A stretch of 64,000 bases of DNA from Streptomyces sp. CA-210063 (GTDB lineage: Bacteria; Actinomycetota; Actinomycetes; Streptomycetales; Streptomycetaceae): positions 5,146,001-5,210,000 of the forward strand of contig NZ_CP102512.1 in NCBI RefSeq assembly GCF_024612015.1, given 5' to 3'. The notes below the pieces were generated by a model that was given only the letters and a program-made list of their open reading frames with translations, made no database searches and was not told where the DNA came from. Positions 1 through 64,000 of the stretch are shown here, in pieces (position 1 is the stretch's first letter; each line of letters opens with the position of its first letter). The position numbers and the translations under genes were made by a program.

Positions 1-63
1 TGCCGTCGTATGCGGTGACAACACAAGGACGGAGCGCCCCGGGCCGGATGTGACACGCCTGAA

Positions 64-79
64 TGTGACCTGCGTCACT
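64..79. promoter_or_regulatory. CRP-like binding site
   Basis: The sequence reads TGTGA-N6-TCACT, one base from the classical CRP/FNR-family palindrome TGTGA-N6-TCACA. It lies about 235 bp upstream of the SDR start at 313, in a stretch (1-312) with no convincing gene. Function is inferred from the motif only; a chance match is possible. Confidence 0.3.
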
Positions 80-228
80 CCCGCCGGGCGTCGCGTACGT
101 CGAAGGCCCGAGGTGGTGGTCGGTCAGGTCCTCACGCCAGGGCCTGTCACGGTGTGCTGCCTGGGTGTGGTGCACCCGGGTGGCGCTCGTCCTGGTTGGT
201 TGCGACGGACCTGCCCAGACTCGGCTCC

Positions 229-247
229 ACCACGAACAACTCGTGGT
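229..247. promoter_or_regulatory. Inverted repeat upstream of SDR gene
   Basis: ACCACGA-N5-TCGTGGT is a perfect 7-bp inverted repeat about 65 bp before the SDR start. Its size and position suit a repressor operator (TetR or LacI type), but no cognate regulator is adjacent. Confidence 0.35.
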
Positions 248-312
248 TCGTCACGGGCACTTCGGGTCCACCACGGACACTTCGGGGTCCGCCGAGAAGG
301 AGAGAGCCAGAC

Positions 313-1047
313 ATGACATTCACGCACAAGGTCGTGGCCGTCACCGGGGCGAGCAGCGGGATCGGGGAGGCGACCGCCCGCCGGCTCGCCGCCGACGGTC
401 ACCGTCTGCTCCTCGGAGCCCGGCGCACCGACCGGCTGGAGGCGCTGACGAAGGAGATCACCGCCGCGGGCGGCACCGCGGAGTTCCGGCGGCTGGACGT
501 CACGGACGCCGCCGACGTCCGGGCCTTCGTGGCCGCCGCCCACGCGCGCTACGGCCGGGTGGACGTGCTGGTCAACAACGCCGGGGTGATGCCGCTCTCG
601 CCGCTGGAGGCGCTGAAGACCGACGAGTGGGACCGGATGATCGACGTGAACGTACGGGGAGTTCTGCACGGGATCGCCGCCGCGCTGCCCACGATGCGCG
701 CCCAGGGCGGCGGGCACTTCGTGAACGTCGCCTCCGTCGGCGCGTACGAGGTGTCCCCCACGGCGGCCGTCTACTGCGCCACCAAGTTCGCCGTCCGCGC
801 GATCTCCGAGGGGCTGCGCCAGGAGTCCGCCGGGGACATCCGCGTCACCCTCGTCTCCCCGGGCGTGACCGAGTCCGAACTCGCCGACGGCATCTCCGAC
901 CCCGCCGCCAGGGAGGCCATGAAGGCCTACCGGGCCGTGGCCCTGCCCGCCTCCGCCATCGCGGACGCCATCGCCTACGCCGTCGCCCAGCCCGCGCAGG
1001 TCGACGTCAACGAGATCGTCGTACGGCCGGCCGCGAGCGCCCAGTGA
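313..1047 (+). CDS. SDR-family NAD(P)-dependent oxidoreductase
   Basis: A 244-residue classical short-chain dehydrogenase/reductase, probably a cytosolic alcohol or ketone oxidoreductase; the substrate cannot be read from sequence. The N-terminal dinucleotide-binding motif TGASSGIG is followed by an NNAG motif (VNNAGVMP), and the catalytic pair is Tyr154 and Lys158 in YCATK. Length is normal for the family. The ATG at 313 was chosen because AAGGAGAG lies just upstream (around 298-305), whereas the open frame runs back to 154 without a ribosome site. It is monocistronic, with a possible operator at 229-247, and converges on the next gene. Confidence 0.9.
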   Translation: MTFTHKVVAVTGASSGIGEATARRLAADGHRLLLGARRTDRLEALTKEITAAGGTAEFRRLDVTDAADVRAFVAAAHARYGRVDVLVNNAGVMPLSPLEALKTDEWDRMIDVNVRGVLHGIAAALPTMRAQGGGHFVNVASVGAYEVSPTAAVYCATKFAVRAISEGLRQESAGDIRVTLVSPGVTESELADGISDPAAREAMKAYRAVALPASAIADAIAYAVAQPAQVDVNEIVVRPAASAQ

Positions 1048-1078
1048 GCCGGTGCGGGTCCGGGTGAGGCCACGACGC

Positions 1079-1095
1079 GCGGGGCCGGGCCCCGC
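1079..1095. terminator. Hairpin between convergent genes
   Basis: GCGGGGC-CGG-GCCCCGC forms a perfect 7-bp GC stem with a 3-base loop. It sits between the stop of the SDR gene and the stop of the leftward secreted-protein gene, so it may terminate both. There is no T-tract, as is common in Streptomyces. Confidence 0.45.
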
Positions 1096-1140
1096 CGGCG
1101 AAGAGCCGGGCCCAGCCCGGGTGTCGGGCGGTGCTGTCGG

Positions 1141-1644
1141 TCAGTAGAGCGCGACCCTCGGGTGGACGGTGCCCTGGGCCGCCGGGTCGGTGGCGGTGAG
1201 GCGGTAGACCTCGGTCAGGGTCTCGCCGGCCCGCAGGGTGCGCTGGGCGGTGGACAGGTCGGTGAAGAGGGTGCCGGTCTGGGTGCCGAGGTCGACGGGC
1301 TTCCAGCAGCCGCCGGCGGTGCGGCGCTCGACCTCGATGTCCGACGGGTCGAGGAACGGGCCGGCGTCCGGCGACTCCACCAGGAGCTGCGGGGCGACGG
1401 TCCGGTCCGCCGTGGAGTCGTTGCGGTAGGTGACGGTGACCTCGTGGCTCTCGCCGTCCGCCGTGAGCGGGCTGGTGGCGAGGTCCACGAAGTCGACGGG
1501 TATGGCGGGCGTCTGCTGGGCCGTGGTCGCCGTCGTGGTGGCCTGGGGCGTGGCCGCCGCGGCGGGGCCCGCCAGGGCGAGGCCGGCGACCGCTACGGCG
1601 ACGGTGAGAAGGGCAACCCGGAGACGACTGTTCTTGGCTGACAC
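1141..1644 (-). CDS. Small secreted protein of unknown function
   Basis: A 167-residue protein with a clear Sec signal: basic MSAKNSRLR, a hydrophobic Val/Ala/Leu core, then an AxA-type cleavage site (GPAAAA). The mature part is Thr/Ala-rich at its start, then reads like an immunoglobulin- or COG1361-type beta domain (segments EVTVTYRNDS, TLRAGETLTEVYRLTATDP), which suggests an extracellular beta-sandwich. No catalytic motif is visible. It is divergent from the hydrolase at 1896 across 251 bp that should hold both promoters. The fold is inferred only and no function is proposed. Confidence 0.75.
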   Translation of the reverse strand: MSAKNSRLRVALLTVAVAVAGLALAGPAAAATPQATTTATTAQQTPAIPVDFVDLATSPLTADGESHEVTVTYRNDSTADRTVAPQLLVESPDAGPFLDPSDIEVERRTAGGCWKPVDLGTQTGTLFTDLSTAQRTLRAGETLTEVYRLTATDPAAQGTVHPRVALY

Positions 1645-1895
1645 GTGCGCGGTTCCTTCGGGGTCGTGGGGGTCCGGCCGGGCCCCATCACTGGATACCG
1701 GCCAGGGACGTTCCCAAGATTACGAAGCGAAGGTCGAAGACGGTAACTACCGCCGGGTAGTGGAGAGATCCCGTGGAAAGTCGGCCACAGCGGCACCCGT
1801 CTGGCCAATTTCCCCTCTCTTGAGCTAGACATGCTCCGACCTCACCTTGACCAGTGAGTGCTTGGGGAATCAACAGCCCAGGGGGGAACACCCAG

Positions 1896-3530
1896 ATGAC
1901 ACCGCAGCAGCCCGCACCGAGACGCTTCGCGCGGCTCAGACTCGTCGGGGCCGCGCTCACCGCCCTCGTCCTCGCGGGAACGGGTACGGCGACGCAGGCC
2001 ATGGCCTCGCCGAAGACACCACCGACTCCGCCCGTGCCGACGCTCACCTGGACCGACTGCCAGGGCGGCTTCGAGTGCGCGAACGCCGATGTGCCGCTGG
2101 ACTACCGGGAGCCGCAGGGCCGCACGATCACGCTCGCGGTGGTCCGCAAGAAGGCCGCCGACCAGACGCAGCGCAAGGGCACGCTCTTCATGCAGCCCGG
2201 CGGGCCCGGCAACTCCGGGGTGGACTTCGTCCGCAACAACTACGACGACCTGCCGGCCGCCCTCCGCGACTCGTTCGACGTCTTCGGCTACGACGTCCGC
2301 GGTGTCGGGCGCAGTTCGGCGCTGACGTGCTTCGACGACGCCCGCTACACCAAGGCCGTCACCGACGCCAAGGGCGTCCCGGGTCCGGACGCCTTCGGCC
2401 CGGCGCTGCGCGAGGCGGCCGAGTTCAACCAGGCCTGCGTCGACAACGCGGGCGCCCTGCTGCCGTACGTCGGCACCGAGTACGTCGCCCGCGACATCGA
2501 CCTGCTGCGCCAGGCGCTCGGCGAGGAGCAACTGACGTACTACGGGCGGTCGTTCGGCTCGTACATCGGTACGGTCTACGCGGCGCTGTTCCCGAAGCGG
2601 GTGCGGGCGCTGGCGCTCGACGGGGCGTACGACCCGGTGCACTACGCCAACCGCCCCTACGCCTATGACCGGCCCCAGTACCTGGCGCTCGACGGCGCGA
2701 TGAGCCGCTTCCTCGACTGGTGCGCCGCCGACCCGGCGACCTGCGGCTTCGGGGACGGGGACCCGCGCGCGGCGTTCGAGCAGCTGAAGAGCGACCTCGA
2801 CGCGAACCCCGTCACGACCGCGAGCGGCGGGAAGGCCAACGGCTACACCCTCGTCTACCGGCTGATGTTCAACATCAACGAGGGCAAGGTCATCTGGCCG
2901 TCGCTCGGCGCGGCCCTGCGCAAGGCGCAGCTGCGGGACAACACCTCGTTCCTGCTGCGGCCGCCGTCCCCGGCCAGCTTCGACTTCCTCGGCCCGAACG
3001 TGGTCGTCGAGTGCGTCGACCGGGAGTACCCCCGCAGCCTGCACCAGTTGAAGCGGAACGTCACGGCCAACGCGAAGGCGGCGCCGCTGCTGGGCCCGGC
3101 CATGGCGTACGGCCCGCCGACGTACGACCACCAGCACGCCACCGCGTGCGTCCAGTGGCCCGGTGAGCGGGTCAGCCGCTACGACGGCTCCTACCGGGCG
3201 AAGGGTTCGTCGCCGATCCTGGTCATGGGCACCACCGGTGACCCGGACACCCCGTACCAGGACGCGGTCGCCCTGAGCCGGCGGCTCGACAACGCCTCGC
3301 TGCTGACGTTCGACGCCGAGGGCCACACCGCGTTCGGCCGCAGCGCCTGCGCGACGGACGCGGTCATCGGCTACCTCGTCGACCTGAAGGTCCCGGCCTC
3401 CGGCACGACCTGCGCGGACGAGACCCAGCCGCCGTCCTCCACCCCGAAGACGGCCCCGCCCGGCACGACCCTGGGCGAACTCCGCAACGGCGTCAACGAG
3501 CGCGTGGAGCGCATCGGCTCCGTGGACTGA
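1896..3530 (+). CDS. Secreted alpha/beta hydrolase, tripeptidyl-aminopeptidase (Tap/Slp) type
   Basis: A 544-residue exported serine hydrolase of the family containing Streptomyces tripeptidyl aminopeptidases. It has an N-terminal signal peptide (basic, hydrophobic core, AMA cleavage region), an oxyanion segment FMQPGGPGNSG, the nucleophile Ser219 in GRSFGS, a likely acid Asp449 or Asp451 in GDPDTP, and His477 in EGHTAFG. The region after residue about 430 matches the C-terminal domain typical of this family. Family knowledge predicts release of N-terminal tri- or dipeptides from extracellular proteins. The ATG at 1896 follows GGGGGGAA at good spacing. The last codons and stop lie inside a 16-bp tandem repeat. 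Confidence 0.88.
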   Translation: MTPQQPAPRRFARLRLVGAALTALVLAGTGTATQAMASPKTPPTPPVPTLTWTDCQGGFECANADVPLDYREPQGRTITLAVVRKKAADQTQRKGTLFMQPGGPGNSGVDFVRNNYDDLPAALRDSFDVFGYDVRGVGRSSALTCFDDARYTKAVTDAKGVPGPDAFGPALREAAEFNQACVDNAGALLPYVGTEYVARDIDLLRQALGEEQLTYYGRSFGSYIGTVYAALFPKRVRALALDGAYDPVHYANRPYAYDRPQYLALDGAMSRFLDWCAADPATCGFGDGDPRAAFEQLKSDLDANPVTTASGGKANGYTLVYRLMFNINEGKVIWPSLGAALRKAQLRDNTSFLLRPPSPASFDFLGPNVVVECVDREYPRSLHQLKRNVTANAKAAPLLGPAMAYGPPTYDHQHATACVQWPGERVSRYDGSYRAKGSSPILVMGTTGDPDTPYQDAVALSRRLDNASLLTFDAEGHTAFGRSACATDAVIGYLVDLKVPASGTTCADETQPPSSTPKTAPPGTTLGELRNGVNERVERIGSVD

Positions 3531-3582
3531 CCGGTCCGTGGACTGACCGGTCCGTGAACTGACCGGCTCCGTGCACTGATCG
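3520..3582 (+). repeat. 16-bp tandem repeat spanning a stop codon
   Basis: The unit CCGTGGACTGACCGGT occurs twice exactly (3520, 3536) and then in two degenerating copies (3552, 3569). The first copy contains the stop codon of the upstream hydrolase, and each later copy retains a TGA. Slippage duplication is the simplest explanation. Confidence 0.75.
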
Positions 3583-3799
3583 CCCTGCGGCCCCGAACCC
3601 CGGGGTGCCCGCCCCGCCACGGCTGGCACCCCGGGGTTCCGCACGTCCACGCTCGCCGGGGTCCGGCCCCCGGAACGCGTGGTTCTTGTGCAGGCCCGCG
3701 TGTCCGTCTTGCCCGGCCGTGGTGGGCGGTGTCACGGTGCCGAAGCTGTGTATGACCTGTGCATGGCATGGCTGAGGTGGGACCAGGGGGAGCGAGCCG

Positions 3800-4838
3800 G
3801 TGGGGCTGCGGATCCATTTCACGTATGAGGACCTGGCCCGGGTGGTCCTCGCGGAGGAACCCGATCCCCTGCGGGAAGGGCTGCTCAGCGTCTCTGACTG
3901 GCTTAGTGATCCCCAGCGTTGCTCAGGGATGTGAGCCAATCGTCTTCGTGCCCTGGTGCTGAACGGCAGGAGCCGTCAGCCCGCGTGGCATGTCCCTCCG
4001 GACGCTGGTCGGTGAGATCTCGCGACCTCACCGAGGAGGGTGCCCGACGTCGCCTGGGCGCCGAGCGTGTGCGTGACAGTCTGTCACGGGATCACTACGG
4101 ACCGCTAATCCGACTGGCGAGCTGGCCCTGGCCCGGCCGCTCCCCGGCTGGGCCCGCCCGCTCGCCGACGGCGACACCCAGGCGCTGCACGGGCTCGCCG
4201 ACCTGGTCCGCCGGCACCACGAGCGGTTCGTCGCCCCGCACTGGGCCCATGTCCGCACCCGCTTCGACGAGGCCCGGTCGGTCGCGGCGAGGGCCCTGCT
4301 GCGGTCCGGCTTCGCAGGTCTGGCGGAGCGGCTGCACCCCAGCGTGCGCTGGTCGGCGCCGGTGCTGCACATCGCGGGCCCGCATCTCCAGGGCGACCTG
4401 TATCTCGGCGGGCGAGGGCTGCGGATCATCCCGTCGTTCTTCTGCTGGCCCGGCCCGATCGTGCTGAAGGACGGCTCCCTGCCCCCGGTGCTGGTCCACC
4501 CGGTGACCCACGATCCACGCTGGCTGGCCCCCGCGCCGCCCGCCGCCCCCGGCACCCACCAGGCCCTCGCCGCGCTGCTCGGCAGGGCACGGGCCGCGGT
4601 GCTGGAGGAGGTGGCCGAGGGCCGGACCACGAGCGAGCTGGCCGGCCGGGTCGGGCTCAGTCCGGCGACCGTCAGCCATCATGTGGCCGTGCTGCGGGAG
4701 TCGGGGCTCCTCACCAGCCGGCGGATCGGCGGTGCCGTCCTGCACACCCTCACCGGCCTGGGCGCCGACCTCCTGGAAGGCGGCCTGACCTGCGGCATTC
4801 GACCACGCTCGAAAGCCGTGGTGCCGGCCGGGAGCTGA
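3800..4838 (+). pseudogene. Disrupted ArsR-type helix-turn-helix regulator
   Basis: The 5' part starts at GTG 3800 (after GGGGGAGCGAG) and reads GLRIHFTYEDLARVVLAEEP, a typical N-terminus of Streptomyces ArsR-like regulators, then stops at 3932-3934. The remainder lies in another frame, from about 4116 to the stop at 4836-4838. It ends in a winged helix-turn-helix (TSELAGRVGLSPATVSHH, then VLRESGLLTSRR). The intervening 180 bp matches neither half clearly and contains a perfect palindrome. This looks like an old frameshift plus replacement. A sequencing error alone would not explain the odd middle segment. Translation of the C-terminal half from an internal start (for example 4344) remains possible. 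Confidence 0.7.
4073..4087. promoter_or_regulatory. Perfect 15-bp palindrome
   Basis: GTGACAG-T-CTGTCAC, an exact palindrome with 7-bp arms, sits inside the scrambled middle of the broken regulator. It could be an operator brought in with foreign DNA, or a former autoregulatory site; neither can be decided here. Confidence 0.35.
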
Positions 4839-4947
4839 CGGTGACCATGGGGACGCGGGGCCACCGGGGCCCACGACCCGGGGTGCCCGCACCCGGCCGG
4901 CGACCGACGGCCGCGCGTCTCTACACCCACAGGGGGATCGCGAACCC

Positions 4948-5361
4948 ATGCGTACCAAGCGTTCACTTCTCGGCGCCCTCGGCACCATCACCCTGGTGCT
5001 GGCCTCCGCCCTGACCTCCGGCACGGCCCAGGCGGCGCCGTCCGCCGCCTCTCCGACGACCTCACCGGCCGTACGCTCGGAACTCCTGAGCCCCGGCTCC
5101 GGCATCATCTGCAGCTCCGGGAACTTCTGCGCCTCCGTCTGGGACCCGGCGGCGGGCCGGTTCCGGGTCTTCTACTTCTTCAACTGCGCCCGCTACTCGC
5201 TGTCGAACTGGAACGAGTGGGGCGAGGCCCAGAACAGCCAGACCGGCGGCGCCGTCGCCCGCATCTACGGTTCGAGCGGCAACGAACTGCGCTCCTACCC
5301 CGCCGACAACGCTGTCTACGGCGTGGACTGGGCGCCCGTCTATTCCATCCGCAACTGCTGA
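4948..5361 (+). CDS. Small secreted protein, possibly peptidase-inhibitor I36-like
   Basis: A 137-residue precursor with an obvious signal peptide (MRTKRSLLG, hydrophobic stretch, AQAAPS cleavage). The mature domain has four cysteines (ICSSGNFC, FNCARYS and C-terminal RNC), consistent with two disulphides, and is rich in aromatic residues. This layout resembles the small extracellular I36-type inhibitors of Streptomyces, but similarity is by pattern only. AGGGGGA precedes the ATG at 4948. It is monocistronic, convergent with the phosphatase gene at 5395. Confidence 0.75.
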   Translation: MRTKRSLLGALGTITLVLASALTSGTAQAAPSAASPTTSPAVRSELLSPGSGIICSSGNFCASVWDPAAGRFRVFYFFNCARYSLSNWNEWGEAQNSQTGGAVARIYGSSGNELRSYPADNAVYGVDWAPVYSIRNC

Positions 5362-5394
5362 GCGGAAAGCGGCACGGGGGCGACCTGGGCTGAC

Positions 5395-8310
5395 CTACGG
5401 GTCGAGGTCTCCGAAGGAGAGCGTGTCCAGGTCGCCGTCGAAGCCCTCCGGGGTCGGGAACATCAGCTCCAGCGGGTCGGGCGGCGGGTCGCGGTGGGGG
5501 TCGGGGCCGGTGAGGGACTGTTCGGTCCAGATGCACTTGCCGGTGGTGGTGTAGCGGGTGCCCCAGCGCTGGGAGAGCGCGGTGATGAGCTGAAGGCCCC
5601 GGCCGCCCTCGTCGGTGTCGGTGGCCCGGCGTATGCGGGGCATGGTGAGGCTGCCGTCGAAGACCTCGCAGACCAGCGCGGAGCCGTGCAGGAGGCGGAG
5701 GCGGACGGGGCCCTTGGCGTGGCGTACGACGTTGCCGACGAGTTCGCTGGCGAGGAGTTCGGTGGTGGGCGCGAGGTCGTCCAGGTCCCAGGCGGCGAGC
5801 TGTTCGCGGACGTGGCGGCGGGCCTGGCCGGCGGCCTTCGGGTTGTCGAGCAGGGACCAGGAGGCCATCCGGTCGTCGGTCAGGGCGTGCAGGCGGGCGA
5901 CGAGGAACGCGGCGTCGTCGGCCGCCGGGTGCTCGGCGGGGAGCAGACCATGGGTGAGGGTGTCGCAGAGGCGTTCCAGGTCGGCGGCGGTGCCGTCCTC
6001 GTGGGCGGTGCGCAGCAGCCCGGCCAGGTCGGCCATGCCCTCGTCGATGCCCCGTTTCGCCGACTCGATCAGCCCGTCGGTGTAGAGCACGAGCAGGCTG
6101 CCCTCGGGCACGGTCAGCTCGACCGTCTCGAACGGCGGGTCGGCCGCGCCGAGCGGCGGGTCGGCGGTCAGTTCGGGGAAGTGCACGGTGCCGTCGGGGT
6201 GGACCAGGGCGGGCGGCGGGTGTCCGGCGCGGGCGATGGAGCAGACCTGGGTGGTGGAGTCGTAGAGGGCGTACAGGCAGGTGACGTACGACTCCTCGCC
6301 CATGGCGGTGACGATGTCGTTGAGGTGGCTCATGATCTCGTCGGGGGGCAGTTCCAGGTCGGCGAGGGTGTGGACGGCCGTGCGGAGCCGGCCCATGGTG
6401 GCGGCCTCGGACAGGCCGTGGCCCATGACGTCGCCGACGACGAGGGCGACCTGGCCGCTGGAGAGCGGGATGACGTCGTACCAGTCGCCGCCGACGTCCA
6501 TGCCCTGCCCGGCCGGGAGGTAGCGGGCGGCGGACTCGCAGGCGGCGAGGGCGGGCAGGGCCTGCGGGAGCAGGGCGCGCTGGAGTTCGCGGGACCGGGT
6601 GTGTTCGAGGTCGTAGAGCCGGGCGCGTTCCAGGGACTGGGCGAGGAGGGCGCTGATCGCGGTGAGGAGGGTGCGTTCCTCGTCGATGAGGCGGCGCGGC
6701 CGGTCGAAGGAGACGATGCACACACCGAAGGTGTGGTCGGACGCCGTCAGCGGCAGGAACGCCCAGGACTGTTTGCCGGACCTGGCCAGCAGCTCGGCGT
6801 GCTGGGGCACGTACGCGACGTACTCCTGCGGTGAGGAGATGAAGATCGGGGTGCCGGAGTTGATCGCGTCCCAGGCGGGGCCGTAGGGCGTCTTGGGGAA
6901 GTGGTTGACGAGAGTGATGAACTCGTCCGAGTAGCCGACGGCTCCGACGTTGTGGAGCCGGCCGCCCTCCACGGCCTGGACGAGGAGTCCGGTGGCGGCG
7001 AACGGCGGCAGCACCCATCGGGCGACCGCCTCGACGACGTCCTGCGAGGTGGTCGCCTTGGCGAGTGCGGCGGTCAACGCGGCGATGCGGTCGGCCCGTT
7101 CGGAGGCGGCGCGCTCGGCTTCGCGGTGCTCCTCCTCCAGCCGCCGTTTCTCGGTGACGTCGGTGAAGTAGACGGTCCGGCCGTCGGGCCCCGGGACCAG
7201 CCGCAGGTGGTACACGCTGCCCCGGTCCGGTATGCGTACGTCGAACCCGGAGGGTTTCTCCTCGGCGGCGGCCTGCCGGCAGCGGCTCTCCACGCCGGGG
7301 GTCTCACGCAGGGACGGCACGTCCCACAGGACGCGCCCGAACAGCTCCTCCTCGGAGAGGCCGAGGGTGCGTTCGGCCTCCAGGTTGGCGAAGGTGATCC
7401 GCCAGTCGGCGTCGACGGCGAGGAAGCCGTCGCTCATGTGCCGCAGGGCCCGGCTGAGCGCGTCCCGGGCGGACCGTGACTCGTTGCTCTCCCACCCCAC
7501 GCCGATCATCCGGTGGGGTTCGCCGTGCTCGTCGTAGGTGGCCCGGCCGCGGGCCCGCGTCCAGCCCCAGGTGCCGTCGAATCGCCGTACGCGGTACTCC
7601 GCCTCGTACACGCCGTGGTCGCGGATCGCCCGCTCCGCCGCGGCCAGGGTGGGGGCGAGGTCGTCCGGGTGGACGATCCGCATCCAGTTCTCAACCTTGC
7701 CGGTGAACTCGGACGCTCTGGTGCCGTAGAGCTCCAGGGCCGCCTCGTCCCAGATCAGGTCGCCGGTGCGGATGTTCCAGTCCCAGGAGCCGACGCTGAC
7801 CTCCTTCAGCGCCTGCCGCAGCCGCTCGCCGTTCAGCTCGGCCTGGGGAGGGCCGGACGGTGGCGGCGCCTGCGCCATGCGGTCCTCGGTCCACTCGACG
7901 AGCGCCCGCAGGAACTCCCACTCCTCGTCGGTGGGTTCGCCCCGGGCGCCGGTGAGGACGGTCAGCGCGCCTATCGTGCGGGCACAGCCGGCCACGGGTA
8001 AGGAGACCAGGCCGGTGCCGGGCCAGGCGATGGCCATGGAGCCCAGCGGCGACCACGATCCGCTGCCGCGGTGGAGGGCGCGGGCCGGGGGCAGCGGGCC
8101 CTCCTGGTCGATGATCTCCCACGGGCGGGTGAGCGCGGGCGGGAGGCCGGTGACCGACACCAGCCGCAGGGCCGACATGGGGCCCCTGAGGTGGATCATC
8201 CCCCCGAGGGCGCCGAGTTCGCCGACCGCGTGCTGGAGCGCCAGCCGGAAGACCTCGCTTTCCGCGACACCGGGGTCCACCGTGCTGAGCAGGGCCAGCC
8301 GTGCGTTCAT
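5395..8310 (-). CDS. Multi-sensor PP2C phosphatase (GAF-PAS-PAS-GAF-SpoIIE-HATPase)
   Basis: A 971-residue cytosolic signalling protein. Domains in order: N-terminal GAF-like (about 10-160), PAS with PAC segment (180-290, ending RMIGVGWE), second PAS (295-395), coiled linker, GAF (410-570), SpoIIE-type PP2C phosphatase (590-800; [14 protein letters not shown] and LYTDG metal-binding segments) and a C-terminal RsbW-like HATPase (830-940; [10 protein letters not shown]). The family normally dephosphorylates anti-anti-sigma factors, while the HATPase domain can act as an anti-sigma kinase, so one protein may tune a SigB/SigF-type partner switch. No sigma, RsbV or RsbW gene is adjacent. Codon 104 is TTA, implying dependence on the bldA tRNA. 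Confidence 0.9.
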
Positions 8311-8497
8311 GAGCCAGACTTTAACGTTCTACTCATACGTAAGGCAGTCCGCCACAGGAATTCCACAGCGGCTCCCCCGTGTCGTCCTCAACGCGTCCTC
8401 GATGCCGCCCTCGACGTCCGCCCTCCGCGCCGGGCATCCGCACCAACGGCGTTGGCTCCAGGGTGAGTTGACTGGCCGATCATGGATCATGGGCGGC

Positions 8498-9574
8498 ATG
8501 GACATCGGCGTTTTCCTCCCCATCGGCAACAACGGCTGGCTCATATCGAAGAGTTCACCGCAGTACCTGCCGAGCTTCGAACTGAACAAGGCGATCGTGC
8601 GGAAGGCCGAGGAGCACGGCCTCGACTTCGCGCTCTCCATGATCAAACTCAAGGGCTTCGGCGGCGAGACCGAGTTCTGGGACCACAACCTGGAGTCCTT
8701 CACGCTGATGGCGGGCCTGGCCGCCGTGACGGACCGCATCAAGCTGTACGCCTCCACCCCGATCCTCGCCCTCCCGCCGGCGATCGTCGCGCGCATGGCC
8801 GTCACGGTCGACTCGATCGCCCCCGGCCGCTTCGGCGTCAACATCGTCACCGGCTGGGCGCCCGGCGAGTACTCCCAGATGGGCCTGTGGCCCGGCGACG
8901 ACCACTTCGGCAACCGGTACGCGCGCGCCGCGGAGTACGTCACCGTGATGAAGGACCTGTGGCGCGACGGCGTCAGCGATTTCAAGGGCGAGTTCTACGA
9001 GATGGACGACTGCGTGCTGTCCCCGCGCCCGGCGAACGGCCACATCGACATCGTCGCCGCCGGGCAGAGCGGTACCGGGATGCGGTTCGCCGCCGAGCAC
9101 GCCGACTACAGCTTCATCCTGGGCAGCGGCGTCAACACCCCGCTCGCCCTCGCCGGCTCCACGGCCACGCTGGTCGAGGCGGCGGAGCGGACGGGCCGCG
9201 ACGTGGGCGCCCTCTCCCTGTTCATGGTCATCGCCGACGAGACGGACGAGGCCGCCCGGGCGAAGTGGCAGGACTACCACGACAACGCGGACCACGCGGC
9301 CCTCGCCTACATGGCGGGCGAATCGGCCTCGGACACCACCGCCGACGACTCCTCCACCGCCCGCACGATCGTCCTGCCCGAAGGCGCGGTCAACTTCAAC
9401 ATGGGCACGCTGGTCGGCTCCTACGAGACGGTCGCGAAGATGCTCGACGAGGTCGCCGAGGTCGACGGCACGAAGGGGATCATGCTCGTCTTCGACGACT
9501 TCCTGGCCGGCGTCGAGAACTTCGGCACGCGGATCCAGCCACTGATGAGGTCGCGGGAGGGGCGGTCCGCGTGA
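8498..9574 (+). CDS. rutA: RutA-like pyrimidine monooxygenase (LLM-class flavin-dependent)
   Basis: A 358-residue luciferase-like flavin monooxygenase. Segments such as [25 protein letters not shown] and RIQPLMR coincide with E. coli RutA, and long stretches match almost residue for residue from memory. RutA opens the uracil ring using FMNH2 and O2 to give ureidoacrylate peracid. ATG 8498 is preferred because it gives the [12 protein letters not shown] start of the family; ATG 8489 is three codons upstream. None of rutB-G is present on either side, so either the rest of the pathway is elsewhere or this enzyme acts on another heterocycle. It is divergent from the phosphatase gene. Confidence 0.85.
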
Positions 9575-9631
9575 CCAAGATCTGATGAACGTCGTTGGGC
9601 CGCTGCAACACCAGGTTGTTGCGACACCAGG

Positions 9632-10435
9632 ATGTCCGGCCCGACCTCAGCAGGCGCCATGTTCAAGATGTTCAAGGCATTCAAGACGTCGCTCAGGACG
9701 TTGATCAAGACGTTCGTCGAGCAGTACGCGAAGAACCAGCAGATCAAACGGGATCTGCTGGTTCAACGCGGTGAGCAGGAACGACTCTGGCGGGAGGAGG
9801 ACCGCGCGGTCCTGCGGGCCGCCCTCGCCGCGAACCGGGTCGCCCTCGAACAGCACAACGGCACGCTCCAGCGCGCGGCAGGCGTCTCGTACCTCACGCT
9901 GCGCTGCCACGAGGACACCTGGACCTTCCTGGCCCGCACGGCGTTCGGCATCTGGGAGCCCGGCTGGACCCAGAGCACACGCGACCCGTACGACCGGGTC
10001 GGTCCCAGCGCGACCAGGGCGGCCCACTTCACCGCGAACCCCAACCTGCCGCCGGGCCGCATCACCAAGGCGGACGGCGGCATGCAGGACGTCCTGCTCT
10101 CCGGCCACAACCTGGTCCTCCTCCTGGACGCCCTCCGCGAGGCCACGACCGCCGAGACCACCGCCAACGGAGCCCGCTGCAAGACCCTCTACGACCGCCT
10201 CGCGTCCTTCACGGCCAAGCTCGACCCGGCCGCGCCTCCCGGCCGCAGCACCGGGATCCTCTGGCGGATCGACGACAGCCTGCACAGCCAGTACGTGAAC
10301 CGTCCCCCGGGCGGCGCCGGCCCGGGCACCACCGGCCGCACCACGACGACCCCCCTGCTCCGCAAGGTCCCGTCCCCGGCCGCCCCTACGGCTCGCCGCC
10401 GTCATCCTGAGCGGAGTGGGTCGCCGGTCCAGTGA
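9632..10435 (+). CDS. Hypothetical cytosolic protein
   Basis: A 267-residue protein I do not recognise. The N-terminal 70 residues are Lys/Phe/Gln-rich and probably form an amphipathic helix or coiled coil (KMFKAFKTSLRTLIKTFVEQ). The middle has aromatic and charged segments without known motifs, and the last 50 residues are Pro/Thr/Arg-rich and probably disordered. No signal peptide or membrane helix is evident. The start could be ATG 9632 or ATG 9659, the latter after AGCAGG. It follows the RutA-like gene by 57 bp and may be cotranscribed, but nothing in it suggests a role in pyrimidine use. Confidence 0.6.
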   Translation: MSGPTSAGAMFKMFKAFKTSLRTLIKTFVEQYAKNQQIKRDLLVQRGEQERLWREEDRAVLRAALAANRVALEQHNGTLQRAAGVSYLTLRCHEDTWTFLARTAFGIWEPGWTQSTRDPYDRVGPSATRAAHFTANPNLPPGRITKADGGMQDVLLSGHNLVLLLDALREATTAETTANGARCKTLYDRLASFTAKLDPAAPPGRSTGILWRIDDSLHSQYVNRPPGGAGPGTTGRTTTTPLLRKVPSPAAPTARRRHPERSGSPVQ

Positions 10436-10581
10436 GTGGCTGGGATTCGGGGCGGCTGGGATTCCAGGCGGCTCGGATTCCAGGGGTACTTCCCCGCAAC
10501 CGGCATACAACCTTCCGCCATACCGGGCCGTCTCCTCCGATAACAGCGCTACGACAGCGTTACGTCATCAAGGGGGACAAC

Positions 10582-11154
10582 ATGCGACGAATCGGAGCCG
10601 TGCTGGCGGCACTCGTGCTCGCGGGGACCGCACTCGGGACGGCGGCGGCCACCGCGAGTGCCGCGCCGGGGGGCGCCTCGCGGGCCGCCGCGGCCTGCCC
10701 GACGGGCTGGGGCAGCGGCACCAAGGGCAGCCCCGACAGCGGCGCCGTGCCGCTGGCGGACATCAGGACCGGCCGGCACGACTGCTTCGACCGCATCGTG
10801 TTCGACGTCCCCGGCGGCGGCGACCACATTGGCTACTACGTCCAGTACGTCGACCGGCTCCACCAGGTCGGCTCGGGCGACCCCATCCCGGTGAGCGGCG
10901 GGGCCATCCTCGCAATCCGGGTCGCCGCGCCGAGCTACGACCCGGAGACCGGAGGGGTCGCGTACCCGGGCGACGTGGCCGAGCCCCTGCCCGGCGTGAA
11001 CATCTCCGGCTACCGCACCTTCCGCGACACCCGGTTCGCCGGCAGCTTCGAGGGCGAGACCCAGCTAGGCGTCGGCGTCCGCGCCCGGCTGCCGTTCCGG
11101 GTGATCCAGCTGCCGGACCGGCTGGTTGTGGACGTGGCCCACACCTGGAACTGA
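10582..11154 (+). CDS. Secreted AMIN-like domain protein
   Basis: A 190-residue precursor. The signal peptide (MRRIGAVLAALVLAGTALG, cleavage near ASAAP) is followed by a beta-rich domain with segments FDRIVFDVPG, YYVQYVD and VVDVAHTW, characteristic of the AMIN-like extracellular domain common in actinobacterial exported proteins. Such domains are thought to bind cell-wall or protein ligands, but the ligand here is unknown. Two cysteines near the N-terminus may pair. ATG 10582 follows AGGGGGA at ideal distance, so the longer upstream frame is rejected. The upstream 145 bp has short GGCTGGGATTC-type direct repeats. Confidence 0.82.
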   Translation: MRRIGAVLAALVLAGTALGTAAATASAAPGGASRAAAACPTGWGSGTKGSPDSGAVPLADIRTGRHDCFDRIVFDVPGGGDHIGYYVQYVDRLHQVGSGDPIPVSGGAILAIRVAAPSYDPETGGVAYPGDVAEPLPGVNISGYRTFRDTRFAGSFEGETQLGVGVRARLPFRVIQLPDRLVVDVAHTWN

Positions 11155-11156
11155 CG

Positions 11157-11351
11157 GCAGCCTCTTCGCCTGCCACAAATCCCGCCGACAGCACGGCCTG
11201 GCACCCCTCGCGGACCAGCCACGAGACGGAGTACGGGGTGTTCCTGACCCACCTGACGGGGTGCGCTGCCTGCGGGTACGGGCAAGTGCGGTGGGAGAAG
11301 GCCACGGAGCTGTGGCAGGCGTACAAGACGGCCCGGAAGAAGCGGACATGA
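11157..11351 (+). pseudogene. Remnant of a small Cys-pair protein
   Basis: The frame ending at 11351 encodes a C-terminal stretch (AWHPSRTSHETEYGVFL, then GCAACGYG, then a basic tail TARKKR) of the kind seen in short Streptomyces proteins near plasmid- or ICE-like modules. There is no ATG or GTG in frame after the stop of the preceding gene and no ribosome site. It therefore looks like a truncated gene whose 5' end was lost where the AMIN-like gene ends. Confidence 0.4.
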
Positions 11352-11373
11352 GCGAGCGCGGTGTGCTGACGTG

Positions 11374-12177
11374 TCACGACGAGTCGCGTACCGCCTCCAC
11401 CGCCTCCCGTACGTCCGGATGCGGATCGTCGGCGAGGCGGTCGAGGAGTTCGCCGACGCCGGGAGTGGACCAGCCGGAGACCGTCCAGACCAGTTCCTCC
11501 CGTACGCCGGGATCGGGGTGGGCGGAAAGGCGGGTCAGTCGGTCGAGTGGGCCCCGGCGGCGCATGCCGAACCAGTGCAGGGCCTGGCGGAGCGCGACCG
11601 GGTCGCCCGGGTCGCCGGCCGCTTCGACGCGGGCGAGGAGCACGCGGACGGGCGGCGGCGGGCCGTCCAGGGGATGGGGGAGCCGTTCGCGCAGGCGGCG
11701 CGCCCCGTAGCCGCCGCGCACCCGGCAGCCGAAGCACGTGCAGGGACGGATGCCGTGCACGTCCGGCAGATAGCGCCACCCCACCACCTGCGGCGCCGCC
11801 CGCACCCGGTGCACCTCGCGCGGCCGGATCGCCCGGGGCACGAACACCTCCCACCCCCGCGGGTCCGCCAGCCCCGAGATCCGCTGTACCGCCTCCGCCG
11901 AGGGGACGGTGGCCTGGGCGCTCCGCGCACGGTCCGTATACCGCCCGACCAGCACCTCCTGGGCGTCGTCCAGCCGCACATGGACGGCCACCAGCCCGCC
12001 CCGGCTGCCGAACCGGCCCAGTTCGCGCAGCCATTGGTGGGTGAGGGTGTACGACGGCAGCACGGGGAAGCAGTACACCCCACGCGCCCCGTCCTGCCCC
12101 TGAGCGGTCGCGCGGACTCCGGAACGCCGGATGCGCGGCGCGTTGGCCGCCGAGGTGAGGTGCACGAACATCGCCAT
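11374..12177 (-). CDS. HEAT-repeat domain protein with conserved N-terminal domain
   Basis: A 267-residue protein. The N-terminal 170 residues (MFVHLTSAANAPRIRRSGVR, later GVYCFPVLPSYTLTHQWL, GWEVFVPRAI) recur in Streptomyces proteins of unknown role. Four cysteines or histidines around CTCFGC may bind metal. The C-terminal 90 residues form two to three HEAT-type helical repeats (LTRLSAHPDPGVREELVW, LADDPHPDVREAV). It is probably a cytosolic scaffold or binding protein. The ATG at 12177 (MAMFVHL) is preferred to the frame's upstream extension, which is low-complexity. The second ATG, two codons later, is equally possible. Confidence 0.7.
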   Translation of the reverse strand: MAMFVHLTSAANAPRIRRSGVRATAQGQDGARGVYCFPVLPSYTLTHQWLRELGRFGSRGGLVAVHVRLDDAQEVLVGRYTDRARSAQATVPSAEAVQRISGLADPRGWEVFVPRAIRPREVHRVRAAPQVVGWRYLPDVHGIRPCTCFGCRVRGGYGARRLRERLPHPLDGPPPPVRVLLARVEAAGDPGDPVALRQALHWFGMRRRGPLDRLTRLSAHPDPGVREELVWTVSGWSTPGVGELLDRLADDPHPDVREAVEAVRDSS

Positions 12178-12231
12178 GGCTGGGCATGCTAGGCGGCCTT
12201 GGCGAAGTCCCGTGCGGTACCGCGCCTCGTA

Positions 12232-12259
12232 AGGGGCGCGGGGAACCGCGCGACCAGCC
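12232..12259 (+). repeat. Short interspersed GC-rich repeat, copy 1
   Basis: A 28-bp element beginning AGGGGCGCGGGGAAC, intergenic, upstream of the megasynthase. It matches copy 2 (14372-14399) at 26 of 28 positions. I recall close relatives as a frequent short element between genes in Streptomyces genomes; a genome count would confirm. Confidence 0.6.
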
Positions 12260-12346
12260 CCCACCGGCCGGTCGTACGGCGGCTCGGACACGCGGGCGTT
12301 CGACGGCGACGGTGTTCCGCGCGGCCCGACTTGTAATCTCCGCACG

Positions 12347-15300
12347 GTGGAGAGATCGAATGAAGGTACGAACGGCGGAGCGGCGGACACAGGGGCGGAG
12401 ACGCTGCTGGACGTGCTGCTGACGGCGGCGCGGGAGACCCCGGGCCAGACCGTCGTTCATGTCCGGGGAGACGGCGGCGAGCACACGGTCACCTTCGCCG
12501 AACTCCGGGACGACGCCCTGCGTGTGGCGGGCGGGCTGATGGCGGCCGGCGTGACACCGGGCACCCCGCTGCCGCTGGTCGCCGACCGGGGCGACGCCTT
12601 CCAGCCGATGTTCTGGGGCGCGCTGGCGGCGGGAGCCGTCCCCGTACCGCTCGCCCCGGAGCCGCGCCGGATCGGCCCGGTGTGGGAACTCCTCGGCAGG
12701 CCGCCCGTGGTGGTGGACGGGTCGACGGCCGCCGTCGTCGCCGCACTCGACTGTGCGGCAGGCGCGTTGCGGCTGGACGCGCTCCGCGAAGGGCGCCCGC
12801 CCCGGCACCTGCCGCGCCGCTCACCCCACGACATCGCCTTCCTCCAGTTCTCCTCCGGCAGCACCGGCGCGCCCAAGGGCGTGGAACTGACCCACGCCGG
12901 CGTCCTCGCCAACCTCCGCCAGATCCGCGCCGCGATGGCAATCACCGCCGACGACGTGATCGCGACCTGGATGCCGTACTTCCACGACATGGGTCTCATC
13001 GGCACGCATCTCGTCCCGATGGCCGCGCGCCTGAAGCAGATACGGATCGAGCCGCTGTCCTTCGCCAAGCGCCCGGCGCTGTGGTTCGAGGCCGTCGCCC
13101 GTCACCGCGCGACCCTCCTCTCGGCCGCGAACTTCGCCCTCGCCCTCGCGGTACGACGAGTGCCGGAGGCCACCCTCGCCGGGCTCGACCTGAGCTGCGT
13201 ACGGCTGATGCTCGTCGGCGCCGAGCCCATCGCACCGCGCGTCTGGCGGGAGTTCACGGCCCGGACGGCTCCGGCGGGGCTCGACCCGCGCGCCCCGCTG
13301 CCGGTGTACGGCCTGGCCGAGGCGACGCTCGCGGTGACCGTGCCGCCGCTGGGCGAGATCGCCACGCCGCTGGTACTGGACCGGGCCGCGCTCAGCCGGG
13401 GGCGGGTGGTGGAGGCCGAACCGGGCCCGAACGCCGTGGAGTTGATGGACCTGGGGCGGCCGGTGGAGGGCTGCGAGGTCCGGATCACCGGCGCGTCCGG
13501 AGGACCGTCGGGTGAGTCGCGGGTCGGGCATGTGGAGGTGCGGGGGCCGCAGTTGGGGCGCGGGTACCACCGGGCGCCCGAGGCGAGCGCGGACGCGTTC
13601 GGGGGCGACGGCTGGCTGCGTACCGGTGACCTCGGCTTCCTGCGGGACGGGCGGCTGTGTGTCACCGGGCGCCACAAGGACGTGGTGTTCGTCAACGGCC
13701 GTACGTTCCACGCATCGGACCTGGAGGAGACGGTCGCCGCGACGCCGGGGCTGCCGCCGGGTGCCGTGGCGGTCGTGGGGTCGACCGATCCGGACGGTGG
13801 GGGCGAGCGGGTCGTCGCGTTCGTGCAGTGGGCGCGGCCCGAGCGCTCGGCTGCCGCCCCGGTGCTCCGGGCGGCCGCCGGGCGGCTCCGGGAGGCCCTC
13901 GGCCACGACGACGTACGGGTGCTGCCGCTGCCGCCGGGGGCGTTCGCGCGTACGACCAGCGGGAAACTGCGCCGAGGGGTGCTGCGCGGCCGGTTCGAGG
14001 CCGGGACGTACGCGGCGGTCGAGGCGCGCTGGGCAGATACCCGCGTCGGAGCGGACGTGCGGACCGGAACGGCTGTCCCCCGGTCGCCGCGTGCGATCGA
14101 GGAGTCCGTACGAGGGGTCTGGGCGCGGGTTCTGGAGCGGGACGCGGCCGAGATCGGACTTGAGGAGCGGTTCTTCGACCTCGGCGGGTCCTCACTCAAG
14201 GCGATGGCCGTGCTGGGCGGGCTGGAGGACACGTTCTCCGTGACGGTGGAGCCGGCCGCGCTGCGGGACCACGACACGGTGGCGGGACTGGCCGGGCATG
14301 TGCTGGAGCTGCTGGGCGGGGCGAGTCCGGGTGAGGAGGGGCGCGGCCCTCGCAAGGGCCGCAGGCCCTTCAGGGGCGCGGGGAACTGCGCGCCCAGCCA
14401 CGACACACCCGCAGCCGCCACCACACAGCTCCCCCCGAGCCATGAGGCGAGTGGCACCGGCACCGGCACCGATACCGGTACCGGTACCGCCGCACCCCTC
14501 GCCGTTCTCTCCGCAGCCTGTCGTTTCCCCGGCGTCGAGACTCCCGAAGCCTTCTGGGAGTTGCTGGCCACCGGCGGGAACACGGCCGACGCGGGGCCCG
14601 TGCCCCGCGCGAACGGCCGCCCCGGCGCCTTCCTCTCCCACCCCGCCGCCTTCGACGCCGACTTCTTCCGCATGGACGACGCGGAGGCGCGGACGACCGA
14701 CCCGCAGGCGCGGATCTTTCTCGAGCTGGCCCATGAGGCGCTGGAGCGTGCCGGGTACGCGGGACCACGGCGGGCCGGCCGCAGGGTCGGGGTGTTCGCG
14801 GCGACCGGGGACAGCGGATACCGCGAGATCCTGGCCGAGGCCGCCGACGGCGACCTCGCCCGCCACCCGGCCGCGCTCACCGGCAACCTCCCCAATCTGA
14901 TCGCCGCCCGCGTCTCCCAGGTACTGGACCTGAACGGCCCGGCCCTCGCCGTCGACACGGCCTGCTCCTCCGCGCTGGTCGCCCTGCACCTGGCCCGGCG
15001 CAGCCTGCTCTCCGGCGAGTGCGACCTCGCCGTGGTCGGCGGCGTCAACCTGGGCCTGACCCCGACCGGCCACCGCCTCCTCGAAGCGACGGGCGCGCTG
15101 TCCCCGACAGGCCGGTGCCGCGCGTTCGGCGCCGACGCCGACGGTTTCGTACCGGGGGAGGGCGGCGCGGCGATCGTCCTCGCCCGCCTCGACGACGCCC
15201 GCACCGCCGACGACCCGGTCCTCGCCCTCGTACGCGGTACGGCCGTGAACAACGACGGCCGCTCGCTCGGCCTCCTCGCCCCCACCCCGCGCGGCCAGCG

Positions 15301-18300
15301 TGAGGTGATCGGCCGGGCGTACGAGGAGTGCGGCGTCGATCCGGCCGACGTGTCGTACGTCGAGGCGCACGGCACGGGTACGCCGATCGGTGACCCCGTC
15401 GAGGCGCAGTCGCTGGGGCAGGCGTTCCCGCCCCGCGCCGACGGGGTCCCGCGCCGGCTCGGCTCGGTCAAGTCGAACCTGGGGCACCTGCTCAACGCGG
15501 CCGGCATGCCCGCCCTCGTCAAGGTCGTCCTCGCCCTCTCCCACCGCCGGCTCCCGCCGTCCCTCCACACCACCCCACCCGCCCCCTTCCTCGAACGCGT
15601 CGCCCCCGGCTTCCGCCTGGTCACCGAGCACGAGGAATGGACCGAGGCGGAGGACCGCCCGCTGATCGCGGGCGTCAACTCCTTCGGCTTCGGCGGCACC
15701 AACGCACACGCGGTGCTGGAGGAGGCGCCGAGGGACGCGGCCGGGCCCACGCCCATGCCCACACCCGGCCCCCACCTGCTGACCCTCTCCGCCCGCACCC
15801 ATGCCGCACTGCGCGTCGCCGCCGCCGAGTTGGCCGCGCGGCTGCGGGCCCACCCCGAACTGGACGAGGGCGACGTGTGCGCCACCGTCAACACCGCCCG
15901 GGACGAGGGGCCGTACCGGCTGGCCGTCGTGGCGGAGGGCGACCTCGCGGAGCGGCTCGAAGCGGCCGGTCGGGCGGGTTCCGCGAGCGCGGCGCCGGCC
16001 GCCGTACGGGCGTCCCGGCCGCGCACGGTGTTCGTACTGCCTGGTCAGGGGGCCCAACGACCAGGCCTCGGACGGGAGTTGTACCGCTCGGCGCCCGCGT
16101 TCCGTGAGGTCCTGGACGAGGCGTCCTCGCTCACCGGGCCGGTCCTCGGCCGCACCCTGGCCGCCTGGTGTCTGGACGAGGACGCCGACCCGGCGGCCCT
16201 GGCCCGGACGGAGGTGACACAGCCGCTGCTGGTGGCGTTCGGGGTGGCGCTGGCCGGGCAGCTGGCTGCGTGGGGGGTAGCGCCCGACGCGGTCGTGGGG
16301 CACAGCGTCGGCGAGATCACCGCCGCGTGCGTCGCCGGGGCCCTGCCCCTCGCCGAGGCGGTCGGTTTCGCCGCCGAACGCGGGCGACTGGTGGGCGGGC
16401 TCGCCGCGCCGGGCGCCATGGCGGCCGTACGGGGGGACGAGGACACCGTCGCCTCCGTACTCGCCGAGTCCGAGGGCACCCTCTGCGTGGCCGCCGTCAA
16501 CTCACCGACCCAGGTGGTGCTGGCGGGCGAGCCGGACGCCGTCGACCGCGCGGTCGCCGCCCTCACCGCCCGCGGCGTGGCCGCCCGCCGCCTCCGCGTC
16601 TCGCACGCCTTCCACTCCCCCATGCTGAACCCCGTCCTCGACCCCCTCCACAACGCCGCGAAGACCCTGACCGTCCACCCCGCCACCGTGCCCATGCTGA
16701 GCACCGTCACCGGCGAGTGGAACCCCGACCTGACCTCCGACTCCGGCCCCAGCTCCGGCCCCGACTCCGGTCCCGGCTTCGGCTATTGGCGCGACCACGC
16801 GATCCGCCCCGTCCGATTCGGCGCCGCCATCACCCGGCTCCTCGACGAGGGCTACGACACCTTCGTCGAACTCGGCCCCGGCGACTCCCTCTCCGGCCCG
16901 ATCCACGCGGTGACCGCCGCGCATTCCGGCGTCGCGCCCGCTGAGGTGGAGGTCCTCCCGGCACTGACCGCACCGAGATCGGGAGCGGGAGCAGGAGCAG
17001 AAGCGGCAGCAAAAGCGGAAGCAGGGGCAGGAGCGCTGCTTGAGACGGTCGGCCGGCTCTGGACCCGTGGAACCCCGCTCTCCCCGCACTCTCCGGCCTC
17101 TCCGGCCTCTCCGGCCTCTCCGGCCCGGAGCACGGTACGGCGACGGGTGCCGGTCCCCACGTACCCGTTCCAGCGCCGCCACCACTGGCCGGAGCGACTC
17201 GACACGGCACGTGGATCCGACACGGCACCTGGGTCCGGTACGACAACCGCATGCGAGTCGACGCCCTCCGCGCCCGACGGCATACCCGCCCCGCCCCAGC
17301 CCCTCCTCTGGCGCGACGCCCCACTGACCGCCGCCCCCGGCCCCGATGCCGTACGCCTGGCCGGCGCCGACACACCCCTCCGACGGTCCCTCACCGACCA
17401 ACTCACCCGGCGCGGAGTGACCGTGCTGCGGCAGCACGACGCCTCGCCGACAACCACCCCGGAGACCGTGCTGTGGTTCGCCGGTGACCCGACAGGGGCG
17501 GAGTCGGAGACCGCCGCCGCCGTCTCCGCCCTGCGCGAGGTACTGCCGTCGCTCGGCACGACCGCCACCCGCCTGCTGCTCGTCACGGAGGACGCGTACA
17601 GCACCGGCATCGCCGACTCCCCCGCCCGCCCCCGCCCCGCACAGGCGCTCCTGCACGGCTTCGCCCTCGCCCTCCCCGAGGAACATCCGGGCCTCTCCTC
17701 ACTGAGCATCGACCTGACGGCCCAGGACACCCTGGGTTCCCAACTCGACGCATTGACAAGGGAGTTGTGTGCCACCACCCCACCCGACCCCGGCGCGGGC
17801 GGCACCGTCGCCTGGCGTACGGGCCGCCGCCTCACCCGTACGACCATGCCCGCGAACGACGGCTCAAAGCCCCCGATACCCCCACTCCCCCTCCCCCGGA
17901 ACGGCACCTACCTGATCACCGGTGGCGCAGGCGGCCTCGGCTCCGCGCTCGCCCGCGACCTCGCGGAACGCGGCACCCCGACCCTGGTCCTCACCGGGCG
18001 CACCCCCACCCCACCCCGCGCCCTGCTCACCGACCTACGCGCCCTCGGCGCCCGCGCCCGCTACCAGACGGCCGACGCCACCGAAGCGGCCGACGTCGAC
18101 GAACTCATCGCGGGACTGCCACCCCTGGACGCGGTGTTCCACGCGGCCGGTACGGCCCGCCCCGGCAGCCTGCGCGGCAAGCCGGACGACGAGATCGAGG
18201 ACATGCTCGCCGCCAAGGTGCGCGGCACGACGCTGCTCGCCGAGGCACTGCGGCGGCACGGCCAGGAGGGCGCCGTATGCGTCGCCTTCTCCTCCGTCTC

Positions 18301-21300
18301 CGCCGTACTGCCCGGCCTGGCCGGCGCCCTCGGCGACTACGCCGCCGCCAACTCCTTCCTCGACGCCTTCGCCACCGCCGAGCGCACCGCGGGCCGCCCC
18401 TGGCGGTCGATCGCCTTCGGCCCCGTCACCGACACGGGCCTGGCCGCAGTTACGACACCGCAGCACGGCCCCGGCCTCGGCACACAGGACCGCCGACTCC
18501 GGTCTCACGGCCTCGCCCCCATGACCGCACGGGCCGCCCTCGCGGGCCTGCACGCGGCGGTCGCCCTGGACGCGGCCCACGTACTGGTGGCAGGCACGGG
18601 CGTGGCGACCCCCGCACCCGTCCCCACGCGAACCGACTCGACCGCGCCCGTCCCCACGCAAACCGACTCGACCGCGCCCGTCCCCACGCAAACCGACTCG
18701 GCCAAGCCCCTCCCCACAACATCCCACCCCCAAAGGGCTGTTCAGCGGCAGGACCTGCCCCAGCCGTCCCACGTCACCACGGTCATACGCCGCCTCCTGG
18801 CCGACGCGCTGCACCGCGCCCCGCAGGACATAGGCGACGACGAACAGTTCCTCACCCTCGGCCTGGACTCCCTCAGCGCCGTCGACCTCGCCCGCCGCCT
18901 CGAACGCGAACTCGGCCTGCCCCTCCCGGCCACCCTCCTCTTCGAGTACCGCACGATCGGCGAACTGGCCGCCCACCTGGCCACGACCCCGCCCGTGCCG
19001 GCGACGCCGACAGCGACCGTCACCCCGTACGCCCCCTCGCCGACACCCACACCCGAAGACCGCCCCCTCCCCCTCACCCCCCTCCAACTCGCCTTCCACA
19101 CCACCGAAACCCTCCACGAGGGCATCACCGCCTACGGCTATGTACGCCAGAGCATCAGCGGCCCCCTGGACACCGTCCTCCTCGGCCGGGCCCTCGCCCG
19201 CCTCGCCGCCCGCCACCCCATGCTGCGCCTGCGGATCACCGGTGACGGCGGCGCACGGCCCCGCCAGTACGTCGCACCCGCCGGGCCCGTGGACGCGGCA
19301 CCGCGCTGGTTCGAGATCGGGGACTCCCACGATCCGCGTGATTCGCGCGATCCGCGCGATCTGCGCGATCTGCGCCGGCTCGAACAGGACCTGTGCAACC
19401 GCCCGTTCGACCTGACGACGGAGGACCCCGTACGAGCCCTCCTCGTCCAGGACCGTGACGACGCCCACCTCGCCCACCTGCTCCTGGTCGTCCACCACGC
19501 CGCCGCCGACGGCTACAGCCTCAAGCTCCTCGCCGAGGACCTCTGGTCCCTCTACACAGCCCTGACCCGAGGGGATGAGAAACCCGAACTCGAAGCTCCG
19601 CAGGCCGAGTTCGGCGACTACGCGACCGCCGTGACCGCCGAACGCCAGTCCCCGGCGTACGCCCAGGACCAGCGGTACTGGCGCGACCGCCTGGCCGAAC
19701 ACACCACCGCCACCGCGCACCCCTCCCTGCCGTACGACGGAGACCCCGAAGCACCCCCCACCCCGCCCCTCACCCACCACCGCACCGGCATCGACGAGGC
19801 ACTGACCGCCGCGCTCCGCGATACGGCCGCGCGGCACGGGGTCTCGTTGTTCCACCTGCTGCTGGCGGTGTACGGCCGCTGTCTGGCGCGGTGGAGCGGG
19901 CGGCGGGCCGTGGCGGTCAATGTGGCCCGGGCCCGGCGGGAGTTGCCGATCGCGGGCATCGACCGTCTGGTGGGGCCGCTGGCCGACACCCTGCCGGTGT
20001 TCGTGACCACCGCCCCCGACGAACCGGCCACCGCGCTCGCCGGCCGGCTGCGGGAGATCTGGCGGGAAGCCGAGGCCCACGCGACCCTGAGCAGCACCGA
20101 CTTCGCCCGGCTGCTGTCCGAGGTGCGCCCCACCACCGGCCCGGCGCCGCGCACGGCGGCCGAGGCGGGGTTCAGTTTCGCCCGCTTCCCTGTGGTCCAC
20201 GGCCCCGACTGGCCGGTCACCGTCACCCCGACGGCCGCCGCCACCGCCTCCGCCGCCACCCGCCTCGGCCTCCTCTGCTGGGAGGCCGACGCGAGCCTGC
20301 GCCTGTCGTGGAACCACCCGGCCCACCTGTTCCGCCCCGAGACCGTCCGCCGCCTCGCCGACGAGTACGTCACCGAACTGCGCGCGGCGGTCGCGGACTT
20401 GGCGGATACCTCGAACGCCCTGACGGCCACGGCGGAGGCAGCGGCGACCGCCGTGACGTCCCCTCGGGAGGCGGCAGCGACCTCATCCACCGTCACGGCC
20501 ACCGGCGGAATCGTGAGCCGCCTGCACGCCCAGTTCCGCGCCACCCCCCACTCCATCGCCGTCGACACCGGTCGGACCACGCTCACCTACGCGGCCCTCG
20601 ACACCGCCTCCGCCGCCCTCGCCGCCCGCCTGCGCGCCCACGGCGTACGCCCCGGCGACCTGGTCGGGCTCCTCACCGAACCGGGCGGCACGGACACGGT
20701 CACCGGAGTCGTCGGCATCCTGCGCGCGGGCGCCGGCTGGGTACCGCTGGACGCCACCCACCCCACCGCCCGACACCGGGATCAGCTGTCCCGTACGGGA
20801 GTGCGCGTACTGGTCTGCGACAGGACGACCCACGAAGCGGCCGCAGGCCTGGACGGCATCACCCCGGTCACCGTGACCGAACCGGTCACCGTGACCGAAC
20901 CGGCCACCGTGACGGAACCGGCCACCGCGACCGAACCGGCCACCGCGACCGAACCGGCCACCGTGACGGAACCGGCCACCGTGACCGAACCGGCCGACGT
21001 GACCGAACCGGCCGACGTCCTACCGACCGCCGACCCTCACGACAATGACACCCCCACCCCTGACCCCCAAGCCATCGCCTACGTCATCTTCACCTCCGGC
21101 TCGACGGGCCGCCCCAAAGCCGTCCCCATCACCCACCACGCGATGACGAACTACCTCGACTGGTCACTGGCCACCTTCGGTTACGGCCCGGGCGACCGGC
21201 TGGCCCAGACCGCGTCGGTCTGTTTCGACGCCTCCGTACGGCAGTTGCTGGCCCCGCTGCTGGTGGGCGCCACGGTGCACACCCTCTCCCGGGACCTGCT

Positions 21301-24300
21301 GCGGGACCCCGACGCGCTGCTGGACCGTGTGGTGGCGGACCGCATCACGGTGTGGAGCTCGGTACCGACCCTGTGGGAACGCCTGCTGACCGCCGCCGAG
21401 GAACACACCCGGCAGCACGGCACGCCCCCCGACCTCTCCGCCCTGCGCTGGGTCCACGTGGGCGGCGAAGCACTGCCCGCAGCCCACGTACGCCGCTGGT
21501 TCGACCTACTGGGCACAGTCACCGGCACCGGCAGCGGCCCCGGCCACCACCGGATCGCCAACCTCTACGGCCCCACCGAAGCCACCATCAACGCCACCTG
21601 CCACATCATCGACACCCGCCCGGCCGACGACGTACGCCACCTCCCCATCGGCCGCCCGATCACCGGCACCGAACTGACCGTGGCCGACGAGGACGGACAC
21701 CCCTGCGCCCCAGGCGACTCCGGCGAACTCCTCATCGCCGGAACCGGCCTCACCCCCGGCTACCTGGGCGACCCCCACCTCACCGCCGCCGCCTTCACCG
21801 AACGGGACGGCCGCCGCTGGTACCGCAGCGGCGACCGCGTCCGCCGTACGGCCGACGGGGTGCTGGAGTTCCTGGGCCGGCTCGACGACCAGGTCAAGAT
21901 CCGTGGCCATCGCGTGGAACTCGGCGAGATCGAGGCCGCCCTGCTCACCCACCCGGACCTGGCCCGCGCGGCCGTACTGCTGCGCGACGGACGACTCGTG
22001 GCCTACGTCGAGCCCCGGACCCCCGCATCCACCCCCGACCCCCGCGAGGTGCGCGCCTTCCTCTCCCGCACCCTCCCCCCGTACATGCTCCCCGCCCGCA
22101 TCCACTCCCTCCCGGCACTCCCCCTGACCGGCACGGGCAAGATCGACCGCAACCGGCTCGCGCCCCGAAGCGACACCACGGCGGACACGGGCGCCGAGCC
22201 GCAGCAAGGCCACCCGCGCACGCCGCCCGCATCCCCCACCGAACGCCTGCTGGCACGCGCCTGGTCGGAACTGCTGGACGTCCCGGAGCCAGAAATCCAC
22301 CAGCAGGACGACTTCTTCACCCTCGGCGGCGACTCCATCACCGTGCTGGAACTGTTCTCCCGCCTACGCCACGACCGCCCCGCACTGCCACGCCCGACCG
22401 CCGTCTACACGCACCGCACACTGACCGCCCTGGCGGCAGCCATCGACGCGACCCCCACGACCACGCCCCCAGCCGAGACCAGGCAGACCGAGCCCACCCT
22501 CACCCCGTACCCCCTCACCCCCTCCCAACAGGGCTTCCTCCTCGCCGACGCCCTCGCCTCCGGCGCTCCCGGAACTCCCGGTACCCCCCGCGCCAACCCC
22601 GCCTGGCTGGCCCGCTTCCGTATCCACGGCCCCCTGAACCCGGACCTGTTCCAACGCTCCGTCGACGTCCTGATGGCCCGGCACCCCATGCTCCGCACGG
22701 TCTTCCCGTCCGGCGCCCGCCCACCCGTGCAACAGGAACTCCCCGCCTCGCTACGACTCCCCGTAGAGACGGAAGTCCTGTCCCACCCCGACCTGCTGGA
22801 GGAACGCGTCGCCGAGGAGGCGCGCCGCCGTTTCGAACCCTGGGCCTGGCCCCTGCTGCGCCTGCGCCTGTTCACCGTCGCCCCCGACGAGCACATACTC
22901 CTCGTCCACGCCCACCACCTCATCGGCGACGGCTACAGCGCGGCCCTGCTCACCCGTGAACTCCTCACCGTGTACGGCCGCTTCGAACGCGGCCTGCCCC
23001 ACGGCCTGGAGCCCCTGCACTCCACCTTCCGCGACCACGTCCACCACCGGACCACGCACCACCAGCCCGCGACCCCCCAGGCACCGCACCCGCAGACCGA
23101 GGAAGGCCAGGAAGGCCAAGAACGCCAGGAAGGCCAGGAAGGCCAGGAACACGAGGAACGCGAGGAACGCCAGGAATACCGCACCCGCCACCACACCCCG
23201 TACACCCCACCCGTCCTACGGACACCCCGCCCCGGCACCCCCACGCGGGACATTGCCGCCTTCCACACCACCACCTTCACCCTCGACGCCGACCACACCC
23301 ACGCCCTCCGCCGCCTCGCGTCGCAGACCGCCGGCACCACCCTCTACGCCCCTCTCCTCACCGCGTACTACCGCGCCCTCACCACCCTCACCGGCCACCG
23401 CGACCTGGTCCTCGGCCTGGCCGTCACCGGCCGCGACGAGACCACACCGGACGCACACCACGTCTTCGGCCCCTTCGCCGAGGCGGTGGCACTACGCCCT
23501 GCCCTCCACCCCTCTTTCGTCCCCTCCCCCTCCCCCATCCCCATCCCCGACTTCGACGAGGACCTCCGCCGTATCGCCGCCGAGACGATCGCGGCCCGCA
23601 CCACCGGCCCCCTGGACCTCCGTACGCCCCAAGGCCTCCCCCGTACCGCCCAGTTCTTCTTCACGTTCCTCGACTTCGCCTCCCTCGGCACACCCCCCGA
23701 CACGACCCTGACCCTCCACGCCGACGACACCGAAACGGCGCTCGCCCCGCCGCCGGTGGGCACGGACGTCTTCCTGGCGGTACGCCCGTCCCCGACCGGC
23801 GAAGGCCTACGCGTCACGGCCCGCGCATCGGCGACAGCCCTCACGTCCGACGAACTCACGGACTTCGCGGGGGAGTTGCGCGCCCAACTGGAAGCCGCAC
23901 CGCACGGGAAGATCACGGCCCCCACCCCTCCCCTCGACGCCGCCCTCATCGGCTACCTCCCCGCCCCGCACCACCTGGCCGCCTTCGCCGGCCTCCCCCC
24001 ACACGCGGCCCCCAGCCGCGAACAGATCCGCGCCCTCCTCTTCCCGGACGGCAGGGCCAGACTCCTGGAGAGCATCACCACGCCCCTCGGCAGATCCGGT
24101 TTCGTCTCGCTCCCCCTCTTCGCCGACGAGCTGACGGGCCCGTTCCCCACCGGGGACCTCCCCACCCACACCGCACGGGCGGTGGAACACGCCGCGTCCC
24201 TCGGCGCCCGCTGCGTCTCACTGGCCGGCATGATCCCGTCCCTCACGGGCTACGGCTACGACGTCCTCCGGGAGACCTCGGCGACGCCCGCCCCCCTCAC

Positions 24301-25135
24301 CGCGACCCTCACCACGGGACACGCGGCCACGACCGTCGCCGTGGTCAAAACGGTCCGCACCGCACTCACCGCGACCGACCGCGACCTCTCCGAGCTGACC
24401 CTCGCCGTCGTCGGCTGCGGCTCCATCGGCACGTCATCGCTGCGCCTGCTCCTGGCCCGCAGCCCCCACCCCCCGGCCCGACTCCTCCTCTGCGACCTGC
24501 CGGGCAGCGCCCCGCGCCTCCACGACCTCGCCACGGAACTGTCGGTCGATCACCCCACGATGGCCGTCCAGGTGGTCGAGTCGACCGACACCCGGACCCT
24601 CCCCACCGAGGTCTACGAGACAGCCGACGTCATCGTCACGGCGGTCAGCGGGGGCCCGACGACCCTGCTGGACGTCGACCGGCTACGGCCCGGCACGATC
24701 GTCGTGGACGATTCTTTCCCGCACTGTTTCGACACCGCGCGGGCCCTGGACCGTATGCGGCACAAGCAGGACGTACTGATCGTGGGAGGCGGCCTGCTGG
24801 CCCTGGATCCCACCGAGACGCACCTGTCACCGGACCTCCCGGCCCTCGCCCGCACCGGCCGGGCCACGGCCCGCACCCAGCACCACCTCCCGGGCACCCT
24901 GGCCTCCTGCCGCCTGGAGTCCCTCCTCCACGCCCACCACACCGCCTCGGACTCCGGTACGGAACTCCCCCTGATCCACGGCCTGGTCGACCTCCCCGGC
25001 GCCCTCGCCCACTGGGACGCCGCCGAAGCCGCCGGAGTCCGCCCGGCCCCCCTCCACCTCCTCGACCACGCCATCCCACCGGAGGCCCTCGCGACCCTGC
25101 CCCCACCGCCGTCCCGGCCCCAGCCCTCGCTCTGA
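12347..25135 (+). CDS. Hybrid FAAL-PKS-NRPS megasynthase with C-terminal reductase-like domain
   Basis: A 4262-residue lipopeptide-type synthase. Domains by eye: FAAL 20-560 (FSSGSTG near 168, YFHDMGLIG 211); ACP1 580-660 (Ser616 in GGSSL); KS 715-1130 (Cys873 in DTACSS, His1008, His1047); AT 1225-1520 (Ser1320 in GHSVGE, His1420-AF-His1423, malonyl type); KR about 1640-2050 (GGAGGLG 1859, Tyr1998, Asn2002); ACP2 (Ser2175); C1 2240-2700 (HHAAADG 2383); A 2720-3270 (FTSGSTG 2915, NLYGPTE, GKID); PCP (Ser3330); C2 3385-3870 (HHLIGDG 3523); reductase-like domain 3880-4262 (GCGSIG 4023, Cys4188). Inferred route: fatty acid, one reduced malonyl extension, one amino acid, then release. The start is GTG 12347 without a strong ribosome site. 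No thioesterase, MbtH, PPTase or tailoring gene adjoins. Many tandem repeats interrupt linkers and even domains, all in frame. Amino-acid choice and oligomeric state cannot be read. Confidence 0.93.
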   Translation: MERSNEGTNGGAADTGAETLLDVLLTAARETPGQTVVHVRGDGGEHTVTFAELRDDALRVAGGLMAAGVTPGTPLPLVADRGDAFQPMFWGALAAGAVPVPLAPEPRRIGPVWELLGRPPVVVDGSTAAVVAALDCAAGALRLDALREGRPPRHLPRRSPHDIAFLQFSSGSTGAPKGVELTHAGVLANLRQIRAAMAITADDVIATWMPYFHDMGLIGTHLVPMAARLKQIRIEPLSFAKRPALWFEAVARHRATLLSAANFALALAVRRVPEATLAGLDLSCVRLMLVGAEPIAPRVWREFTARTAPAGLDPRAPLPVYGLAEATLAVTVPPLGEIATPLVLDRAALSRGRVVEAEPGPNAVELMDLGRPVEGCEVRITGASGGPSGESRVGHVEVRGPQLGRGYHRAPEASADAFGGDGWLRTGDLGFLRDGRLCVTGRHKDVVFVNGRTFHASDLEETVAATPGLPPGAVAVVGSTDPDGGGERVVAFVQWARPERSAAAPVLRAAAGRLREALGHDDVRVLPLPPGAFARTTSGKLRRGVLRGRFEAGTYAAVEARWADTRVGADVRTGTAVPRSPRAIEESVRGVWARVLERDAAEIGLEERFFDLGGSSLKAMAVLGGLEDTFSVTVEPAALRDHDTVAGLAGHVLELLGGASPGEEGRGPRKGRRPFRGAGNCAPSHDTPAAATTQLPPSHEASGTGTGTDTGTGTAAPLAVLSAACRFPGVETPEAFWELLATGGNTADAGPVPRANGRPGAFLSHPAAFDADFFRMDDAEARTTDPQARIFLELAHEALERAGYAGPRRAGRRVGVFAATGDSGYREILAEAADGDLARHPAALTGNLPNLIAARVSQVLDLNGPALAVDTACSSALVALHLARRSLLSGECDLAVVGGVNLGLTPTGHRLLEATGALSPTGRCRAFGADADGFVPGEGGAAIVLARLDDARTADDPVLALVRGTAVNNDGRSLGLLAPTPRGQREVIGRAYEECGVDPADVSYVEAHGTGTPIGDPVEAQSLGQAFPPRADGVPRRLGSVKSNLGHLLNAAGMPALVKVVLALSHRRLPPSLHTTPPAPFLERVAPGFRLVTEHEEWTEAEDRPLIAGVNSFGFGGTNAHAVLEEAPRDAAGPTPMPTPGPHLLTLSARTHAALRVAAAELAARLRAHPELDEGDVCATVNTARDEGPYRLAVVAEGDLAERLEAAGRAGSASAAPAAVRASRPRTVFVLPGQGAQRPGLGRELYRSAPAFREVLDEASSLTGPVLGRTLAAWCLDEDADPAALARTEVTQPLLVAFGVALAGQLAAWGVAPDAVVGHSVGEITAACVAGALPLAEAVGFAAERGRLVGGLAAPGAMAAVRGDEDTVASVLAESEGTLCVAAVNSPTQVVLAGEPDAVDRAVAALTARGVAARRLRVSHAFHSPMLNPVLDPLHNAAKTLTVHPATVPMLSTVTGEWNPDLTSDSGPSSGPDSGPGFGYWRDHAIRPVRFGAAITRLLDEGYDTFVELGPGDSLSGPIHAVTAAHSGVAPAEVEVLPALTAPRSGAGAGAEAAAKAEAGAGALLETVGRLWTRGTPLSPHSPASPASPASPARSTVRRRVPVPTYPFQRRHHWPERLDTARGSDTAPGSGTTTACESTPSAPDGIPAPPQPLLWRDAPLTAAPGPDAVRLAGADTPLRRSLTDQLTRRGVTVLRQHDASPTTTPETVLWFAGDPTGAESETAAAVSALREVLPSLGTTATRLLLVTEDAYSTGIADSPARPRPAQALLHGFALALPEEHPGLSSLSIDLTAQDTLGSQLDALTRELCATTPPDPGAGGTVAWRTGRRLTRTTMPANDGSKPPIPPLPLPRNGTYLITGGAGGLGSALARDLAERGTPTLVLTGRTPTPPRALLTDLRALGARARYQTADATEAADVDELIAGLPPLDAVFHAAGTARPGSLRGKPDDEIEDMLAAKVRGTTLLAEALRRHGQEGAVCVAFSSVSAVLPGLAGALGDYAAANSFLDAFATAERTAGRPWRSIAFGPVTDTGLAAVTTPQHGPGLGTQDRRLRSHGLAPMTARAALAGLHAAVALDAAHVLVAGTGVATPAPVPTRTDSTAPVPTQTDSTAPVPTQTDSAKPLPTTSHPQRAVQRQDLPQPSHVTTVIRRLLADALHRAPQDIGDDEQFLTLGLDSLSAVDLARRLERELGLPLPATLLFEYRTIGELAAHLATTPPVPATPTATVTPYAPSPTPTPEDRPLPLTPLQLAFHTTETLHEGITAYGYVRQSISGPLDTVLLGRALARLAARHPMLRLRITGDGGARPRQYVAPAGPVDAAPRWFEIGDSHDPRDSRDPRDLRDLRRLEQDLCNRPFDLTTEDPVRALLVQDRDDAHLAHLLLVVHHAAADGYSLKLLAEDLWSLYTALTRGDEKPELEAPQAEFGDYATAVTAERQSPAYAQDQRYWRDRLAEHTTATAHPSLPYDGDPEAPPTPPLTHHRTGIDEALTAALRDTAARHGVSLFHLLLAVYGRCLARWSGRRAVAVNVARARRELPIAGIDRLVGPLADTLPVFVTTAPDEPATALAGRLREIWREAEAHATLSSTDFARLLSEVRPTTGPAPRTAAEAGFSFARFPVVHGPDWPVTVTPTAAATASAATRLGLLCWEADASLRLSWNHPAHLFRPETVRRLADEYVTELRAAVADLADTSNALTATAEAAATAVTSPREAAATSSTVTATGGIVSRLHAQFRATPHSIAVDTGRTTLTYAALDTASAALAARLRAHGVRPGDLVGLLTEPGGTDTVTGVVGILRAGAGWVPLDATHPTARHRDQLSRTGVRVLVCDRTTHEAAAGLDGITPVTVTEPVTVTEPATVTEPATATEPATATEPATVTEPATVTEPADVTEPADVLPTADPHDNDTPTPDPQAIAYVIFTSGSTGRPKAVPITHHAMTNYLDWSLATFGYGPGDRLAQTASVCFDASVRQLLAPLLVGATVHTLSRDLLRDPDALLDRVVADRITVWSSVPTLWERLLTAAEEHTRQHGTPPDLSALRWVHVGGEALPAAHVRRWFDLLGTVTGTGSGPGHHRIANLYGPTEATINATCHIIDTRPADDVRHLPIGRPITGTELTVADEDGHPCAPGDSGELLIAGTGLTPGYLGDPHLTAAAFTERDGRRWYRSGDRVRRTADGVLEFLGRLDDQVKIRGHRVELGEIEAALLTHPDLARAAVLLRDGRLVAYVEPRTPASTPDPREVRAFLSRTLPPYMLPARIHSLPALPLTGTGKIDRNRLAPRSDTTADTGAEPQQGHPRTPPASPTERLLARAWSELLDVPEPEIHQQDDFFTLGGDSITVLELFSRLRHDRPALPRPTAVYTHRTLTALAAAIDATPTTTPPAETRQTEPTLTPYPLTPSQQGFLLADALASGAPGTPGTPRANPAWLARFRIHGPLNPDLFQRSVDVLMARHPMLRTVFPSGARPPVQQELPASLRLPVETEVLSHPDLLEERVAEEARRRFEPWAWPLLRLRLFTVAPDEHILLVHAHHLIGDGYSAALLTRELLTVYGRFERGLPHGLEPLHSTFRDHVHHRTTHHQPATPQAPHPQTEEGQEGQERQEGQEGQEHEEREERQEYRTRHHTPYTPPVLRTPRPGTPTRDIAAFHTTTFTLDADHTHALRRLASQTAGTTLYAPLLTAYYRALTTLTGHRDLVLGLAVTGRDETTPDAHHVFGPFAEAVALRPALHPSFVPSPSPIPIPDFDEDLRRIAAETIAARTTGPLDLRTPQGLPRTAQFFFTFLDFASLGTPPDTTLTLHADDTETALAPPPVGTDVFLAVRPSPTGEGLRVTARASATALTSDELTDFAGELRAQLEAAPHGKITAPTPPLDAALIGYLPAPHHLAAFAGLPPHAAPSREQIRALLFPDGRARLLESITTPLGRSGFVSLPLFADELTGPFPTGDLPTHTARAVEHAASLGARCVSLAGMIPSLTGYGYDVLRETSATPAPLTATLTTGHAATTVAVVKTVRTALTATDRDLSELTLAVVGCGSIGTSSLRLLLARSPHPPARLLLCDLPGSAPRLHDLATELSVDHPTMAVQVVESTDTRTLPTEVYETADVIVTAVSGGPTTLLDVDRLRPGTIVVDDSFPHCFDTARALDRMRHKQDVLIVGGGLLALDPTETHLSPDLPALARTGRATARTQHHLPGTLASCRLESLLHAHHTASDSGTELPLIHGLVDLPGALAHWDAAEAAGVRPAPLHLLDHAIPPEALATLPPPPSRPQPSL
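14372..14399 (+). repeat. Interspersed repeat copy 2, inside the megasynthase reading frame
   Basis: The same 28-bp element as at 12232, two mismatches, same orientation. It lies in the ACP1-KS linker and is translated in frame (residues about 676-684, reading FRGAGNCAP). It is preceded by a hairpin AAGGGCC-GCA-GGCCCTT, which resembles the left flank of such elements. It must have inserted or been copied without breaking the frame. Confidence 0.65.
18617..18706 (+). repeat. 30-bp tandem repeat, 3 copies, KR-ACP2 linker
   Basis: Copies start at 18617, 18647 and 18677. Each encodes PVPTxTDSTA-like residues, so the repeat lengthens a Pro/Thr linker between the ketoreductase and the second carrier protein without shifting frame. 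Confidence 0.85.
20873..21016 (+). repeat. 18-bp tandem repeat, 8 copies, inside the adenylation domain
   Basis: Units start every 18 bp from 20873 to 20999 with consensus GTGACCGAACCGGCCACC. They encode eight six-residue VTEPAT-like repeats (residues about 2843-2890). They sit between the A2 and A3 core motifs of the adenylation domain, just before the ATP-binding FTSGSTG, where most A domains have a short loop. Confidence 0.9.
23098..23180 (+). repeat. 9-bp tandem repeat encoding a Glu/Gln-rich stretch in C2
   Basis: Around nine units of GAAGGCCAG and variants (GAACGCCAG, GAACACGAG) encode EGQ/ERQ/EHE triplets over about 28 residues (3585-3612). They fall between the N- and C-lobes of the second condensation domain, where the lobe linker normally is. 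Confidence 0.8.
23984..25132 (+). other. Acyl-ACP-reductase-like release domain of the megasynthase
   Basis: The last 380 residues form a module not usual in NRPSs. It has an N-terminal part with SLGARCVSLAG and TTGHAATTVAVVK, a Rossmann dinucleotide motif VVGCGSIGTSS (residues 4021-4031), segments ADVIVTAVSGGP and TIVVDDSFPH, and a cysteine in LASCRLESLL (Cys4188). The order and spacing resemble cyanobacterial long-chain acyl-ACP reductase (AAR), where a cysteine in a FACFAEA context forms the acyl-enzyme and NADPH reduces it to an aldehyde. Canonical NRPS R domains are instead SDR/NmrA-like with YxxxK, which is not seen here. Alternatives are a shikimate-dehydrogenase-like or cyclodeaminase-like fold. 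Confidence 0.6.
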
Positions 25136-25250
25136 GCGGCGGCGCCGACACCGTGACGGCCCGAAGGCACCTCACGTCACGGCGTCGGAATGCCCGCCGG
25201 CCGGGCCGGGCGGCCGAAGCGGGCCGGGACGCCGGGCGAGTACAGGACAC

Positions 25251-25964
25251 TCACCGGCGGCCCGACAGGCGCCGGAAGCCCCCCCCCGCGACCACGAGGT
25301 CCTCCTCGCACTTCACCAGCTCGGCCCGGTGCAGCGGCCACCGCGGATGGGCGTTGGGCAGGAACATCGACCGCCCGAAGAAGGCCCCGTGCATCCCCCA
25401 GCGCGCGGTGAGGAAGTGCTCCAGCCCGGTCGGCTCGTCGATCCGCTCACCGACCCGCACGACGATCCGGCTCCGCGCCCCGCGCGGCCCGGGCCAGCGC
25501 CGGGAACTGGTGTACGTGACGACATCGCCGCCGCCGTCGCCGTCGGTACGGGCCTCGATGGCCATCCGGGACCACAGGTACGGCATCCGGAAGCCGATCC
25601 GCCCCACCGCCACCGGCAGCAGCCGCGACGCGTCGAGCGAACGGAAGACGACGCCACGCCGCCCGTGCCGGTCCACCGAGTAGAGCCGGACATTGGTCTC
25701 CGGGAAACTCCCCAGGTAGGGCACGCCCGGCAGCCGCAGCCACCCCACCTTGTGCATCCGGAACGCCACCAGCCCGACGTACGTGACCCCGTCCAGCGTG
25801 TCCGGCACGGTCCCCGACGGCAGCAGCCCGGCGACGTCATCCGGCTCGACGGCCCAGTGAAGGAAGGTCAGATCGAGCCAGGACTGCGTGAGCAGGGGCC
25901 GCGCTATCGCCTCGGGCGCGTCGGCGGTTATCGGGACCGGGGGCTGTTCGAACGGCTGCGACAC
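25251..25964 (-). CDS. DUF2071 (YqjF-family) protein
   Basis: A 237-residue cytosolic protein with the conserved DUF2071 layout: SWLDLTFLHWAVEPDDVAGL near the N-terminus, TYVGLVAFRM, SFPETNVRLYSVD and the C-terminal FLTARWGMHG. The family is related to the acetoacetate-decarboxylase-like fold and its role is not established. The start at 25964 (MSQPFEQPP) lies 60 bp from the operator-like repeats serving the next gene. It is convergent with the megasynthase, and nothing ties it to that pathway beyond proximity. Confidence 0.85.
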   Translation of the reverse strand: MSQPFEQPPVPITADAPEAIARPLLTQSWLDLTFLHWAVEPDDVAGLLPSGTVPDTLDGVTYVGLVAFRMHKVGWLRLPGVPYLGSFPETNVRLYSVDRHGRRGVVFRSLDASRLLPVAVGRIGFRMPYLWSRMAIEARTDGDGGGDVVTYTSSRRWPGPRGARSRIVVRVGERIDEPTGLEHFLTARWGMHGAFFGRSMFLPNAHPRWPLHRAELVKCEEDLVVAGGGFRRLSGRR

Positions 25965-26023
25965 CGGCCCAGTATGAGCGAGCCGCTTCCTCCCTCTTTC
26001 CAGGCCTCTCCCTGAGAGCAGTG

Positions 26024-26066
26024 CTTGCCTAAGTCAAGCAATCCCCATATGCTTGAGTGAGTCAAG
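26024..26066 (+). promoter_or_regulatory. Paired CTTGn-N5-TCAAG operators, 28 bp apart
   Basis: Two copies, CTTGC-CTAAG-TCAAG (26024-26038) and CTTGA-GTGAG-TCAAG (26052-26066), are spaced 28 bp start to start and lie 50-92 bp before the GtrA-like ATG. The same pair with the same spacing recurs at 36130-36172 before an MFS gene. They probably bind a dimeric repressor or activator shared by both promoters. Confidence 0.7.
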
Positions 26067-26115
26067 CAATCGAGTGCCTCACGGGCCACAGCCCACCCAC
26101 CGGACGGAGCCCGCC

Positions 26116-26616
26116 ATGGACACAGCGCCCCTCACGCCCCCGGCGGCCCCCGGCCCCCTCTCCTCCTTCGCCCGTTTCGTACTCACCGGCGGCGGAGTCG
26201 GCCTCCTCTCCAGCGGCGCGGTGGCCCTCCTCGCCGACTCGATGCCCTGGGCGGTGGCCAACGCGATCATCACCATCGCCTCCACCCTCCTGTGCACCGA
26301 ACTCCACGCCCGCTTCACCTTCGGCGCCGCCCACCGCCCCGGCCGGCGCGAACACGGTCAGTCCGCCGGCTCGGCCGCCGCCGCGTACGCGGTGACGTCC
26401 GCCGCGATGCTCGCCCTGCACGCGGTCCAGTCGTCCCCCGGCGCCCTCACCGAGCAGCTGGTCTACCTCAGCGCCTCCGGCCTCGCGGGCATAGGCCGCT
26501 TCCTGGTCCTGCGGCTGTGCGTGTTCGCGGCGGACCGTAGCCGGAAGCCGCTCACCACCCCCCAGCTCCACATCCTGAAGAAGCCGACCTCCCTCCCGGC
26601 GCTGACGCCGGCGTAG
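26116..26616 (+). CDS. GtrA-like membrane protein
   Basis: A 166-residue integral membrane protein with about four hydrophobic segments. The opening FARFVLTGGGVGLLSSG, then AVANAIITIASTLLCTELH and RFTFGA, resemble the GtrA/DPMS family, which helps move lipid-linked sugars across the membrane for cell-surface glycosylation. ATG 26116 gives a normal family N-terminus; the frame extends to 26053, but that part overlaps the operator. It is presumably controlled by the paired operators at 26024-26066. A decayed partial copy is at 29790-29915. Confidence 0.72.
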   Translation: MDTAPLTPPAAPGPLSSFARFVLTGGGVGLLSSGAVALLADSMPWAVANAIITIASTLLCTELHARFTFGAAHRPGRREHGQSAGSAAAAYAVTSAAMLALHAVQSSPGALTEQLVYLSASGLAGIGRFLVLRLCVFAADRSRKPLTTPQLHILKKPTSLPALTPA

Positions 26617-26666
26617 GCGTATCGCCCAGGGCGAGCTCAGGGAGGCCTGCGATGGCGGCCCGAGCG

Positions 26667-27398
26667 TCAGCCAAGCGAGTCCTCGGACGTCGGCGGTGTG
26701 CTGTGCGTCGACCCTGGCCACGACGTCGGGGGTGGGCCGAACGCGCGACGACCGGCCCTCACCGCCAGAGCGGCGAGGGCGGCGTTGGCGCCACCACCGA
26801 TCACAGCGCCGATACCGAACGGTGCCACTCGGCCGAGAACGATGATCCCCTGCTTGGTCCCGTACTTCGTGATGAAGTTCTTCCCCAAGATCTTGTTGAT
26901 CTGGCGCAACGTCTCGACAGGCACCTTGGCGACCACCTGACGTCCCCAGTGCTGCCCCGTACGCTCAGCGACCTTGCCAATGGTGGCGGAGCCGGTCCCG
27001 CCGAGCATGATTCCCATCACGATCGTCCGGCGGCGCTCGATTTCGTCGATAGGGACTCCGTGGACTTCGGCGAGCGAGAGCGCGAAGAGGGCGCTCAGCT
27101 CAAGAGACGAGAGAGCCTCGCCCGCCGACAGTGCCAGGGCGACTCCCGTGCCGACGCCGGGGGCGGCCGCGGCTCCTCCGACTGCGGCACCCGTCCCGGT
27201 CAAGGCGCTGACGTACATCCGCTCCAGACTGCGGATCACCTGTGCCGGTGTCGCCTCCGGGTTCCGCTGGCGGGCCCGGGCGATGTTCTTGCGCACCAGC
27301 AGGCTCTGGGTGTCGATCGCCTTGTCCAGGAGGTCGAGGACTCGCTGCCCACGTCCGTCTGCTGCCGGAACCGGCCCGTCGAGGGAACCTGTTGCCAT
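26667..27398 (-). CDS. EcsC-like protein
   Basis: A 243-residue protein with two glycine/alanine-rich hydrophobic stretches (GTGAAVGGAAAAPGVGTGVA around 70-90, and RVAPFGIGAVIGGGANAALA near 190-210) separated by a charged helical region. This pattern fits the EcsC family, membrane-associated helical proteins of unclear biochemistry. It is the last gene of a leftward three-gene set, 82 bp after the metallopeptidase gene. The family call is by eye and moderate; the pairing with a peptidase is the main clue to function. Confidence 0.6.
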   Translation of the reverse strand: MATGSLDGPVPAADGRGQRVLDLLDKAIDTQSLLVRKNIARARQRNPEATPAQVIRSLERMYVSALTGTGAAVGGAAAAPGVGTGVALALSAGEALSSLELSALFALSLAEVHGVPIDEIERRRTIVMGIMLGGTGSATIGKVAERTGQHWGRQVVAKVPVETLRQINKILGKNFITKYGTKQGIIVLGRVAPFGIGAVIGGGANAALAALAVRAGRRAFGPPPTSWPGSTHSTPPTSEDSLG

Positions 27399-27480
27399 GC
27401 CTTGAACTCCTTAGGTCGTCACGTCCGACTGAGTCGGAACACCGTCGAGGACTGATCCACGAGCTGAAGGCGTGCGCGCC

Positions 27481-28869
27481 CTACGCCCTGTCGGCCGTAG
27501 TCTGGCCGGTCTCTCCGCCCAGCGGCTCACCGACCAGCGTTGCCGCCGCGAGCGCGTAGGTGAGCAGGTGGCTGGCTTGCATCCCACCGGCGGTAAAAGC
27601 GGCCCGCAGCTTCAAGTACAGGGCGTAGAAGGTCAGCGGCTGCTGCGGATCGCACAGGGCGCCGATGTTTCCCTTCGGCACACCCCACGTCCGCAGCGCC
27701 CCCGCTGGATCGTCCTCAGCGGCGAGCCGGGCACCGTCCGCGAGCCAGGGGAGGCCGAGCTCACCGGCCGCCTGGTCGAAGAGGCTCACATACCAGTCCC
27801 GCGAGCGGCACTGGATCGCGTCGCACACCTCGGTGGTCCTCAGGTACGAGGGGTCGAGCGGGGTGTGGATGGGGGCTGATCCGAACATCTCCGAGGTGAA
27901 GGAGACGGCTCCCGCCCCGGTGCCGGAGGCGGCCTCGGTCGCATCCAGGGCCAGGTCGAGGGCTTCCTGGGCGAGCTTGCGCTCCTCGGGGTTCATCTCC
28001 CGCAACAGCGCGGCCGCCCGCTGCCGGGCGGGCGGGTGGCTCGCGCCCCGGCGAACGAAGAGCGCCCGTTCGGTGACATGCACGGCCAGCATCCCGATGG
28101 CGGCTCCGACGGCCCCGAGAGCCGCCTGCTCGCTCGCAGACGGCAGATCGTCGAAGAGCCGTTCGCACGCGCGCCGGACGGCCCGCAACGCGTGCAGGTC
28201 GGCTTCCGCCTCAAGCTGGTGGCTCTCCGAACAGACGGGCAGGTACTCGTCGGGCGCGAAGGCGCTCACCGAGGACGCGTGCCCCAGGACGTAGTGCGCG
28301 AGTTCGTGGGCCAGGACGAACTGCGCGGACATGTACTGGAGAAGGATGGCGTACTGCGTGGCCATCGGTTCCAGCCGGATCTCCATTTTCCCCGCGAGCC
28401 CGAACACCCGCTGCTGTGTGGTGTAGTAGCGCAGCAGTCCGGTCAGGACCTGCGTCTCGGGGCCGCGCTGCCCGGCGAGCCCCAGCGCCTGGGCGTACAG
28501 CCCACACAGGCTGACGGTCGCATCCGACACCGTGACGAGTCCCGAGTCGTCGGTGAAGCGGGTCATCCGGGCGGAGAACGTGTCGCGATTGAGGGCCACG
28601 GCCCATACGTCGTCCAGGGCCGTGCGGCTCGCACCGAGGTCGGCCAGGGCGTCCTTCACGTTCCCGACCATCTCCGTGAGCCCTTCACCGACGGGGTCGT
28701 CCGGGAACTGGGGTCCGGTCGCGCCGAACTCCGCCATCATCGTGTCGAGTTCCCGCAGCCCGCGGTCGTCCCCCAGCTCGGTCAGCCGTGCACGCATCTT
28801 GGCCAACTGACGGGCCCGGTTGACCCTCAGCTTCTCGTACTGGCGGTAGGCGAGGCTCCCGCCGCTCAC
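27481..28869 (-). CDS. Zinc metallopeptidase-like protein (HELAH)
   Basis: A 462-residue protein with the zinc-binding motif HELAH (His188-Glu189, His192) in VLAHELAHYVLGH and a downstream EAEAD (Glu220-Asp224) that would supply the third ligand, as in M48/M56-like and ImmA-like families. The N-terminal 110 residues are helical and charged. After the active site there is a long helical region with ATP-independent, uncharacterised features. It starts at GTG 28869, overlapping the upstream stop by four bases (GTGA), which implies translational coupling. No signal peptide, so it probably acts on cytosolic or membrane-proximal targets. Substrate unknown. Confidence 0.75.
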   Translation of the reverse strand: MSGGSLAYRQYEKLRVNRARQLAKMRARLTELGDDRGLRELDTMMAEFGATGPQFPDDPVGEGLTEMVGNVKDALADLGASRTALDDVWAVALNRDTFSARMTRFTDDSGLVTVSDATVSLCGLYAQALGLAGQRGPETQVLTGLLRYYTTQQRVFGLAGKMEIRLEPMATQYAILLQYMSAQFVLAHELAHYVLGHASSVSAFAPDEYLPVCSESHQLEAEADLHALRAVRRACERLFDDLPSASEQAALGAVGAAIGMLAVHVTERALFVRRGASHPPARQRAAALLREMNPEERKLAQEALDLALDATEAASGTGAGAVSFTSEMFGSAPIHTPLDPSYLRTTEVCDAIQCRSRDWYVSLFDQAAGELGLPWLADGARLAAEDDPAGALRTWGVPKGNIGALCDPQQPLTFYALYLKLRAAFTAGGMQASHLLTYALAAATLVGEPLGGETGQTTADRA

Positions 28870-29231
28870 GCGGAGAGCTCCGGCGCCGGGGCGGTGCGGC
28901 AGAACACACCGAGCCCGACCCGGCCCACCAGTACCGCGATCAGGACGGCGGTCTTGGCGTCGCCCGCGAAGTCGGCGATCAGTTCCTGCACGGTGAAGGC
29001 GTCGATGAGCCGGTCCGTCGATGTCGTGCCGAGGAACGCCTGCGCCTTCTCGTGGTGGCAGATTCGCCGCTGGAGTTCGGCGTGTTTGTCCGCGAACCAC
29101 TCCTTGCCGAACTCCCGGTGGCTCTCCTCGTCCTCCGGCGAGAGGCCGAGACCTTCGCCCAGGAGTTCGGCCCCCAGCAGGGCATACAGTTCGTCGTCGG
29201 TCTTGTCCCAGTAGCTCTCGACCGTGGTCAT
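28866..29231 (-). CDS. Small protein heading the metallopeptidase operon
   Basis: A 121-residue protein I do not recognise. It opens with an acidic helical region (ESYWDKTDDELYALLGAELL), has a basic middle (HAELQRRICHHEKAQAFLG) and ends with a hydrophobic segment (AKTAVLIAVLVGRVGLGVF) that could be membrane-associated. ATG 29231 follows GGAGG at about 10 bases; ATG 29255 is possible but places that site inside the gene. The stop overlaps the GTG of the metallopeptidase gene, so the two products are probably made in fixed ratio and may interact. Confidence 0.65.
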   Translation of the reverse strand: MTTVESYWDKTDDELYALLGAELLGEGLGLSPEDEESHREFGKEWFADKHAELQRRICHHEKAQAFLGTTSTDRLIDAFTVQELIADFAGDAKTAVLIAVLVGRVGLGVFCRTAPAPELSA

Positions 29232-29579
29232 GGGGCCCCCGCCTCCGACGTTCATACGACTATCAACCGGCGGCATGCTACTCATCCTGGACACTGTCCG
29301 GGGGGTGGATCGACCCAATGACCACCCTTTCGGGCAACTCTGCCCTTGGTGAGCCGGCCGGCGGCGGTGGAGTTGGTGTCGGCACCAGTGCCGGACCTGA
29401 CGGTCGTGCAGACAGCGAGCCGCAGCAAATAATCGGCGTCCTATGCCAGACCGGGAATATTCCAGAGCCGACATGGACGAAGAGCAACGCCCTCCGTAGC
29501 GTCGTACGCAAGCCCCCGGACCGGGGGCCGACTGCGAAGGGGAGTGGAGCTGCGTCGGCACCAGGCGGAAGCACACGCC
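29232..29579. other. Intergenic region without a convincing gene
   Basis: About 350 bp of lower-GC DNA lies between the divergent operon start at 29231 and the small gene at 29580. I see no open frame with actinobacterial codon bias. It should contain both promoters, but no clear -10/-35 pair stands out. Confidence 0.6.
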
Positions 29580-29777
29580 ATGAGCGAGGCGAAGAAACCC
29601 GAACTCTTCGCAGATCACGCGCTCATGACCATGCGGGTCTCCCACGACTCCGGGCAGACCTGGAAACCCGAGCGGGCTGTCTTCGCCACGGATGACCTCT
29701 GTCCCTTCATCACGGCGGAATGGCCCCCGTGCAAGTGCCTGCGATGCAGCAAACCAAGCAGACACTCCGACCTCTGA
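29580..29777 (+). CDS. Small Cys-rich hypothetical protein
   Basis: A 65-residue protein (MSEAKKPELFADHALMTMRV, then VSHDSGQTWKPERAVFAT) ending in a CKCLRC cysteine cluster that could bind zinc. Proteins of this type are widespread and short in Streptomyces and their role is unknown. The purine-rich GGCGGAAGC lies upstream. It is followed directly by the decayed GtrA-like fragment, which suggests local rearrangement. Confidence 0.6.
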   Translation: MSEAKKPELFADHALMTMRVSHDSGQTWKPERAVFATDDLCPFITAEWPPCKCLRCSKPSRHSDL

Positions 29778-29789
29778 GGCGTCCGCCCG

Positions 29790-29915
29790 CCCTCGCCGAC
29801 CCGATGCCCTGGGCGGTGGCCAACGCGGTCATCACCATCGTCTCCATCTCGGCGCCGCCCACCGCCCCGGCCGACGCGAACACTGGCAGTCCGCCGGCTC
29901 GGGCGAGGGCCGGAC
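29790..29915 (+). pseudogene. Decayed internal fragment of the GtrA-like gene
   Basis: The DNA matches 26226-26378 of the intact GtrA-like gene: GCCCTGGGCGGTGGCCAACG is identical in both, and GCGCCGCCCACCGCCCCGGC further on is identical too. About 39 bp is missing between the two blocks, and both ends of the gene are absent. It has no start and no family N-terminus. Confidence 0.8.
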
Positions 29916-29985
29916 GCCTGCGCCGCAAGTCAAGTTGGTGAGCGGGGCAATCCCCCTGCCGGTCCTGGCCTAGCGGGCGGCCGTA

Positions 29986-30231
29986 CTACCGCTCCGGCTC
30001 CACGGGGCGCTCGGCGACGAAGGAGCCAAGGCCGGGTTCTGTGTAGATGAGGCCTTCCTTGCGGAGTCCCGCGAGCACCTTCTGAGCAGTCGCTGTCGCG
30101 ATCCCGAACTCGGCGATGATCTGCATGACGGACGGCACTCGGGTGCGCGGTGGGTAGGTTCCGTCATCGATCCGGCCACGAATGACCTCGGCAACCTGCC
30201 GCCAGCGGGGAATATCAGGTACGAACTGCAT
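29986..30231 (-). CDS. Short GntR-family DNA-binding protein
   Basis: Only 81 residues: a GntR-type winged helix-turn-helix (PRWRQVAEVIRGRIDDGTY, then FGIATATAQKVLAGLRKEGL) with no effector-binding domain. The opening residues MQFVPDIPRWRQ are typical. It is divergent from the two small genes at 30391-31016, so it most likely represses them and itself from the 160-bp intergenic region. Short GntR proteins of this kind are common near plasmid-derived modules in Streptomyces, though no other mobile genes are seen here. Confidence 0.82.
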   Translation of the reverse strand: MQFVPDIPRWRQVAEVIRGRIDDGTYPPRTRVPSVMQIIAEFGIATATAQKVLAGLRKEGLIYTEPGLGSFVAERPVEPER

Positions 30232-30261
30232 CACTACACCACCATGCCTACACTCAGGACA

Positions 30262-30305
30262 CCAGTGCGATCCCCGATATGCCCTAGTACACCGTGATGC
30301 ACTGG
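30262..30305. promoter_or_regulatory. Widely spaced inverted repeat in GntR divergent promoter
   Basis: CCAGTGC (30262-30268) and GCACTGG (30299-30305) are exact inverted 7-mers about 30 bp apart between the GntR gene and the gene at 30391. They could be two half-sites allowing looping, or coincidence. Confidence 0.35.
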
Positions 30306-30390
30306 GGTAACGTGAGAGCAGAAAACCCCCGCGACGGGAGCAAGCCGTCCGGGGGCGCGGCCACCAACTAAACCTGAAGGAGTTGATGAC

Positions 30391-30711
30391 ATGGCCGACC
30401 TTATCGGTCGCCTCATCGCCCGGCTGAGCCTTCTGCTCACCCCACCCCCACCCGGCAGGCATCACCGAACAACGCACCACCACCCCACGCACCCGACCGC
30501 CCCCCTCGCACCACCTACGCCCTCCCTCCCCACCCACCGCAGCCCGTACGGCCTGGACGTGGACACCCCGCTCGACGGCGCCGCCACCGTGGCCGTACGC
30601 CCGTACGTCACCGCCGACGAACAACGTCATCGGCGACGCGAACTGGCCATGGCCACCTTGGGGTTGGACATGCCGGGCCCGTACTGGATCCACGGGATGG
30701 AGGTCGCCTGA
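30391..30711 (+). CDS. Small hypothetical protein, first of a coupled pair
   Basis: A 106-residue protein. The first 15 residues (MADLIGRLIARLSLLL) could be a short amphipathic helix, followed by a His/Pro/Thr-rich low-complexity stretch and an Arg-rich C-terminal segment (ADEQRHRRRELAMATLGLD). No known domain. GAAGGAG at about 30377 precedes the ATG. The stop overlaps the next start (TGATG), so translation is coupled. Proposed to be controlled by the divergent GntR. Confidence 0.62.
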   Translation: MADLIGRLIARLSLLLTPPPPGRHHRTTHHHPTHPTAPLAPPTPSLPTHRSPYGLDVDTPLDGAATVAVRPYVTADEQRHRRRELAMATLGLDMPGPYWIHGMEVA

Positions 30712-31016
30712 TGGACGCGAGCACCGAAGGGCTGCAACCGGCGGTCATGGGGCGCCTGTTGCCGTGGTCGGGAGCGGACGGCAAGCTCTGCTACCTGATC
30801 ACCGACGACCGGGGCGGGCCGGTCTCCCGCCTGGCCGACGCCACGGAATCCATCCAGCTCGGCATGGGCACCGAACTGCTCGCCCACGCCCAGGACCTGC
30901 TTCCGGACAGCCCGCAGGGCGAACTCCGTTTCCTCGCCGAGCGTTTGACCGAGGCGCTCGGCGACGCTCTCCGCGTCGCGGAGAGCAGAGGCCAACGCCT
31001 GGATCGCCTGAACTGA
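30711..31016 (+). CDS. Small hypothetical protein, second of a coupled pair
   Basis: A 101-residue cytosolic protein whose ATG overlaps the previous stop by one base. The N-terminal half (MGRLLPWSGADGKLCYLIT) looks like beta structure; the C-terminal half is a long helix (LRFLAERLTEALGDALRVAE). It has no motif that I recognise. It ends before a strong hairpin terminator at 31031-31061. Confidence 0.62.
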   Translation: MDASTEGLQPAVMGRLLPWSGADGKLCYLITDDRGGPVSRLADATESIQLGMGTELLAHAQDLLPDSPQGELRFLAERLTEALGDALRVAESRGQRLDRLN

Positions 31017-31030
31017 CCCGGTGGGGTGAG

Positions 31031-31061
31031 GCCCTCGGACCGGCACAACCGGTCCGAGGGC
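31031..31061. terminator. Bidirectional hairpin terminator
   Basis: GCCCTCGGACCGG-CACAA-CCGGTCCGAGGGC: a perfect 13-bp stem with a 5-base loop, 15 bp after the stop of the rightward pair and 37 bp after the stop of the leftward membrane gene. Confidence 0.85.
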
Positions 31062-31097
31062 CCGTTCACAGGTGTACGCCGAAGGTCCAAGGGTCCC

Positions 31098-31736
31098 TCA
31101 GCCCGCGCTGACGACCGGTGTCCGGTTCGGGTCCGTGGTGTGCTCGACGCCTGGGGCCGTGCGCCACAGTGCGGCCGAGAGCCACATCAGGATGACGCCG
31201 ACCAGGACGTGCAGCCCGCTGGTGAGCAGGGAGTCGGGCAGCGCGGTCAGGAACGCGAACAGCGGCAGCACCACGGCGTACCCCCACGACGGGACCCTCG
31301 GGAAGACCCGGGCGCGGATCATGGCCGCCCCGAACAGGGCGCAGCCCACGGCGAAGACGGCCGCGGAACCGATGAGCACGGGGACGGTGGGGCCGGTCAG
31401 GGTCTGGTCGACGACGTTCTCGTCCAAGTAGAAGAGCACCAGGTTCGACGCGAACGCGGCACCGCCGAACAGGCCGAGGCCGATGAGGTTCACGGTGGCG
31501 GCGATCTTCCCGAGGCTCCCGGCGGCCTGTCCCTGGACCAGGTGCAGCGCGGTGAGCAGCGGCAGGGCGAACGCGGGGGCGAGGGCGAGCGGGACGCTGG
31601 TCGCCGAGGTCTCTCCGGTGAACGCCTCGACCAGGCCGGGCAGGGCGATCAGCAGGCCGGACAGCGCCCCGCACAGGGCGCCGGCGCGCATGGTCGATGA
31701 GGTGGTCGACGTCGATGAGGTGACGGATGAGGACAC
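31098..31736 (-). CDS. Integral membrane protein, about six helices
   Basis: A 212-residue protein with roughly six hydrophobic segments (for example GALCGALSGLLIALPGLVEA and AVVLPLFAFLTALPDSLL) and short polar loops; no family recognised. GTG 31736 follows GGGAG at good spacing; ATG 31691 would remove a Ser/Thr-rich leader and keep all helices. It is divergent from the sensor kinase at 32011 across 274 bp. Such neighbours of NarL-type two-component systems are often their targets, which is an inference here. Confidence 0.68.
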   Translation of the reverse strand: MSSSVTSSTSTTSSTMRAGALCGALSGLLIALPGLVEAFTGETSATSVPLALAPAFALPLLTALHLVQGQAAGSLGKIAATVNLIGLGLFGGAAFASNLVLFYLDENVVDQTLTGPTVPVLIGSAAVFAVGCALFGAAMIRARVFPRVPSWGYAVVLPLFAFLTALPDSLLTSGLHVLVGVILMWLSAALWRTAPGVEHTTDPNRTPVVSAG

Positions 31737-32010
31737 GGGGCCACTCCCGGTTGCTCGGACGGTAGTGGTGGGTGGTCGCGCAGACGGAACTGACGGAACT
31801 GACGGAACCGTAGGAGGCAGCCGGACGGCGTCGGGAGATGAAGGACGTCGCGCATCGGCGGCCGGACGTCACGTCTTCCGGACGGGTGCCGTGCCGTTCG
31901 GCACATGCCGTCGGGCCTGTTCCGGCCCTGATGTGCTCGCCGGGGGCCCGGGGCGGTCGTGACCGTTACCGACAGGCCCTAGCCTGGCCGCACCGGGTGA
32001 GGGGGTGCGC

Positions 32011-33171
32011 ATGGTGGCGTATGTGCCCGTGCGATGGGTGTCGCCGCTGCTGTACGGCGTCGTACTGGTGGGTGGTCTGTACTCCGCGGCGGCCGGCCTG
32101 GATGACGGCCCCGGGCCGACGGCCTGGCGGACGGCCGGCTTCGTCACCGCGATCGGCGCGCTGTTCGCCCTGGAGGCGGCCGGACGCCGTCGGCCCGATG
32201 CCCGGGTGCCGCTGCTGCTGGCCCGCTGCGCCCTGATCGGCGCGGTGGTGCTGCTGGACGCCTCGGGACTGTCCCAAGTGCTGGTCGTGCTGGTGCCGTT
32301 CACCGCCTACTTCGCCTTCGGCCGCACCACGGCGCTGGCGCTGGGCGCGCTGTGTCTGGCGGTGCCGCTCGCCACCTACCTGTTGACCGTGCCCGGCTGG
32401 TACCGCGATCAGGAGCACGTGTCCGACCTGTTGATGCTCTGCGTCGGGTTGGTGCTGGCGGTCTCGATGGCGGCGGTGGCCGTCGGCGAGCAGCGCGCAC
32501 GGCTCGAACTGGAGGCGTATGCCGCGCGGGTCGCCGAATTGTCCGCCGCCACCGAGCGCAACCGGCTGGCGCGGGACATCCACGACAGCCTCGGTCACCA
32601 TCTCACCGCGATGTCCGTGCAGTTGGAGATGGCCTCGGACTTCAGAAGCCTGGACCCCGACGCGGCCCAACGGGCCCTGAACGAGGCACGGCGATCCGTG
32701 CGGCTCGCGCTGGGCGACGTACGGCAGTCGGTGCGCGCTCTGCGGGACGAGGCGACGCGCCCCACACTGTCGGCGGCACTCGCCGCGCTGGTGCGGGACG
32801 GCGCGGCACAGCCGCGGGTCACCGTCGAGGTGAGCGGCGACGAGGACGGTTACGGCGCGGTCGAGCTGACCGCGCTGTACCGGGCCGCGCAGGAGGCCGT
32901 GACCAACGCGCGCCGCCATGCGCGGGCCTCACAGGTGAGGGTGGTGGTCCGGTTGGCCGGGGACGCCGCGCGGCTGGAGGTGACGGACGACGGCCGCGGC
33001 TTCGCACCGGACGCGGACGCCGCCGGGTTCGGGCTGCTCGGCATGCGGGAGCGGGTACATCTGGTGGCGGGAAGCATCGACATCGACAGCGGTCCGGGCG
33101 CCGGCACCCGGGTGACGGTGACGGTCCCGCGCGGGGCGTCGGCGAAGTCCGGGCAGACGGGGGAGCAGTGA
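32011..33171 (+). CDS. NarL-type sensor histidine kinase
   Basis: A 386-residue membrane kinase. About four N-terminal hydrophobic segments (1-150) precede a HisKA_3 dimerisation domain with the phosphoacceptor in ARDIHDSLGHHLTA, and a C-terminal HATPase_c with the N box NARRHA and the G boxes DDGRGF and GLLGMRERV. The signal is unknown and the extracytoplasmic loops are small, so it probably senses the membrane or an intramembrane ligand. ATG 32011 sits five bases after GAGGGGG; GTG 32005 falls within that site. The response regulator starts one base after the stop, so they form one operon. Confidence 0.93.
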   Translation: MVAYVPVRWVSPLLYGVVLVGGLYSAAAGLDDGPGPTAWRTAGFVTAIGALFALEAAGRRRPDARVPLLLARCALIGAVVLLDASGLSQVLVVLVPFTAYFAFGRTTALALGALCLAVPLATYLLTVPGWYRDQEHVSDLLMLCVGLVLAVSMAAVAVGEQRARLELEAYAARVAELSAATERNRLARDIHDSLGHHLTAMSVQLEMASDFRSLDPDAAQRALNEARRSVRLALGDVRQSVRALRDEATRPTLSAALAALVRDGAAQPRVTVEVSGDEDGYGAVELTALYRAAQEAVTNARRHARASQVRVVVRLAGDAARLEVTDDGRGFAPDADAAGFGLLGMRERVHLVAGSIDIDSGPGAGTRVTVTVPRGASAKSGQTGEQ

Positions 33172-33172
33172 C

Positions 33173-33856
33173 ATGAACAATGCGAATGACCATGAGAATG
33201 AGGAACCGGAGCAGGCGCCGCCCGTGCGGGTGCTCGTGGTGGACGACCAGCGGCTCATCCGGGACGGCATCGCCTCCCTGCTCTCCATCCGCCCGGGCAT
33301 CGAAGTCGTCGGCACCGCCGTGGACGGCCGGGACGCCGTCGCGAAGACTCTGGAACTGGGGCCGGACGTCGTGCTCATGGACGTCCGGATGCCGGAGACG
33401 GACGGAGTCGAGGCGGCCGCCGTCCTGCGGGACCGGGCGCCGGAGTGCCGGGTGGTGATGCTGACGACGTTCGACGACGAGGAGTACGTCGTGCGGGCAC
33501 TGCGGGCCGGCGCGCACGGCTATCTCCTCAAGGACCTGCCGGCCGAGGAACTCGCCCACGCGGTCCGCCTGGCGCACGCGGGCGTCACCCAGCTCGACTC
33601 GTCCGTCGCCCACCACCTGACCGCGTTCCTGCCGCGTTCTGCCCCCGCCGCCAAGGCCCCCGCGGTCTCCCTCAGCCCACGCGAGACGGACATCCTGCGG
33701 CTCGTGGCACACGGGCACACCAACCGGGAGATCGCCGCGCGGCTGTACCTCAGCGAGGGCACGGTAAAGAACCACATCTCCCGCATCCTCACCCGCCTCT
33801 CCCTGCGCGACCGCACCCAGGCAGCACTCCGCGCCCGGGACCTCGGCCTGTTGTGA
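33173..33856 (+). CDS. NarL/LuxR-family response regulator
   Basis: A 227-residue partner of the upstream kinase. The receiver domain has the acidic pair in VVDDQ, the phospho-Asp in VVLMDVRMP, the conserved Thr in MLTTFDD and Lys in YLLKDLP. The C-terminal LuxR helix-turn-helix reads SPRETDILRLVAHGHTNREI and SEGTVKNHISRIL. The start is one base after the kinase stop with GGGGGAGC inside the end of that gene, so translation is coupled. Targets may include the divergent membrane protein gene. Confidence 0.95.
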   Translation: MNNANDHENEEPEQAPPVRVLVVDDQRLIRDGIASLLSIRPGIEVVGTAVDGRDAVAKTLELGPDVVLMDVRMPETDGVEAAAVLRDRAPECRVVMLTTFDDEEYVVRALRAGAHGYLLKDLPAEELAHAVRLAHAGVTQLDSSVAHHLTAFLPRSAPAAKAPAVSLSPRETDILRLVAHGHTNREIAARLYLSEGTVKNHISRILTRLSLRDRTQAALRARDLGLL

Positions 33857-33941
33857 GCCTCCGCCGTCGCCTTCGATCTGCTTGCGCAGACCGGCCAGTT
33901 GAGATCACTTCCAGAGACATGAGGGACACAGCCCGGCCCGC

Positions 33942-34178
33942 TCACCCCTCCGAGTCCTCCGACCGGTTGCGGCGCTGCCGCAGCCACAGCAACCCGGCGG
34001 CCAGGCCCGTCAACCCCAGTACCGCGGCCTTGGCCGCCCCCTTGGACGCCAGTAGTCCCAGGGCCCAGGATCCGTTCCAGCCCAGCCACAGCAGGAGACC
34101 CGCTGCCCCGAGCGCGCACACCACAGCGGTCACTATCTCGACTGCGGCCCACACCCGGCCGCGCCCCCCGATGTCCAT
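33942..34178 (-). CDS. Small two-helix membrane protein
   Basis: A 78-residue protein with two hydrophobic segments (IVTAVVCALGAAGLLLWLGW and AAVLGLTGLAAGLLWL) joined by a short loop, with an Arg-rich cytosolic tail (RQRRNRSEDS). ATG 34178 is chosen because the longer frame upstream has no ribosome site. Convergent with the response regulator gene. Function unknown. Confidence 0.6.
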   Translation of the reverse strand: MDIGGRGRVWAAVEIVTAVVCALGAAGLLLWLGWNGSWALGLLASKGAAKAAVLGLTGLAAGLLWLRQRRNRSEDSEG

Positions 34179-34330
34179 GACCTTGATCGTAGTTGTCTGA
34201 CGCGCCCCCAACCCACCTGGGCAGCCGGCCACTTCGCCGTCACCGGCCACCCGCGAGCCACAGACCGAGACCGAGCCGGACAGCGGGGTGGGCGGCCCTC
34301 TGCCCACCCACCCGGCTGAGCCCAGCGGTT

Positions 34331-34888
34331 TCAGGACCCGCCGAACTCCACATCCTTCGTCGCGACGGTCCCGGCCGTCCGGCCCGGTGCCGTCTGGTAG
34401 GTCCAGTACAGGTTCGTGTGGGCGATGACCTGGTCCGGGGACGGCGCTCCCCAGGCCGACTTGTCCCCGGTGGTGTGGGCGTCGCCGACCAGCGTGGCGT
34501 CGTAGCCCCTGACGAGTGCGCCATGGAGCGTCGAGCGGATGCAGGCGTCGGTCTCCGCGCCGACGACGAGGAGCCGGCCGACCCCGAGGCCCGCGAGCAC
34601 GGCCTCGAGGGTGGTGTCCTCGAAGGAGTCGCCGTAGCGCTTGTGGACGAGCGGTTCGGTATCGGCCGGAGTCAGCTCGGGGACGATCCGCCAGCCGTCG
34701 CTCCCCTTCACGAGGTCCTCGTCGGAATGCTGCACCCAGACGACGGGGATCCCGCCCCGCCGCGCCCCCTCGACCAGCGCGGCCACGTTCGCGACGACCG
34801 CGTCGCGATCGTGGGCCTCCTGTACGACGTCGCGCTGCACATCGACGACGAGGAGTGCGGTGTTCGGTCGACCTTCGAGTGTGGTCAC
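34331..34888 (-). CDS. Isochorismatase-like cysteine hydrolase
   Basis: A 185-residue cytosolic hydrolase of the isochorismatase/nicotinamidase superfamily. The catalytic triad is visible: Asp in LLVVDVQRD, Lys in VHKRYGDSF and Cys in ETDACIRST. The family cleaves C-N or C-O bonds of small amides or enol ethers; the substrate is not predictable. GTG 34888 follows GGGGGGA; an upstream in-frame ATG would add an odd MRRMGRMRQ-like leader encoded by short direct repeats (GACGCATGC). It stands alone between the small membrane gene and a kinase remnant. Confidence 0.85.
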   Translation of the reverse strand: MTTLEGRPNTALLVVDVQRDVVQEAHDRDAVVANVAALVEGARRGGIPVVWVQHSDEDLVKGSDGWRIVPELTPADTEPLVHKRYGDSFEDTTLEAVLAGLGVGRLLVVGAETDACIRSTLHGALVRGYDATLVGDAHTTGDKSAWGAPSPDQVIAHTNLYWTYQTAPGRTAGTVATKDVEFGGS

Positions 34889-34979
34889 GGTTGTCCCCCC
34901 CTGACGCATGCGACCCATGCGACGCATGCCAATTGGTGTCACACGCACGCTATCCCCACCCACTGACAAACACGCGTCC

Positions 34980-35249
34980 ACCCGCACCGCCGAGGTCCAC
35001 CTCGCCTACACCTCGTCGCAACTCCGGCTGACCGTCTCCAACACCACCGCCACTGCCACTGCCACCGCCACCGACGCCAGCCATGGCAGCCACACCGCGA
35101 CCGCCACCCCGGCGCCCACCCCCGGCGGCGGATACGGCCTCATCGGTATGCGCGAGCGCGCCCACTCCGCCGGCGGTCGGCTCCGGGTCGGGCCGGGGCC
35201 CCACGGTGGCTTCGAGGTGGTCGCGGAGCTGCCGCTGCCGCGCTCCTGA
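34980..35249 (+). pseudogene. C-terminal remnant of a histidine kinase
   Basis: The frame encodes the end of an HATPase_c domain: LAYTSSQLRLTVSN, then the G2 box GGGYGLIGMRERA and the closing FEVVAELPLPRS. The rest of the kinase (sensor, HisKA_3, N box) is absent, and a Thr/Ala repeat region separates the two blocks. No functional start is seen. Confidence 0.72.
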
Positions 35250-35272
35250 CGTTCTCGCCCCGCCGGGCGCCT

Positions 35273-36055
35273 TCAGCCCAGGACGTGCCGCAGATACGAC
35301 CGCGGGTCGGCGAGGTAGCGGCGCCAGTGGTCGACCAGAGCGAGCTCGTCCCAGGCCACCCGGCGCATGCCGTGGTCGCCGACCTCGATGATGTCCGCGC
35401 CGGGAAGGGCGGTCAGCAGCGGGGAGTGGGTGGCGCAGATGACCTGGCCGCCACACTTCACCAACTGGTCGATGTGGCCGAGCAGTTCGAGGCAGGACGT
35501 GAACGACAGCGCCGCTTCCGGCTCGTCCATCACATACAGGCCGGGCTGGAGGAACTTCCCCCGGAACGCCGCGAGGAAGCCCTCGCCGTGACTGACCGAC
35601 TCCGGGGCGAAGCCTTCCCGGTCCAGCGCGTCCAGCGCCGTCTCCGCGCGCAGGAAGAAGCCCTTGCGGGCGGACCAGCTGCCCAGCATCCGCCGTCCAC
35701 GCGGCGCCGCGTCGAACCGGATCCGCTCGCCCAGCACCGACTTCGGGCGCTGACTGGCGTAACGCCAGTCGTGCGAGCCGCCCCAGGAGTCCAGGCCGAA
35801 GCCTTCGGCGAGGGCCTCGACGAGGGTCGACTTGCCCGAGCCGTTCTCACCGACCAGATAGGTCACCGGCGCGGTGAAGCGCAGGCCGTCCGCGACGAGC
35901 CCGCGCACACAGGGCACGGACCAAGGCCATTGCCCTTCATCGGGTTCCCCTCCGCCGGGGTCCCCCTCGCCGGGGTCCCGTTCGCCGGGGACCCGTTCGC
36001 CGGGGTCCCGTTCGCCGGACGAGGCAACGTGAGCGTACGCACGTTCGACAATCAC
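35273..36055 (-). CDS. AAA/ABC-type ATPase
   Basis: A 260-residue soluble P-loop ATPase. Walker A is GENGSGKST, Walker B is LYVMDEPEAAL and the switch histidine is in ATHSPLL, as in single-domain ABC-like or OLD-type ATPases without membrane parts. The N-terminal 40 residues are a low-complexity GERDP repeat encoded by a 15-bp minisatellite. The start is GTG 36055 (VIVERAYAHV). No transporter or nuclease partner is adjacent, so its role is open; it could be a cytosolic ATP-binding accessory protein. Confidence 0.82.
   Translation of the reverse strand: MIVERAYAHVASSGERDPGERVPGERDPGEGDPGGGEPDEGQWPWSVPCVRGLVADGLRFTAPVTYLVGENGSGKSTLVEALAEGFGLDSWGGSHDWRYASQRPKSVLGERIRFDAAPRGRRMLGSWSARKGFFLRAETALDALDREGFAPESVSHGEGFLAAFRGKFLQPGLYVMDEPEAALSFTSCLELLGHIDQLVKCGGQVICATHSPLLTALPGADIIEVGDHGMRRVAWDELALVDHWRRYLADPRSYLRHVLG
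35941..36015. repeat. 15-bp minisatellite, 5 copies, in ATPase N-terminus
   Basis: Units of CGGGGTCCCGTTCGC and variants at 35941, 35956, 35971, 35986 and 36001 encode GERDP-like pentapeptides near the N-terminus of the leftward ATPase. The unit length keeps the frame. Confidence 0.8.
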
Positions 36056-36129
36056 GCCGCCGAGTCTCCCACGAGGCGGCCGAGATCCACCCGAACCGGC
36101 CACTCCGGGCACGTCGCCTCGCGAACTAA

Positions 36130-36172
36130 CTTGCGTAAGTCAAGCAATCAGCTTATGGTTGAGTAAGTCAAG
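36130..36172 (+). promoter_or_regulatory. Paired operators upstream of MFS gene, 28 bp apart
   Basis: CTTGC-GTAAG-TCAAG (36130-36144) and GTTGA-GTAAG-TCAAG (36158-36172) match the pair at 26024-26066 in sequence and in exact 28-bp spacing. The second copy ends 60 bp before the MFS ATG. They probably bind the same unidentified regulator. Confidence 0.72.
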
Positions 36173-36232
36173 CAAAGCAGTGGCGATGAAGCCCTCTCCC
36201 AACCCCTCTCTCTCCTGACGAAAGGCCCCGCC

Positions 36233-37717
36233 ATGTCCCACACCCTTGCCCGACCCGCCGACGCGGGGGCCGGCGCCCCGTCGCGGCCGAACGCCGTGGT
36301 GGCGGTGCTGGCGCTGGCCGGGATCGTCGTCGCGCTGATGCAGACGCTGGTCATTCCGATCGTGCCGGAGCTGCCGAGGCTGCTGGACGCGCCGGCGTCG
36401 GACACCGCGTGGGCGGTGACCGCGACGCTGCTGGCGGCGGCGGTGGCCACGCCGGTCGTCGGACGGCTCGGCGACATGTTCGGGAAGCGGCGGATGCTGC
36501 TGCTGAGCATCGTGCTGCTGGTGTCCGGTTCGGTGGTCTGCGCGCTGGCCGACTCGCTCGTCCCGATGATCATCGGGCGAGGGCTCCAGGGGCTGGCGGC
36601 CGCCGTCATCCCACTCGGCATCAGCATCATGCGGGACGTTCTGCCCGCCGAGCGCCTCGCCGGGTCGACCGCGCTGATGAGCGCCTCCCTCGGGGTCGGC
36701 GGCGCCCTCGGTCTGCCCGCCGCCGCGTTCATCGCGGACAACTGGGACTGGCACCTCCTGTTCTGGACCTCCGCCGCCCTGGGCGCCCTGTCCTTCCTGC
36801 TGGTCCTGATGGTCGTACCGGAGTCGAAGGTCCGCACCGGCGGCCGTTTCGACCTCGTCGGCTCGCTCGGGCTGTCCGCCGGGCTGGTCTCGCTGCTGCT
36901 GGCCGTCTCCAAGGGCGGCGACTGGGGCTGGACGAGCGGGACGACGCTGGGACTGTTCGGCGCCGCGGTCGTCGTCCTCGCCTCGTGGGGCGTCTACGAG
37001 CTGCGGGCGAAGCGGCCGCTGGTCGATCTGCGGACCACCGCCCGGCCGCAGGTGCTGTTCACCAACCTGGCCTCGATCGCGCTCGGCTTCTCGATGTTCG
37101 CCATGTCGCTGGTCCTGCCGCAGCTGCTCCAGCTGCCGGAGGAGACCGGCTACGGCCTCGGCAAGTCCATGATGACCGTCGGTCTGGTGCTGGCCCCGCA
37201 GGGTCTGGTGATGATGGCCATGTCCGCCGTGTCCGCGGCACTCACCAAGGCCAAGGGGCCCAAGGTGACGCTGATGATCGGCGCGCTGATCGTCGCCGCC
37301 GGCTACGGCCTCAACATCGTCCTCATGAGCGAGGTCTGGCACCTCATCCTGGTCTCCTGCATCATCGGCGGCGGTGTCGGCTTCACCTACGGCGCGATGC
37401 CCGCCCTGATCATGGGTGCCGTGCCGGAGTCCGAGACGGCCGCCGCGAACAGCCTCAACACGCTGATGCGCTCCCTCGGCACCTCGTTCGCCAGCGCCCT
37501 CGCCGGCGTCATCCTCGCCCAGATGACCACCGACTTCGGCGGCTACGCCCTTCCCTCCGAGAACGGCTTCAAGGTCGTCATGGCCATCGGCGCCGGCGCC
37601 GCCCTCCTCGCCTTCCTCCTCGCCTCCTTCATCCCGAAGCGCCGCGCGGCCGTCCCGGCGGCCGCCGCCGAAGGCCCGGCCGAGGAGCGGGCGGAGGTCG
37701 CCGGAGCGAAGGCGTAA
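36233..37717 (+). CDS. MFS drug/proton antiporter (DHA2-like)
   Basis: A 494-residue polytopic transporter, probably 14 helices. The MFS loop motif appears as GRLGDMFGKRRM, motif C-like glycine-rich helices follow (ASLGVGGALGLPAAAF), and the C-terminal half has TYGAMPALIMGAVP. Such proteins export drugs or metabolites using the proton gradient. ATG 36233 follows GAAAGG. Its promoter carries the paired CTTGn-N5-TCAAG operators, so it is likely induced together with the GtrA-like gene. It ends at a strong terminator. Export of the megasynthase product is possible but unsupported. Confidence 0.9.
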   Translation: MSHTLARPADAGAGAPSRPNAVVAVLALAGIVVALMQTLVIPIVPELPRLLDAPASDTAWAVTATLLAAAVATPVVGRLGDMFGKRRMLLLSIVLLVSGSVVCALADSLVPMIIGRGLQGLAAAVIPLGISIMRDVLPAERLAGSTALMSASLGVGGALGLPAAAFIADNWDWHLLFWTSAALGALSFLLVLMVVPESKVRTGGRFDLVGSLGLSAGLVSLLLAVSKGGDWGWTSGTTLGLFGAAVVVLASWGVYELRAKRPLVDLRTTARPQVLFTNLASIALGFSMFAMSLVLPQLLQLPEETGYGLGKSMMTVGLVLAPQGLVMMAMSAVSAALTKAKGPKVTLMIGALIVAAGYGLNIVLMSEVWHLILVSCIIGGGVGFTYGAMPALIMGAVPESETAAANSLNTLMRSLGTSFASALAGVILAQMTTDFGGYALPSENGFKVVMAIGAGAALLAFLLASFIPKRRAAVPAAAAEGPAEERAEVAGAKA

Positions 37718-37757
37718 CGCCCCCGGACCACAGCCCCCGCTCCACCCCCCACAGCGA

Positions 37758-37785
37758 AACCCCCAGGCCCAGGGCCTGGGGGGTT
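37758..37785. terminator. GC-rich hairpin terminator
   Basis: CCCCCAGGCCC and GGGCCTGGGGG flank a single A, giving a strong stem-loop with CCAGG-type loop, between convergent MFS and lysyl-oxidase-like genes. Confidence 0.8.
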
Positions 37786-37817
37786 CGTTGTTCGTGCCGA
37801 GCCGCGACTCTCGTCCG

Positions 37818-39620
37818 TTACGGCGCGTCGATCAGGTCGTGCGGCGGTACCTGGACCGTGCGCTTGCCCGCGTCGCCGCCGAGGACGACCTTGCGGAGCG
37901 CGATGTTGTTCTTGTGGTTCGTCTCCTGGAGACGGTTCTCCGGGTTGGCGATGACCTGGATGTAGTACGTGCCGTTGGGCAGGTCGGTGATGTCGAAGGA
38001 CTGGCCGGGACGGTACTGGGTGTACGTGTCGCCGGAGCCGACGTCGAGGACCTCACGTACGGAGATGGCGTCCTGCGAACCGCACGCGGTGGACAGGTCG
38101 GTGTTCTCCGGGTGCCAGTTGGCGTTCTTCACCGTGTAGTCGATGGCGTCGGTGTTGGCCAGGCAGAACGCCTCCTTGCCGGAGCGCACCTCCTTCGTCT
38201 GGTCCTCGCTGAGCAGGCGGTAGCTGGCGAAGTCCGTGAAGTGCCAGTGCTCGTGGCCCTCGCGCGGGTCCCACTCCATGGTGCCGGTGGGGGTGTAGCC
38301 GACCTGCTTGCCGTCGGCGTCGTAGAAGTACTGGTACGCGTCCATCAGGTCCGCGCCGGGCTTGCGGAAGCCGTCGACGACGAGGGGCGCGGGGCCCGCG
38401 TTCCAGACGTTCGCGCTGAAGGCGAGGTAGTCCTTGCCGGCCACGTCGCCGTCCTCGCCGTCGGTGATGGCGATGTCCCAGGCGGGCAGCGACCGCAGGT
38501 CAGGCTTGGGGATGTTCGCCGGGGCGCCCGCCTTGCCGGTGGGCCGCTTGGGGGCGGCCTTCAGGGCGGGCGCGATGCGGGAGCCATCGGTGTGGCCCTT
38601 GCCGTCGCCGAGGTGGTGGGCGAGGCCCCGGTCCTTGAGGGCGAAGGACAGCTCCGGCGGCGTCGGGGCGTCGGCGCCGCGCGGGCCGTAGTGGCCGTCC
38701 TGGGCCGGCTGTCCGGCCGGGGCCGACTGGGCGGCGTGGTCGCCGCCGTGAGCACCGCCGTGGTGGGCGGAGGACGACGACTTCGACGGGGCCAGGCCCG
38801 CGCCGCCGCCCTCCTCGGTCTCCTCCCGCACCGTCACCTTGACGGTCGGCCGGTCGTCGGGCATGCCGAACAGATCGCGGTACTTCTTCGCCACGCCCAC
38901 CTGGGCGGTGTACTCGCCGACCGGCAGGTCCACCGCACCCCCCTCGTAGTCCCACGTGGTGGTGTTGGCCGCCCAGCCCTTCTCGACGCCCCACACCGAG
39001 CCGAGCGTCCACGGGTTGGTGGAGCAGCTCTGCGGATAGTGGTTGGTCGCCGGGGCGTCCGGGCGGATCCGGCCCGAGGCGTTGTTCGGGCAGAAGTTCC
39101 CCTCGCTCTTCACCACTTCGTCGCCGGCCGCGTTCTTGACCGAGATCTCCAGGAAGCCGGGCAGCCCGGAGAAGTCGTTGAACAGCCCCTTGGGCAGGGT
39201 CTTCGTCTTCGTGGTCTTGCCGTCGCGGAGGATCTGCTTGGCGACGATCGGGTCCTTGTACGACTTCCGCGTCACCTGGAACTCCAGGGGCGCGTTGTCG
39301 ACCGTGACGTACGTCCCGAGCTGCAGGAAGACGCCCTGGGACCACTCGGAGCGGGTGAGCGTCACGGAGTTCGACGCGGCGATCAGCTTGAGCTCCGGCT
39401 TCCCGGGCGTCGCGGCGGGCGCGGCACCGGCGCCGGGAGCGGCCCCGGCGATGGCGGCCACCACGGTGAGCGACGCCAGGGCGGCGAGACCCGGACGGGA
39501 CAGGCGGCTGCGGCGCTCCCGGCCTCTCGTCCGGCCGGTCGCCCCCTCGCCCGTACCGTCGGCCCCCGGCCCGTTCGTCGGACTGCTCGGACTGTTCGAA
39601 CTGGTCATCTGGCTGGTCAT
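37818..39620 (-). CDS. Secreted lysyl-oxidase-like protein
   Basis: A 600-residue exported protein. After a long Ser/Thr/Arg N-terminus comes a signal segment (LAALASLTVVAAIAGAAPGA), then a beta-rich region, a His/Gly/Ala-rich linker (SSSSAHHGGAHGGDH), and a C-terminal lysyl oxidase domain with the copper-binding HEHWH (His456, His458, His460) in GHEHWHFTDF. Animal lysyl oxidase oxidises lysines using copper and a Lys-Tyr quinone; the bacterial members' substrates are not established. ATG 39620 follows GAGGA; ATG 39608 is close. It is divergent from the SCO2400-type gene. Confidence 0.85.
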   Translation of the reverse strand: MTSQMTSSNSPSSPTNGPGADGTGEGATGRTRGRERRSRLSRPGLAALASLTVVAAIAGAAPGAGAAPAATPGKPELKLIAASNSVTLTRSEWSQGVFLQLGTYVTVDNAPLEFQVTRKSYKDPIVAKQILRDGKTTKTKTLPKGLFNDFSGLPGFLEISVKNAAGDEVVKSEGNFCPNNASGRIRPDAPATNHYPQSCSTNPWTLGSVWGVEKGWAANTTTWDYEGGAVDLPVGEYTAQVGVAKKYRDLFGMPDDRPTVKVTVREETEEGGGAGLAPSKSSSSAHHGGAHGGDHAAQSAPAGQPAQDGHYGPRGADAPTPPELSFALKDRGLAHHLGDGKGHTDGSRIAPALKAAPKRPTGKAGAPANIPKPDLRSLPAWDIAITDGEDGDVAGKDYLAFSANVWNAGPAPLVVDGFRKPGADLMDAYQYFYDADGKQVGYTPTGTMEWDPREGHEHWHFTDFASYRLLSEDQTKEVRSGKEAFCLANTDAIDYTVKNANWHPENTDLSTACGSQDAISVREVLDVGSGDTYTQYRPGQSFDITDLPNGTYYIQVIANPENRLQETNHKNNIALRKVVLGGDAGKRTVQVPPHDLIDAP

Positions 39621-40057
39621 CGGTTCCTCGTCTGCGAGTGCCATGGTCAGTGGCATCGGACTGGACAGCCCACGGACGGCGACCGGTCGGCCGACCGTAC
39701 GGCGCACCCCAACGCGCCTGGGCCCGGCCGGGCTTGCTCCGGCCGCCCTGTGAGCAACCTGTGAGATTGGTAAACGGCGTGTGCGGGTTGCCTGTTGAGG
39801 CGGAATTCGACGAACGGGGCGGCGAGGACGGCTCAAACAGTGGCGAGCACGGCTCAAACACATGCCCGCACATCCCTGCGGAACCGGCTCCAAGTCCCCG
39901 AAGGATCCACGCAGGAGCATCACACAGCCTGCACACAGCTCTGAGAATGGCTCGTTAGCGTTGCTGACCGCTCGATCCGCTCGATCCCACGTGCGAACGT
40001 GACGTGACCGGGCCGCGGCCCGGCGGGTCGGCGGCATGCCCACACAGGAAGACCTCC
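39621..40057. other. Divergent promoter region, no gene seen
   Basis: About 440 bp between two divergent genes. It contains a direct repeat (CGGCTCAAACA at about 39830 and 39852). I see no coding frame with convincing codon use and no clear operator palindrome. Confidence 0.55.
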
Positions 40058-41263
40058 ATGGACTACTGCACCTCATGTCGCCGACATCTCAACGGCGCCC
40101 TCGTGTGCCCCGGCTGCGGCGCCTACGCGCCCGACATAGCCCCGGCCGCGATCGACAGCCGCGTCGGCCCGTCCCGGGCGACCGGGACGACCGGGACGAC
40201 CGGGACGACCACCGGGTCGGTGATGCTCCCGATGGTGCCGACCGTGCCCGCGGCGACATGGGAGTACGGCGCCACGGACGGCGGTTGGCACGAGGACGCA
40301 CCGGCGCACGGCTTGGCGGATCACGGCTTGGTGGGGGACGAGTTCGCGGAAGACAGGTTCGCGGCGGACGAGTACGGCACAGGGCGGTTGGCGGGGGACG
40401 GCTTCGCGACCGACCGGTTGGCGACGGACGGCTTCTCGGCTGACCGCTCGGCCGCCGGGGCGCCCGCGGCTGGCCTCGGACTCGGCGGGAACGGGGGCGG
40501 GGGCGGGGCCGCGCGGTCCGAGGCCCCGCTCAACGAGACGTCCGGCATCTCCGGCATCGAGGACGTGAACCCGGACGTGGACGTGGAGGGTGTGCCGGCG
40601 GCGCCGCAGGGGCGGGCCGCGCGGCGGCGCCAGCTGGCGCGGTGGAAGAAGAACCAGCGCCGGGCCGTGGTCGCGACCGCCGTCGCGCTGGTCGGCGGCG
40701 GCCTGACCGTCATCGGGATGGACCGGCAGTCCACCGACCGCACCCAGGCGGCCACGGCGCCGGACGCCGAGAGCCTGGGCGGCGTCGAGGAGCAGGGCTC
40801 GCAGCGCGGCCGTACGTCGGCGACGGAGACCGACGACACCCGGCGCACCTCGGACACCCCCGCCAAGCGGTCACCGGGCACCAGCACCTCGCGCAGCGAC
40901 CGCTCGGCCGTCGATACGCCGAACTCCCGCGAGGGCGACCCCAACACGCCGCGGACGGCCTCGCCGACGCCGTCCGCCGAGCAGGCGCGGACCGGCTCCT
41001 CCAGCAACGGCAAGACGGCCACCGACGCCGCGACCGGCACACCGACGGACAAGGCGACCACGCCTCCGGCCGCCGACGACGCCGGCTCCTCGACGGACAC
41101 GGGCACGGGCACGGGCACCGACACCGGCACGGACACGGGCAGCGGCACGGACTCCGGCTCGGACACGGGCACGGGCACGGGCACGTCGGGCGGTTCGAGC
41201 TCCGACACGGCGACGACTTCACCGTCGGGGCTGTGCCTGCTCGGCATCGTGTGCGTGAGCTGA
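40058..41263 (+). CDS. SCO2400-family zinc-ribbon membrane protein
   Basis: A 401-residue protein beginning MDYCTSCRRHLNG with the zinc-ribbon CxxC pairs CTSC and CPGC, which I recognise as the start of the SCO2400 family. A single membrane helix (about residues 205-230, VVATAVALVGGGLTVIG) separates it from a long Ser/Thr/Gly/Asp-rich tail with a GTGTDTG-type repeat, probably extracytoplasmic and disordered, ending in a Cys pair (LCLLGIVCVS). Function unknown. ATG 40058 follows CACAGGAAG. Encoding DNA contains short repeats (GGGACGACC three times). Confidence 0.82.
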   Translation: MDYCTSCRRHLNGALVCPGCGAYAPDIAPAAIDSRVGPSRATGTTGTTGTTTGSVMLPMVPTVPAATWEYGATDGGWHEDAPAHGLADHGLVGDEFAEDRFAADEYGTGRLAGDGFATDRLATDGFSADRSAAGAPAAGLGLGGNGGGGGAARSEAPLNETSGISGIEDVNPDVDVEGVPAAPQGRAARRRQLARWKKNQRRAVVATAVALVGGGLTVIGMDRQSTDRTQAATAPDAESLGGVEEQGSQRGRTSATETDDTRRTSDTPAKRSPGTSTSRSDRSAVDTPNSREGDPNTPRTASPTPSAEQARTGSSSNGKTATDAATGTPTDKATTPPAADDAGSSTDTGTGTGTDTGTDTGSGTDSGSDTGTGTGTSGGSSSDTATTSPSGLCLLGIVCVS

Positions 41264-41397
41264 CGCCGACCGGTCGGCCGCCGTACGGGGACTGACCGGC
41301 GTACGCGGGCTTACGACCGTAGGGGGCTGACCGTCATCCGGCGGTCAGCCCTCTCCCATCCCGCAGGCGTCGTCGCTGCTGCTGTTGTTGTCAGCGT

Positions 41398-41874
41398 TCA
41401 CCGGCCATCGGCCATCGGCCGTGGCCAGGAACGTCCGCTGGCGCGTTCGATGTCGGTGTTGAACTGCTCCAGGTCGGCGACGAAGCGCTGGAGGCGTTCG
41501 GCGGGCCAGTCGGCGATGACGCCGGTCAGGCCGGTGACGAACTCCTCGCGCTGCTCGGCGAGGCGCGCGGAGCCCTTGTCGGTGATGCGGAACTTGCGGG
41601 CCACTCCCCCGTCGGGGTCGAGGGTCCGCTCCACCAGGCCGTCGCGCAGAAGCGCCGAGGTCTGCCGGGTGAACGTGGACGCGGCGAACCCGAACGCCTC
41701 CACGAAGTCCGGGATGGACATGGGCCCTTGGGCCTCGAGTCTGCTGAGCAGGACGTAGGCGCTGCGGTCCAGGGCCCCGCCGTCGCGGACGCCTCGGGGC
41801 GTCGACGTCTCGCGGTTCCGCGTCAGGATCAGCAGCTCCCGCTCGATGCGCTCCCCCGCCTCTCGGGCATCCAC
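41398..41874 (-). CDS. MarR-family transcriptional regulator
   Basis: A 158-residue dimeric regulator: DNA-binding wing with SIPDFVEAFGFAASTFTRQ and LLRDGLVERTLDPDGGV, flanked by dimerisation helices. The start is GTG 41874 with AGGAGG eight bases upstream; upstream in-frame ATGs would fall over the promoter. It is divergent from the P450-ferredoxin operon, and several TGCAC/GTGCA half-sites lie between them, so it very likely represses both. Confidence 0.88.
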   Translation of the reverse strand: MDAREAGERIERELLILTRNRETSTPRGVRDGGALDRSAYVLLSRLEAQGPMSIPDFVEAFGFAASTFTRQTSALLRDGLVERTLDPDGGVARKFRITDKGSARLAEQREEFVTGLTGVIADWPAERLQRFVADLEQFNTDIERASGRSWPRPMADGR

Positions 41875-41935
41875 GCCGGTCTCCTCCTGTCTGCCTGGCC
41901 TCCATGGGCCCCTCACCCTACGTCGAATTTGCGCC

Positions 41936-41995
41936 ATGCATAGAGAGTGCATGATGCACCGTTGATGCACGATGCACTACCTGTGTAGCGTGCAT
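41936..41995. promoter_or_regulatory. MarR-type operator region
   Basis: A near-perfect 13-bp palindrome GTGCA-TGA-TGCAC at 41947-41959, plus further ATGCAC half-sites at 41965 and 41972 and GTGCAT at about 41990, lie between the MarR and P450 genes. Several half-sites in one short region suit cooperative MarR binding. Confidence 0.65.
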
Positions 41996-42035
41996 TCCCG
42001 TCTCCCTCCCCTCCCCCACATAAGGAGATACAGAG

Positions 42036-43346
42036 ATGGGCCAGGTCGAAACGAGCCAAGACGGAACAACCCGCACCAACCAGACCAAGCCGGACAGGGG
42101 TCATCGCACCGAATCGGGCGGGGACGCCGATGTCGTCCGGCTGCCGATGCCGAGCGCCGGCCCCCTGGACCCGCCCGCCGCATGGGAACGGCTGCGGGCG
42201 AAGTGCCCGGTGGCCACGGTGGAGTTGCCGAGCGGCGACCGGGCGAAGTTCGTGAGCCGTTACGACGACGTCCGCGCCCTCCTGTCCGACCCCCGCTTCT
42301 CCCGTCCGCGCGCCGGGGACGACACCGCGCGGATCTCCGCCGACGGCTCGGGCGGCGTCGCGGCCGACGCGTCCTCCGAGTACGCGCTGGCGATCCCGGA
42401 GACCGGCGAGCCGCATCTGCGCTGGCGGCGCCAGGTGGGCCGGTACTTCACCGCGAAACGCATGGCGGCCCTGCGCCCCGGTATGGCGGAGATCGCTGAG
42501 ACCCTGCTCGACGAGATGATCGAGCGCGGACAGCCCGGCGACCTCAAGGCCGCCCTCGGCTTCCCGCTCCCGGTCTACGTCATCTGCGATCTGCTCGGCG
42601 CGCCGGCCGAGGACCGCGACCGCTTCTCGCACTGGTCGGACGCGTTCCTGAACGTCAGCCGTTTCTCGAAGGAGGAGACGGGGGCGGCGTTCACCGAGTT
42701 CGCGCGGTACATGGCCGAACTCGTCGCGGCGAAGCGGACCGAGCCGGGCGAGGACCTGCTCAGCATGCTGATCGTGGAGAGCGCCGCGCTGCCGGAGGCC
42801 GAACGGCTCACCGACGACGAACTCCTCGCCACCGGCATGGGGTTGCTGGTCGCCGGCCACGAGACCACCGCGAACATGATCGGCAAGATGGTCGCGCTGC
42901 TGCTGGCCGACCGCGGCCGCTGGGAGCAGTTGCTCGCCGACCCGTCCCTCGTCCGTACGGCGGTCGAGGAGGTACTCCGCTTCGACGCCAACCTCGGCGG
43001 CTTCGGGATGCGGCGCTATCTGAGCGAGGACGTCGACCTCGACGGGGAGCTGCTGCCCAGCGGCACCACCGTGTTCTGCGGTATGTCCGCCGCCAACCGT
43101 GACGAGCGGGTCTTCACCGCCGCCGACGAGATGGACCTCACCCGCAGCCCCAACCCCCACCTCACCTTCGGCGCCGGCCCCCACTCCTGCCTCGGCCAGG
43201 CCCTCGCCCGCACCGAGCTCCAGGTCGTCCTGGAAGTCCTCCTCCGCAAACTCCCCACCCTCGAACTCGCCGTCCCCGCCGATGAGTTGCGCAAGGTCGA
43301 GGGCCTCCTCGTGGGCGGCCTGCGCGAGGTCCCGGTGCGCTGGTGA
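42036..43346 (+). CDS. Cytochrome P450 (class I, bacterial)
   Basis: A 436-residue soluble P450. The I-helix proton-relay motif AGHETT is near residue 275, the ExxR is in EEVLRF, and the heme-ligand Cys385 is in FGAGPHSCLGQ. The N-terminal 30 residues are polar and have no membrane anchor. It hydroxylates an unknown substrate using electrons from the adjacent ferredoxin. GAGATACAGAG precedes the ATG. It forms an operon with the ferredoxin, under a divergent MarR regulator. Confidence 0.95.
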   Translation: MGQVETSQDGTTRTNQTKPDRGHRTESGGDADVVRLPMPSAGPLDPPAAWERLRAKCPVATVELPSGDRAKFVSRYDDVRALLSDPRFSRPRAGDDTARISADGSGGVAADASSEYALAIPETGEPHLRWRRQVGRYFTAKRMAALRPGMAEIAETLLDEMIERGQPGDLKAALGFPLPVYVICDLLGAPAEDRDRFSHWSDAFLNVSRFSKEETGAAFTEFARYMAELVAAKRTEPGEDLLSMLIVESAALPEAERLTDDELLATGMGLLVAGHETTANMIGKMVALLLADRGRWEQLLADPSLVRTAVEEVLRFDANLGGFGMRRYLSEDVDLDGELLPSGTTVFCGMSAANRDERVFTAADEMDLTRSPNPHLTFGAGPHSCLGQALARTELQVVLEVLLRKLPTLELAVPADELRKVEGLLVGGLREVPVRW

Positions 43347-43360
43347 CGAAGGGAGGCACC

Positions 43361-43567
43361 ATGAAGGTCCTGAAGGTCCACGTCGACGAGGCGAAGTGCT
43401 GCGGCGCCGGCCAGTGCGTCCTCATCGCCCCCGAAGTCTTCGACCAACGCGACGAGGACGGCATCGTCGTACTCCTCGACGCGGAACCCACCCCACCGCA
43501 CCACCCGGCCGTCCGCGAGGCGGCGGCGGTCTGCCCGGCCGCGGCGATCACGCTGGACGGGGAGTGA
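43361..43567 (+). CDS. [3Fe-4S]-type ferredoxin
   Basis: A 68-residue ferredoxin with the cluster pattern C-x5-C (CCGAGQC) and a C-terminal CP (AVCPAAAI), as in actinobacterial P450 partner ferredoxins. It would carry electrons from a reductase (not in the window) to the P450. ATG 43361 is preceded by GGGAGG; the GTG at 43343 that overlaps the P450 stop is the alternative. Confidence 0.92.
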   Translation: MKVLKVHVDEAKCCGAGQCVLIAPEVFDQRDEDGIVVLLDAEPTPPHHPAVREAAAVCPAAAITLDGE

Positions 43568-43706
43568 GGGTCCTGGGCAAGTAGCCTCGCGCAACGGAGA
43601 ACCTGCTCGAAGCCGTGGCACCCCGGCCGGAACTTGCCGCCACGAAAAGCAGCGAACAAGCGGTCCGGGGCTGCCTCGGAGGCGAGGCGGGCTTCCCGTG
43701 CGCCGG

Positions 43707-44510
43707 TCAGATGACGTTGACGGCGTCGAGGAAGCGGGCGGCGAGTTCCGTGTCGCCCGTGACCGTCACGTCGCTGTCGCGCCAGGACGACCGCTGTGTG
43801 CCCCAGTCGGGGAAGGTCAGCGCGGGGGCGGTGACGTGCGCGGCGACCTTGCCGTTCGATGGAGCCAGGGCGCCTGCCTCGTCGATCCACCAGGTCCCGC
43901 CGCCGGGGCCGGTGAGGGTCAGTGCGACGCGGGCGTCGAGCCCGGCGACCGGCGCCTGCGCGACCTGATTGCCGAGTACGGCGATCATCCACGTCAGGAC
44001 CGCGCGCATGCGGTCCGCGTCGGTGGGCGGTGCGGGCCGGCCGAGGGCGGGGGCCATGTCGTGGCGCAGGTGGGTGTGATGGTCGAAGACGAGTGCTCCG
44101 CTGATCAACAGAGCCAGGGGGTGGCGGCCGAGTTCGGCCAGCGGTACCCGTACTCGGGCGGCGGGCGTGCGTCTGACGACGTCGAGGAGGGTGGTGGCTC
44201 GGCGGCCGGCGCGCTGGTACTCGGCCATCACCTTGGCGCGGCTCCAGTGGCGCCGCCGGTCGACGGGGTCTTCGTTCACCTGCTCGAGGCTGGCGGCGAA
44301 GACCGTGCGCACTCCCGAGGGCATGTAGAAGCTGCGCGCGGTGGCACCGATGTGGGCGACGACGTCGGCGATGCGCCAGCCGGCTGCGGCGCTGGGCGCG
44401 GTCCATTCGTCGTCGGTGAGGCCGCTGGTGAAGTTCAGCATCTCGGCGCGTTCGGCGCGCAGGGCGGCGGCCATGTTCGGCAGGTCGGCGGGGGGCAGGC
44501 GCTTGCTCAT
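43707..44510 (-). CDS. Mycothiol-dependent maleylpyruvate-isomerase/DinB-type protein
   Basis: A 267-residue protein with an N-terminal DinB/MDMPI-like four-helix domain (AGWRIADVVAHIG, with likely metal-ligand histidines, and LVFDHHTHLRHD) and a C-terminal SCP2-like part (LTLTGPGGGTWWID). In related enzymes a metal and mycothiol assist isomerisation or detoxification; the substrate is unknown here. Its ATG overlaps the TetR stop (ATGA), so it is coupled to the TetR gene. Confidence 0.78.
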   Translation of the reverse strand: MSKRLPPADLPNMAAALRAERAEMLNFTSGLTDDEWTAPSAAAGWRIADVVAHIGATARSFYMPSGVRTVFAASLEQVNEDPVDRRRHWSRAKVMAEYQRAGRRATTLLDVVRRTPAARVRVPLAELGRHPLALLISGALVFDHHTHLRHDMAPALGRPAPPTDADRMRAVLTWMIAVLGNQVAQAPVAGLDARVALTLTGPGGGTWWIDEAGALAPSNGKVAAHVTAPALTFPDWGTQRSSWRDSDVTVTGDTELAARFLDAVNVI

Positions 44511-45121
44511 GTCGTTGTCTTCTCTGGTGGTGAGGCGGGGCGGCGGATGGCCTGTACGGCGGCGTCGTAGAGGTCGAAGTGGTCGGCCTGTCCGCCCAGG
44601 CGCATCCACTCTTCTGTGGCTGCCTGGAGGCAGGTGATCGCCGCGGCCGAGATCGCGCGGGCCTGCAGGGCCCGGTGGTCGGAGTCGGGCAGTCGCGGCT
44701 CGATCAACGGTGCGAACAGGTCTTGCCAGCGGGCCTGCTTCTCGGCGTGGCCGGCGCGCAGGGATTCATTGCCGAACAGCAGCGTGATCATCTCGAGCCG
44801 GCGCTCGGCGGTGAGGTCGATCTCCTCCAGCACCTGGAACGCCGCACGCAGCGACGCCCACGGGTCCTCGTCGGCCGGGCGCTCGGCGAGCCGTGCGGCG
44901 ATCAGTTCCCCCTGCTCGGACAGGCCGTTGAGCGCGAGGTCCTCCTTGTTGCGGAAGTAGTTGAACAGGGTCCGTTTGGAGACACCCGCCGCGGCGGCGA
45001 TCTCGTCGAGTGTCGTGTCGTCGTATCCCTTGGCGGCGAACAGTTCGAGGGCGGTCCGGGCGAGGAGCGCGCGAACCATCGAGCGGGTCTGCTCCCGAAG
45101 GGGTGTCGGTTTCTGAGCCAT
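44507..45121 (-). CDS. TetR-family regulator
   Basis: A 204-residue TetR protein. The N-terminal helix-turn-helix reads LDEIAAAAGVSKRTLFNYFR and the rest is a variable all-helical ligand domain. It is divergent from the SDR-aldehyde dehydrogenase genes, and two good inverted repeats lie in the 72-bp gap, so it probably represses both directions. The ATG at 45121 (MAQKPTPLRE) is preferred; the upstream extension would cover the operators. Confidence 0.92.
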   Translation of the reverse strand: MAQKPTPLREQTRSMVRALLARTALELFAAKGYDDTTLDEIAAAAGVSKRTLFNYFRNKEDLALNGLSEQGELIAARLAERPADEDPWASLRAAFQVLEEIDLTAERRLEMITLLFGNESLRAGHAEKQARWQDLFAPLIEPRLPDSDHRALQARAISAAAITCLQAATEEWMRLGGQADHFDLYDAAVQAIRRPASPPEKTTT

Positions 45122-45131
45122 GCACCGATGG

Positions 45132-45173
45132 TACATCTCTTCACGAGATGTAATTCCTTGCACTCAGTGCAAG
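45132..45173. promoter_or_regulatory. Two inverted repeats in TetR/SDR divergent promoter
   Basis: TACATCTC-TTCAC-GAGATGTA (45132-45152) is a perfect 8-bp inverted repeat, and CTTGCACT-C-AGTGCAAG (45157-45173) is a perfect palindrome around one base. They are adjacent and end 20 bp before the SDR ATG. The second has the classic size of a TetR operator; the first may serve a second regulator or dimer. Confidence 0.75.
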
Positions 45174-45193
45174 AGCGTGCGTAGAGTGCAGCC

Positions 45194-45982
45194 ATGAGCA
45201 AAATCGACTATCGCCGCCAGACCGTCATCGTCACCGGAGCCAGCTCCGGGCTCGGCGCGGAATTCGCCCGCCAGCTGGCCCGTCGCGGCGCGGATCTCGT
45301 ACTCGTCGCCCGCCGCGCGGACCGGCTCAAGGACCTGGCCGACGAACTCACCCGCGCCCACGGCGTCACGGTGACCGTCGTCGCCCGCGACCTCGGCCTG
45401 CCCGACGCCGGCCGCACCCTGCGCGCCGAACTCGAATCCCGCGGCATCCACGCCACCGGCCTCGTCAACAACGCCGGCTTCGCCACCCACAACGCCCTCA
45501 CCGACGAGGACCCGGACCGCCTGCAGAGCATGATCGCGCTGAACGTCAGCGCGCTGGTCGACCTCAGCCGCGCCTACATCGGCCCGCTGGCCTCCGCCGA
45601 CACCGGCGTCCTGATCAACGTCGCGAGCCTGCTGGGCTTCCAGCCGACCCCGTACCTGAGCGTCTACGGCGCCACCAAGGCCTTCGTCCTCAGCTTCACC
45701 GAATCGCTGTGGGAGGAGACCCACGACACCGGCCTACGCGTCCTCGCCGTGTGCCCCGGCGCCACGAAGACCGAGTTCTACGACGTCGCCGGCAGCCAGC
45801 AGGCCGACTACGGCACGAAGCGAGCCACCCCCGAGCACGTCGTCAAGATGGCCCTGGACACGCTCGACCGCCGCTCCGCGCCCCCGTCGGTGATCACCAA
45901 CGGCCGCCCGCTCGCCCTCGTCAGCAAGTTCCTGCCGCGCCGCGTGACGGTCCGGTTCATGGGCCGGATGGCCCGCCGCTAG
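45194..45982 (+). CDS. SDR-family oxidoreductase
   Basis: A 262-residue classical SDR of the DltE/short-chain type. The nucleotide-binding motif is TGASSGLG, NNAG is present (LVNNAGFAT) and the catalytic residues are Tyr158 and Lys162 in YGATK. Arg residues after the second strand (VARRADRL) suggest NADP preference. It probably acts with the downstream aldehyde dehydrogenase, oxidising an alcohol to an acid through an aldehyde. Controlled by the divergent TetR. Confidence 0.92.
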   Translation: MSKIDYRRQTVIVTGASSGLGAEFARQLARRGADLVLVARRADRLKDLADELTRAHGVTVTVVARDLGLPDAGRTLRAELESRGIHATGLVNNAGFATHNALTDEDPDRLQSMIALNVSALVDLSRAYIGPLASADTGVLINVASLLGFQPTPYLSVYGATKAFVLSFTESLWEETHDTGLRVLAVCPGATKTEFYDVAGSQQADYGTKRATPEHVVKMALDTLDRRSAPPSVITNGRPLALVSKFLPRRVTVRFMGRMARR

Positions 45983-46017
45983 CCGGCACTGCTCCTCCGC
46001 CGCCCTCACCAGAGCAG

Positions 46018-46131
46018 TCGCCCCGACCAGCAGCGGTCGCCGTCACCAGCAGCAGTCGCCCCCACCAGCAGCAGTCGCCGTCACCAGCAGCAGTCGCCGT
46101 CACCAGCAGCAGTCGCCGTCACCAGCAGCAA
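46018..46131 (+). repeat. 19-bp tandem repeat, 6 copies
   Basis: TCGCCGTCACCAGCAGCAG-type units at 46018, 46037, 46056, 46075, 46094 and 46113 fill the gap between the SDR stop and the aldehyde dehydrogenase ribosome site. The unit is not a multiple of three, as expected for non-coding DNA. Confidence 0.9.
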
Positions 46132-46143
46132 AGGACCACCATC

Positions 46144-47571
46144 ATGACCATCACGGAAGTCACACCACAGCCCACGGACGCGGAGCGCTTCGGTCGCATC
46201 CTCGCTGTTCAGCGCGCTGCCCATCTCCGCGACGGAGCGCCCTCACTGGCGGCGCGGCGCAGCGATCTGAGCAGGCTCAAGGCGGCACTGATCGCCCGGC
46301 GGAGCGTCATCGAGGAGGCGATCAACACCGACTTCGGAAACCGCTCGCGCCACGAGACCGCGATGATGGAGCTCGGTGGCGTCGTCCAGGGCATCGACTA
46401 CCTGGAGCGCAATCTCCGTCGATTCATGCGCCCGACCGGCCGCCACACCGCCTGGCACATGCGTTTCGGCACCAACCGCATCGAATACCAGCCGCTCGGA
46501 GTGGTCGGGGTCATCTCACCGTGGAACTATCCCGTCAACCTGTCGCTGATGCCGGTCGTCACCGCGATCGCCGCCGGCAACCGCGTCATGCTCAAACCGT
46601 CGAAGTTCACCCCGGCGACGAACACCGTGCTCGCGTCGATGCTGAGCGAGGTCTTCGCACAAGAGCAGGTCACGATCGTCAGCGGCGACGGCAGCGCGTT
46701 CTCCTCCCTGCCCTTCGACCATCTCGTCTTCACCGGCAGCACCGAGGTAGGACGAGCCGTGATGAAGGCGGCGAGCGAGCACCTCGTCCCCGTCACGCTG
46801 GAACTGGGCGGCAAGTCCCCGACCATCGTCGCCAAGGGACACGTAACCGACCGGACCGTGTCCGACATCGTCTTCGGCAAACTCCTCAGCGGCGGGCAGA
46901 CCTGCATCGCCCCCGACTACGCCCTGGTGCACGAATCCGAGATCGACACCTTCGTCGACAGCTACGACAGGCTGGCGAAGGCCGCCTACCCCGACGGTCC
47001 GACCAGCAAGGACTACACCTCGATCATCAACGACAAGCAGTACGCGATCCTCACCGACCTGATCGAAGACGCCCGTAACCACGGGGCGCGGATCATCGAG
47101 GTCGGTCACCGACCGGGCGAGGCCGCCCACCGCCCGCACACCCTCGCACCGACCGTCGTGCTCGGCGTCACCGACGAGATGCGCATCGCCCACGAGGAGA
47201 TCTTCGGCCCCATCCTCCCGGTCTTCCCCTACCGCGACATCGACGACGCCATCGACCACGTCAACGCACGGCCCCGACCGCTCGCCCTCTACTACTTCGG
47301 CAGCAACGACACCGACCGCCGCAAGGTCCTCGACCGCACGACCTCCGGCAACGTCACCGTCAACGGCACCATCATGCACGTCGGACAGGACGACCTTCCC
47401 TTCGGCGGCGTCGGCGCCAGCGGCATGGGCCAGTACCACGGCGTCGAGGGCTTCCGAACGCTCAGCCACCCCAAGGGCATCTTCGTGCAAGGCCACTGGA
47501 ACGCCGCCCGTCTCCTGTACGCCCCCTTCAGCAAGCGCACCGACGCCCTTCTCAACTTCTTCCTTCGATAG
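46144..47571 (+). CDS. Aldehyde dehydrogenase, coniferyl-aldehyde type
   Basis: A 475-residue NAD(P)-dependent aldehyde dehydrogenase. Glu220 lies in LELGGKSP and the nucleophile Cys254 in GGQTCIAPDY, with SPWNYPV and FTGSTEVGR as cofactor-binding segments. IAPDY after the cysteine and the C-terminal hydrophobic tail (LLNFFLR) resemble coniferyl or fatty aldehyde dehydrogenases. AAAGGACC precedes the ATG. It shares an operon with the SDR, which would supply the aldehyde. Confidence 0.92.
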   Translation: MTITEVTPQPTDAERFGRILAVQRAAHLRDGAPSLAARRSDLSRLKAALIARRSVIEEAINTDFGNRSRHETAMMELGGVVQGIDYLERNLRRFMRPTGRHTAWHMRFGTNRIEYQPLGVVGVISPWNYPVNLSLMPVVTAIAAGNRVMLKPSKFTPATNTVLASMLSEVFAQEQVTIVSGDGSAFSSLPFDHLVFTGSTEVGRAVMKAASEHLVPVTLELGGKSPTIVAKGHVTDRTVSDIVFGKLLSGGQTCIAPDYALVHESEIDTFVDSYDRLAKAAYPDGPTSKDYTSIINDKQYAILTDLIEDARNHGARIIEVGHRPGEAAHRPHTLAPTVVLGVTDEMRIAHEEIFGPILPVFPYRDIDDAIDHVNARPRPLALYYFGSNDTDRRKVLDRTTSGNVTVNGTIMHVGQDDLPFGGVGASGMGQYHGVEGFRTLSHPKGIFVQGHWNAARLLYAPFSKRTDALLNFFLR

Positions 47572-47587
47572 TTCGACAACCGGAGGG

Positions 47588-47647
47588 GAAGGCGTCCTCG
47601 CCGATGAGGCCGAGGGACTCGGCGATGACGGCCTTGACGCCGAGGAG
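47588..47647 (-). pseudogene. Micro-fragment of an aconitase gene with internal deletion
   Basis: On the minus strand these 60 bp encode LLGVKAVIAESLGLIGEDAF. From memory, Streptomyces aconitase carries LLGVKAVIAES followed about 25 residues later by AESLGLTGEETF; here the two blocks are joined at the shared AES. That is what a deletion between microhomologies would leave. The rest of the gene is absent and an in-frame stop lies upstream. Confidence 0.45.
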
Positions 47648-47701
47648 ATGGCTACCGGCGGGCTACCTGGTCCCTGGTGTCCGGGCCAGGACTACAGGGC
47701 C

Positions 47702-48391
47702 CTATCCCCTCGTCCCCCGATGAGATCCCAACGCCTCCAGTACGTCACCGAGTTGGGCGGCGGTGAGGGCGGGCCCGGGCAAGGGCGGGGGCGGGGACGT
47801 AGGTCCGGGTGGGCGGAGGCTGTCGAGGAGGAGGGTCAGGGGGCGGCGCCAGGCGTCGGGGGCGGTCGCGGCGGTGAGGGCCGGGACGGCTCGGCCGAGG
47901 GCGGCGAGGGCGAAGAGGACGTCCTCGGTGGTGACGTCGGGGCGGACGGTGCCCTCGTCGCGGCCGCGCGCCAGCAGCTGGTCGAGGGTCCGCCGGTTGT
48001 GCTCGTGCACGTCCTCCAGGACGTCGACACCCCGCATGTGCGTGGTCATGAGGTCGTTCGTGCCGCGGTCGGCGGCCAGCGTGCCGAAGACCGTCCCGAG
48101 GTATTCGTTGAGCCCGGTCCAGGCGTCCGGCGCGTTCCGGACGCGCTCCCCGACGGCCATCGTGTCCGTGAGCTGGTCGTGGAAGACGGCGTCGATGAGG
48201 GTGGCGCGGCTCGGGAAGTGCCGGTAGAGCGTCGCGTTCCCCACTCCCGCCCGGCGGGCGATCACATCCAGCGGCGCGTCGAGCCCCTGCTCGGTGAACA
48301 CCTCATGGGCCGCCGCCACCAGCAGCTCCCAGTTGCGCTGCGCGTCGCGCCGCCGTGGCGGCGGTGTCGCGCGGTCCGCACCGACGGTCAT
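47702..48391 (-). CDS. TetR-family regulator
   Basis: A 229-residue TetR protein, with a helix-turn-helix reading LDVIARRAGVGNATLYRHF and a Pro-rich C-terminal tail (GPTSPPPPLPGP). ATG 48391 has GGAGG six bases upstream; ATG 48397 would abut that sequence. Divergent from the P450 at 48599, which it probably controls. The 200-bp gap contains 13-bp direct repeats (GCTCACGCTCAGA). Confidence 0.9.
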   Translation of the reverse strand: MTVGADRATPPPRRRDAQRNWELLVAAAHEVFTEQGLDAPLDVIARRAGVGNATLYRHFPSRATLIDAVFHDQLTDTMAVGERVRNAPDAWTGLNEYLGTVFGTLAADRGTNDLMTTHMRGVDVLEDVHEHNRRTLDQLLARGRDEGTVRPDVTTEDVLFALAALGRAVPALTAATAPDAWRRPLTLLLDSLRPPGPTSPPPPLPGPALTAAQLGDVLEALGSHRGTRG

Positions 48392-48598
48392 GCTCATCCT
48401 CCGTGCTCATGCTCCGCGCCCGTCCTCCGCGCCCGTCCTCGGCGCTCACGCTCAGAGCTCACGCTCAGAGCTCACGCTCCGCGACAAACGGGGACTGCTC
48501 CCCGGCGCCGATGCCCCGATGTTATCGTCGAACCAGAAAACGGGGAGAGCTCCCCACATAGCATCGAGAACCGCGAACCGAAAGGCGGCGAACAGGCC

Positions 48599-49777
48599 AT
48601 GCGAGCACCCACGCTGGACGAACTGGCCCCCGACGGCCACGACTTCGCGACCGACCCCCACGCCGTCTACGCGGCCCTGCGCGCGAAGGGCCCCGTGCAC
48701 CGGGTGCACCTCCCGCAGACGGGTGACTGCTGGCTGGTCGTGAGCCGGGACGCCGCCCGGGCCGCGCTGACGGACTCCCGGCTGAGCAACGACATCCGCC
48801 ACTCCGCCTGGGAGACGGACGGCGGCAACGCGATCGGCGTCAACATGCTCCAGAGCGACCCGCCCCAGCACACCCGGCTGCGCCAGTCGGTCGCCGCGCA
48901 CTTCACCCCCGCCCGGACGGCGTCCTTACGCCCCCGGATCGAGGACATAGCGACGGCCCTGCTGTCGGAACTGCCCGCTCAGGGCACGGCCGACCTGGTG
49001 AGCCGGTACGCGCTGCCGCTCCCCGTGGCGGTGATCTGCGAGATCCTGGGCGTCCCCGACACCGACCGGAACGTCTTCCACGACTGGTCGACGGAACTGG
49101 TGATGCCGACGTCACCGGAAGCGACGGCAGGCGCGGCCGCGGCCCTCACGGACTACCTCACGAACCTGATAGCCCGCAAACGCGCCACCCCCGACGACAC
49201 CCTGCTGAGCGAGCTGACGGCCACGGACCCGGACGCCCTCTCCTCCGAGGAACTCCTCGGCATGGCCTTCCTCATCCTCGTCGCGGGCCACGAGACGACG
49301 GTCAACCTCATCTCGGCGACCGTCCACAGCCTGCTGACCCACCCCGACCAACTGGCGGCCCTCCGCGCGGACTTCACCCTGACCGGCGCGGCGACAGAGG
49401 AATCCCTCCGCTACAACTCCCCGGTCCAGGCCACGGTGCTGCGCTTCGCCGCCGAACCCCTGATCCTCGCGGACACCCCGATCTCCCCCGGCGACGCCGT
49501 CCAGGTCTCCCTGGCCGCGGCCTCCCGCGACCCTCTCCACTTCCCGTCCCCCGACCGCTTCGACCTCACCCGCCGCCCCAACTCCCACCTCGCCTTCGGC
49601 CACGGCCTCCACCACTGCCTGGGCGCCCCCCTCGCCCGCACCGAGGCCACCATCGCCCTACGCCTCCTCCTCCAACACCACCCCCACCTCACCTTCGCCA
49701 CCACCCCCACCACCCTCACCTGGCGAACCAGCACCCTCCTGAGGGGCCTGCCGGAACTGCCGGTCCGGCTGGGGTGA
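48599..49777 (+). CDS. Cytochrome P450, TTA-containing
   Basis: A 392-residue soluble P450: I-helix AGHETT, ExxR in EESLRY, heme Cys340 in FGHGLHHCLGAP. No ferredoxin is adjacent, so it must share one, perhaps that at 43361. Codon 110 is TTA (48926-48928, Leu in TASLRPR), which in Streptomyces needs the bldA tRNA and ties expression to development or late growth. ATG 48599 follows GGCGAACAGGCC. A TetR gene is divergent. Confidence 0.94.
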   Translation: MRAPTLDELAPDGHDFATDPHAVYAALRAKGPVHRVHLPQTGDCWLVVSRDAARAALTDSRLSNDIRHSAWETDGGNAIGVNMLQSDPPQHTRLRQSVAAHFTPARTASLRPRIEDIATALLSELPAQGTADLVSRYALPLPVAVICEILGVPDTDRNVFHDWSTELVMPTSPEATAGAAAALTDYLTNLIARKRATPDDTLLSELTATDPDALSSEELLGMAFLILVAGHETTVNLISATVHSLLTHPDQLAALRADFTLTGAATEESLRYNSPVQATVLRFAAEPLILADTPISPGDAVQVSLAAASRDPLHFPSPDRFDLTRRPNSHLAFGHGLHHCLGAPLARTEATIALRLLLQHHPHLTFATTPTTLTWRTSTLLRGLPELPVRLG

Positions 49778-49929
49778 TCCGTCTGGGACCGCCTGGGGTG
49801 ATCCGCCTGTGGTGATCCGTCCGGAGCGATCCGTCCTGGACGTCAGACCCTGGTGACAGACCGGCCCGCACTCCGGGAGAAGCTTGGGCAAGTGTCGTAA
49901 CCCCCCAACTCCCAAGGAGACGACCGAAG

Positions 49930-51339
49930 ATGACGAAGCGGCCGGCGCGTAGAGCGGTGTTGAGTGGTGGGCTGGCCGGAGGGCTGGCTCTGGTGGGGGC
50001 AGGGGCGGGAGGTGGGCCTGCCTGGGCGGCCGAGGTCGGGCGGGGGTCTGGTGAGGCGGCCGGGGTGGAGGCCTATGTGCCGGTCGCCGTGGGGGCCGGG
50101 GGTGGGCCCGTCGGGAGTGATCGGGTGCATGTGCTCACGGTGGGGCCTCGGGATGCGGGGACCGTCCTGGTGCTGGTGCCGGGGATGTTCGGGGCGGCCA
50201 ATGACTTTCGGCTGATGGCCCGGGATCTGGTCGCGCGGGTGCCGGGGGTGCAGGTGTGGGCCGTGGACCGGCGGGAGGAGAATCTGGCCGACCGGACGGG
50301 GTTCGGGGGCACGGCCGACCCGGTGGGGTACTACCTCGACGGGCGGTATCGGGCGTGGGAGCCGGCCGAGGCGGGGTTCTTCGGGGCGTGGGGGCTGGAG
50401 CGGGCCCTCGAAGATCTGCGATGTGTCGTGCTGGCCGCTCGGGGCGGTGGGCGGCGGCGGGTCGTGCTCGGAGGGCATTCCTGGGGTGCGACCAGTGCGT
50501 TGGCGTATGCGGCCTGGGATTTCGCGGGACGGGCCGGATATCGGGATCTCGCCGGGCTGGCGGTCCTCGACGGGGGTGTGCGCGGGGCGTTCGAGGGGAC
50601 CGGGACGCCCGTGCGGGACTCGCCGGAGGAGGTGCGGGAGCGGCTCGCGGCGATCGCCGGCGGGCAGGTCTTCGACATGACGCTCAGCGGGGTCGGGCTG
50701 GGCGGCCGGGCGGAGAGTACGCAGATCTGGTACCAGCTCGCCGGGTGGTACGCCCATCACGACCCCGAGGGGCGGTCCGTGCTCCAGGAGCGGGTGCCCG
50801 AGGCGCTGCGGGTGCCGTTCCCGGTGACCAACGCCGCGCTGCTGGGGACCTTCGTCGACGCCGGGTTCGGCTGGCCCAACGACATCAGCGTCCACTCCGG
50901 GCACCTCGCCGCCGAGGCGGACGGCAGTGGCGTACGGGGGTGGGTCGACGACGGGATCACGCCCATCGGGCGGGTCGCCGAGGCGTACGCGGGGCCCGTG
51001 CCGGGGGTGTGGGAGTGGTACTGGCCCGCCCGGCTGTCCGTGGATCTGGATGTGAGCGACGTCTACGCCGACACCGATCTCGCCCGTTCCCTCGGGCTGC
51101 GGCTGCGGCACGCCGCCGGGCTCGACATCCCGCTGTACGCCTTCCAGACCAGCTACTCCCAGGGGACCGTCGTCGAGGGCGCCCGGCGGGTCGTCGCCGA
51201 GTCCCGTATCCCGTACGCCGTCCACGAGACCGACGAGGGCATGAACCACCTCGACCCGCTCTTCGCCGCCACGGAGCACAACACGGCCACGCGCACGCTG
51301 GCGGAGTTCGTGGGGCGGGTGGTGACCGGGGTCCGCTGA
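49930..51339 (+). CDS. Exported alpha/beta hydrolase
   Basis: A 469-residue hydrolase with a Tat- or Sec-like N-terminus (MTKRPARRAVLSGGLAGGLA, cleavage near AWAAE). The nucleophile elbow is GGHSWGATS, the oxyanion region LVLVPGMFGAANDF, and a His near the end (EGMNHLDPL) may complete the triad. Its substrate is unknown; esterase or lipase activity is the family default. AAGGAGACGACC precedes the ATG. The gene stands alone and its first 600 bp use unusually G-rich third positions compared with neighbours. Confidence 0.8.
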   Translation: MTKRPARRAVLSGGLAGGLALVGAGAGGGPAWAAEVGRGSGEAAGVEAYVPVAVGAGGGPVGSDRVHVLTVGPRDAGTVLVLVPGMFGAANDFRLMARDLVARVPGVQVWAVDRREENLADRTGFGGTADPVGYYLDGRYRAWEPAEAGFFGAWGLERALEDLRCVVLAARGGGRRRVVLGGHSWGATSALAYAAWDFAGRAGYRDLAGLAVLDGGVRGAFEGTGTPVRDSPEEVRERLAAIAGGQVFDMTLSGVGLGGRAESTQIWYQLAGWYAHHDPEGRSVLQERVPEALRVPFPVTNAALLGTFVDAGFGWPNDISVHSGHLAAEADGSGVRGWVDDGITPIGRVAEAYAGPVPGVWEWYWPARLSVDLDVSDVYADTDLARSLGLRLRHAAGLDIPLYAFQTSYSQGTVVEGARRVVAESRIPYAVHETDEGMNHLDPLFAATEHNTATRTLAEFVGRVVTGVR

Positions 51340-51449
51340 CATCCTCGGGGCCGTGCACGGCAGCACCCACCGCGTGCACGGCCCGGCCCGCAAACACCGC
51401 CCGCCCCGCCCGCCCCGTGAGCCCTGCCCGACCCGCCCGCCCCTTCGAC

Positions 51450-52205
51450 TCAGAGGTTGCGCGCCAGCAGATCCAGCAGCGCGGCCCAGTGGCGTTCCGT
51501 CGCCTCGGGGCTGTGCATGGCCGTGTCGGCCTGGGTGAAGCCGTGGTGGGCGCCCGCGTAGACCTCGGCGCGGTGGCGGACGCCGGCCGCGGTGAGGGCC
51601 TTGTCGAGGCGGTCGATCTGGTCGGCGGGGTTGGTGGAGTCGTTGTCGGCGTGGCCGAAGTACAGCTCGGCGGTGATGCGGTCGGCGAGCAGATGGGGGC
51701 TGTCCGGCGCGTCGGTGGCGAGGTGCGCGCCGTGGAAGCCGGCCGCCGCGGCCACCCGCTCCGGGTACGTCCCGGCCGTCCGCAGTGCCAGGCCCGCGCC
51801 CACGCAGTAGCCGGTGATGCCCACCGGGCCGCCGTTCGTCAGGGGCGAGGCCGCCAGCCAGTCCAGGTAGACACCGGCGTCCCGCATGGCCGCGTCCGGC
51901 GTCAGGCCCCGCATCGCCGGGCGGATCCGCTCGATGATCTCCGGCCGCTCCGCCGGGTTGATGAAGTCGGGCAGCTCCACCAGGGGCGCCCGCCCGCTGC
52001 GGTACATCACGTTCGGCAGCAGGACGACATGGCCGGCCGCCGCCAGCCGCTCCGCCATCCCCTTCAGATGCCCGCGCACCCCGAACGCGTCCATGTAGAG
52101 CAGGACGGCGGGGTGCGGGCCGTCGCCGGCCGGGTGGAAGACGTGCGCGTCGACGGTTCCGTCGGGGGTCGGGATGTCCGTCGGGGAGGTGAGTACGGAG
52201 GTCAT
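51450..52205 (-). CDS. Dienelactone hydrolase family protein
   Basis: A 251-residue cytosolic alpha/beta hydrolase with the Cys nucleophile of dienelactone hydrolases in GYCVGAGLA, a probable Asp in FGHADNDS and His in AHHGFTQ. It would open lactones or esters of small aromatic-derived acids. The ATG at 52205 follows AAGGAGAG. It lies 40 bp after the reductase gene in the same orientation, forming an operon with it beneath the TetR at 53184. Confidence 0.85.
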   Translation of the reverse strand: MTSVLTSPTDIPTPDGTVDAHVFHPAGDGPHPAVLLYMDAFGVRGHLKGMAERLAAAGHVVLLPNVMYRSGRAPLVELPDFINPAERPEIIERIRPAMRGLTPDAAMRDAGVYLDWLAASPLTNGGPVGITGYCVGAGLALRTAGTYPERVAAAAGFHGAHLATDAPDSPHLLADRITAELYFGHADNDSTNPADQIDRLDKALTAAGVRHRAEVYAGAHHGFTQADTAMHSPEATERHWAALLDLLARNL

Positions 52206-52245
52206 GGGCTCTCCTTGCATGGGGGAATCAGGAAACGGTCGCGGC

Positions 52246-52998
52246 TCAGTCCCTGGAGAGGGCCATGCGGGAGCCGCCCGCCTCGCCCCGGACGGCCGTG
52301 TCGGTCAGTTCCCTCACCCGGGCGGCCGGGACCGGGACACCGGGGGTCTCGAAGAACCAGCGCCCCGCCTCCTCCTGGCTGAGCCCGGCCGGCCGTGCCG
52401 CCAGGTACGGCTCGACGTAGACGGGTGTGCCCGGCTCGCTGCGCCAGCTGTCGGAGAGAGGGCCGATGTCGACCGCGTCGTAGCCGAGGGCGTCGAGGAG
52501 GCGGGTCACCTCCGCCTTGGCGGTCGCGTGGTCGCCCGCGATCGGCAGGGCGCTGCGGTCGGCGGCACCGGCGGGCCGGGCGCTGGTGAACAGCCGCCGG
52601 AAGTCGATGTTGTTGAACGCCTTGACCACGTACGAGTCGGCCAGATGCCGCTGCACCAGGGCGCTGGAGGTCACCTCGGCCCCGTCCAGCTCGGCTAGGC
52701 GACCGTCGCGCTCCGGGTAGTAGTTCATGGTGTCGATCACCGTCCGCCCGGCCAGGTCGGCGGCGGAGAGCCGCGCGTAGGCGTGCAGCGGGATCGTCGC
52801 GACGACCAGGTCGCCGGCCCGGGCGGCTTCGGCGGGGGTGGCGGCGCGGGCCCGCTCGCCGAGTTCACCGACCAGGTCGGCGAGGGTCTCGGGGCCGCGC
52901 GAGTTGCTCAGGACGACGTCCAGGCCGGCGGCGACGGCCAGCCGCGCCACCGCGCCGCCGATCATTCCGCTGCCGATGAGTCCGAGGGTCTTGGTCAT
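52246..52998 (-). CDS. NADPH/F420-type NAD(P)-binding oxidoreductase
   Basis: A 250-residue reductase with an N-terminal Rossmann motif (LIGSGMIGGAVARLA) and SNSRGP after the second strand, as in F420H2:NADP oxidoreductases and related dehydrogenases. The C-terminal part contains VVKAFNNIDF, another family hallmark. It may reduce F420, NADP or an organic substrate. First gene of the leftward pair; divergent from the TetR gene. Confidence 0.85.
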   Translation of the reverse strand: MTKTLGLIGSGMIGGAVARLAVAAGLDVVLSNSRGPETLADLVGELGERARAATPAEAARAGDLVVATIPLHAYARLSAADLAGRTVIDTMNYYPERDGRLAELDGAEVTSSALVQRHLADSYVVKAFNNIDFRRLFTSARPAGAADRSALPIAGDHATAKAEVTRLLDALGYDAVDIGPLSDSWRSEPGTPVYVEPYLAARPAGLSQEEAGRWFFETPGVPVPAARVRELTDTAVRGEAGGSRMALSRD

Positions 52999-53183
52999 GG
53001 GTCGGGCCTCCACAGGGGCGTGAGAGAGGGCAGGGGAAGGGCAGGCAAGGGCAGGAGAAAGGCAGGAGAAAGGCACGAGAAAGCAAGGCATGAAATGAAG
53101 TGCCGTGTGTGAAACTGAGTGTCACGCTAGCCATTGAGACACACACCCGCAAGCCAGGGTCGGCCGGGAGGTAACATTGAGGG

Positions 53184-53774
53184 GTGAGCGGAGCAGCGCG
53201 GACGAACACCAGGGACATCGCACGGGCCGCCGTACGGGCCGAACTCACCCAGGTTGCCTTCGAGTTGTTCCTTCGCGACGGCTTCGACAAGGTGACGCTC
53301 GACGATCTGGCGTCGGCCGCCGGGGTGTCCCGGAGCACCTTCCTGCGCTACTTCGGCACCAAGGAGGACGCCGTACTCGGCGCCTTCGACGCGCACGGCA
53401 ACTGGGTCGCCGAGGCGCTGCGCGCCCGCCCCGCCGACGAGGACGACTGGACGGCGCTGCGGCGGGCGCTGGACACGGTCATCCAGCGGTACCACCAGGA
53501 CCCGGCCGGTTCCCTCGCCACCACCCGGCTCGTCCGGGAGACCCCCGCGCTCTGCGCACGCCAGTTGGAGAAGCAGCACGGCTGGCGGCCCACGCTGGCC
53601 CGGGCCCTGGCCGAACGCCACGGCTCCTCGGGCTCCCCGAGCCTCGCCGACACCGTACGGGCCGCCGCCGCCCTCGACTGCCTCAACATCGCCCTCGACC
53701 ACTGGACGGCCTCCGACGGCGACCTCGACCTCGTCGCCCTCCTGGACGAGGCCTTCGCGGCGCTCGCGCCGTAG
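53184..53774 (+). CDS. TetR-family regulator
   Basis: A 196-residue TetR protein starting at GTG 53184. The helix-turn-helix is LDDLASAAGVSRSTFLRYF. It is divergent from the reductase-hydrolase pair, and GTGTC and GACAC half-sites flank the 53115-53145 promoter region, so it probably represses both. Ligand unknown. Confidence 0.9.
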   Translation: MSGAARTNTRDIARAAVRAELTQVAFELFLRDGFDKVTLDDLASAAGVSRSTFLRYFGTKEDAVLGAFDAHGNWVAEALRARPADEDDWTALRRALDTVIQRYHQDPAGSLATTRLVRETPALCARQLEKQHGWRPTLARALAERHGSSGSPSLADTVRAAAALDCLNIALDHWTASDGDLDLVALLDEAFAALAP

Positions 53775-53804
53775 GCGCGGCCGGGGCCGAAGGCGGGCCC
53801 TGCG

Positions 53805-54434
53805 TCAGGTGTAGACGATCGGGCAGCCCCGGCGGATCGAGTGCTGGGCGGCGCGCAGGAACAGGGCGACGTAGAAGGCCGTGTCGAGGTCGTCGGCCCA
53901 CGGCCCCGGCCGGGTCGCCGCCAGTTCCTTCGCCTCTCCGTCCAGGAACCACATGGTCAGGTCGAGGTTGTCGCACAGCTGCGGGGTCTCGGGCGGAAGC
54001 TCGACGACCACCGCCAGCCGCTCCGCGAGCGCCAGTACCCGGGGAGCGCCGGCGACCAGAGTCGAATCCGTGTAGCCGGCCTCGACGTCCAGCCAGATGT
54101 CCTCGTCGAGCGACAACGGCACCAGGACCGTCCAGCCGCAGAGGGTTTCCGTCTCCTCGCGCGTGAGGTGGGCCTCGCACAGCCTGAGGAAGCCGTCCAT
54201 CGGCGGGACCAGCTTCTCCTCGAAGGCCAGCCCCGAGCCACGGACGAATTCCGCCTCCTCGGGCACCGACTCATAGGCCGGGAGCCCCCGCCGCCCCAGC
54301 TCCTCGTTCAACGCCGAGGCGACGCGCCCCCAGCCGCCCTCGTCCTCGTCCTCGTCCTCGTCATGATCCGCACCCTCGCCCTCGATCCCACCGAACCATT
54401 CCTCCGCGCCGACGCTCACCAGATAGATGCCCAT
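53805..54434 (-). CDS. Acidic cytosolic protein of unknown function
   Basis: A 209-residue protein (MGIYLVSVGAEEWFGG) with an Asp/Glu run (DHDEDEDEDEGG at about 24-35) encoded by a short CTCGTC repeat, then a folded region with LCGWTVLVPLSLDEDIWL and ending in an amphipathic helix. Similar small proteins occur in Streptomyces, but I cannot assign a family. No signal or membrane segment. Convergent with the TetR gene. Confidence 0.68.
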   Translation of the reverse strand: MGIYLVSVGAEEWFGGIEGEGADHDEDEDEDEGGWGRVASALNEELGRRGLPAYESVPEEAEFVRGSGLAFEEKLVPPMDGFLRLCEAHLTREETETLCGWTVLVPLSLDEDIWLDVEAGYTDSTLVAGAPRVLALAERLAVVVELPPETPQLCDNLDLTMWFLDGEAKELAATRPGPWADDLDTAFYVALFLRAAQHSIRRGCPIVYT

Positions 54435-54479
54435 CCCCGGAACGTACTGCGCGGCACTGACAGTCCGGCCCGCCCGCGT

Positions 54480-55943
54480 TCAGCCGTGCGCTCCGACGCC
54501 GGACAGGTCATGGCGGCGCATGCTGTTGCGGTCGGTCACCGAGCGGCCGAGGGCGTGGTGCGGCCAGAGACCGCCGGCCGTGCGGCGGCTGCGTTCGACC
54601 CAGGCGCGGGCCGGGACGCTGCTGTTCTTGTAGTAGTTGAGGGCGTAGCCGCCGGTGTGGACGCGCAGGAGGCAGAAGCCGCCCGGATAGTCCTTGACCG
54701 CGCTGACCTCCTGCTGGGTGACGTGCGGGGCGCTGGTCAGGACCGTGCGCTTGTTGCGGTGGGTGTGGCCCGCGTGGTGGAGGAAGACGCCGGGGGCGGA
54801 CGCGTACGCGTCGACGATCTCCCGGGCCTGGCGGCGGTCGAGGCGCTGGCCGCGCCCCATGGGGAAGACGGCGTCGCGCGTGGTCAGCGGGTGGTGGCCG
54901 AAGACGATGGTGGGCTGGTCCCGCTCTTCCCTCAACTTGGCCCGGAACCAGGCGAGTTGCTCGGCGCCGAGGCCGCCTGCGTCGCCCCCGTTGCCGTCCT
55001 TCTCGTAGGTGTCGAGGCCGATCAGGCGCAGCCCGCCCAGGTCGCGGGCGAAGTAGCCGGGCCCGTCACCGCCGCCCAGGAACCCGTCGCGGAAGGCGTC
55101 GTCGGGGTGGCGCGGGCGGTCGTGGTTGCCGCGTACGACGAAGTAGTCCCGCCCGTGGGTGCCGAAACCGTCCAGGATGCGGCGGGCCTCGGCCAGGTCG
55201 CGGGGCGCGCCGGCGGCCGAGATGTCCCCGGCGGCCAGCAGCAGGTCCGCCCCGCGCCGCTGGGCCTCCTCGATCATGGCCCGGCTCATGATCTCCGGGT
55301 ACGGGGCGAGACCGGGCGGCTGCGAGACCCCGCGCAGCATCGGCACGCCGGCCACCAGGCCCGCGGTGGTCTCGCCGAGGTGCAGGTCGTTGCAGAGCGC
55401 GAGGGAGACGAGGTGGCGGCCGGGGGGCGGCTGCGGGGTGGTGAAGGAGTACGGCCCCCCGTGCGAGCCCAGGCCGTGGAGCGAGGTGCCCACGGCGTTG
55501 CCCCGGACCAGGTGCAGGGGGGTCGGTGTGGCGGCCCGGCCGCGCGAACGGGCCTGGTAGTAGTACGTCTGGCCCGGTTCCAGGTCCGTGAGTTCCACGT
55601 AGTGGTGGGCGGTGGGGTGGTCCTCTGCCGCGGTGCGGTCGAGGTGGGCCGGGTGGGTGCCGTAGACGACCTCGCCCTCGGTGACGGCGGGGAGCAGGTG
55701 ACCGAAGCCGTCGTCGGTGCCGGGCACGGCGGTGTACCAGGTGATGACGGCGCTGTTCTCCGTGAGGGTGACCAGTTCCAGGTGGAGGGCCGTCACGGTG
55801 TCGGGGTGGGTACGGCGTTCCCGGCGCGCGGCGAGTGCTGAGCGGAGCACGGCCGGGGTGAGGAGCGCGCCGGAGCGGAGGAGGTCGGCGGGGGCGGGGA
55901 GCGCCGCCAGGGCGGCGAGGGGAGCGGAGAGGCAGCAGCGCAT
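54480..55943 (-). CDS. Metallophosphoesterase with N-terminal fibronectin-like domain
   Basis: A 487-residue protein like purple acid phosphatases: an N-terminal beta domain (ENSAVITWYTAVPG, LEPGQTYYYQARS), then the metal-ligand motifs CNDLHLGE, AAGDISAAG, VVRGNHDRP, VFGHHPL and GHTHRNK, all intact. It would hydrolyse phosphomonoesters or diesters with a di-metal centre. ATG 55943 gives a weak hydrophobic N-terminus, so export is uncertain. The open frame continues upstream through a Pro-rich 10-residue repeat to GTG 56231; a longer protein cannot be excluded. Confidence 0.85.
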   Translation of the reverse strand: MRCCLSAPLAALAALPAPADLLRSGALLTPAVLRSALAARRERRTHPDTVTALHLELVTLTENSAVITWYTAVPGTDDGFGHLLPAVTEGEVVYGTHPAHLDRTAAEDHPTAHHYVELTDLEPGQTYYYQARSRGRAATPTPLHLVRGNAVGTSLHGLGSHGGPYSFTTPQPPPGRHLVSLALCNDLHLGETTAGLVAGVPMLRGVSQPPGLAPYPEIMSRAMIEEAQRRGADLLLAAGDISAAGAPRDLAEARRILDGFGTHGRDYFVVRGNHDRPRHPDDAFRDGFLGGGDGPGYFARDLGGLRLIGLDTYEKDGNGGDAGGLGAEQLAWFRAKLREERDQPTIVFGHHPLTTRDAVFPMGRGQRLDRRQAREIVDAYASAPGVFLHHAGHTHRNKRTVLTSAPHVTQQEVSAVKDYPGGFCLLRVHTGGYALNYYKNSSVPARAWVERSRRTAGGLWPHHALGRSVTDRNSMRRHDLSGVGAHG

Positions 55944-56016
55944 GTCAGGACCGTGCCCGCGGCCCGTTAACGCCGGCCATGGTGCCGATGGCGACAGCAC
56001 GGCCACCGGCCTTACC

Positions 56017-56215
56017 GCCGGAGGCGGCACGGACGGCGGGCTCATCGCCGGAGGCGGCACGGACGGCGGGCTCATCGCCGGAGGCGGCACGGACGGCGGC
56101 CTCACCGCCGGAGGCGGCACGGACGGCGGCCTCACCGCCGGAGGCGGCACGGACGGCGGCCTCACCGCCGGAGGCGGCACGGATGGCGGGCTCATCGCCG
56201 GAGGCGGCACGGAGG
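56017..56215. repeat. 30-bp minisatellite, nearly 7 copies
   Basis: Units starting GCCGGAGGCGGCAC at 56017, 56047, 56077, 56107, 56137, 56167 and 56197 (last partial). Because the unit is a multiple of three, all frames stay open on both strands: Gly-rich AGGGTDGGL on the plus strand, and PPSVPPPA continuous with the phosphoesterase on the minus strand. Confidence 0.92.
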
Positions 56216-56271
56216 AGCGACCGCATCCCACTGTCGTGTTCCGTCACGCGTCTCACCTCCCGACAGCCAAG

Positions 56272-56289
56272 GGTGTAGCAGGCTACACC
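56272..56289. promoter_or_regulatory. Perfect 18-bp inverted repeat
   Basis: GGTGTAGC-AG-GCTACACC, exact 8-bp arms around two bases, lies about 108 bp before the small membrane gene at 56397. Shape and composition resemble MerR-family operators that sit in long promoter spacers, or a TetR site; no such regulator is adjacent. Confidence 0.5.
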
Positions 56290-56396
56290 TCCGTTCCGGG
56301 AGGGCACTCCCTCGTGGCGGCGGCCGCCGAACGCGATCGTGGAAGTCACGAGGTCAAGCCGATCTCGCCGGTCCTCCCCCGAAAGGCGAAACTCCC

Positions 56397-56585
56397 ATGA
56401 AGGCCCTGCTCGGCTCGAAGCCCGTCCTGTGGTTCCTGTTCCTCTTCAACCTCACCGTCGCCGCGGTCGCCCCCTTCGCCGTCGACGGCGCCCAGGGCGT
56501 GGCCACCGCCGTCGGCATGGGTGTCGTCTCGCTCGGCGCGGGCGCCGGCCTCCTGCGCGGCCGGGGACAGGGGCAGGGCGCCTGA
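56397..56585 (+). CDS. Small membrane protein
   Basis: A 62-residue protein with two hydrophobic helices (PVLWFLFLFNLTVAAVAPFA, then GMGVVSLGAGAGLLRG) and a Gly/Arg-rich tail. No family function is known. The ATG follows AAAGGCGAAAC. It lies downstream of the 18-bp inverted repeat, which could control it. Confidence 0.6.
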   Translation: MKALLGSKPVLWFLFLFNLTVAAVAPFAVDGAQGVATAVGMGVVSLGAGAGLLRGRGQGQGA

Positions 56586-56715
56586 GCGGTCTCCCGCGCG
56601 GCGATGAGTTTCGGCGGCGTACCGGGTCTGTCTGGTGCCGGGTCTATCCGGTACCGGGTCTGTCTGTCCGTACGGACGCAGTCGCAGACACATACACAGA
56701 CGCACAGGAGATGTG

Positions 56716-57294
56716 ATGGGCACCGTGGTGATGCACAACGTCGTATCCGTGGACGGCTTCATCGCCGACGCGAACGATCAGGTCGGCCCGCTGTTCGACT
56801 GGTACTCCAACGGCGACGTCCCGCTCGGCGGTGTCGGCCAGGCCAAGGTCTCGAAGGTCTCGGCCGAGTACGTCAAGCCGATGTGGGCGGGCCTCGGCGT
56901 GCTGGTGGTCGGCCGGCACGTGTTCGACATCACCAACGGCTGGGAGGGGACGCCTCCGGCGGGCGAGCACATCGTCGTCGTATCGCACCGGCCCAGGCCC
57001 GAGGGATGGCACCCGGATGCCCCGTTCCACTTCGTCGACGGTGTCCCCGAGGCGATCGCGAAGGCCCAGGAGCTCGCCGGCGACCGCAACGTCGGCGTGG
57101 CGGCGGGCGACGTGGGCGGCCAGGCCTTCGCGCTCGGCCTGGTCGACGAGGTGGCCATGGACGTCGTCCCCGTCGTCTTCGGCTCCGGCAAGCGGTACTT
57201 CGGCTCGACCGACACCCAGCACCTCCTCGACGACCCGCACACGGTGATCCGGGGCGACCGGGTCCTCCACCTGCTCTACCGGGTACGCCGCTAG
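56716..57294 (+). CDS. Dihydrofolate-reductase-like (RibD C-terminal) protein
   Basis: A 192-residue protein of the RibD-C/DHFR-like fold: VVSVDGFIADAND at the N-terminus, VLVVGRHVFD as the cofactor-adjacent strand and VDEVAMDVVPVVFGSGKR toward the end. Members are NADPH-binding reductases of largely unknown substrates. GGAG at 56707 precedes the ATG. The upstream 100 bp has short ACCGGGTCTGTCTG repeats. Confidence 0.88.
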   Translation: MGTVVMHNVVSVDGFIADANDQVGPLFDWYSNGDVPLGGVGQAKVSKVSAEYVKPMWAGLGVLVVGRHVFDITNGWEGTPPAGEHIVVVSHRPRPEGWHPDAPFHFVDGVPEAIAKAQELAGDRNVGVAAGDVGGQAFALGLVDEVAMDVVPVVFGSGKRYFGSTDTQHLLDDPHTVIRGDRVLHLLYRVRR

Positions 57295-57393
57295 ACGACG
57301 GGCTCCAGGCCTCGCCTGCGTCGCCTCGCCTCCGTCGCCTCGCCTCGCGGCGCCTGAGAGGATGGCGGACCACCGTACGAAGAGGGGTCGAGC

Positions 57394-57597
57394 ATGCTCG
57401 TGCTCATACTGTCCGTCGTCGTCCTGCTCGCCATCGGCGGCTGCGGCTGCGTCTTCTGGGCGGCCCGGGGCGACGCCCCGCGCTGGGCGCGCGGTGTGGC
57501 CAAGGCGACGCTGCTCGGCAGCGAACTTACCCGCAGCGCGAGCGGCAAGTCCCGCACCCAGAGCGGCCAGGACATCTCGAGCAGCTCGGACAGCTAG
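57394..57597 (+). CDS. Small single-helix membrane protein
   Basis: A 67-residue protein: one N-terminal hydrophobic helix (MLVLILSVVVLLAIGG) with two cysteines (CGC) just after it, then a basic and Ser-rich cytosolic or extracytoplasmic tail (SGQDISSSSDS). Function unknown. AGAGGGGTCGAGC lies before the ATG. Confidence 0.55.
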   Translation: MLVLILSVVVLLAIGGCGCVFWAARGDAPRWARGVAKATLLGSELTRSASGKSRTQSGQDISSSSDS

Positions 57598-57727
57598 CGA
57601 GCACTGCCCGGCCCGTCTCCCGGCCCGTCGCACCGGACCACCGTGCAACTCCTTCGCCCCCTGAACAGTCGTCCTCGTCGACGGATCTCTCCGACCGGGG
57701 AGTTCAGGGGATCCAAAGGGGGAGCGC

Positions 57728-59302
57728 ATGGGTGGCGGCGGCGAGAACGACGGCAACAACGGCGGCAAGGACGGCGGCACAGGCGGTGCGGCACATCAGA
57801 TCGCCTTCTTCTTACGGGAGTTGTCGGCGGCAGAACCGGGGCGGAGAGCGGCGGCCGTCAAGGGGCTCGGGCGGCTGGGGCGGTGGGACGAGCACGGTGA
57901 TGTCGTCGTGCGGGCGGCTCGGGACGCCGAGGCCGAGGTGCGGGCCGGGGCGGCCGACGCGCTGGGACGACTCGGGGATGCCGGGGACAGCGGGGCGGGC
58001 GCGGTGGTCGTCGAGCTGATGGGGGACGCCGATCCGCAGGTACGTCGTCGCGCGTCGCTCGCCGCCGAGCGGCTGGCGCTCACCGGGCCGGCCGTCACCG
58101 AGGCGTTCCGGCGGCTGCTGCTGGACGACTCGGACTGGCATCTGCGGCTCAACGGGCTGCTCGGGCTGAGCAGTCGGGAGGATACCGTCGACATGGCGGT
58201 GTACGTACGGCTGTTGGGCGAGCGGACGCCGTACCTGTGGGGCCCCGCGCGGAGGGCCCTGCTCGCCTCGCTGCCACGGAAGCCCGCACTGGACGAGGTG
58301 CTGCGCACCGCGGAGCACGGCCACGGCCTCGCTCGCGTGCGGGCACTGGAGATGCTGCCCGCGGAGGACATCCGCCGCATGCGCGACTCACTCCTCGCCG
58401 GCCTGCGCGACGAGTCCCCGGACGTCCGGTCGGCGGTCGTGCGCCAACTGTCCAAGGACCGGCGGCCGAGCACGGCCGACGCCCTGCTGTCGGCACTGGA
58501 GGCCGAGACCGACACCGACACCGCCGCCCTGCTCCTGCGCACCCTCGGCCAGTGGAAGGAGACCCGCGCCGTGCCCGCGGTCGTGCGCTGGCTCGACCGT
58601 CCGGGGACGGGCTCCATCGCCGTGCAGGCCCTGGTCGACATCGGTACACCGACGGCGGTCGAGTGGCTCAGGGCGACAGTCGCCGCCACCCCCGGTCCCG
58701 AGGCGGGCCCCGGTCTCGGTCGTCCCGAGGTCCGGGCGGCCGCCGCCACCGCGCTGGGCGAACTGGCGGCCACCGGGTCCACCCTGACACTGCTGGCGCT
58801 CCTCCACGATCCGGACGAACGGGTGCGGGCCGGAGCGGTGGACGGTCTGCGGCTGCTCGGACGGCGCAGGCTGCGGCGCCGGCGGCGGGGCGCGAGGGCC
58901 GAGGCCCTGCTCGGACTGCTGACGACCGACGAGCCGATCATCGGGCACACCCGCGACGCGCTCAGCGAGTATCCCGAGACCCGCCCCGCCCTACGACGCC
59001 TGATCGACCACCCGTCCGACGAGGTCAGGGCGGCCGTCCTCTCCCTCCTTGACGAGGACGACGACGGAGACGTAGCCCTCTTCCTGTCCCACCTCGACGA
59101 TCCGTCCGAACCCGTCCGCCACCAGGCGCTGGTGGGCATCGGACGCTACGTCTACTGGTACGAGGAGCTGCCCGACGCACCCGACGGGCTCGATCTGCTC
59201 GGCGTGATCACCGCGCTCTCGCGCTCCCCCGCCGTCTCCCCCCGCACCCGGTATGAGGCGGGCCGCCTCCTCGACGAGCTGAAGGGCTACGGCGTCGTCT
59301 GA
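57728..59302 (+). CDS. HEAT-repeat protein, TTA-containing
   Basis: A 524-residue protein made almost entirely of HEAT/PBS-lyase-type helical repeats (for example VRAGAADALGRLGDAGDSGA, VRSAVVRQLSKD, VRAAVLSLLDEDDDGD), after a Gly/Asn-rich N-terminus (about 20 residues). It should form a right-handed solenoid for protein binding. Codon 29 is TTA (57812-57814), so translation probably requires the bldA tRNA. AGGGGGAGCGC precedes the ATG. It ends at a strong terminator shared with argG. Confidence 0.9.
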   Translation: MGGGGENDGNNGGKDGGTGGAAHQIAFFLRELSAAEPGRRAAAVKGLGRLGRWDEHGDVVVRAARDAEAEVRAGAADALGRLGDAGDSGAGAVVVELMGDADPQVRRRASLAAERLALTGPAVTEAFRRLLLDDSDWHLRLNGLLGLSSREDTVDMAVYVRLLGERTPYLWGPARRALLASLPRKPALDEVLRTAEHGHGLARVRALEMLPAEDIRRMRDSLLAGLRDESPDVRSAVVRQLSKDRRPSTADALLSALEAETDTDTAALLLRTLGQWKETRAVPAVVRWLDRPGTGSIAVQALVDIGTPTAVEWLRATVAATPGPEAGPGLGRPEVRAAAATALGELAATGSTLTLLALLHDPDERVRAGAVDGLRLLGRRRLRRRRRGARAEALLGLLTTDEPIIGHTRDALSEYPETRPALRRLIDHPSDEVRAAVLSLLDEDDDGDVALFLSHLDDPSEPVRHQALVGIGRYVYWYEELPDAPDGLDLLGVITALSRSPAVSPRTRYEAGRLLDELKGYGVV

Positions 59303-59332
59303 CCGCGGCGAAGGGCCGGTCCGCGAACGGGA

Positions 59333-59369
59333 GAGGCCGGCTCGACGGGGTGGATGTCGAGCCGGCCTC
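59333..59369. terminator. Bidirectional hairpin terminator
   Basis: GAGGCCGGCTCGAC-N9-GTCGAGCCGGCCTC: perfect 14-bp stem with a 9-base loop, between the convergent HEAT-repeat and argG genes. Confidence 0.9.
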
Positions 59370-59388
59370 CCTCGGTACCGCAGGCCGG

Positions 59389-60878
<1,490 letters not shown>

Positions 60879-61011
60879 AGGCCGAAGGTGATACCGAAGG
60901 TGATTCAGGTCCCACGGGCGAGAGGGGGCTCGGTGACGAGGCCCGAGGCCCGAGGCCTGACGGGCCGACCGGATCGGGCGTGCGCCGCACAGACCCCGGC
61001 CCCCACCCCGG

Positions 61012-61608
61012 CTACAGGAACAACGCCTCCGGCAGAGTGGCCCCCTCGTCGGACAGGTGCCGCAGCGCCGCCGCGATGGAGTGGCAGTCGAAGAGGGCGG
61101 AGTGTTCGTCGCCCGGGGCGGGGCGGGTGAGGCCCAGGACCTGCCACAGACGGCCCGAGTTGATGGCTGCCGTGGCCGGGGCGACGGTGTTGAGCCAGGG
61201 GCGGATGTTGAGGAAGCCGGGGGTGAGGGCGTTGTGCTTGATCTGCTCGCCCCGGGCGCGGGCCCAGCCGATGTTCTCGCCGAGGACGAGCATGTCGTTG
61301 CCGTAGGAGAGGACGGACCGGCCCTGGCAGAAGGCGAGGAAGTCGCTCAGCGCCTGTGCGGGTGGGAGGCCGTCCCGGTCGACGGCCTGCTGGTCGATGC
61401 CGGTGAGGTCGGTGAAGAACGGCGAGAGGCTCGGGTTCACCACCGGCCGGACCAGCGTCTCGTACTCCTCGACGACGGAGTACTCCTCGTCCAGACGCAA
61501 CGCGCCGATCTGCACGATCTCCCGCAGCCGGCCGGGAGCCGACCAGTCCTGTTCCATGGCCCCCGGCCAGGTCGTGAACTCCAGGTCGAAGATGACGAAG
61601 GTGGGCAA
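61012..61608 (-). CDS. DEDDh-family 3'-5' exonuclease
   Basis: A 198-residue nuclease. Exo I reads FVIFDLEFT (Asp-Glu pair), the central part has VLSYGNDMLVLG (Exo II region), and EHSALFDCHSIA gives Exo III with the catalytic His and Asp. Similar proteins act as DNA polymerase proofreading-like or RNase T-like exonucleases (KapD type). The start is TTG 61608, seven bases after GGGAGAG; no ATG or GTG suits. Independent of neighbours. Confidence 0.85.
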   Translation of the reverse strand: MPTFVIFDLEFTTWPGAMEQDWSAPGRLREIVQIGALRLDEEYSVVEEYETLVRPVVNPSLSPFFTDLTGIDQQAVDRDGLPPAQALSDFLAFCQGRSVLSYGNDMLVLGENIGWARARGEQIKHNALTPGFLNIRPWLNTVAPATAAINSGRLWQVLGLTRPAPGDEHSALFDCHSIAAALRHLSDEGATLPEALFL

Positions 61609-61684
61609 AACGCTACTCTCCCTGCGGTGCGAGGGCGGTTACGGAAGCGTTCTACCCACCAGCGGCCGTGACTCCGGGACCGGG

Positions 61685-63067
61685 TTACCGGTTCGGGGCC
61701 ACGTTCGGGGCCACCGGCCGGCCCCCGGTGGACAGGTCCACGCCCAGCAGGCCGTCCGGAAGGGCCCGCTCGGCGTCCGCCGCCGCGATCCCGGACTTCA
61801 GCGCCGCCCCGGACCCCTCCGCCGCACTCGTCTCCGGTGTCGGGCAGAGCCCCTCGACGAGGTGGATGTTGATCGCCTCGTCGATCGGGCTCGGTTCCAG
61901 GGCCGTACCGTCCGCGTTGAGGCGCTGGTACTTCATCAGGTTCCAGCCCATGGACAGCTGACGACCGCCGTCCGCCCTGGTGAGACTGATGGTGCCGGCG
62001 CCGAAGACCGCTCCGTCGTGGCCCCAGAAACGCCCGCAGCCAGGGAGTTCGACGGTGTAGATGCCGAGGCCGTAGTCGATGGTGGCGTTCGGGTCGCCCG
62101 CCACCGACACCGGAACCGTGCGCTGCATCTCGGCGAGGGACGCCCGGCCGACGAGGTCGCCGGCGAGCAGCTTGCGGTAGAAGCGGTTGAGGTCGTCGGT
62201 CGTGGAGACGATCGCTCCGGCGGTGTAGGCCCAGGACATGTCGTAGACGCTGTAGTCGCGGGGCGGGTCGATGAGACCGTAGAAGGACTCGTACATCTTG
62301 GGGTGCGGGCCCTTGATGTACGGGGTCCGCGGGAACGAGGTGTGGTCCAGGCCGGCGCGGTCGATCACGTGGCGGGTGAGGTACGCCGACGCCTTCTGGC
62401 CGGTGACCTTCTCCAGGATCAGGCCGGCTATGACGTAGTTGGTGTTCGAGTACGAGCCCGGCTGCGCGCCGGGGCGGCCGGTGGCGGGGGCCGCCAGGCC
62501 CAGCCGTACGAGTTCCCCGGGGCTGATCGAACGGAAGCGCCCTTCGTCGAGGCCGGCGGTGGAGTTCTGGGCGAGGGAGGGGAAGGCGCCGAGGATGTAG
62601 TCGCCGATGTGGCTGGTGTGGTTGAGGAGCATGCGTACGGTGATGGCGTCACCGCGCTCCCGGTCGGCGGCGGTCCCGTCGAACAGCTCCGGGACGTAGT
62701 CCGTGACCGGGGCGTCGAGGCTGATCCGGCCCCGCTCCACCTGCTGCAGGATCGCCACCGACGTGAACGTCTTGCTGATGCTGCCGACGCGGTGCCGCAT
62801 GTTCGGGGTGACCTTCCGGCCCGTGTCCACGTCGGCCGACCCCGACGCACCCGTCCAGCGCTCACGCCCGTCACGCACCGACGAGTACGTGCCGTACATA
62901 CCGGCCTCGTGGATCGCGTCCAGCGTGCCGCGCAGCCCGTCCCGGTCCAGTCCGGCGGGCGCCGGGGCCGTGCCCACGTCACCGGGCGCGGCGGACACCG
63001 CGGGCGCCGTGGTGACGAGCAGAAGTGTGGTGCCCAGTGCGGTCCCGACGAGACGCTTGATGCGCAC
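61685..63067 (-). CDS. Secreted serine hydrolase, class C beta-lactamase/DD-peptidase type
   Basis: A 460-residue exported enzyme. Signal peptide MRIKRLVGTALGTTLLLV with cleavage near VSAAPG, catalytic Ser96-x-x-Lys99 (GSISKTF), Tyr-Ser-Asn (YSNTNY), and an HDG replacing KTG (WGHDGAVFG), as in DD-carboxypeptidases, esterases and R61-like enzymes. It probably acts on peptidoglycan or ester substrates outside the cell. Just upstream (on the minus strand) lies 125 bp with no gene, and a strong hairpin at 63193. Confidence 0.9.
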   Translation of the reverse strand: MRIKRLVGTALGTTLLLVTTAPAVSAAPGDVGTAPAPAGLDRDGLRGTLDAIHEAGMYGTYSSVRDGRERWTGASGSADVDTGRKVTPNMRHRVGSISKTFTSVAILQQVERGRISLDAPVTDYVPELFDGTAADRERGDAITVRMLLNHTSHIGDYILGAFPSLAQNSTAGLDEGRFRSISPGELVRLGLAAPATGRPGAQPGSYSNTNYVIAGLILEKVTGQKASAYLTRHVIDRAGLDHTSFPRTPYIKGPHPKMYESFYGLIDPPRDYSVYDMSWAYTAGAIVSTTDDLNRFYRKLLAGDLVGRASLAEMQRTVPVSVAGDPNATIDYGLGIYTVELPGCGRFWGHDGAVFGAGTISLTRADGGRQLSMGWNLMKYQRLNADGTALEPSPIDEAINIHLVEGLCPTPETSAAEGSGAALKSGIAAADAERALPDGLLGVDLSTGGRPVAPNVAPNR

Positions 63068-63192
63068 GGCGTGTCCCCCTCGATCCTGACGTTCCCGATG
63101 GCCCGGGGTCGGTCAACTCCCGGGCCCTGTCAGGTGATTGTCACGGGCTGTCGGTGCGCCTTACATCCTTCGCGTGGACGATCACGTTCACA

Positions 63193-63222
63193 GCGGGGCC
63201 ATGACATCTGTCATGGCCCCGC
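63193..63222. terminator. Hairpin terminator
   Basis: GCGGGGCCATGAC-ATCT-GTCATGGCCCCGC, perfect 13-bp stem with a 4-base loop, 22 bp after the stop of the leftward metalloprotease gene. Confidence 0.9.
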
Positions 63223-63244
63223 GAACATCAGCGAAGGATGGGTG

Positions 63245-64000
63245 TCAGAGGCCGTACCGGTACTTCAGGTGGCGCCAGAAGTCGCGGAACATCCACTTGT
63301 CGAACTCGGTGATCTGGGTGGCGCTGCCGGCCTTCATGAGGAAGCAGCACTGGCCGGTGGGGGTCCAGTCGTAGAAGTCGTCGAGGCCGAAGGTGTGGCC
63401 GACCTCGTGCAGGTAGATGTGGATGTTCTCCTGGGCGAGGGCGCCGGTGAAGTAGGCGCGGCCCATGCGCTGGCCCCAGTCGCCGCCGGCGCCGCCGCCG
63501 AAGCCCTCGGTGAGCCAGAGGGACTGGTCGTAGTGGCGGGCAGCGCCGCCGGGACAGCGGGAGTAGTTGCCGTCCTGGTGGAAGAAGCGGCCGCAGTCGG
63601 GGGCGCACTGTGGGGCTCCGCCGCCGTCGAGCATGTTGGTGTAGATGTCGACGGAGTTGTCGGTCCACTGGAGGGTGGAGCGGTTCTTCACCGCCCAGCC
63701 GACGATGTTGACGGGGACGTTGGTGTACGGCCAGGCGTTGTGGCCCGCGCCGTTGTCGACCATCGCCGCCATCCACTTGCCGAACTGCTTCTTCAGCGCG
63801 GCGTGGATCTGGTCGCGCAGGGTCGCGCTGACCGGCTGGTCCGACTCCCAGCGGACGCAGTAGTTGACGCTTCCGCGGTTGGCCATGATCTGGTCCCAGC
63901 CGTAGTTGCGGAAGCCGTACAGGTCGCCGTACGTGGACTCGACGTGGTTCCAGACCTCGTTGAGGGGCTGGACCAGGTTCGAGGGCGGGTTCCAGACATC
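63245..64000 (-). CDS. Metalloprotease-like secreted protein, 5' end missing
   Basis: The C-terminal 251 residues of a larger protein, cut by the window edge at 64000. The zinc-binding HEVGH lies in IYLHEVGHTFGLDDF, a metzincin-like HExxHxxGxxD. Several cysteine pairs (CAPDCGRF, CCFLMK) suggest disulphides and an extracellular location. The open frame continues past the edge, and the first visible residues are DVWNPPSNLV. Related Streptomyces proteins carry carbohydrate-binding domains, which cannot be seen here. Confidence 0.8.
   Translation of the reverse strand, partial: DVWNPPSNLVQPLNEVWNHVESTYGDLYGFRNYGWDQIMANRGSVNYCVRWESDQPVSATLRDQIHAALKKQFGKWMAAMVDNGAGHNAWPYTNVPVNIVGWAVKNRSTLQWTDNSVDIYTNMLDGGGAPQCAPDCGRFFHQDGNYSRCPGGAARHYDQSLWLTEGFGGGAGGDWGQRMGRAYFTGALAQENIHIYLHEVGHTFGLDDFYDWTPTGQCCFLMKAGSATQITEFDKWMFRDFWRHLKYRYGL

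Follow-up and report, generated by a model that had tools for sequence, protein, structure and literature searches.

Domain Organization of the Megasynthase

The window analyzed here, a stretch of 64,000 nucleotides from Streptomyces sp. CA-210063 (contig NZ_CP102512.1), contains a megasynthase gene that retains a coding-like codon-position GC right up to its end (Table 1). Pfam, NCBIfam and motif scans give the domain order FAAL-ACP-KS-AT-KR-ACP-C-A-T-C, followed by a terminal domain at residues 3880-4262. The HAFH motif of the acyltransferase is presumably that of a malonyl-type enzyme. The pocket code of the adenylation domain reads DARSHGL[IV]NK in 106 of 121 proteins (the window protein and the 120 homologues listed of 393); one position is unread in 14 of the 121 and one protein differs, so that nearly all of them probably take the same amino acid. 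We know of no code that agrees with the DARSHGLINK of the window, hence this amino acid is left without a name. The nearest named homologues, among the 120 listed of 393, are from Streptomyces. Although several neighboring genes in the window have no family match, the locus looks like a one-gene pathway.

Table 1. Megasynthase gene, domains and motifs of the terminal domain; nucleotide positions are those of the window.
Feature	Position	Strand	Residues and remarks
Megasynthase ORF	12347..25135	+	4262 aa, GTG start; 393 homologues, 120 of which are listed
Fatty acyl-AMP ligase (FAAL)-like loading domain	12386..14014	+	about 14-556; NCBIfam fatty acyl-AMP ligase; phmmer to 6ulw
Loading carrier domain	14099..14326	+	about 585-660, limits by eye; Pfam PP-binding stretch (1 of 3); DLGGSSLKAM
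Ketosynthase	14495..15571	+	717-1075; DTACSS; Pfam and motif scan
Acyltransferase	16028..16879	+	1228-1511; GHSVG (motif scan), HAFH (read by eye)
Ketoreductase	17903..18430	+	1853-2028; Pfam
ACP	18782..18979	+	2146-2211; LGLDSL
Condensation domain 1	19067..20437	+	2241-2697; HHAAADG
Adenylation domain	20528..22141	+	2728-3265; pocket code DARSHGLINK, read by script
Peptidyl carrier domain	22244..22450	+	approximate limits; LGGDSI motif at 3326
Terminal condensation domain, between carrier and TAD	22487..23983	+	HHLIGDG 3523-3529 (22913-22933); PF00668 3.8e-35
AAR-fold, TAD-type off-loading domain	23984..25132	+	3880-4262
TTGH motif	24311..24322	+	3989-3992; TTGN in AAR and PigE-like rows
GCGSIG dinucleotide loop	24413..24430	+	4023-4028
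Asp4050 (domain D171)	24494-24496	+	end of strand 2, after GCGSIG
DDSFPHC motif	24707..24727	+	4121-4127; His4126, Cys4127 invariant (window and 120 listed of 393); not in AAR
Cys4188 (domain 309), predicted acyl-accepting cysteine	24908..24910	+	pairs with AAR Cys294

Fold and Active Site of the Terminal Domain

A preliminary description of this DNA had likened the terminal domain by eye to cyanobacterial long-chain acyl-ACP reductase (AAR), with a GCGSIG Rossmann motif and with Cys4188 in the place of the acyl-accepting cysteine, and had set it apart from the SDR/NmrA-type release domains of other NRPSs. Computation supports each of these points. The top matches of a structure model are TAD (the domain of the carmabin pathway discussed below) and AAR, and the fold match lies well above other Rossmann proteins; the GCGSIG motif is present; and hhalign, comparing 24 rows of the TAD type with 63 of the AAR/PigE-like type, pairs Cys4188 with Cys294 of AAR (E 5e-24). 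A Pfam scan of residues 3880-4262 at E 1 returned no SDR or thioester-reductase profile, its sole match being a weak one to THF_DHG_CYH_C. Fold, family, cysteine and domain order are direct results of these computations, and it is nearly certain that the region is an AAR-fold off-loading domain. A single-sequence AlphaFold model was set aside (pLDDT 46).

The Cys294 column holds Cys in 55, Gly in six, Ser in one and a gap in one of the 63 AAR/PigE-like rows, and the Okeania AAR used for comparison has its Cys at 294 counting from its Met. Cys4188 and Cys4127 (domain residues 309 and 248) are both invariant in the 121 proteins (window and 120 listed of 393); the latter is without a counterpart in AAR. 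The title of PDB entry 9e56 names a disulfide of TAD Cys2238 with dephospho-CoA, and among the seven cysteines of the fragment the one aligned with domain Cys309 best fits the number 2238, judged by the aligned ranges within the chain. In alignment A1, which comprises 25 of the 34 domain stretches listed, 61 columns are invariant, both cysteines and the dinucleotide loop among them, which makes it highly improbable that the terminal domain is a decayed or non-catalytic relic of AAR.

NADPH had been named as the cofactor, a proposal that stands only in part. D171 is common to the window domain and the carmabin TAD, which has been solved with NADH and with NAD, and this residue would favor NAD(H). 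R178, which is invariant in the 121 proteins (window and 120 listed of 393) and is Phe in the carmabin TAD, aligns with R193 of AAR, a contact of the NADPH phosphate according to passages of PMC7089970, and would be compatible with NADPH.

Relation to TAD, AAR, and PigE-Like Proteins

The best match of the terminal domain in both structure and sequence is the carmabin TAD (28% identity), and the domain is very probably of the TAD type. In an alignment of 29 sequences, H113, D171, D243, S244, H247, and C248 (domain numbering) are found in 13 of 13 same-genus megasynthase rows, the window included, and in seven of seven cyanobacterial TAD rows, but are missing from both AAR and all five PigE-like rows, which instead read TTGN, lack DDSxPHC and are gapped at Asp171. 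TTGH, DDSxPHC, and Asp171 all occur in the Pantoea row (L122), and the stand-alone Streptomyces protein of L123, like that of L126, reads PYC instead of PHC. A tree separates the TAD-like group from the AAR/PigE-like proteins (support 100/99); its branches are long and its composition uneven, and L106 is weakly placed (72/45) beside the same-genus group. The curated AAR profile TIGR04058 scores the terminal domain at 22 bits, below its cut-off of 449.7, and finds no match above cut-off in the window's own genome, the control Synechococcus elongatus having one. A PigE/AAR identity drawn from NCBIfam and Pfam alone was rejected, as it would have missed TAD.

Cyanobacterial AAR (6jzq, 6jzu, 6jzy, 6jzz) resembles the window domain in fold, in Cys294, in the Rossmann loop, and in its acyl-carrier substrate, but stands alone. 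The passages of PMC7089970 describe a C294 acyl-enzyme that AAR then reduces with NADPH to an aldehyde. The N-terminal region of PigE and proteins of about 700 aa, four of which were tested against NCBIfam, belong to the same superfamily and mostly share the cysteine, but differ from TAD in the motifs and in the tree group given above. Loci L007-L063 are mostly distant proteins of this length and not TADs. Neighboring pairs of about 700-aa proteins with a C-terminal AAR/PigE-like domain occur in L020, L012, L021, L009, L010, L008, and L047, seven records titled as Desulfo- or Deltaproteobacteria.

Within the superfamily of the AAR/PigE-reductase fold, we therefore class the terminal domain as a variant of the TAD type and not as a carmabin-type TAD proper: a condensation domain lies between carrier and TAD, where L003 and L108 have T-TAD. 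Most likely it works like TAD, with amide formation as its predicted chemistry.

TAD Domains of Cyanobacterial Pathways

The preliminary description knew of no NRPS with such a domain, a statement that the carmabin structures and the terminal "amidotransferase" domain of the hectoramide B and vatiamide pathways, as presented in parts of PMC10949194, overturn. Five PDB entries released on 2025-02-26 are titled "TAD from Carmabin Biosynthetic Pathway" (9e4s, 9e4u, 9e4x, 9e50, 9e56); the titles do not expand the acronym, and "terminal amidation domain" is our reading of it. With a carmabin-pathway TAD in the PDB since 2025, the window domain is not categorically a new domain type. Close copies of the carmabin TAD stand at the ends of Moorena and Okeania NRPSs. 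The Moorena relative L003, 91% identical to the 9e4x fragment, has the layout C-A-MT-T-TAD, with positions close to those given for HcaD/VatR. In an Okeania NRPS (L004 4463-11023), a second module reads C-T-TAD without an adenylation domain of its own.

According to the sections of PMC10949194 that treat off-loading, the terminal domain of HcaD is 83.5% identical to that of VatR, follows the last carrier and is proposed to off-load the product as a primary amide; ammonolysis is offered as a hypothesis for this step, the mechanism of which had not been studied. The likeness of HcaD/VatR to the carmabin TAD drawn here comes from the mention of carmabin in that text and from the module layout of L003, not from sequence. 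The window differs from the carmabin system in that a single gene holds FAAL, PKS, and NRPS, and in that carmabin-type TAD (L003) comes right after the carrier of a module with a methyltransferase.

Release of the Product

The best overall explanation of the locus, which we hold to be on balance probable, is a TAD-type domain that ends a lipid-primed PKS-NRPS and releases an amide. The FAAL would load a fatty acid, the PKS module would extend it by a malonate unit, with reduction to a beta-hydroxyacyl chain, and one amino acid would be joined by the NRPS module. The terminal domain would then take the chain from the carrier onto Cys4188 as a putative acyl-enzyme, and attack by ammonia would free an N-(3-hydroxyacyl)-amino acid primary amide. 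The Rossmann cleft beside the cysteine would bind NAD(H), as a participant or as a relic, and the intact terminal condensation domain, as a probable part of the release unit, may present the chain or make a further bond.

Release of a primary amide is itself probable on balance. The products carmabin, vatiamide, and hectoramide all carry a primary amide at their end, and amidation is the step proposed for the terminal domain; terminal amides are reported for carmabin A, the dragonamides, and vatiamides E and F (parts of PMC10949194). On the other side, identity to the carmabin TAD is only 28%, ammonolysis needs no NAD(H) and yet the nucleotide site is conserved, and an additional condensation domain precedes TAD in the window lineage. 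Among the scanned neighbors in the window, several of which have no family match, no amidation partner was recognized.

The aldehyde that had been proposed as the product is not borne out, as the closest relatives belong to primary-amide pathways and the window domain carries the TAD residues that distinguish it from AAR. In such a reductive release the Cys4188 acyl-enzyme would receive a hydride from NAD(P)H to give a lipo-amino aldehyde or alcohol. This is rather unlikely but has in its favor the precedent of AAR, the conservation of the cysteine and of the nucleotide motif, and the alignment of R178 with AAR R193. By analogy, an amide appears more likely than an aldehyde, since the pathway of the closest relative with a solved structure makes an amide-terminated product. 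An "AAR-like" domain at an NRPS terminus is no warrant for reading "aldehyde."

The two chemistries may also be combined, although we consider it improbable: NADH would reduce the Cys-bound acyl group to the aldehyde, ammonia would add, and NAD+ would take back the hydride to leave an amide with no net redox change. If true, such hydride borrowing would explain why an amide-forming domain has kept the nucleotide site of AAR, and the one-gene release unit C-TAD of Streptomyces would have been built around it.

The Terminal Condensation Domain

The HHxxxDG motif of the terminal condensation domain is intact in all 121 proteins (window and 120 listed of 393), and the preceding carrier has LGGDS in 119 of these 121. 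We take this carrier motif to be E-like. The best PDB matches of the terminal C domain are Txo1 and PvdL, presumably condensation domains, and chains of tyrocidine synthetase A, which we take to be E domains, appear at about 0.003; judged from such matches, the domain may be closer to condensation domains than to epimerization domains. A search with this domain alone at 1e-60 gave hits in three of 41 genomes (G000, G001, and G007), the only ones of the 41 with a TAD match. The terminal C domain behaves as a unit with TAD.

L003 and L108 end in T-TAD; the window ends in T-C-TAD, as does L107 of cyanobacterium G315, where a single protein reads KS-KR-T-C-A-T-C-TAD (Pfam; the second carrier, MGGDSL, read from the sequence). 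The intact motif, the joint occurrence with TAD and the recurrence of the order in L107 could all be accounted for if release were the work of the terminal C domain, for instance through an ester, lactone, or amide formed with a free nucleophile, and if TAD modified the chain or had a regulatory part. This is quite improbable, given that L003 and L108 manage without such a C domain and that Cys4188 is invariant, so that TAD looks selected as an enzyme.

NAD Synthetase Genes Near TAD Genes

In cyanobacterium G440, the next gene after the TAD-NRPS (L108 12228-13913) encodes a glutamine-dependent NAD synthetase (CN_hydrolase and NAD_synthase), 72% identical to the other copy in this genome. In the same-genus genome G251, an NAD synthetase (L126 3303-5099) lies three predicted genes from a stand-alone TAD, whose neighbors include ACP, KS, and KSIII-type genes; the genome also contains another, partial NAD_synthase match. 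Glutamine-dependent NAD synthetase frees ammonia from glutamine, which fits amidation. The neighboring enzyme may supply ammonia or, as an equal reading, may be a self-resistance copy, or its position may be due to chance, two loci being few. A search with four query ORFs, of which that of L143 matched none of the others and is probably in the wrong frame, found no relatives of NAD synthetase in the 21 further stretches covered, which come from 15 places and include the window. Of the two NAD synthetases of G065, neither lies near its TAD-like gene.

Distribution and Gene Neighborhoods

Homologous fusions, for which a search had been recommended, do exist. At 1e-10, the domain is matched in 48 of 295 sampled same-genus genomes, fragments and stand-alone copies included; in 38 of the 295 the match lies in frames of 3,726-4,724 residues, a count made by frame length that includes two with one TGA inside the match. 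The window's own genome (10.86 Mb, single contig) has one match. In a phylum sample, 11 of 296 genomes have a match, the window's own included: four are strong, come without exception from the window's genus and include the own genome, and seven are weak, in frames of 366-390 residues. A cyanobacterial sample gave five of 386, including the center genome, which was itself chosen for having the domain.

In searches of the open PMC literature, no paper was found on the TAD structures or on this Streptomyces family, nor any description of the T-C-TAD order, the one-gene lipo-aminoacyl layout or the spread in the genus. New here are this spread (48 of 295), the intact C domain between carrier and TAD, and the second NAD synthetase at two other TAD loci. 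A release domain type known from marine cyanobacteria is now placed in a common soil genus, in an apparent one-gene lipo-aminoacyl pathway, with many expressible homologues through which to ask how amide formation might come about in an AAR fold and why it is preceded by a condensation domain. The R0 domain of PMC11085572 is another domain and was set aside.

No gene is common to all neighborhoods of the megasynthase in six same-genus genomes and one Streptomyces plasmid, and the flanks of the window match only the close relative G253 among the neighborhoods sampled. G104, G207, and G007 have a downstream block in common, which in G104 holds luciferase-like, phosphoesterase, MHYT, arginase-family, and MFS genes. 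A BTAD/SARP-type regulator is encoded just upstream of the megasynthase in G104 (L112 9258-11291) and G007 has a homologous protein in an upstream position; the seven upstream ORFs scanned in the window include no such regulator. In Streptomyces fungicidicus, the megasynthase gene lies between WGR-domain and TerB genes, near hydrogenase-maturation genes.

Outside megasynthases, TAD-like genes occur with ACP and KS genes (L126 9092-10411 and L123 7800-8996), among FAD-oxidoreductase and aminomethyltransferase-type genes (L125 9180-11018), and within an NRPS cluster carried by a plasmid of Pantoea stewartii, adjoining a luciferase-like monooxygenase (L122 8692-9981). Elsewhere in the window, the reverse strand encodes a protein (27481-29100) that weakly matches phage exclusion protein Lit (NF007238, 2.7e-9, below cut-off) and has a weak M48-like stretch; also encoded there are a 752-aa protein with a C-terminal lysyl oxidase domain (37818-40076) and a SpoIIE phosphatase with PAS, GAF, and histidine-kinase-like ATPase domains (5395-8310).
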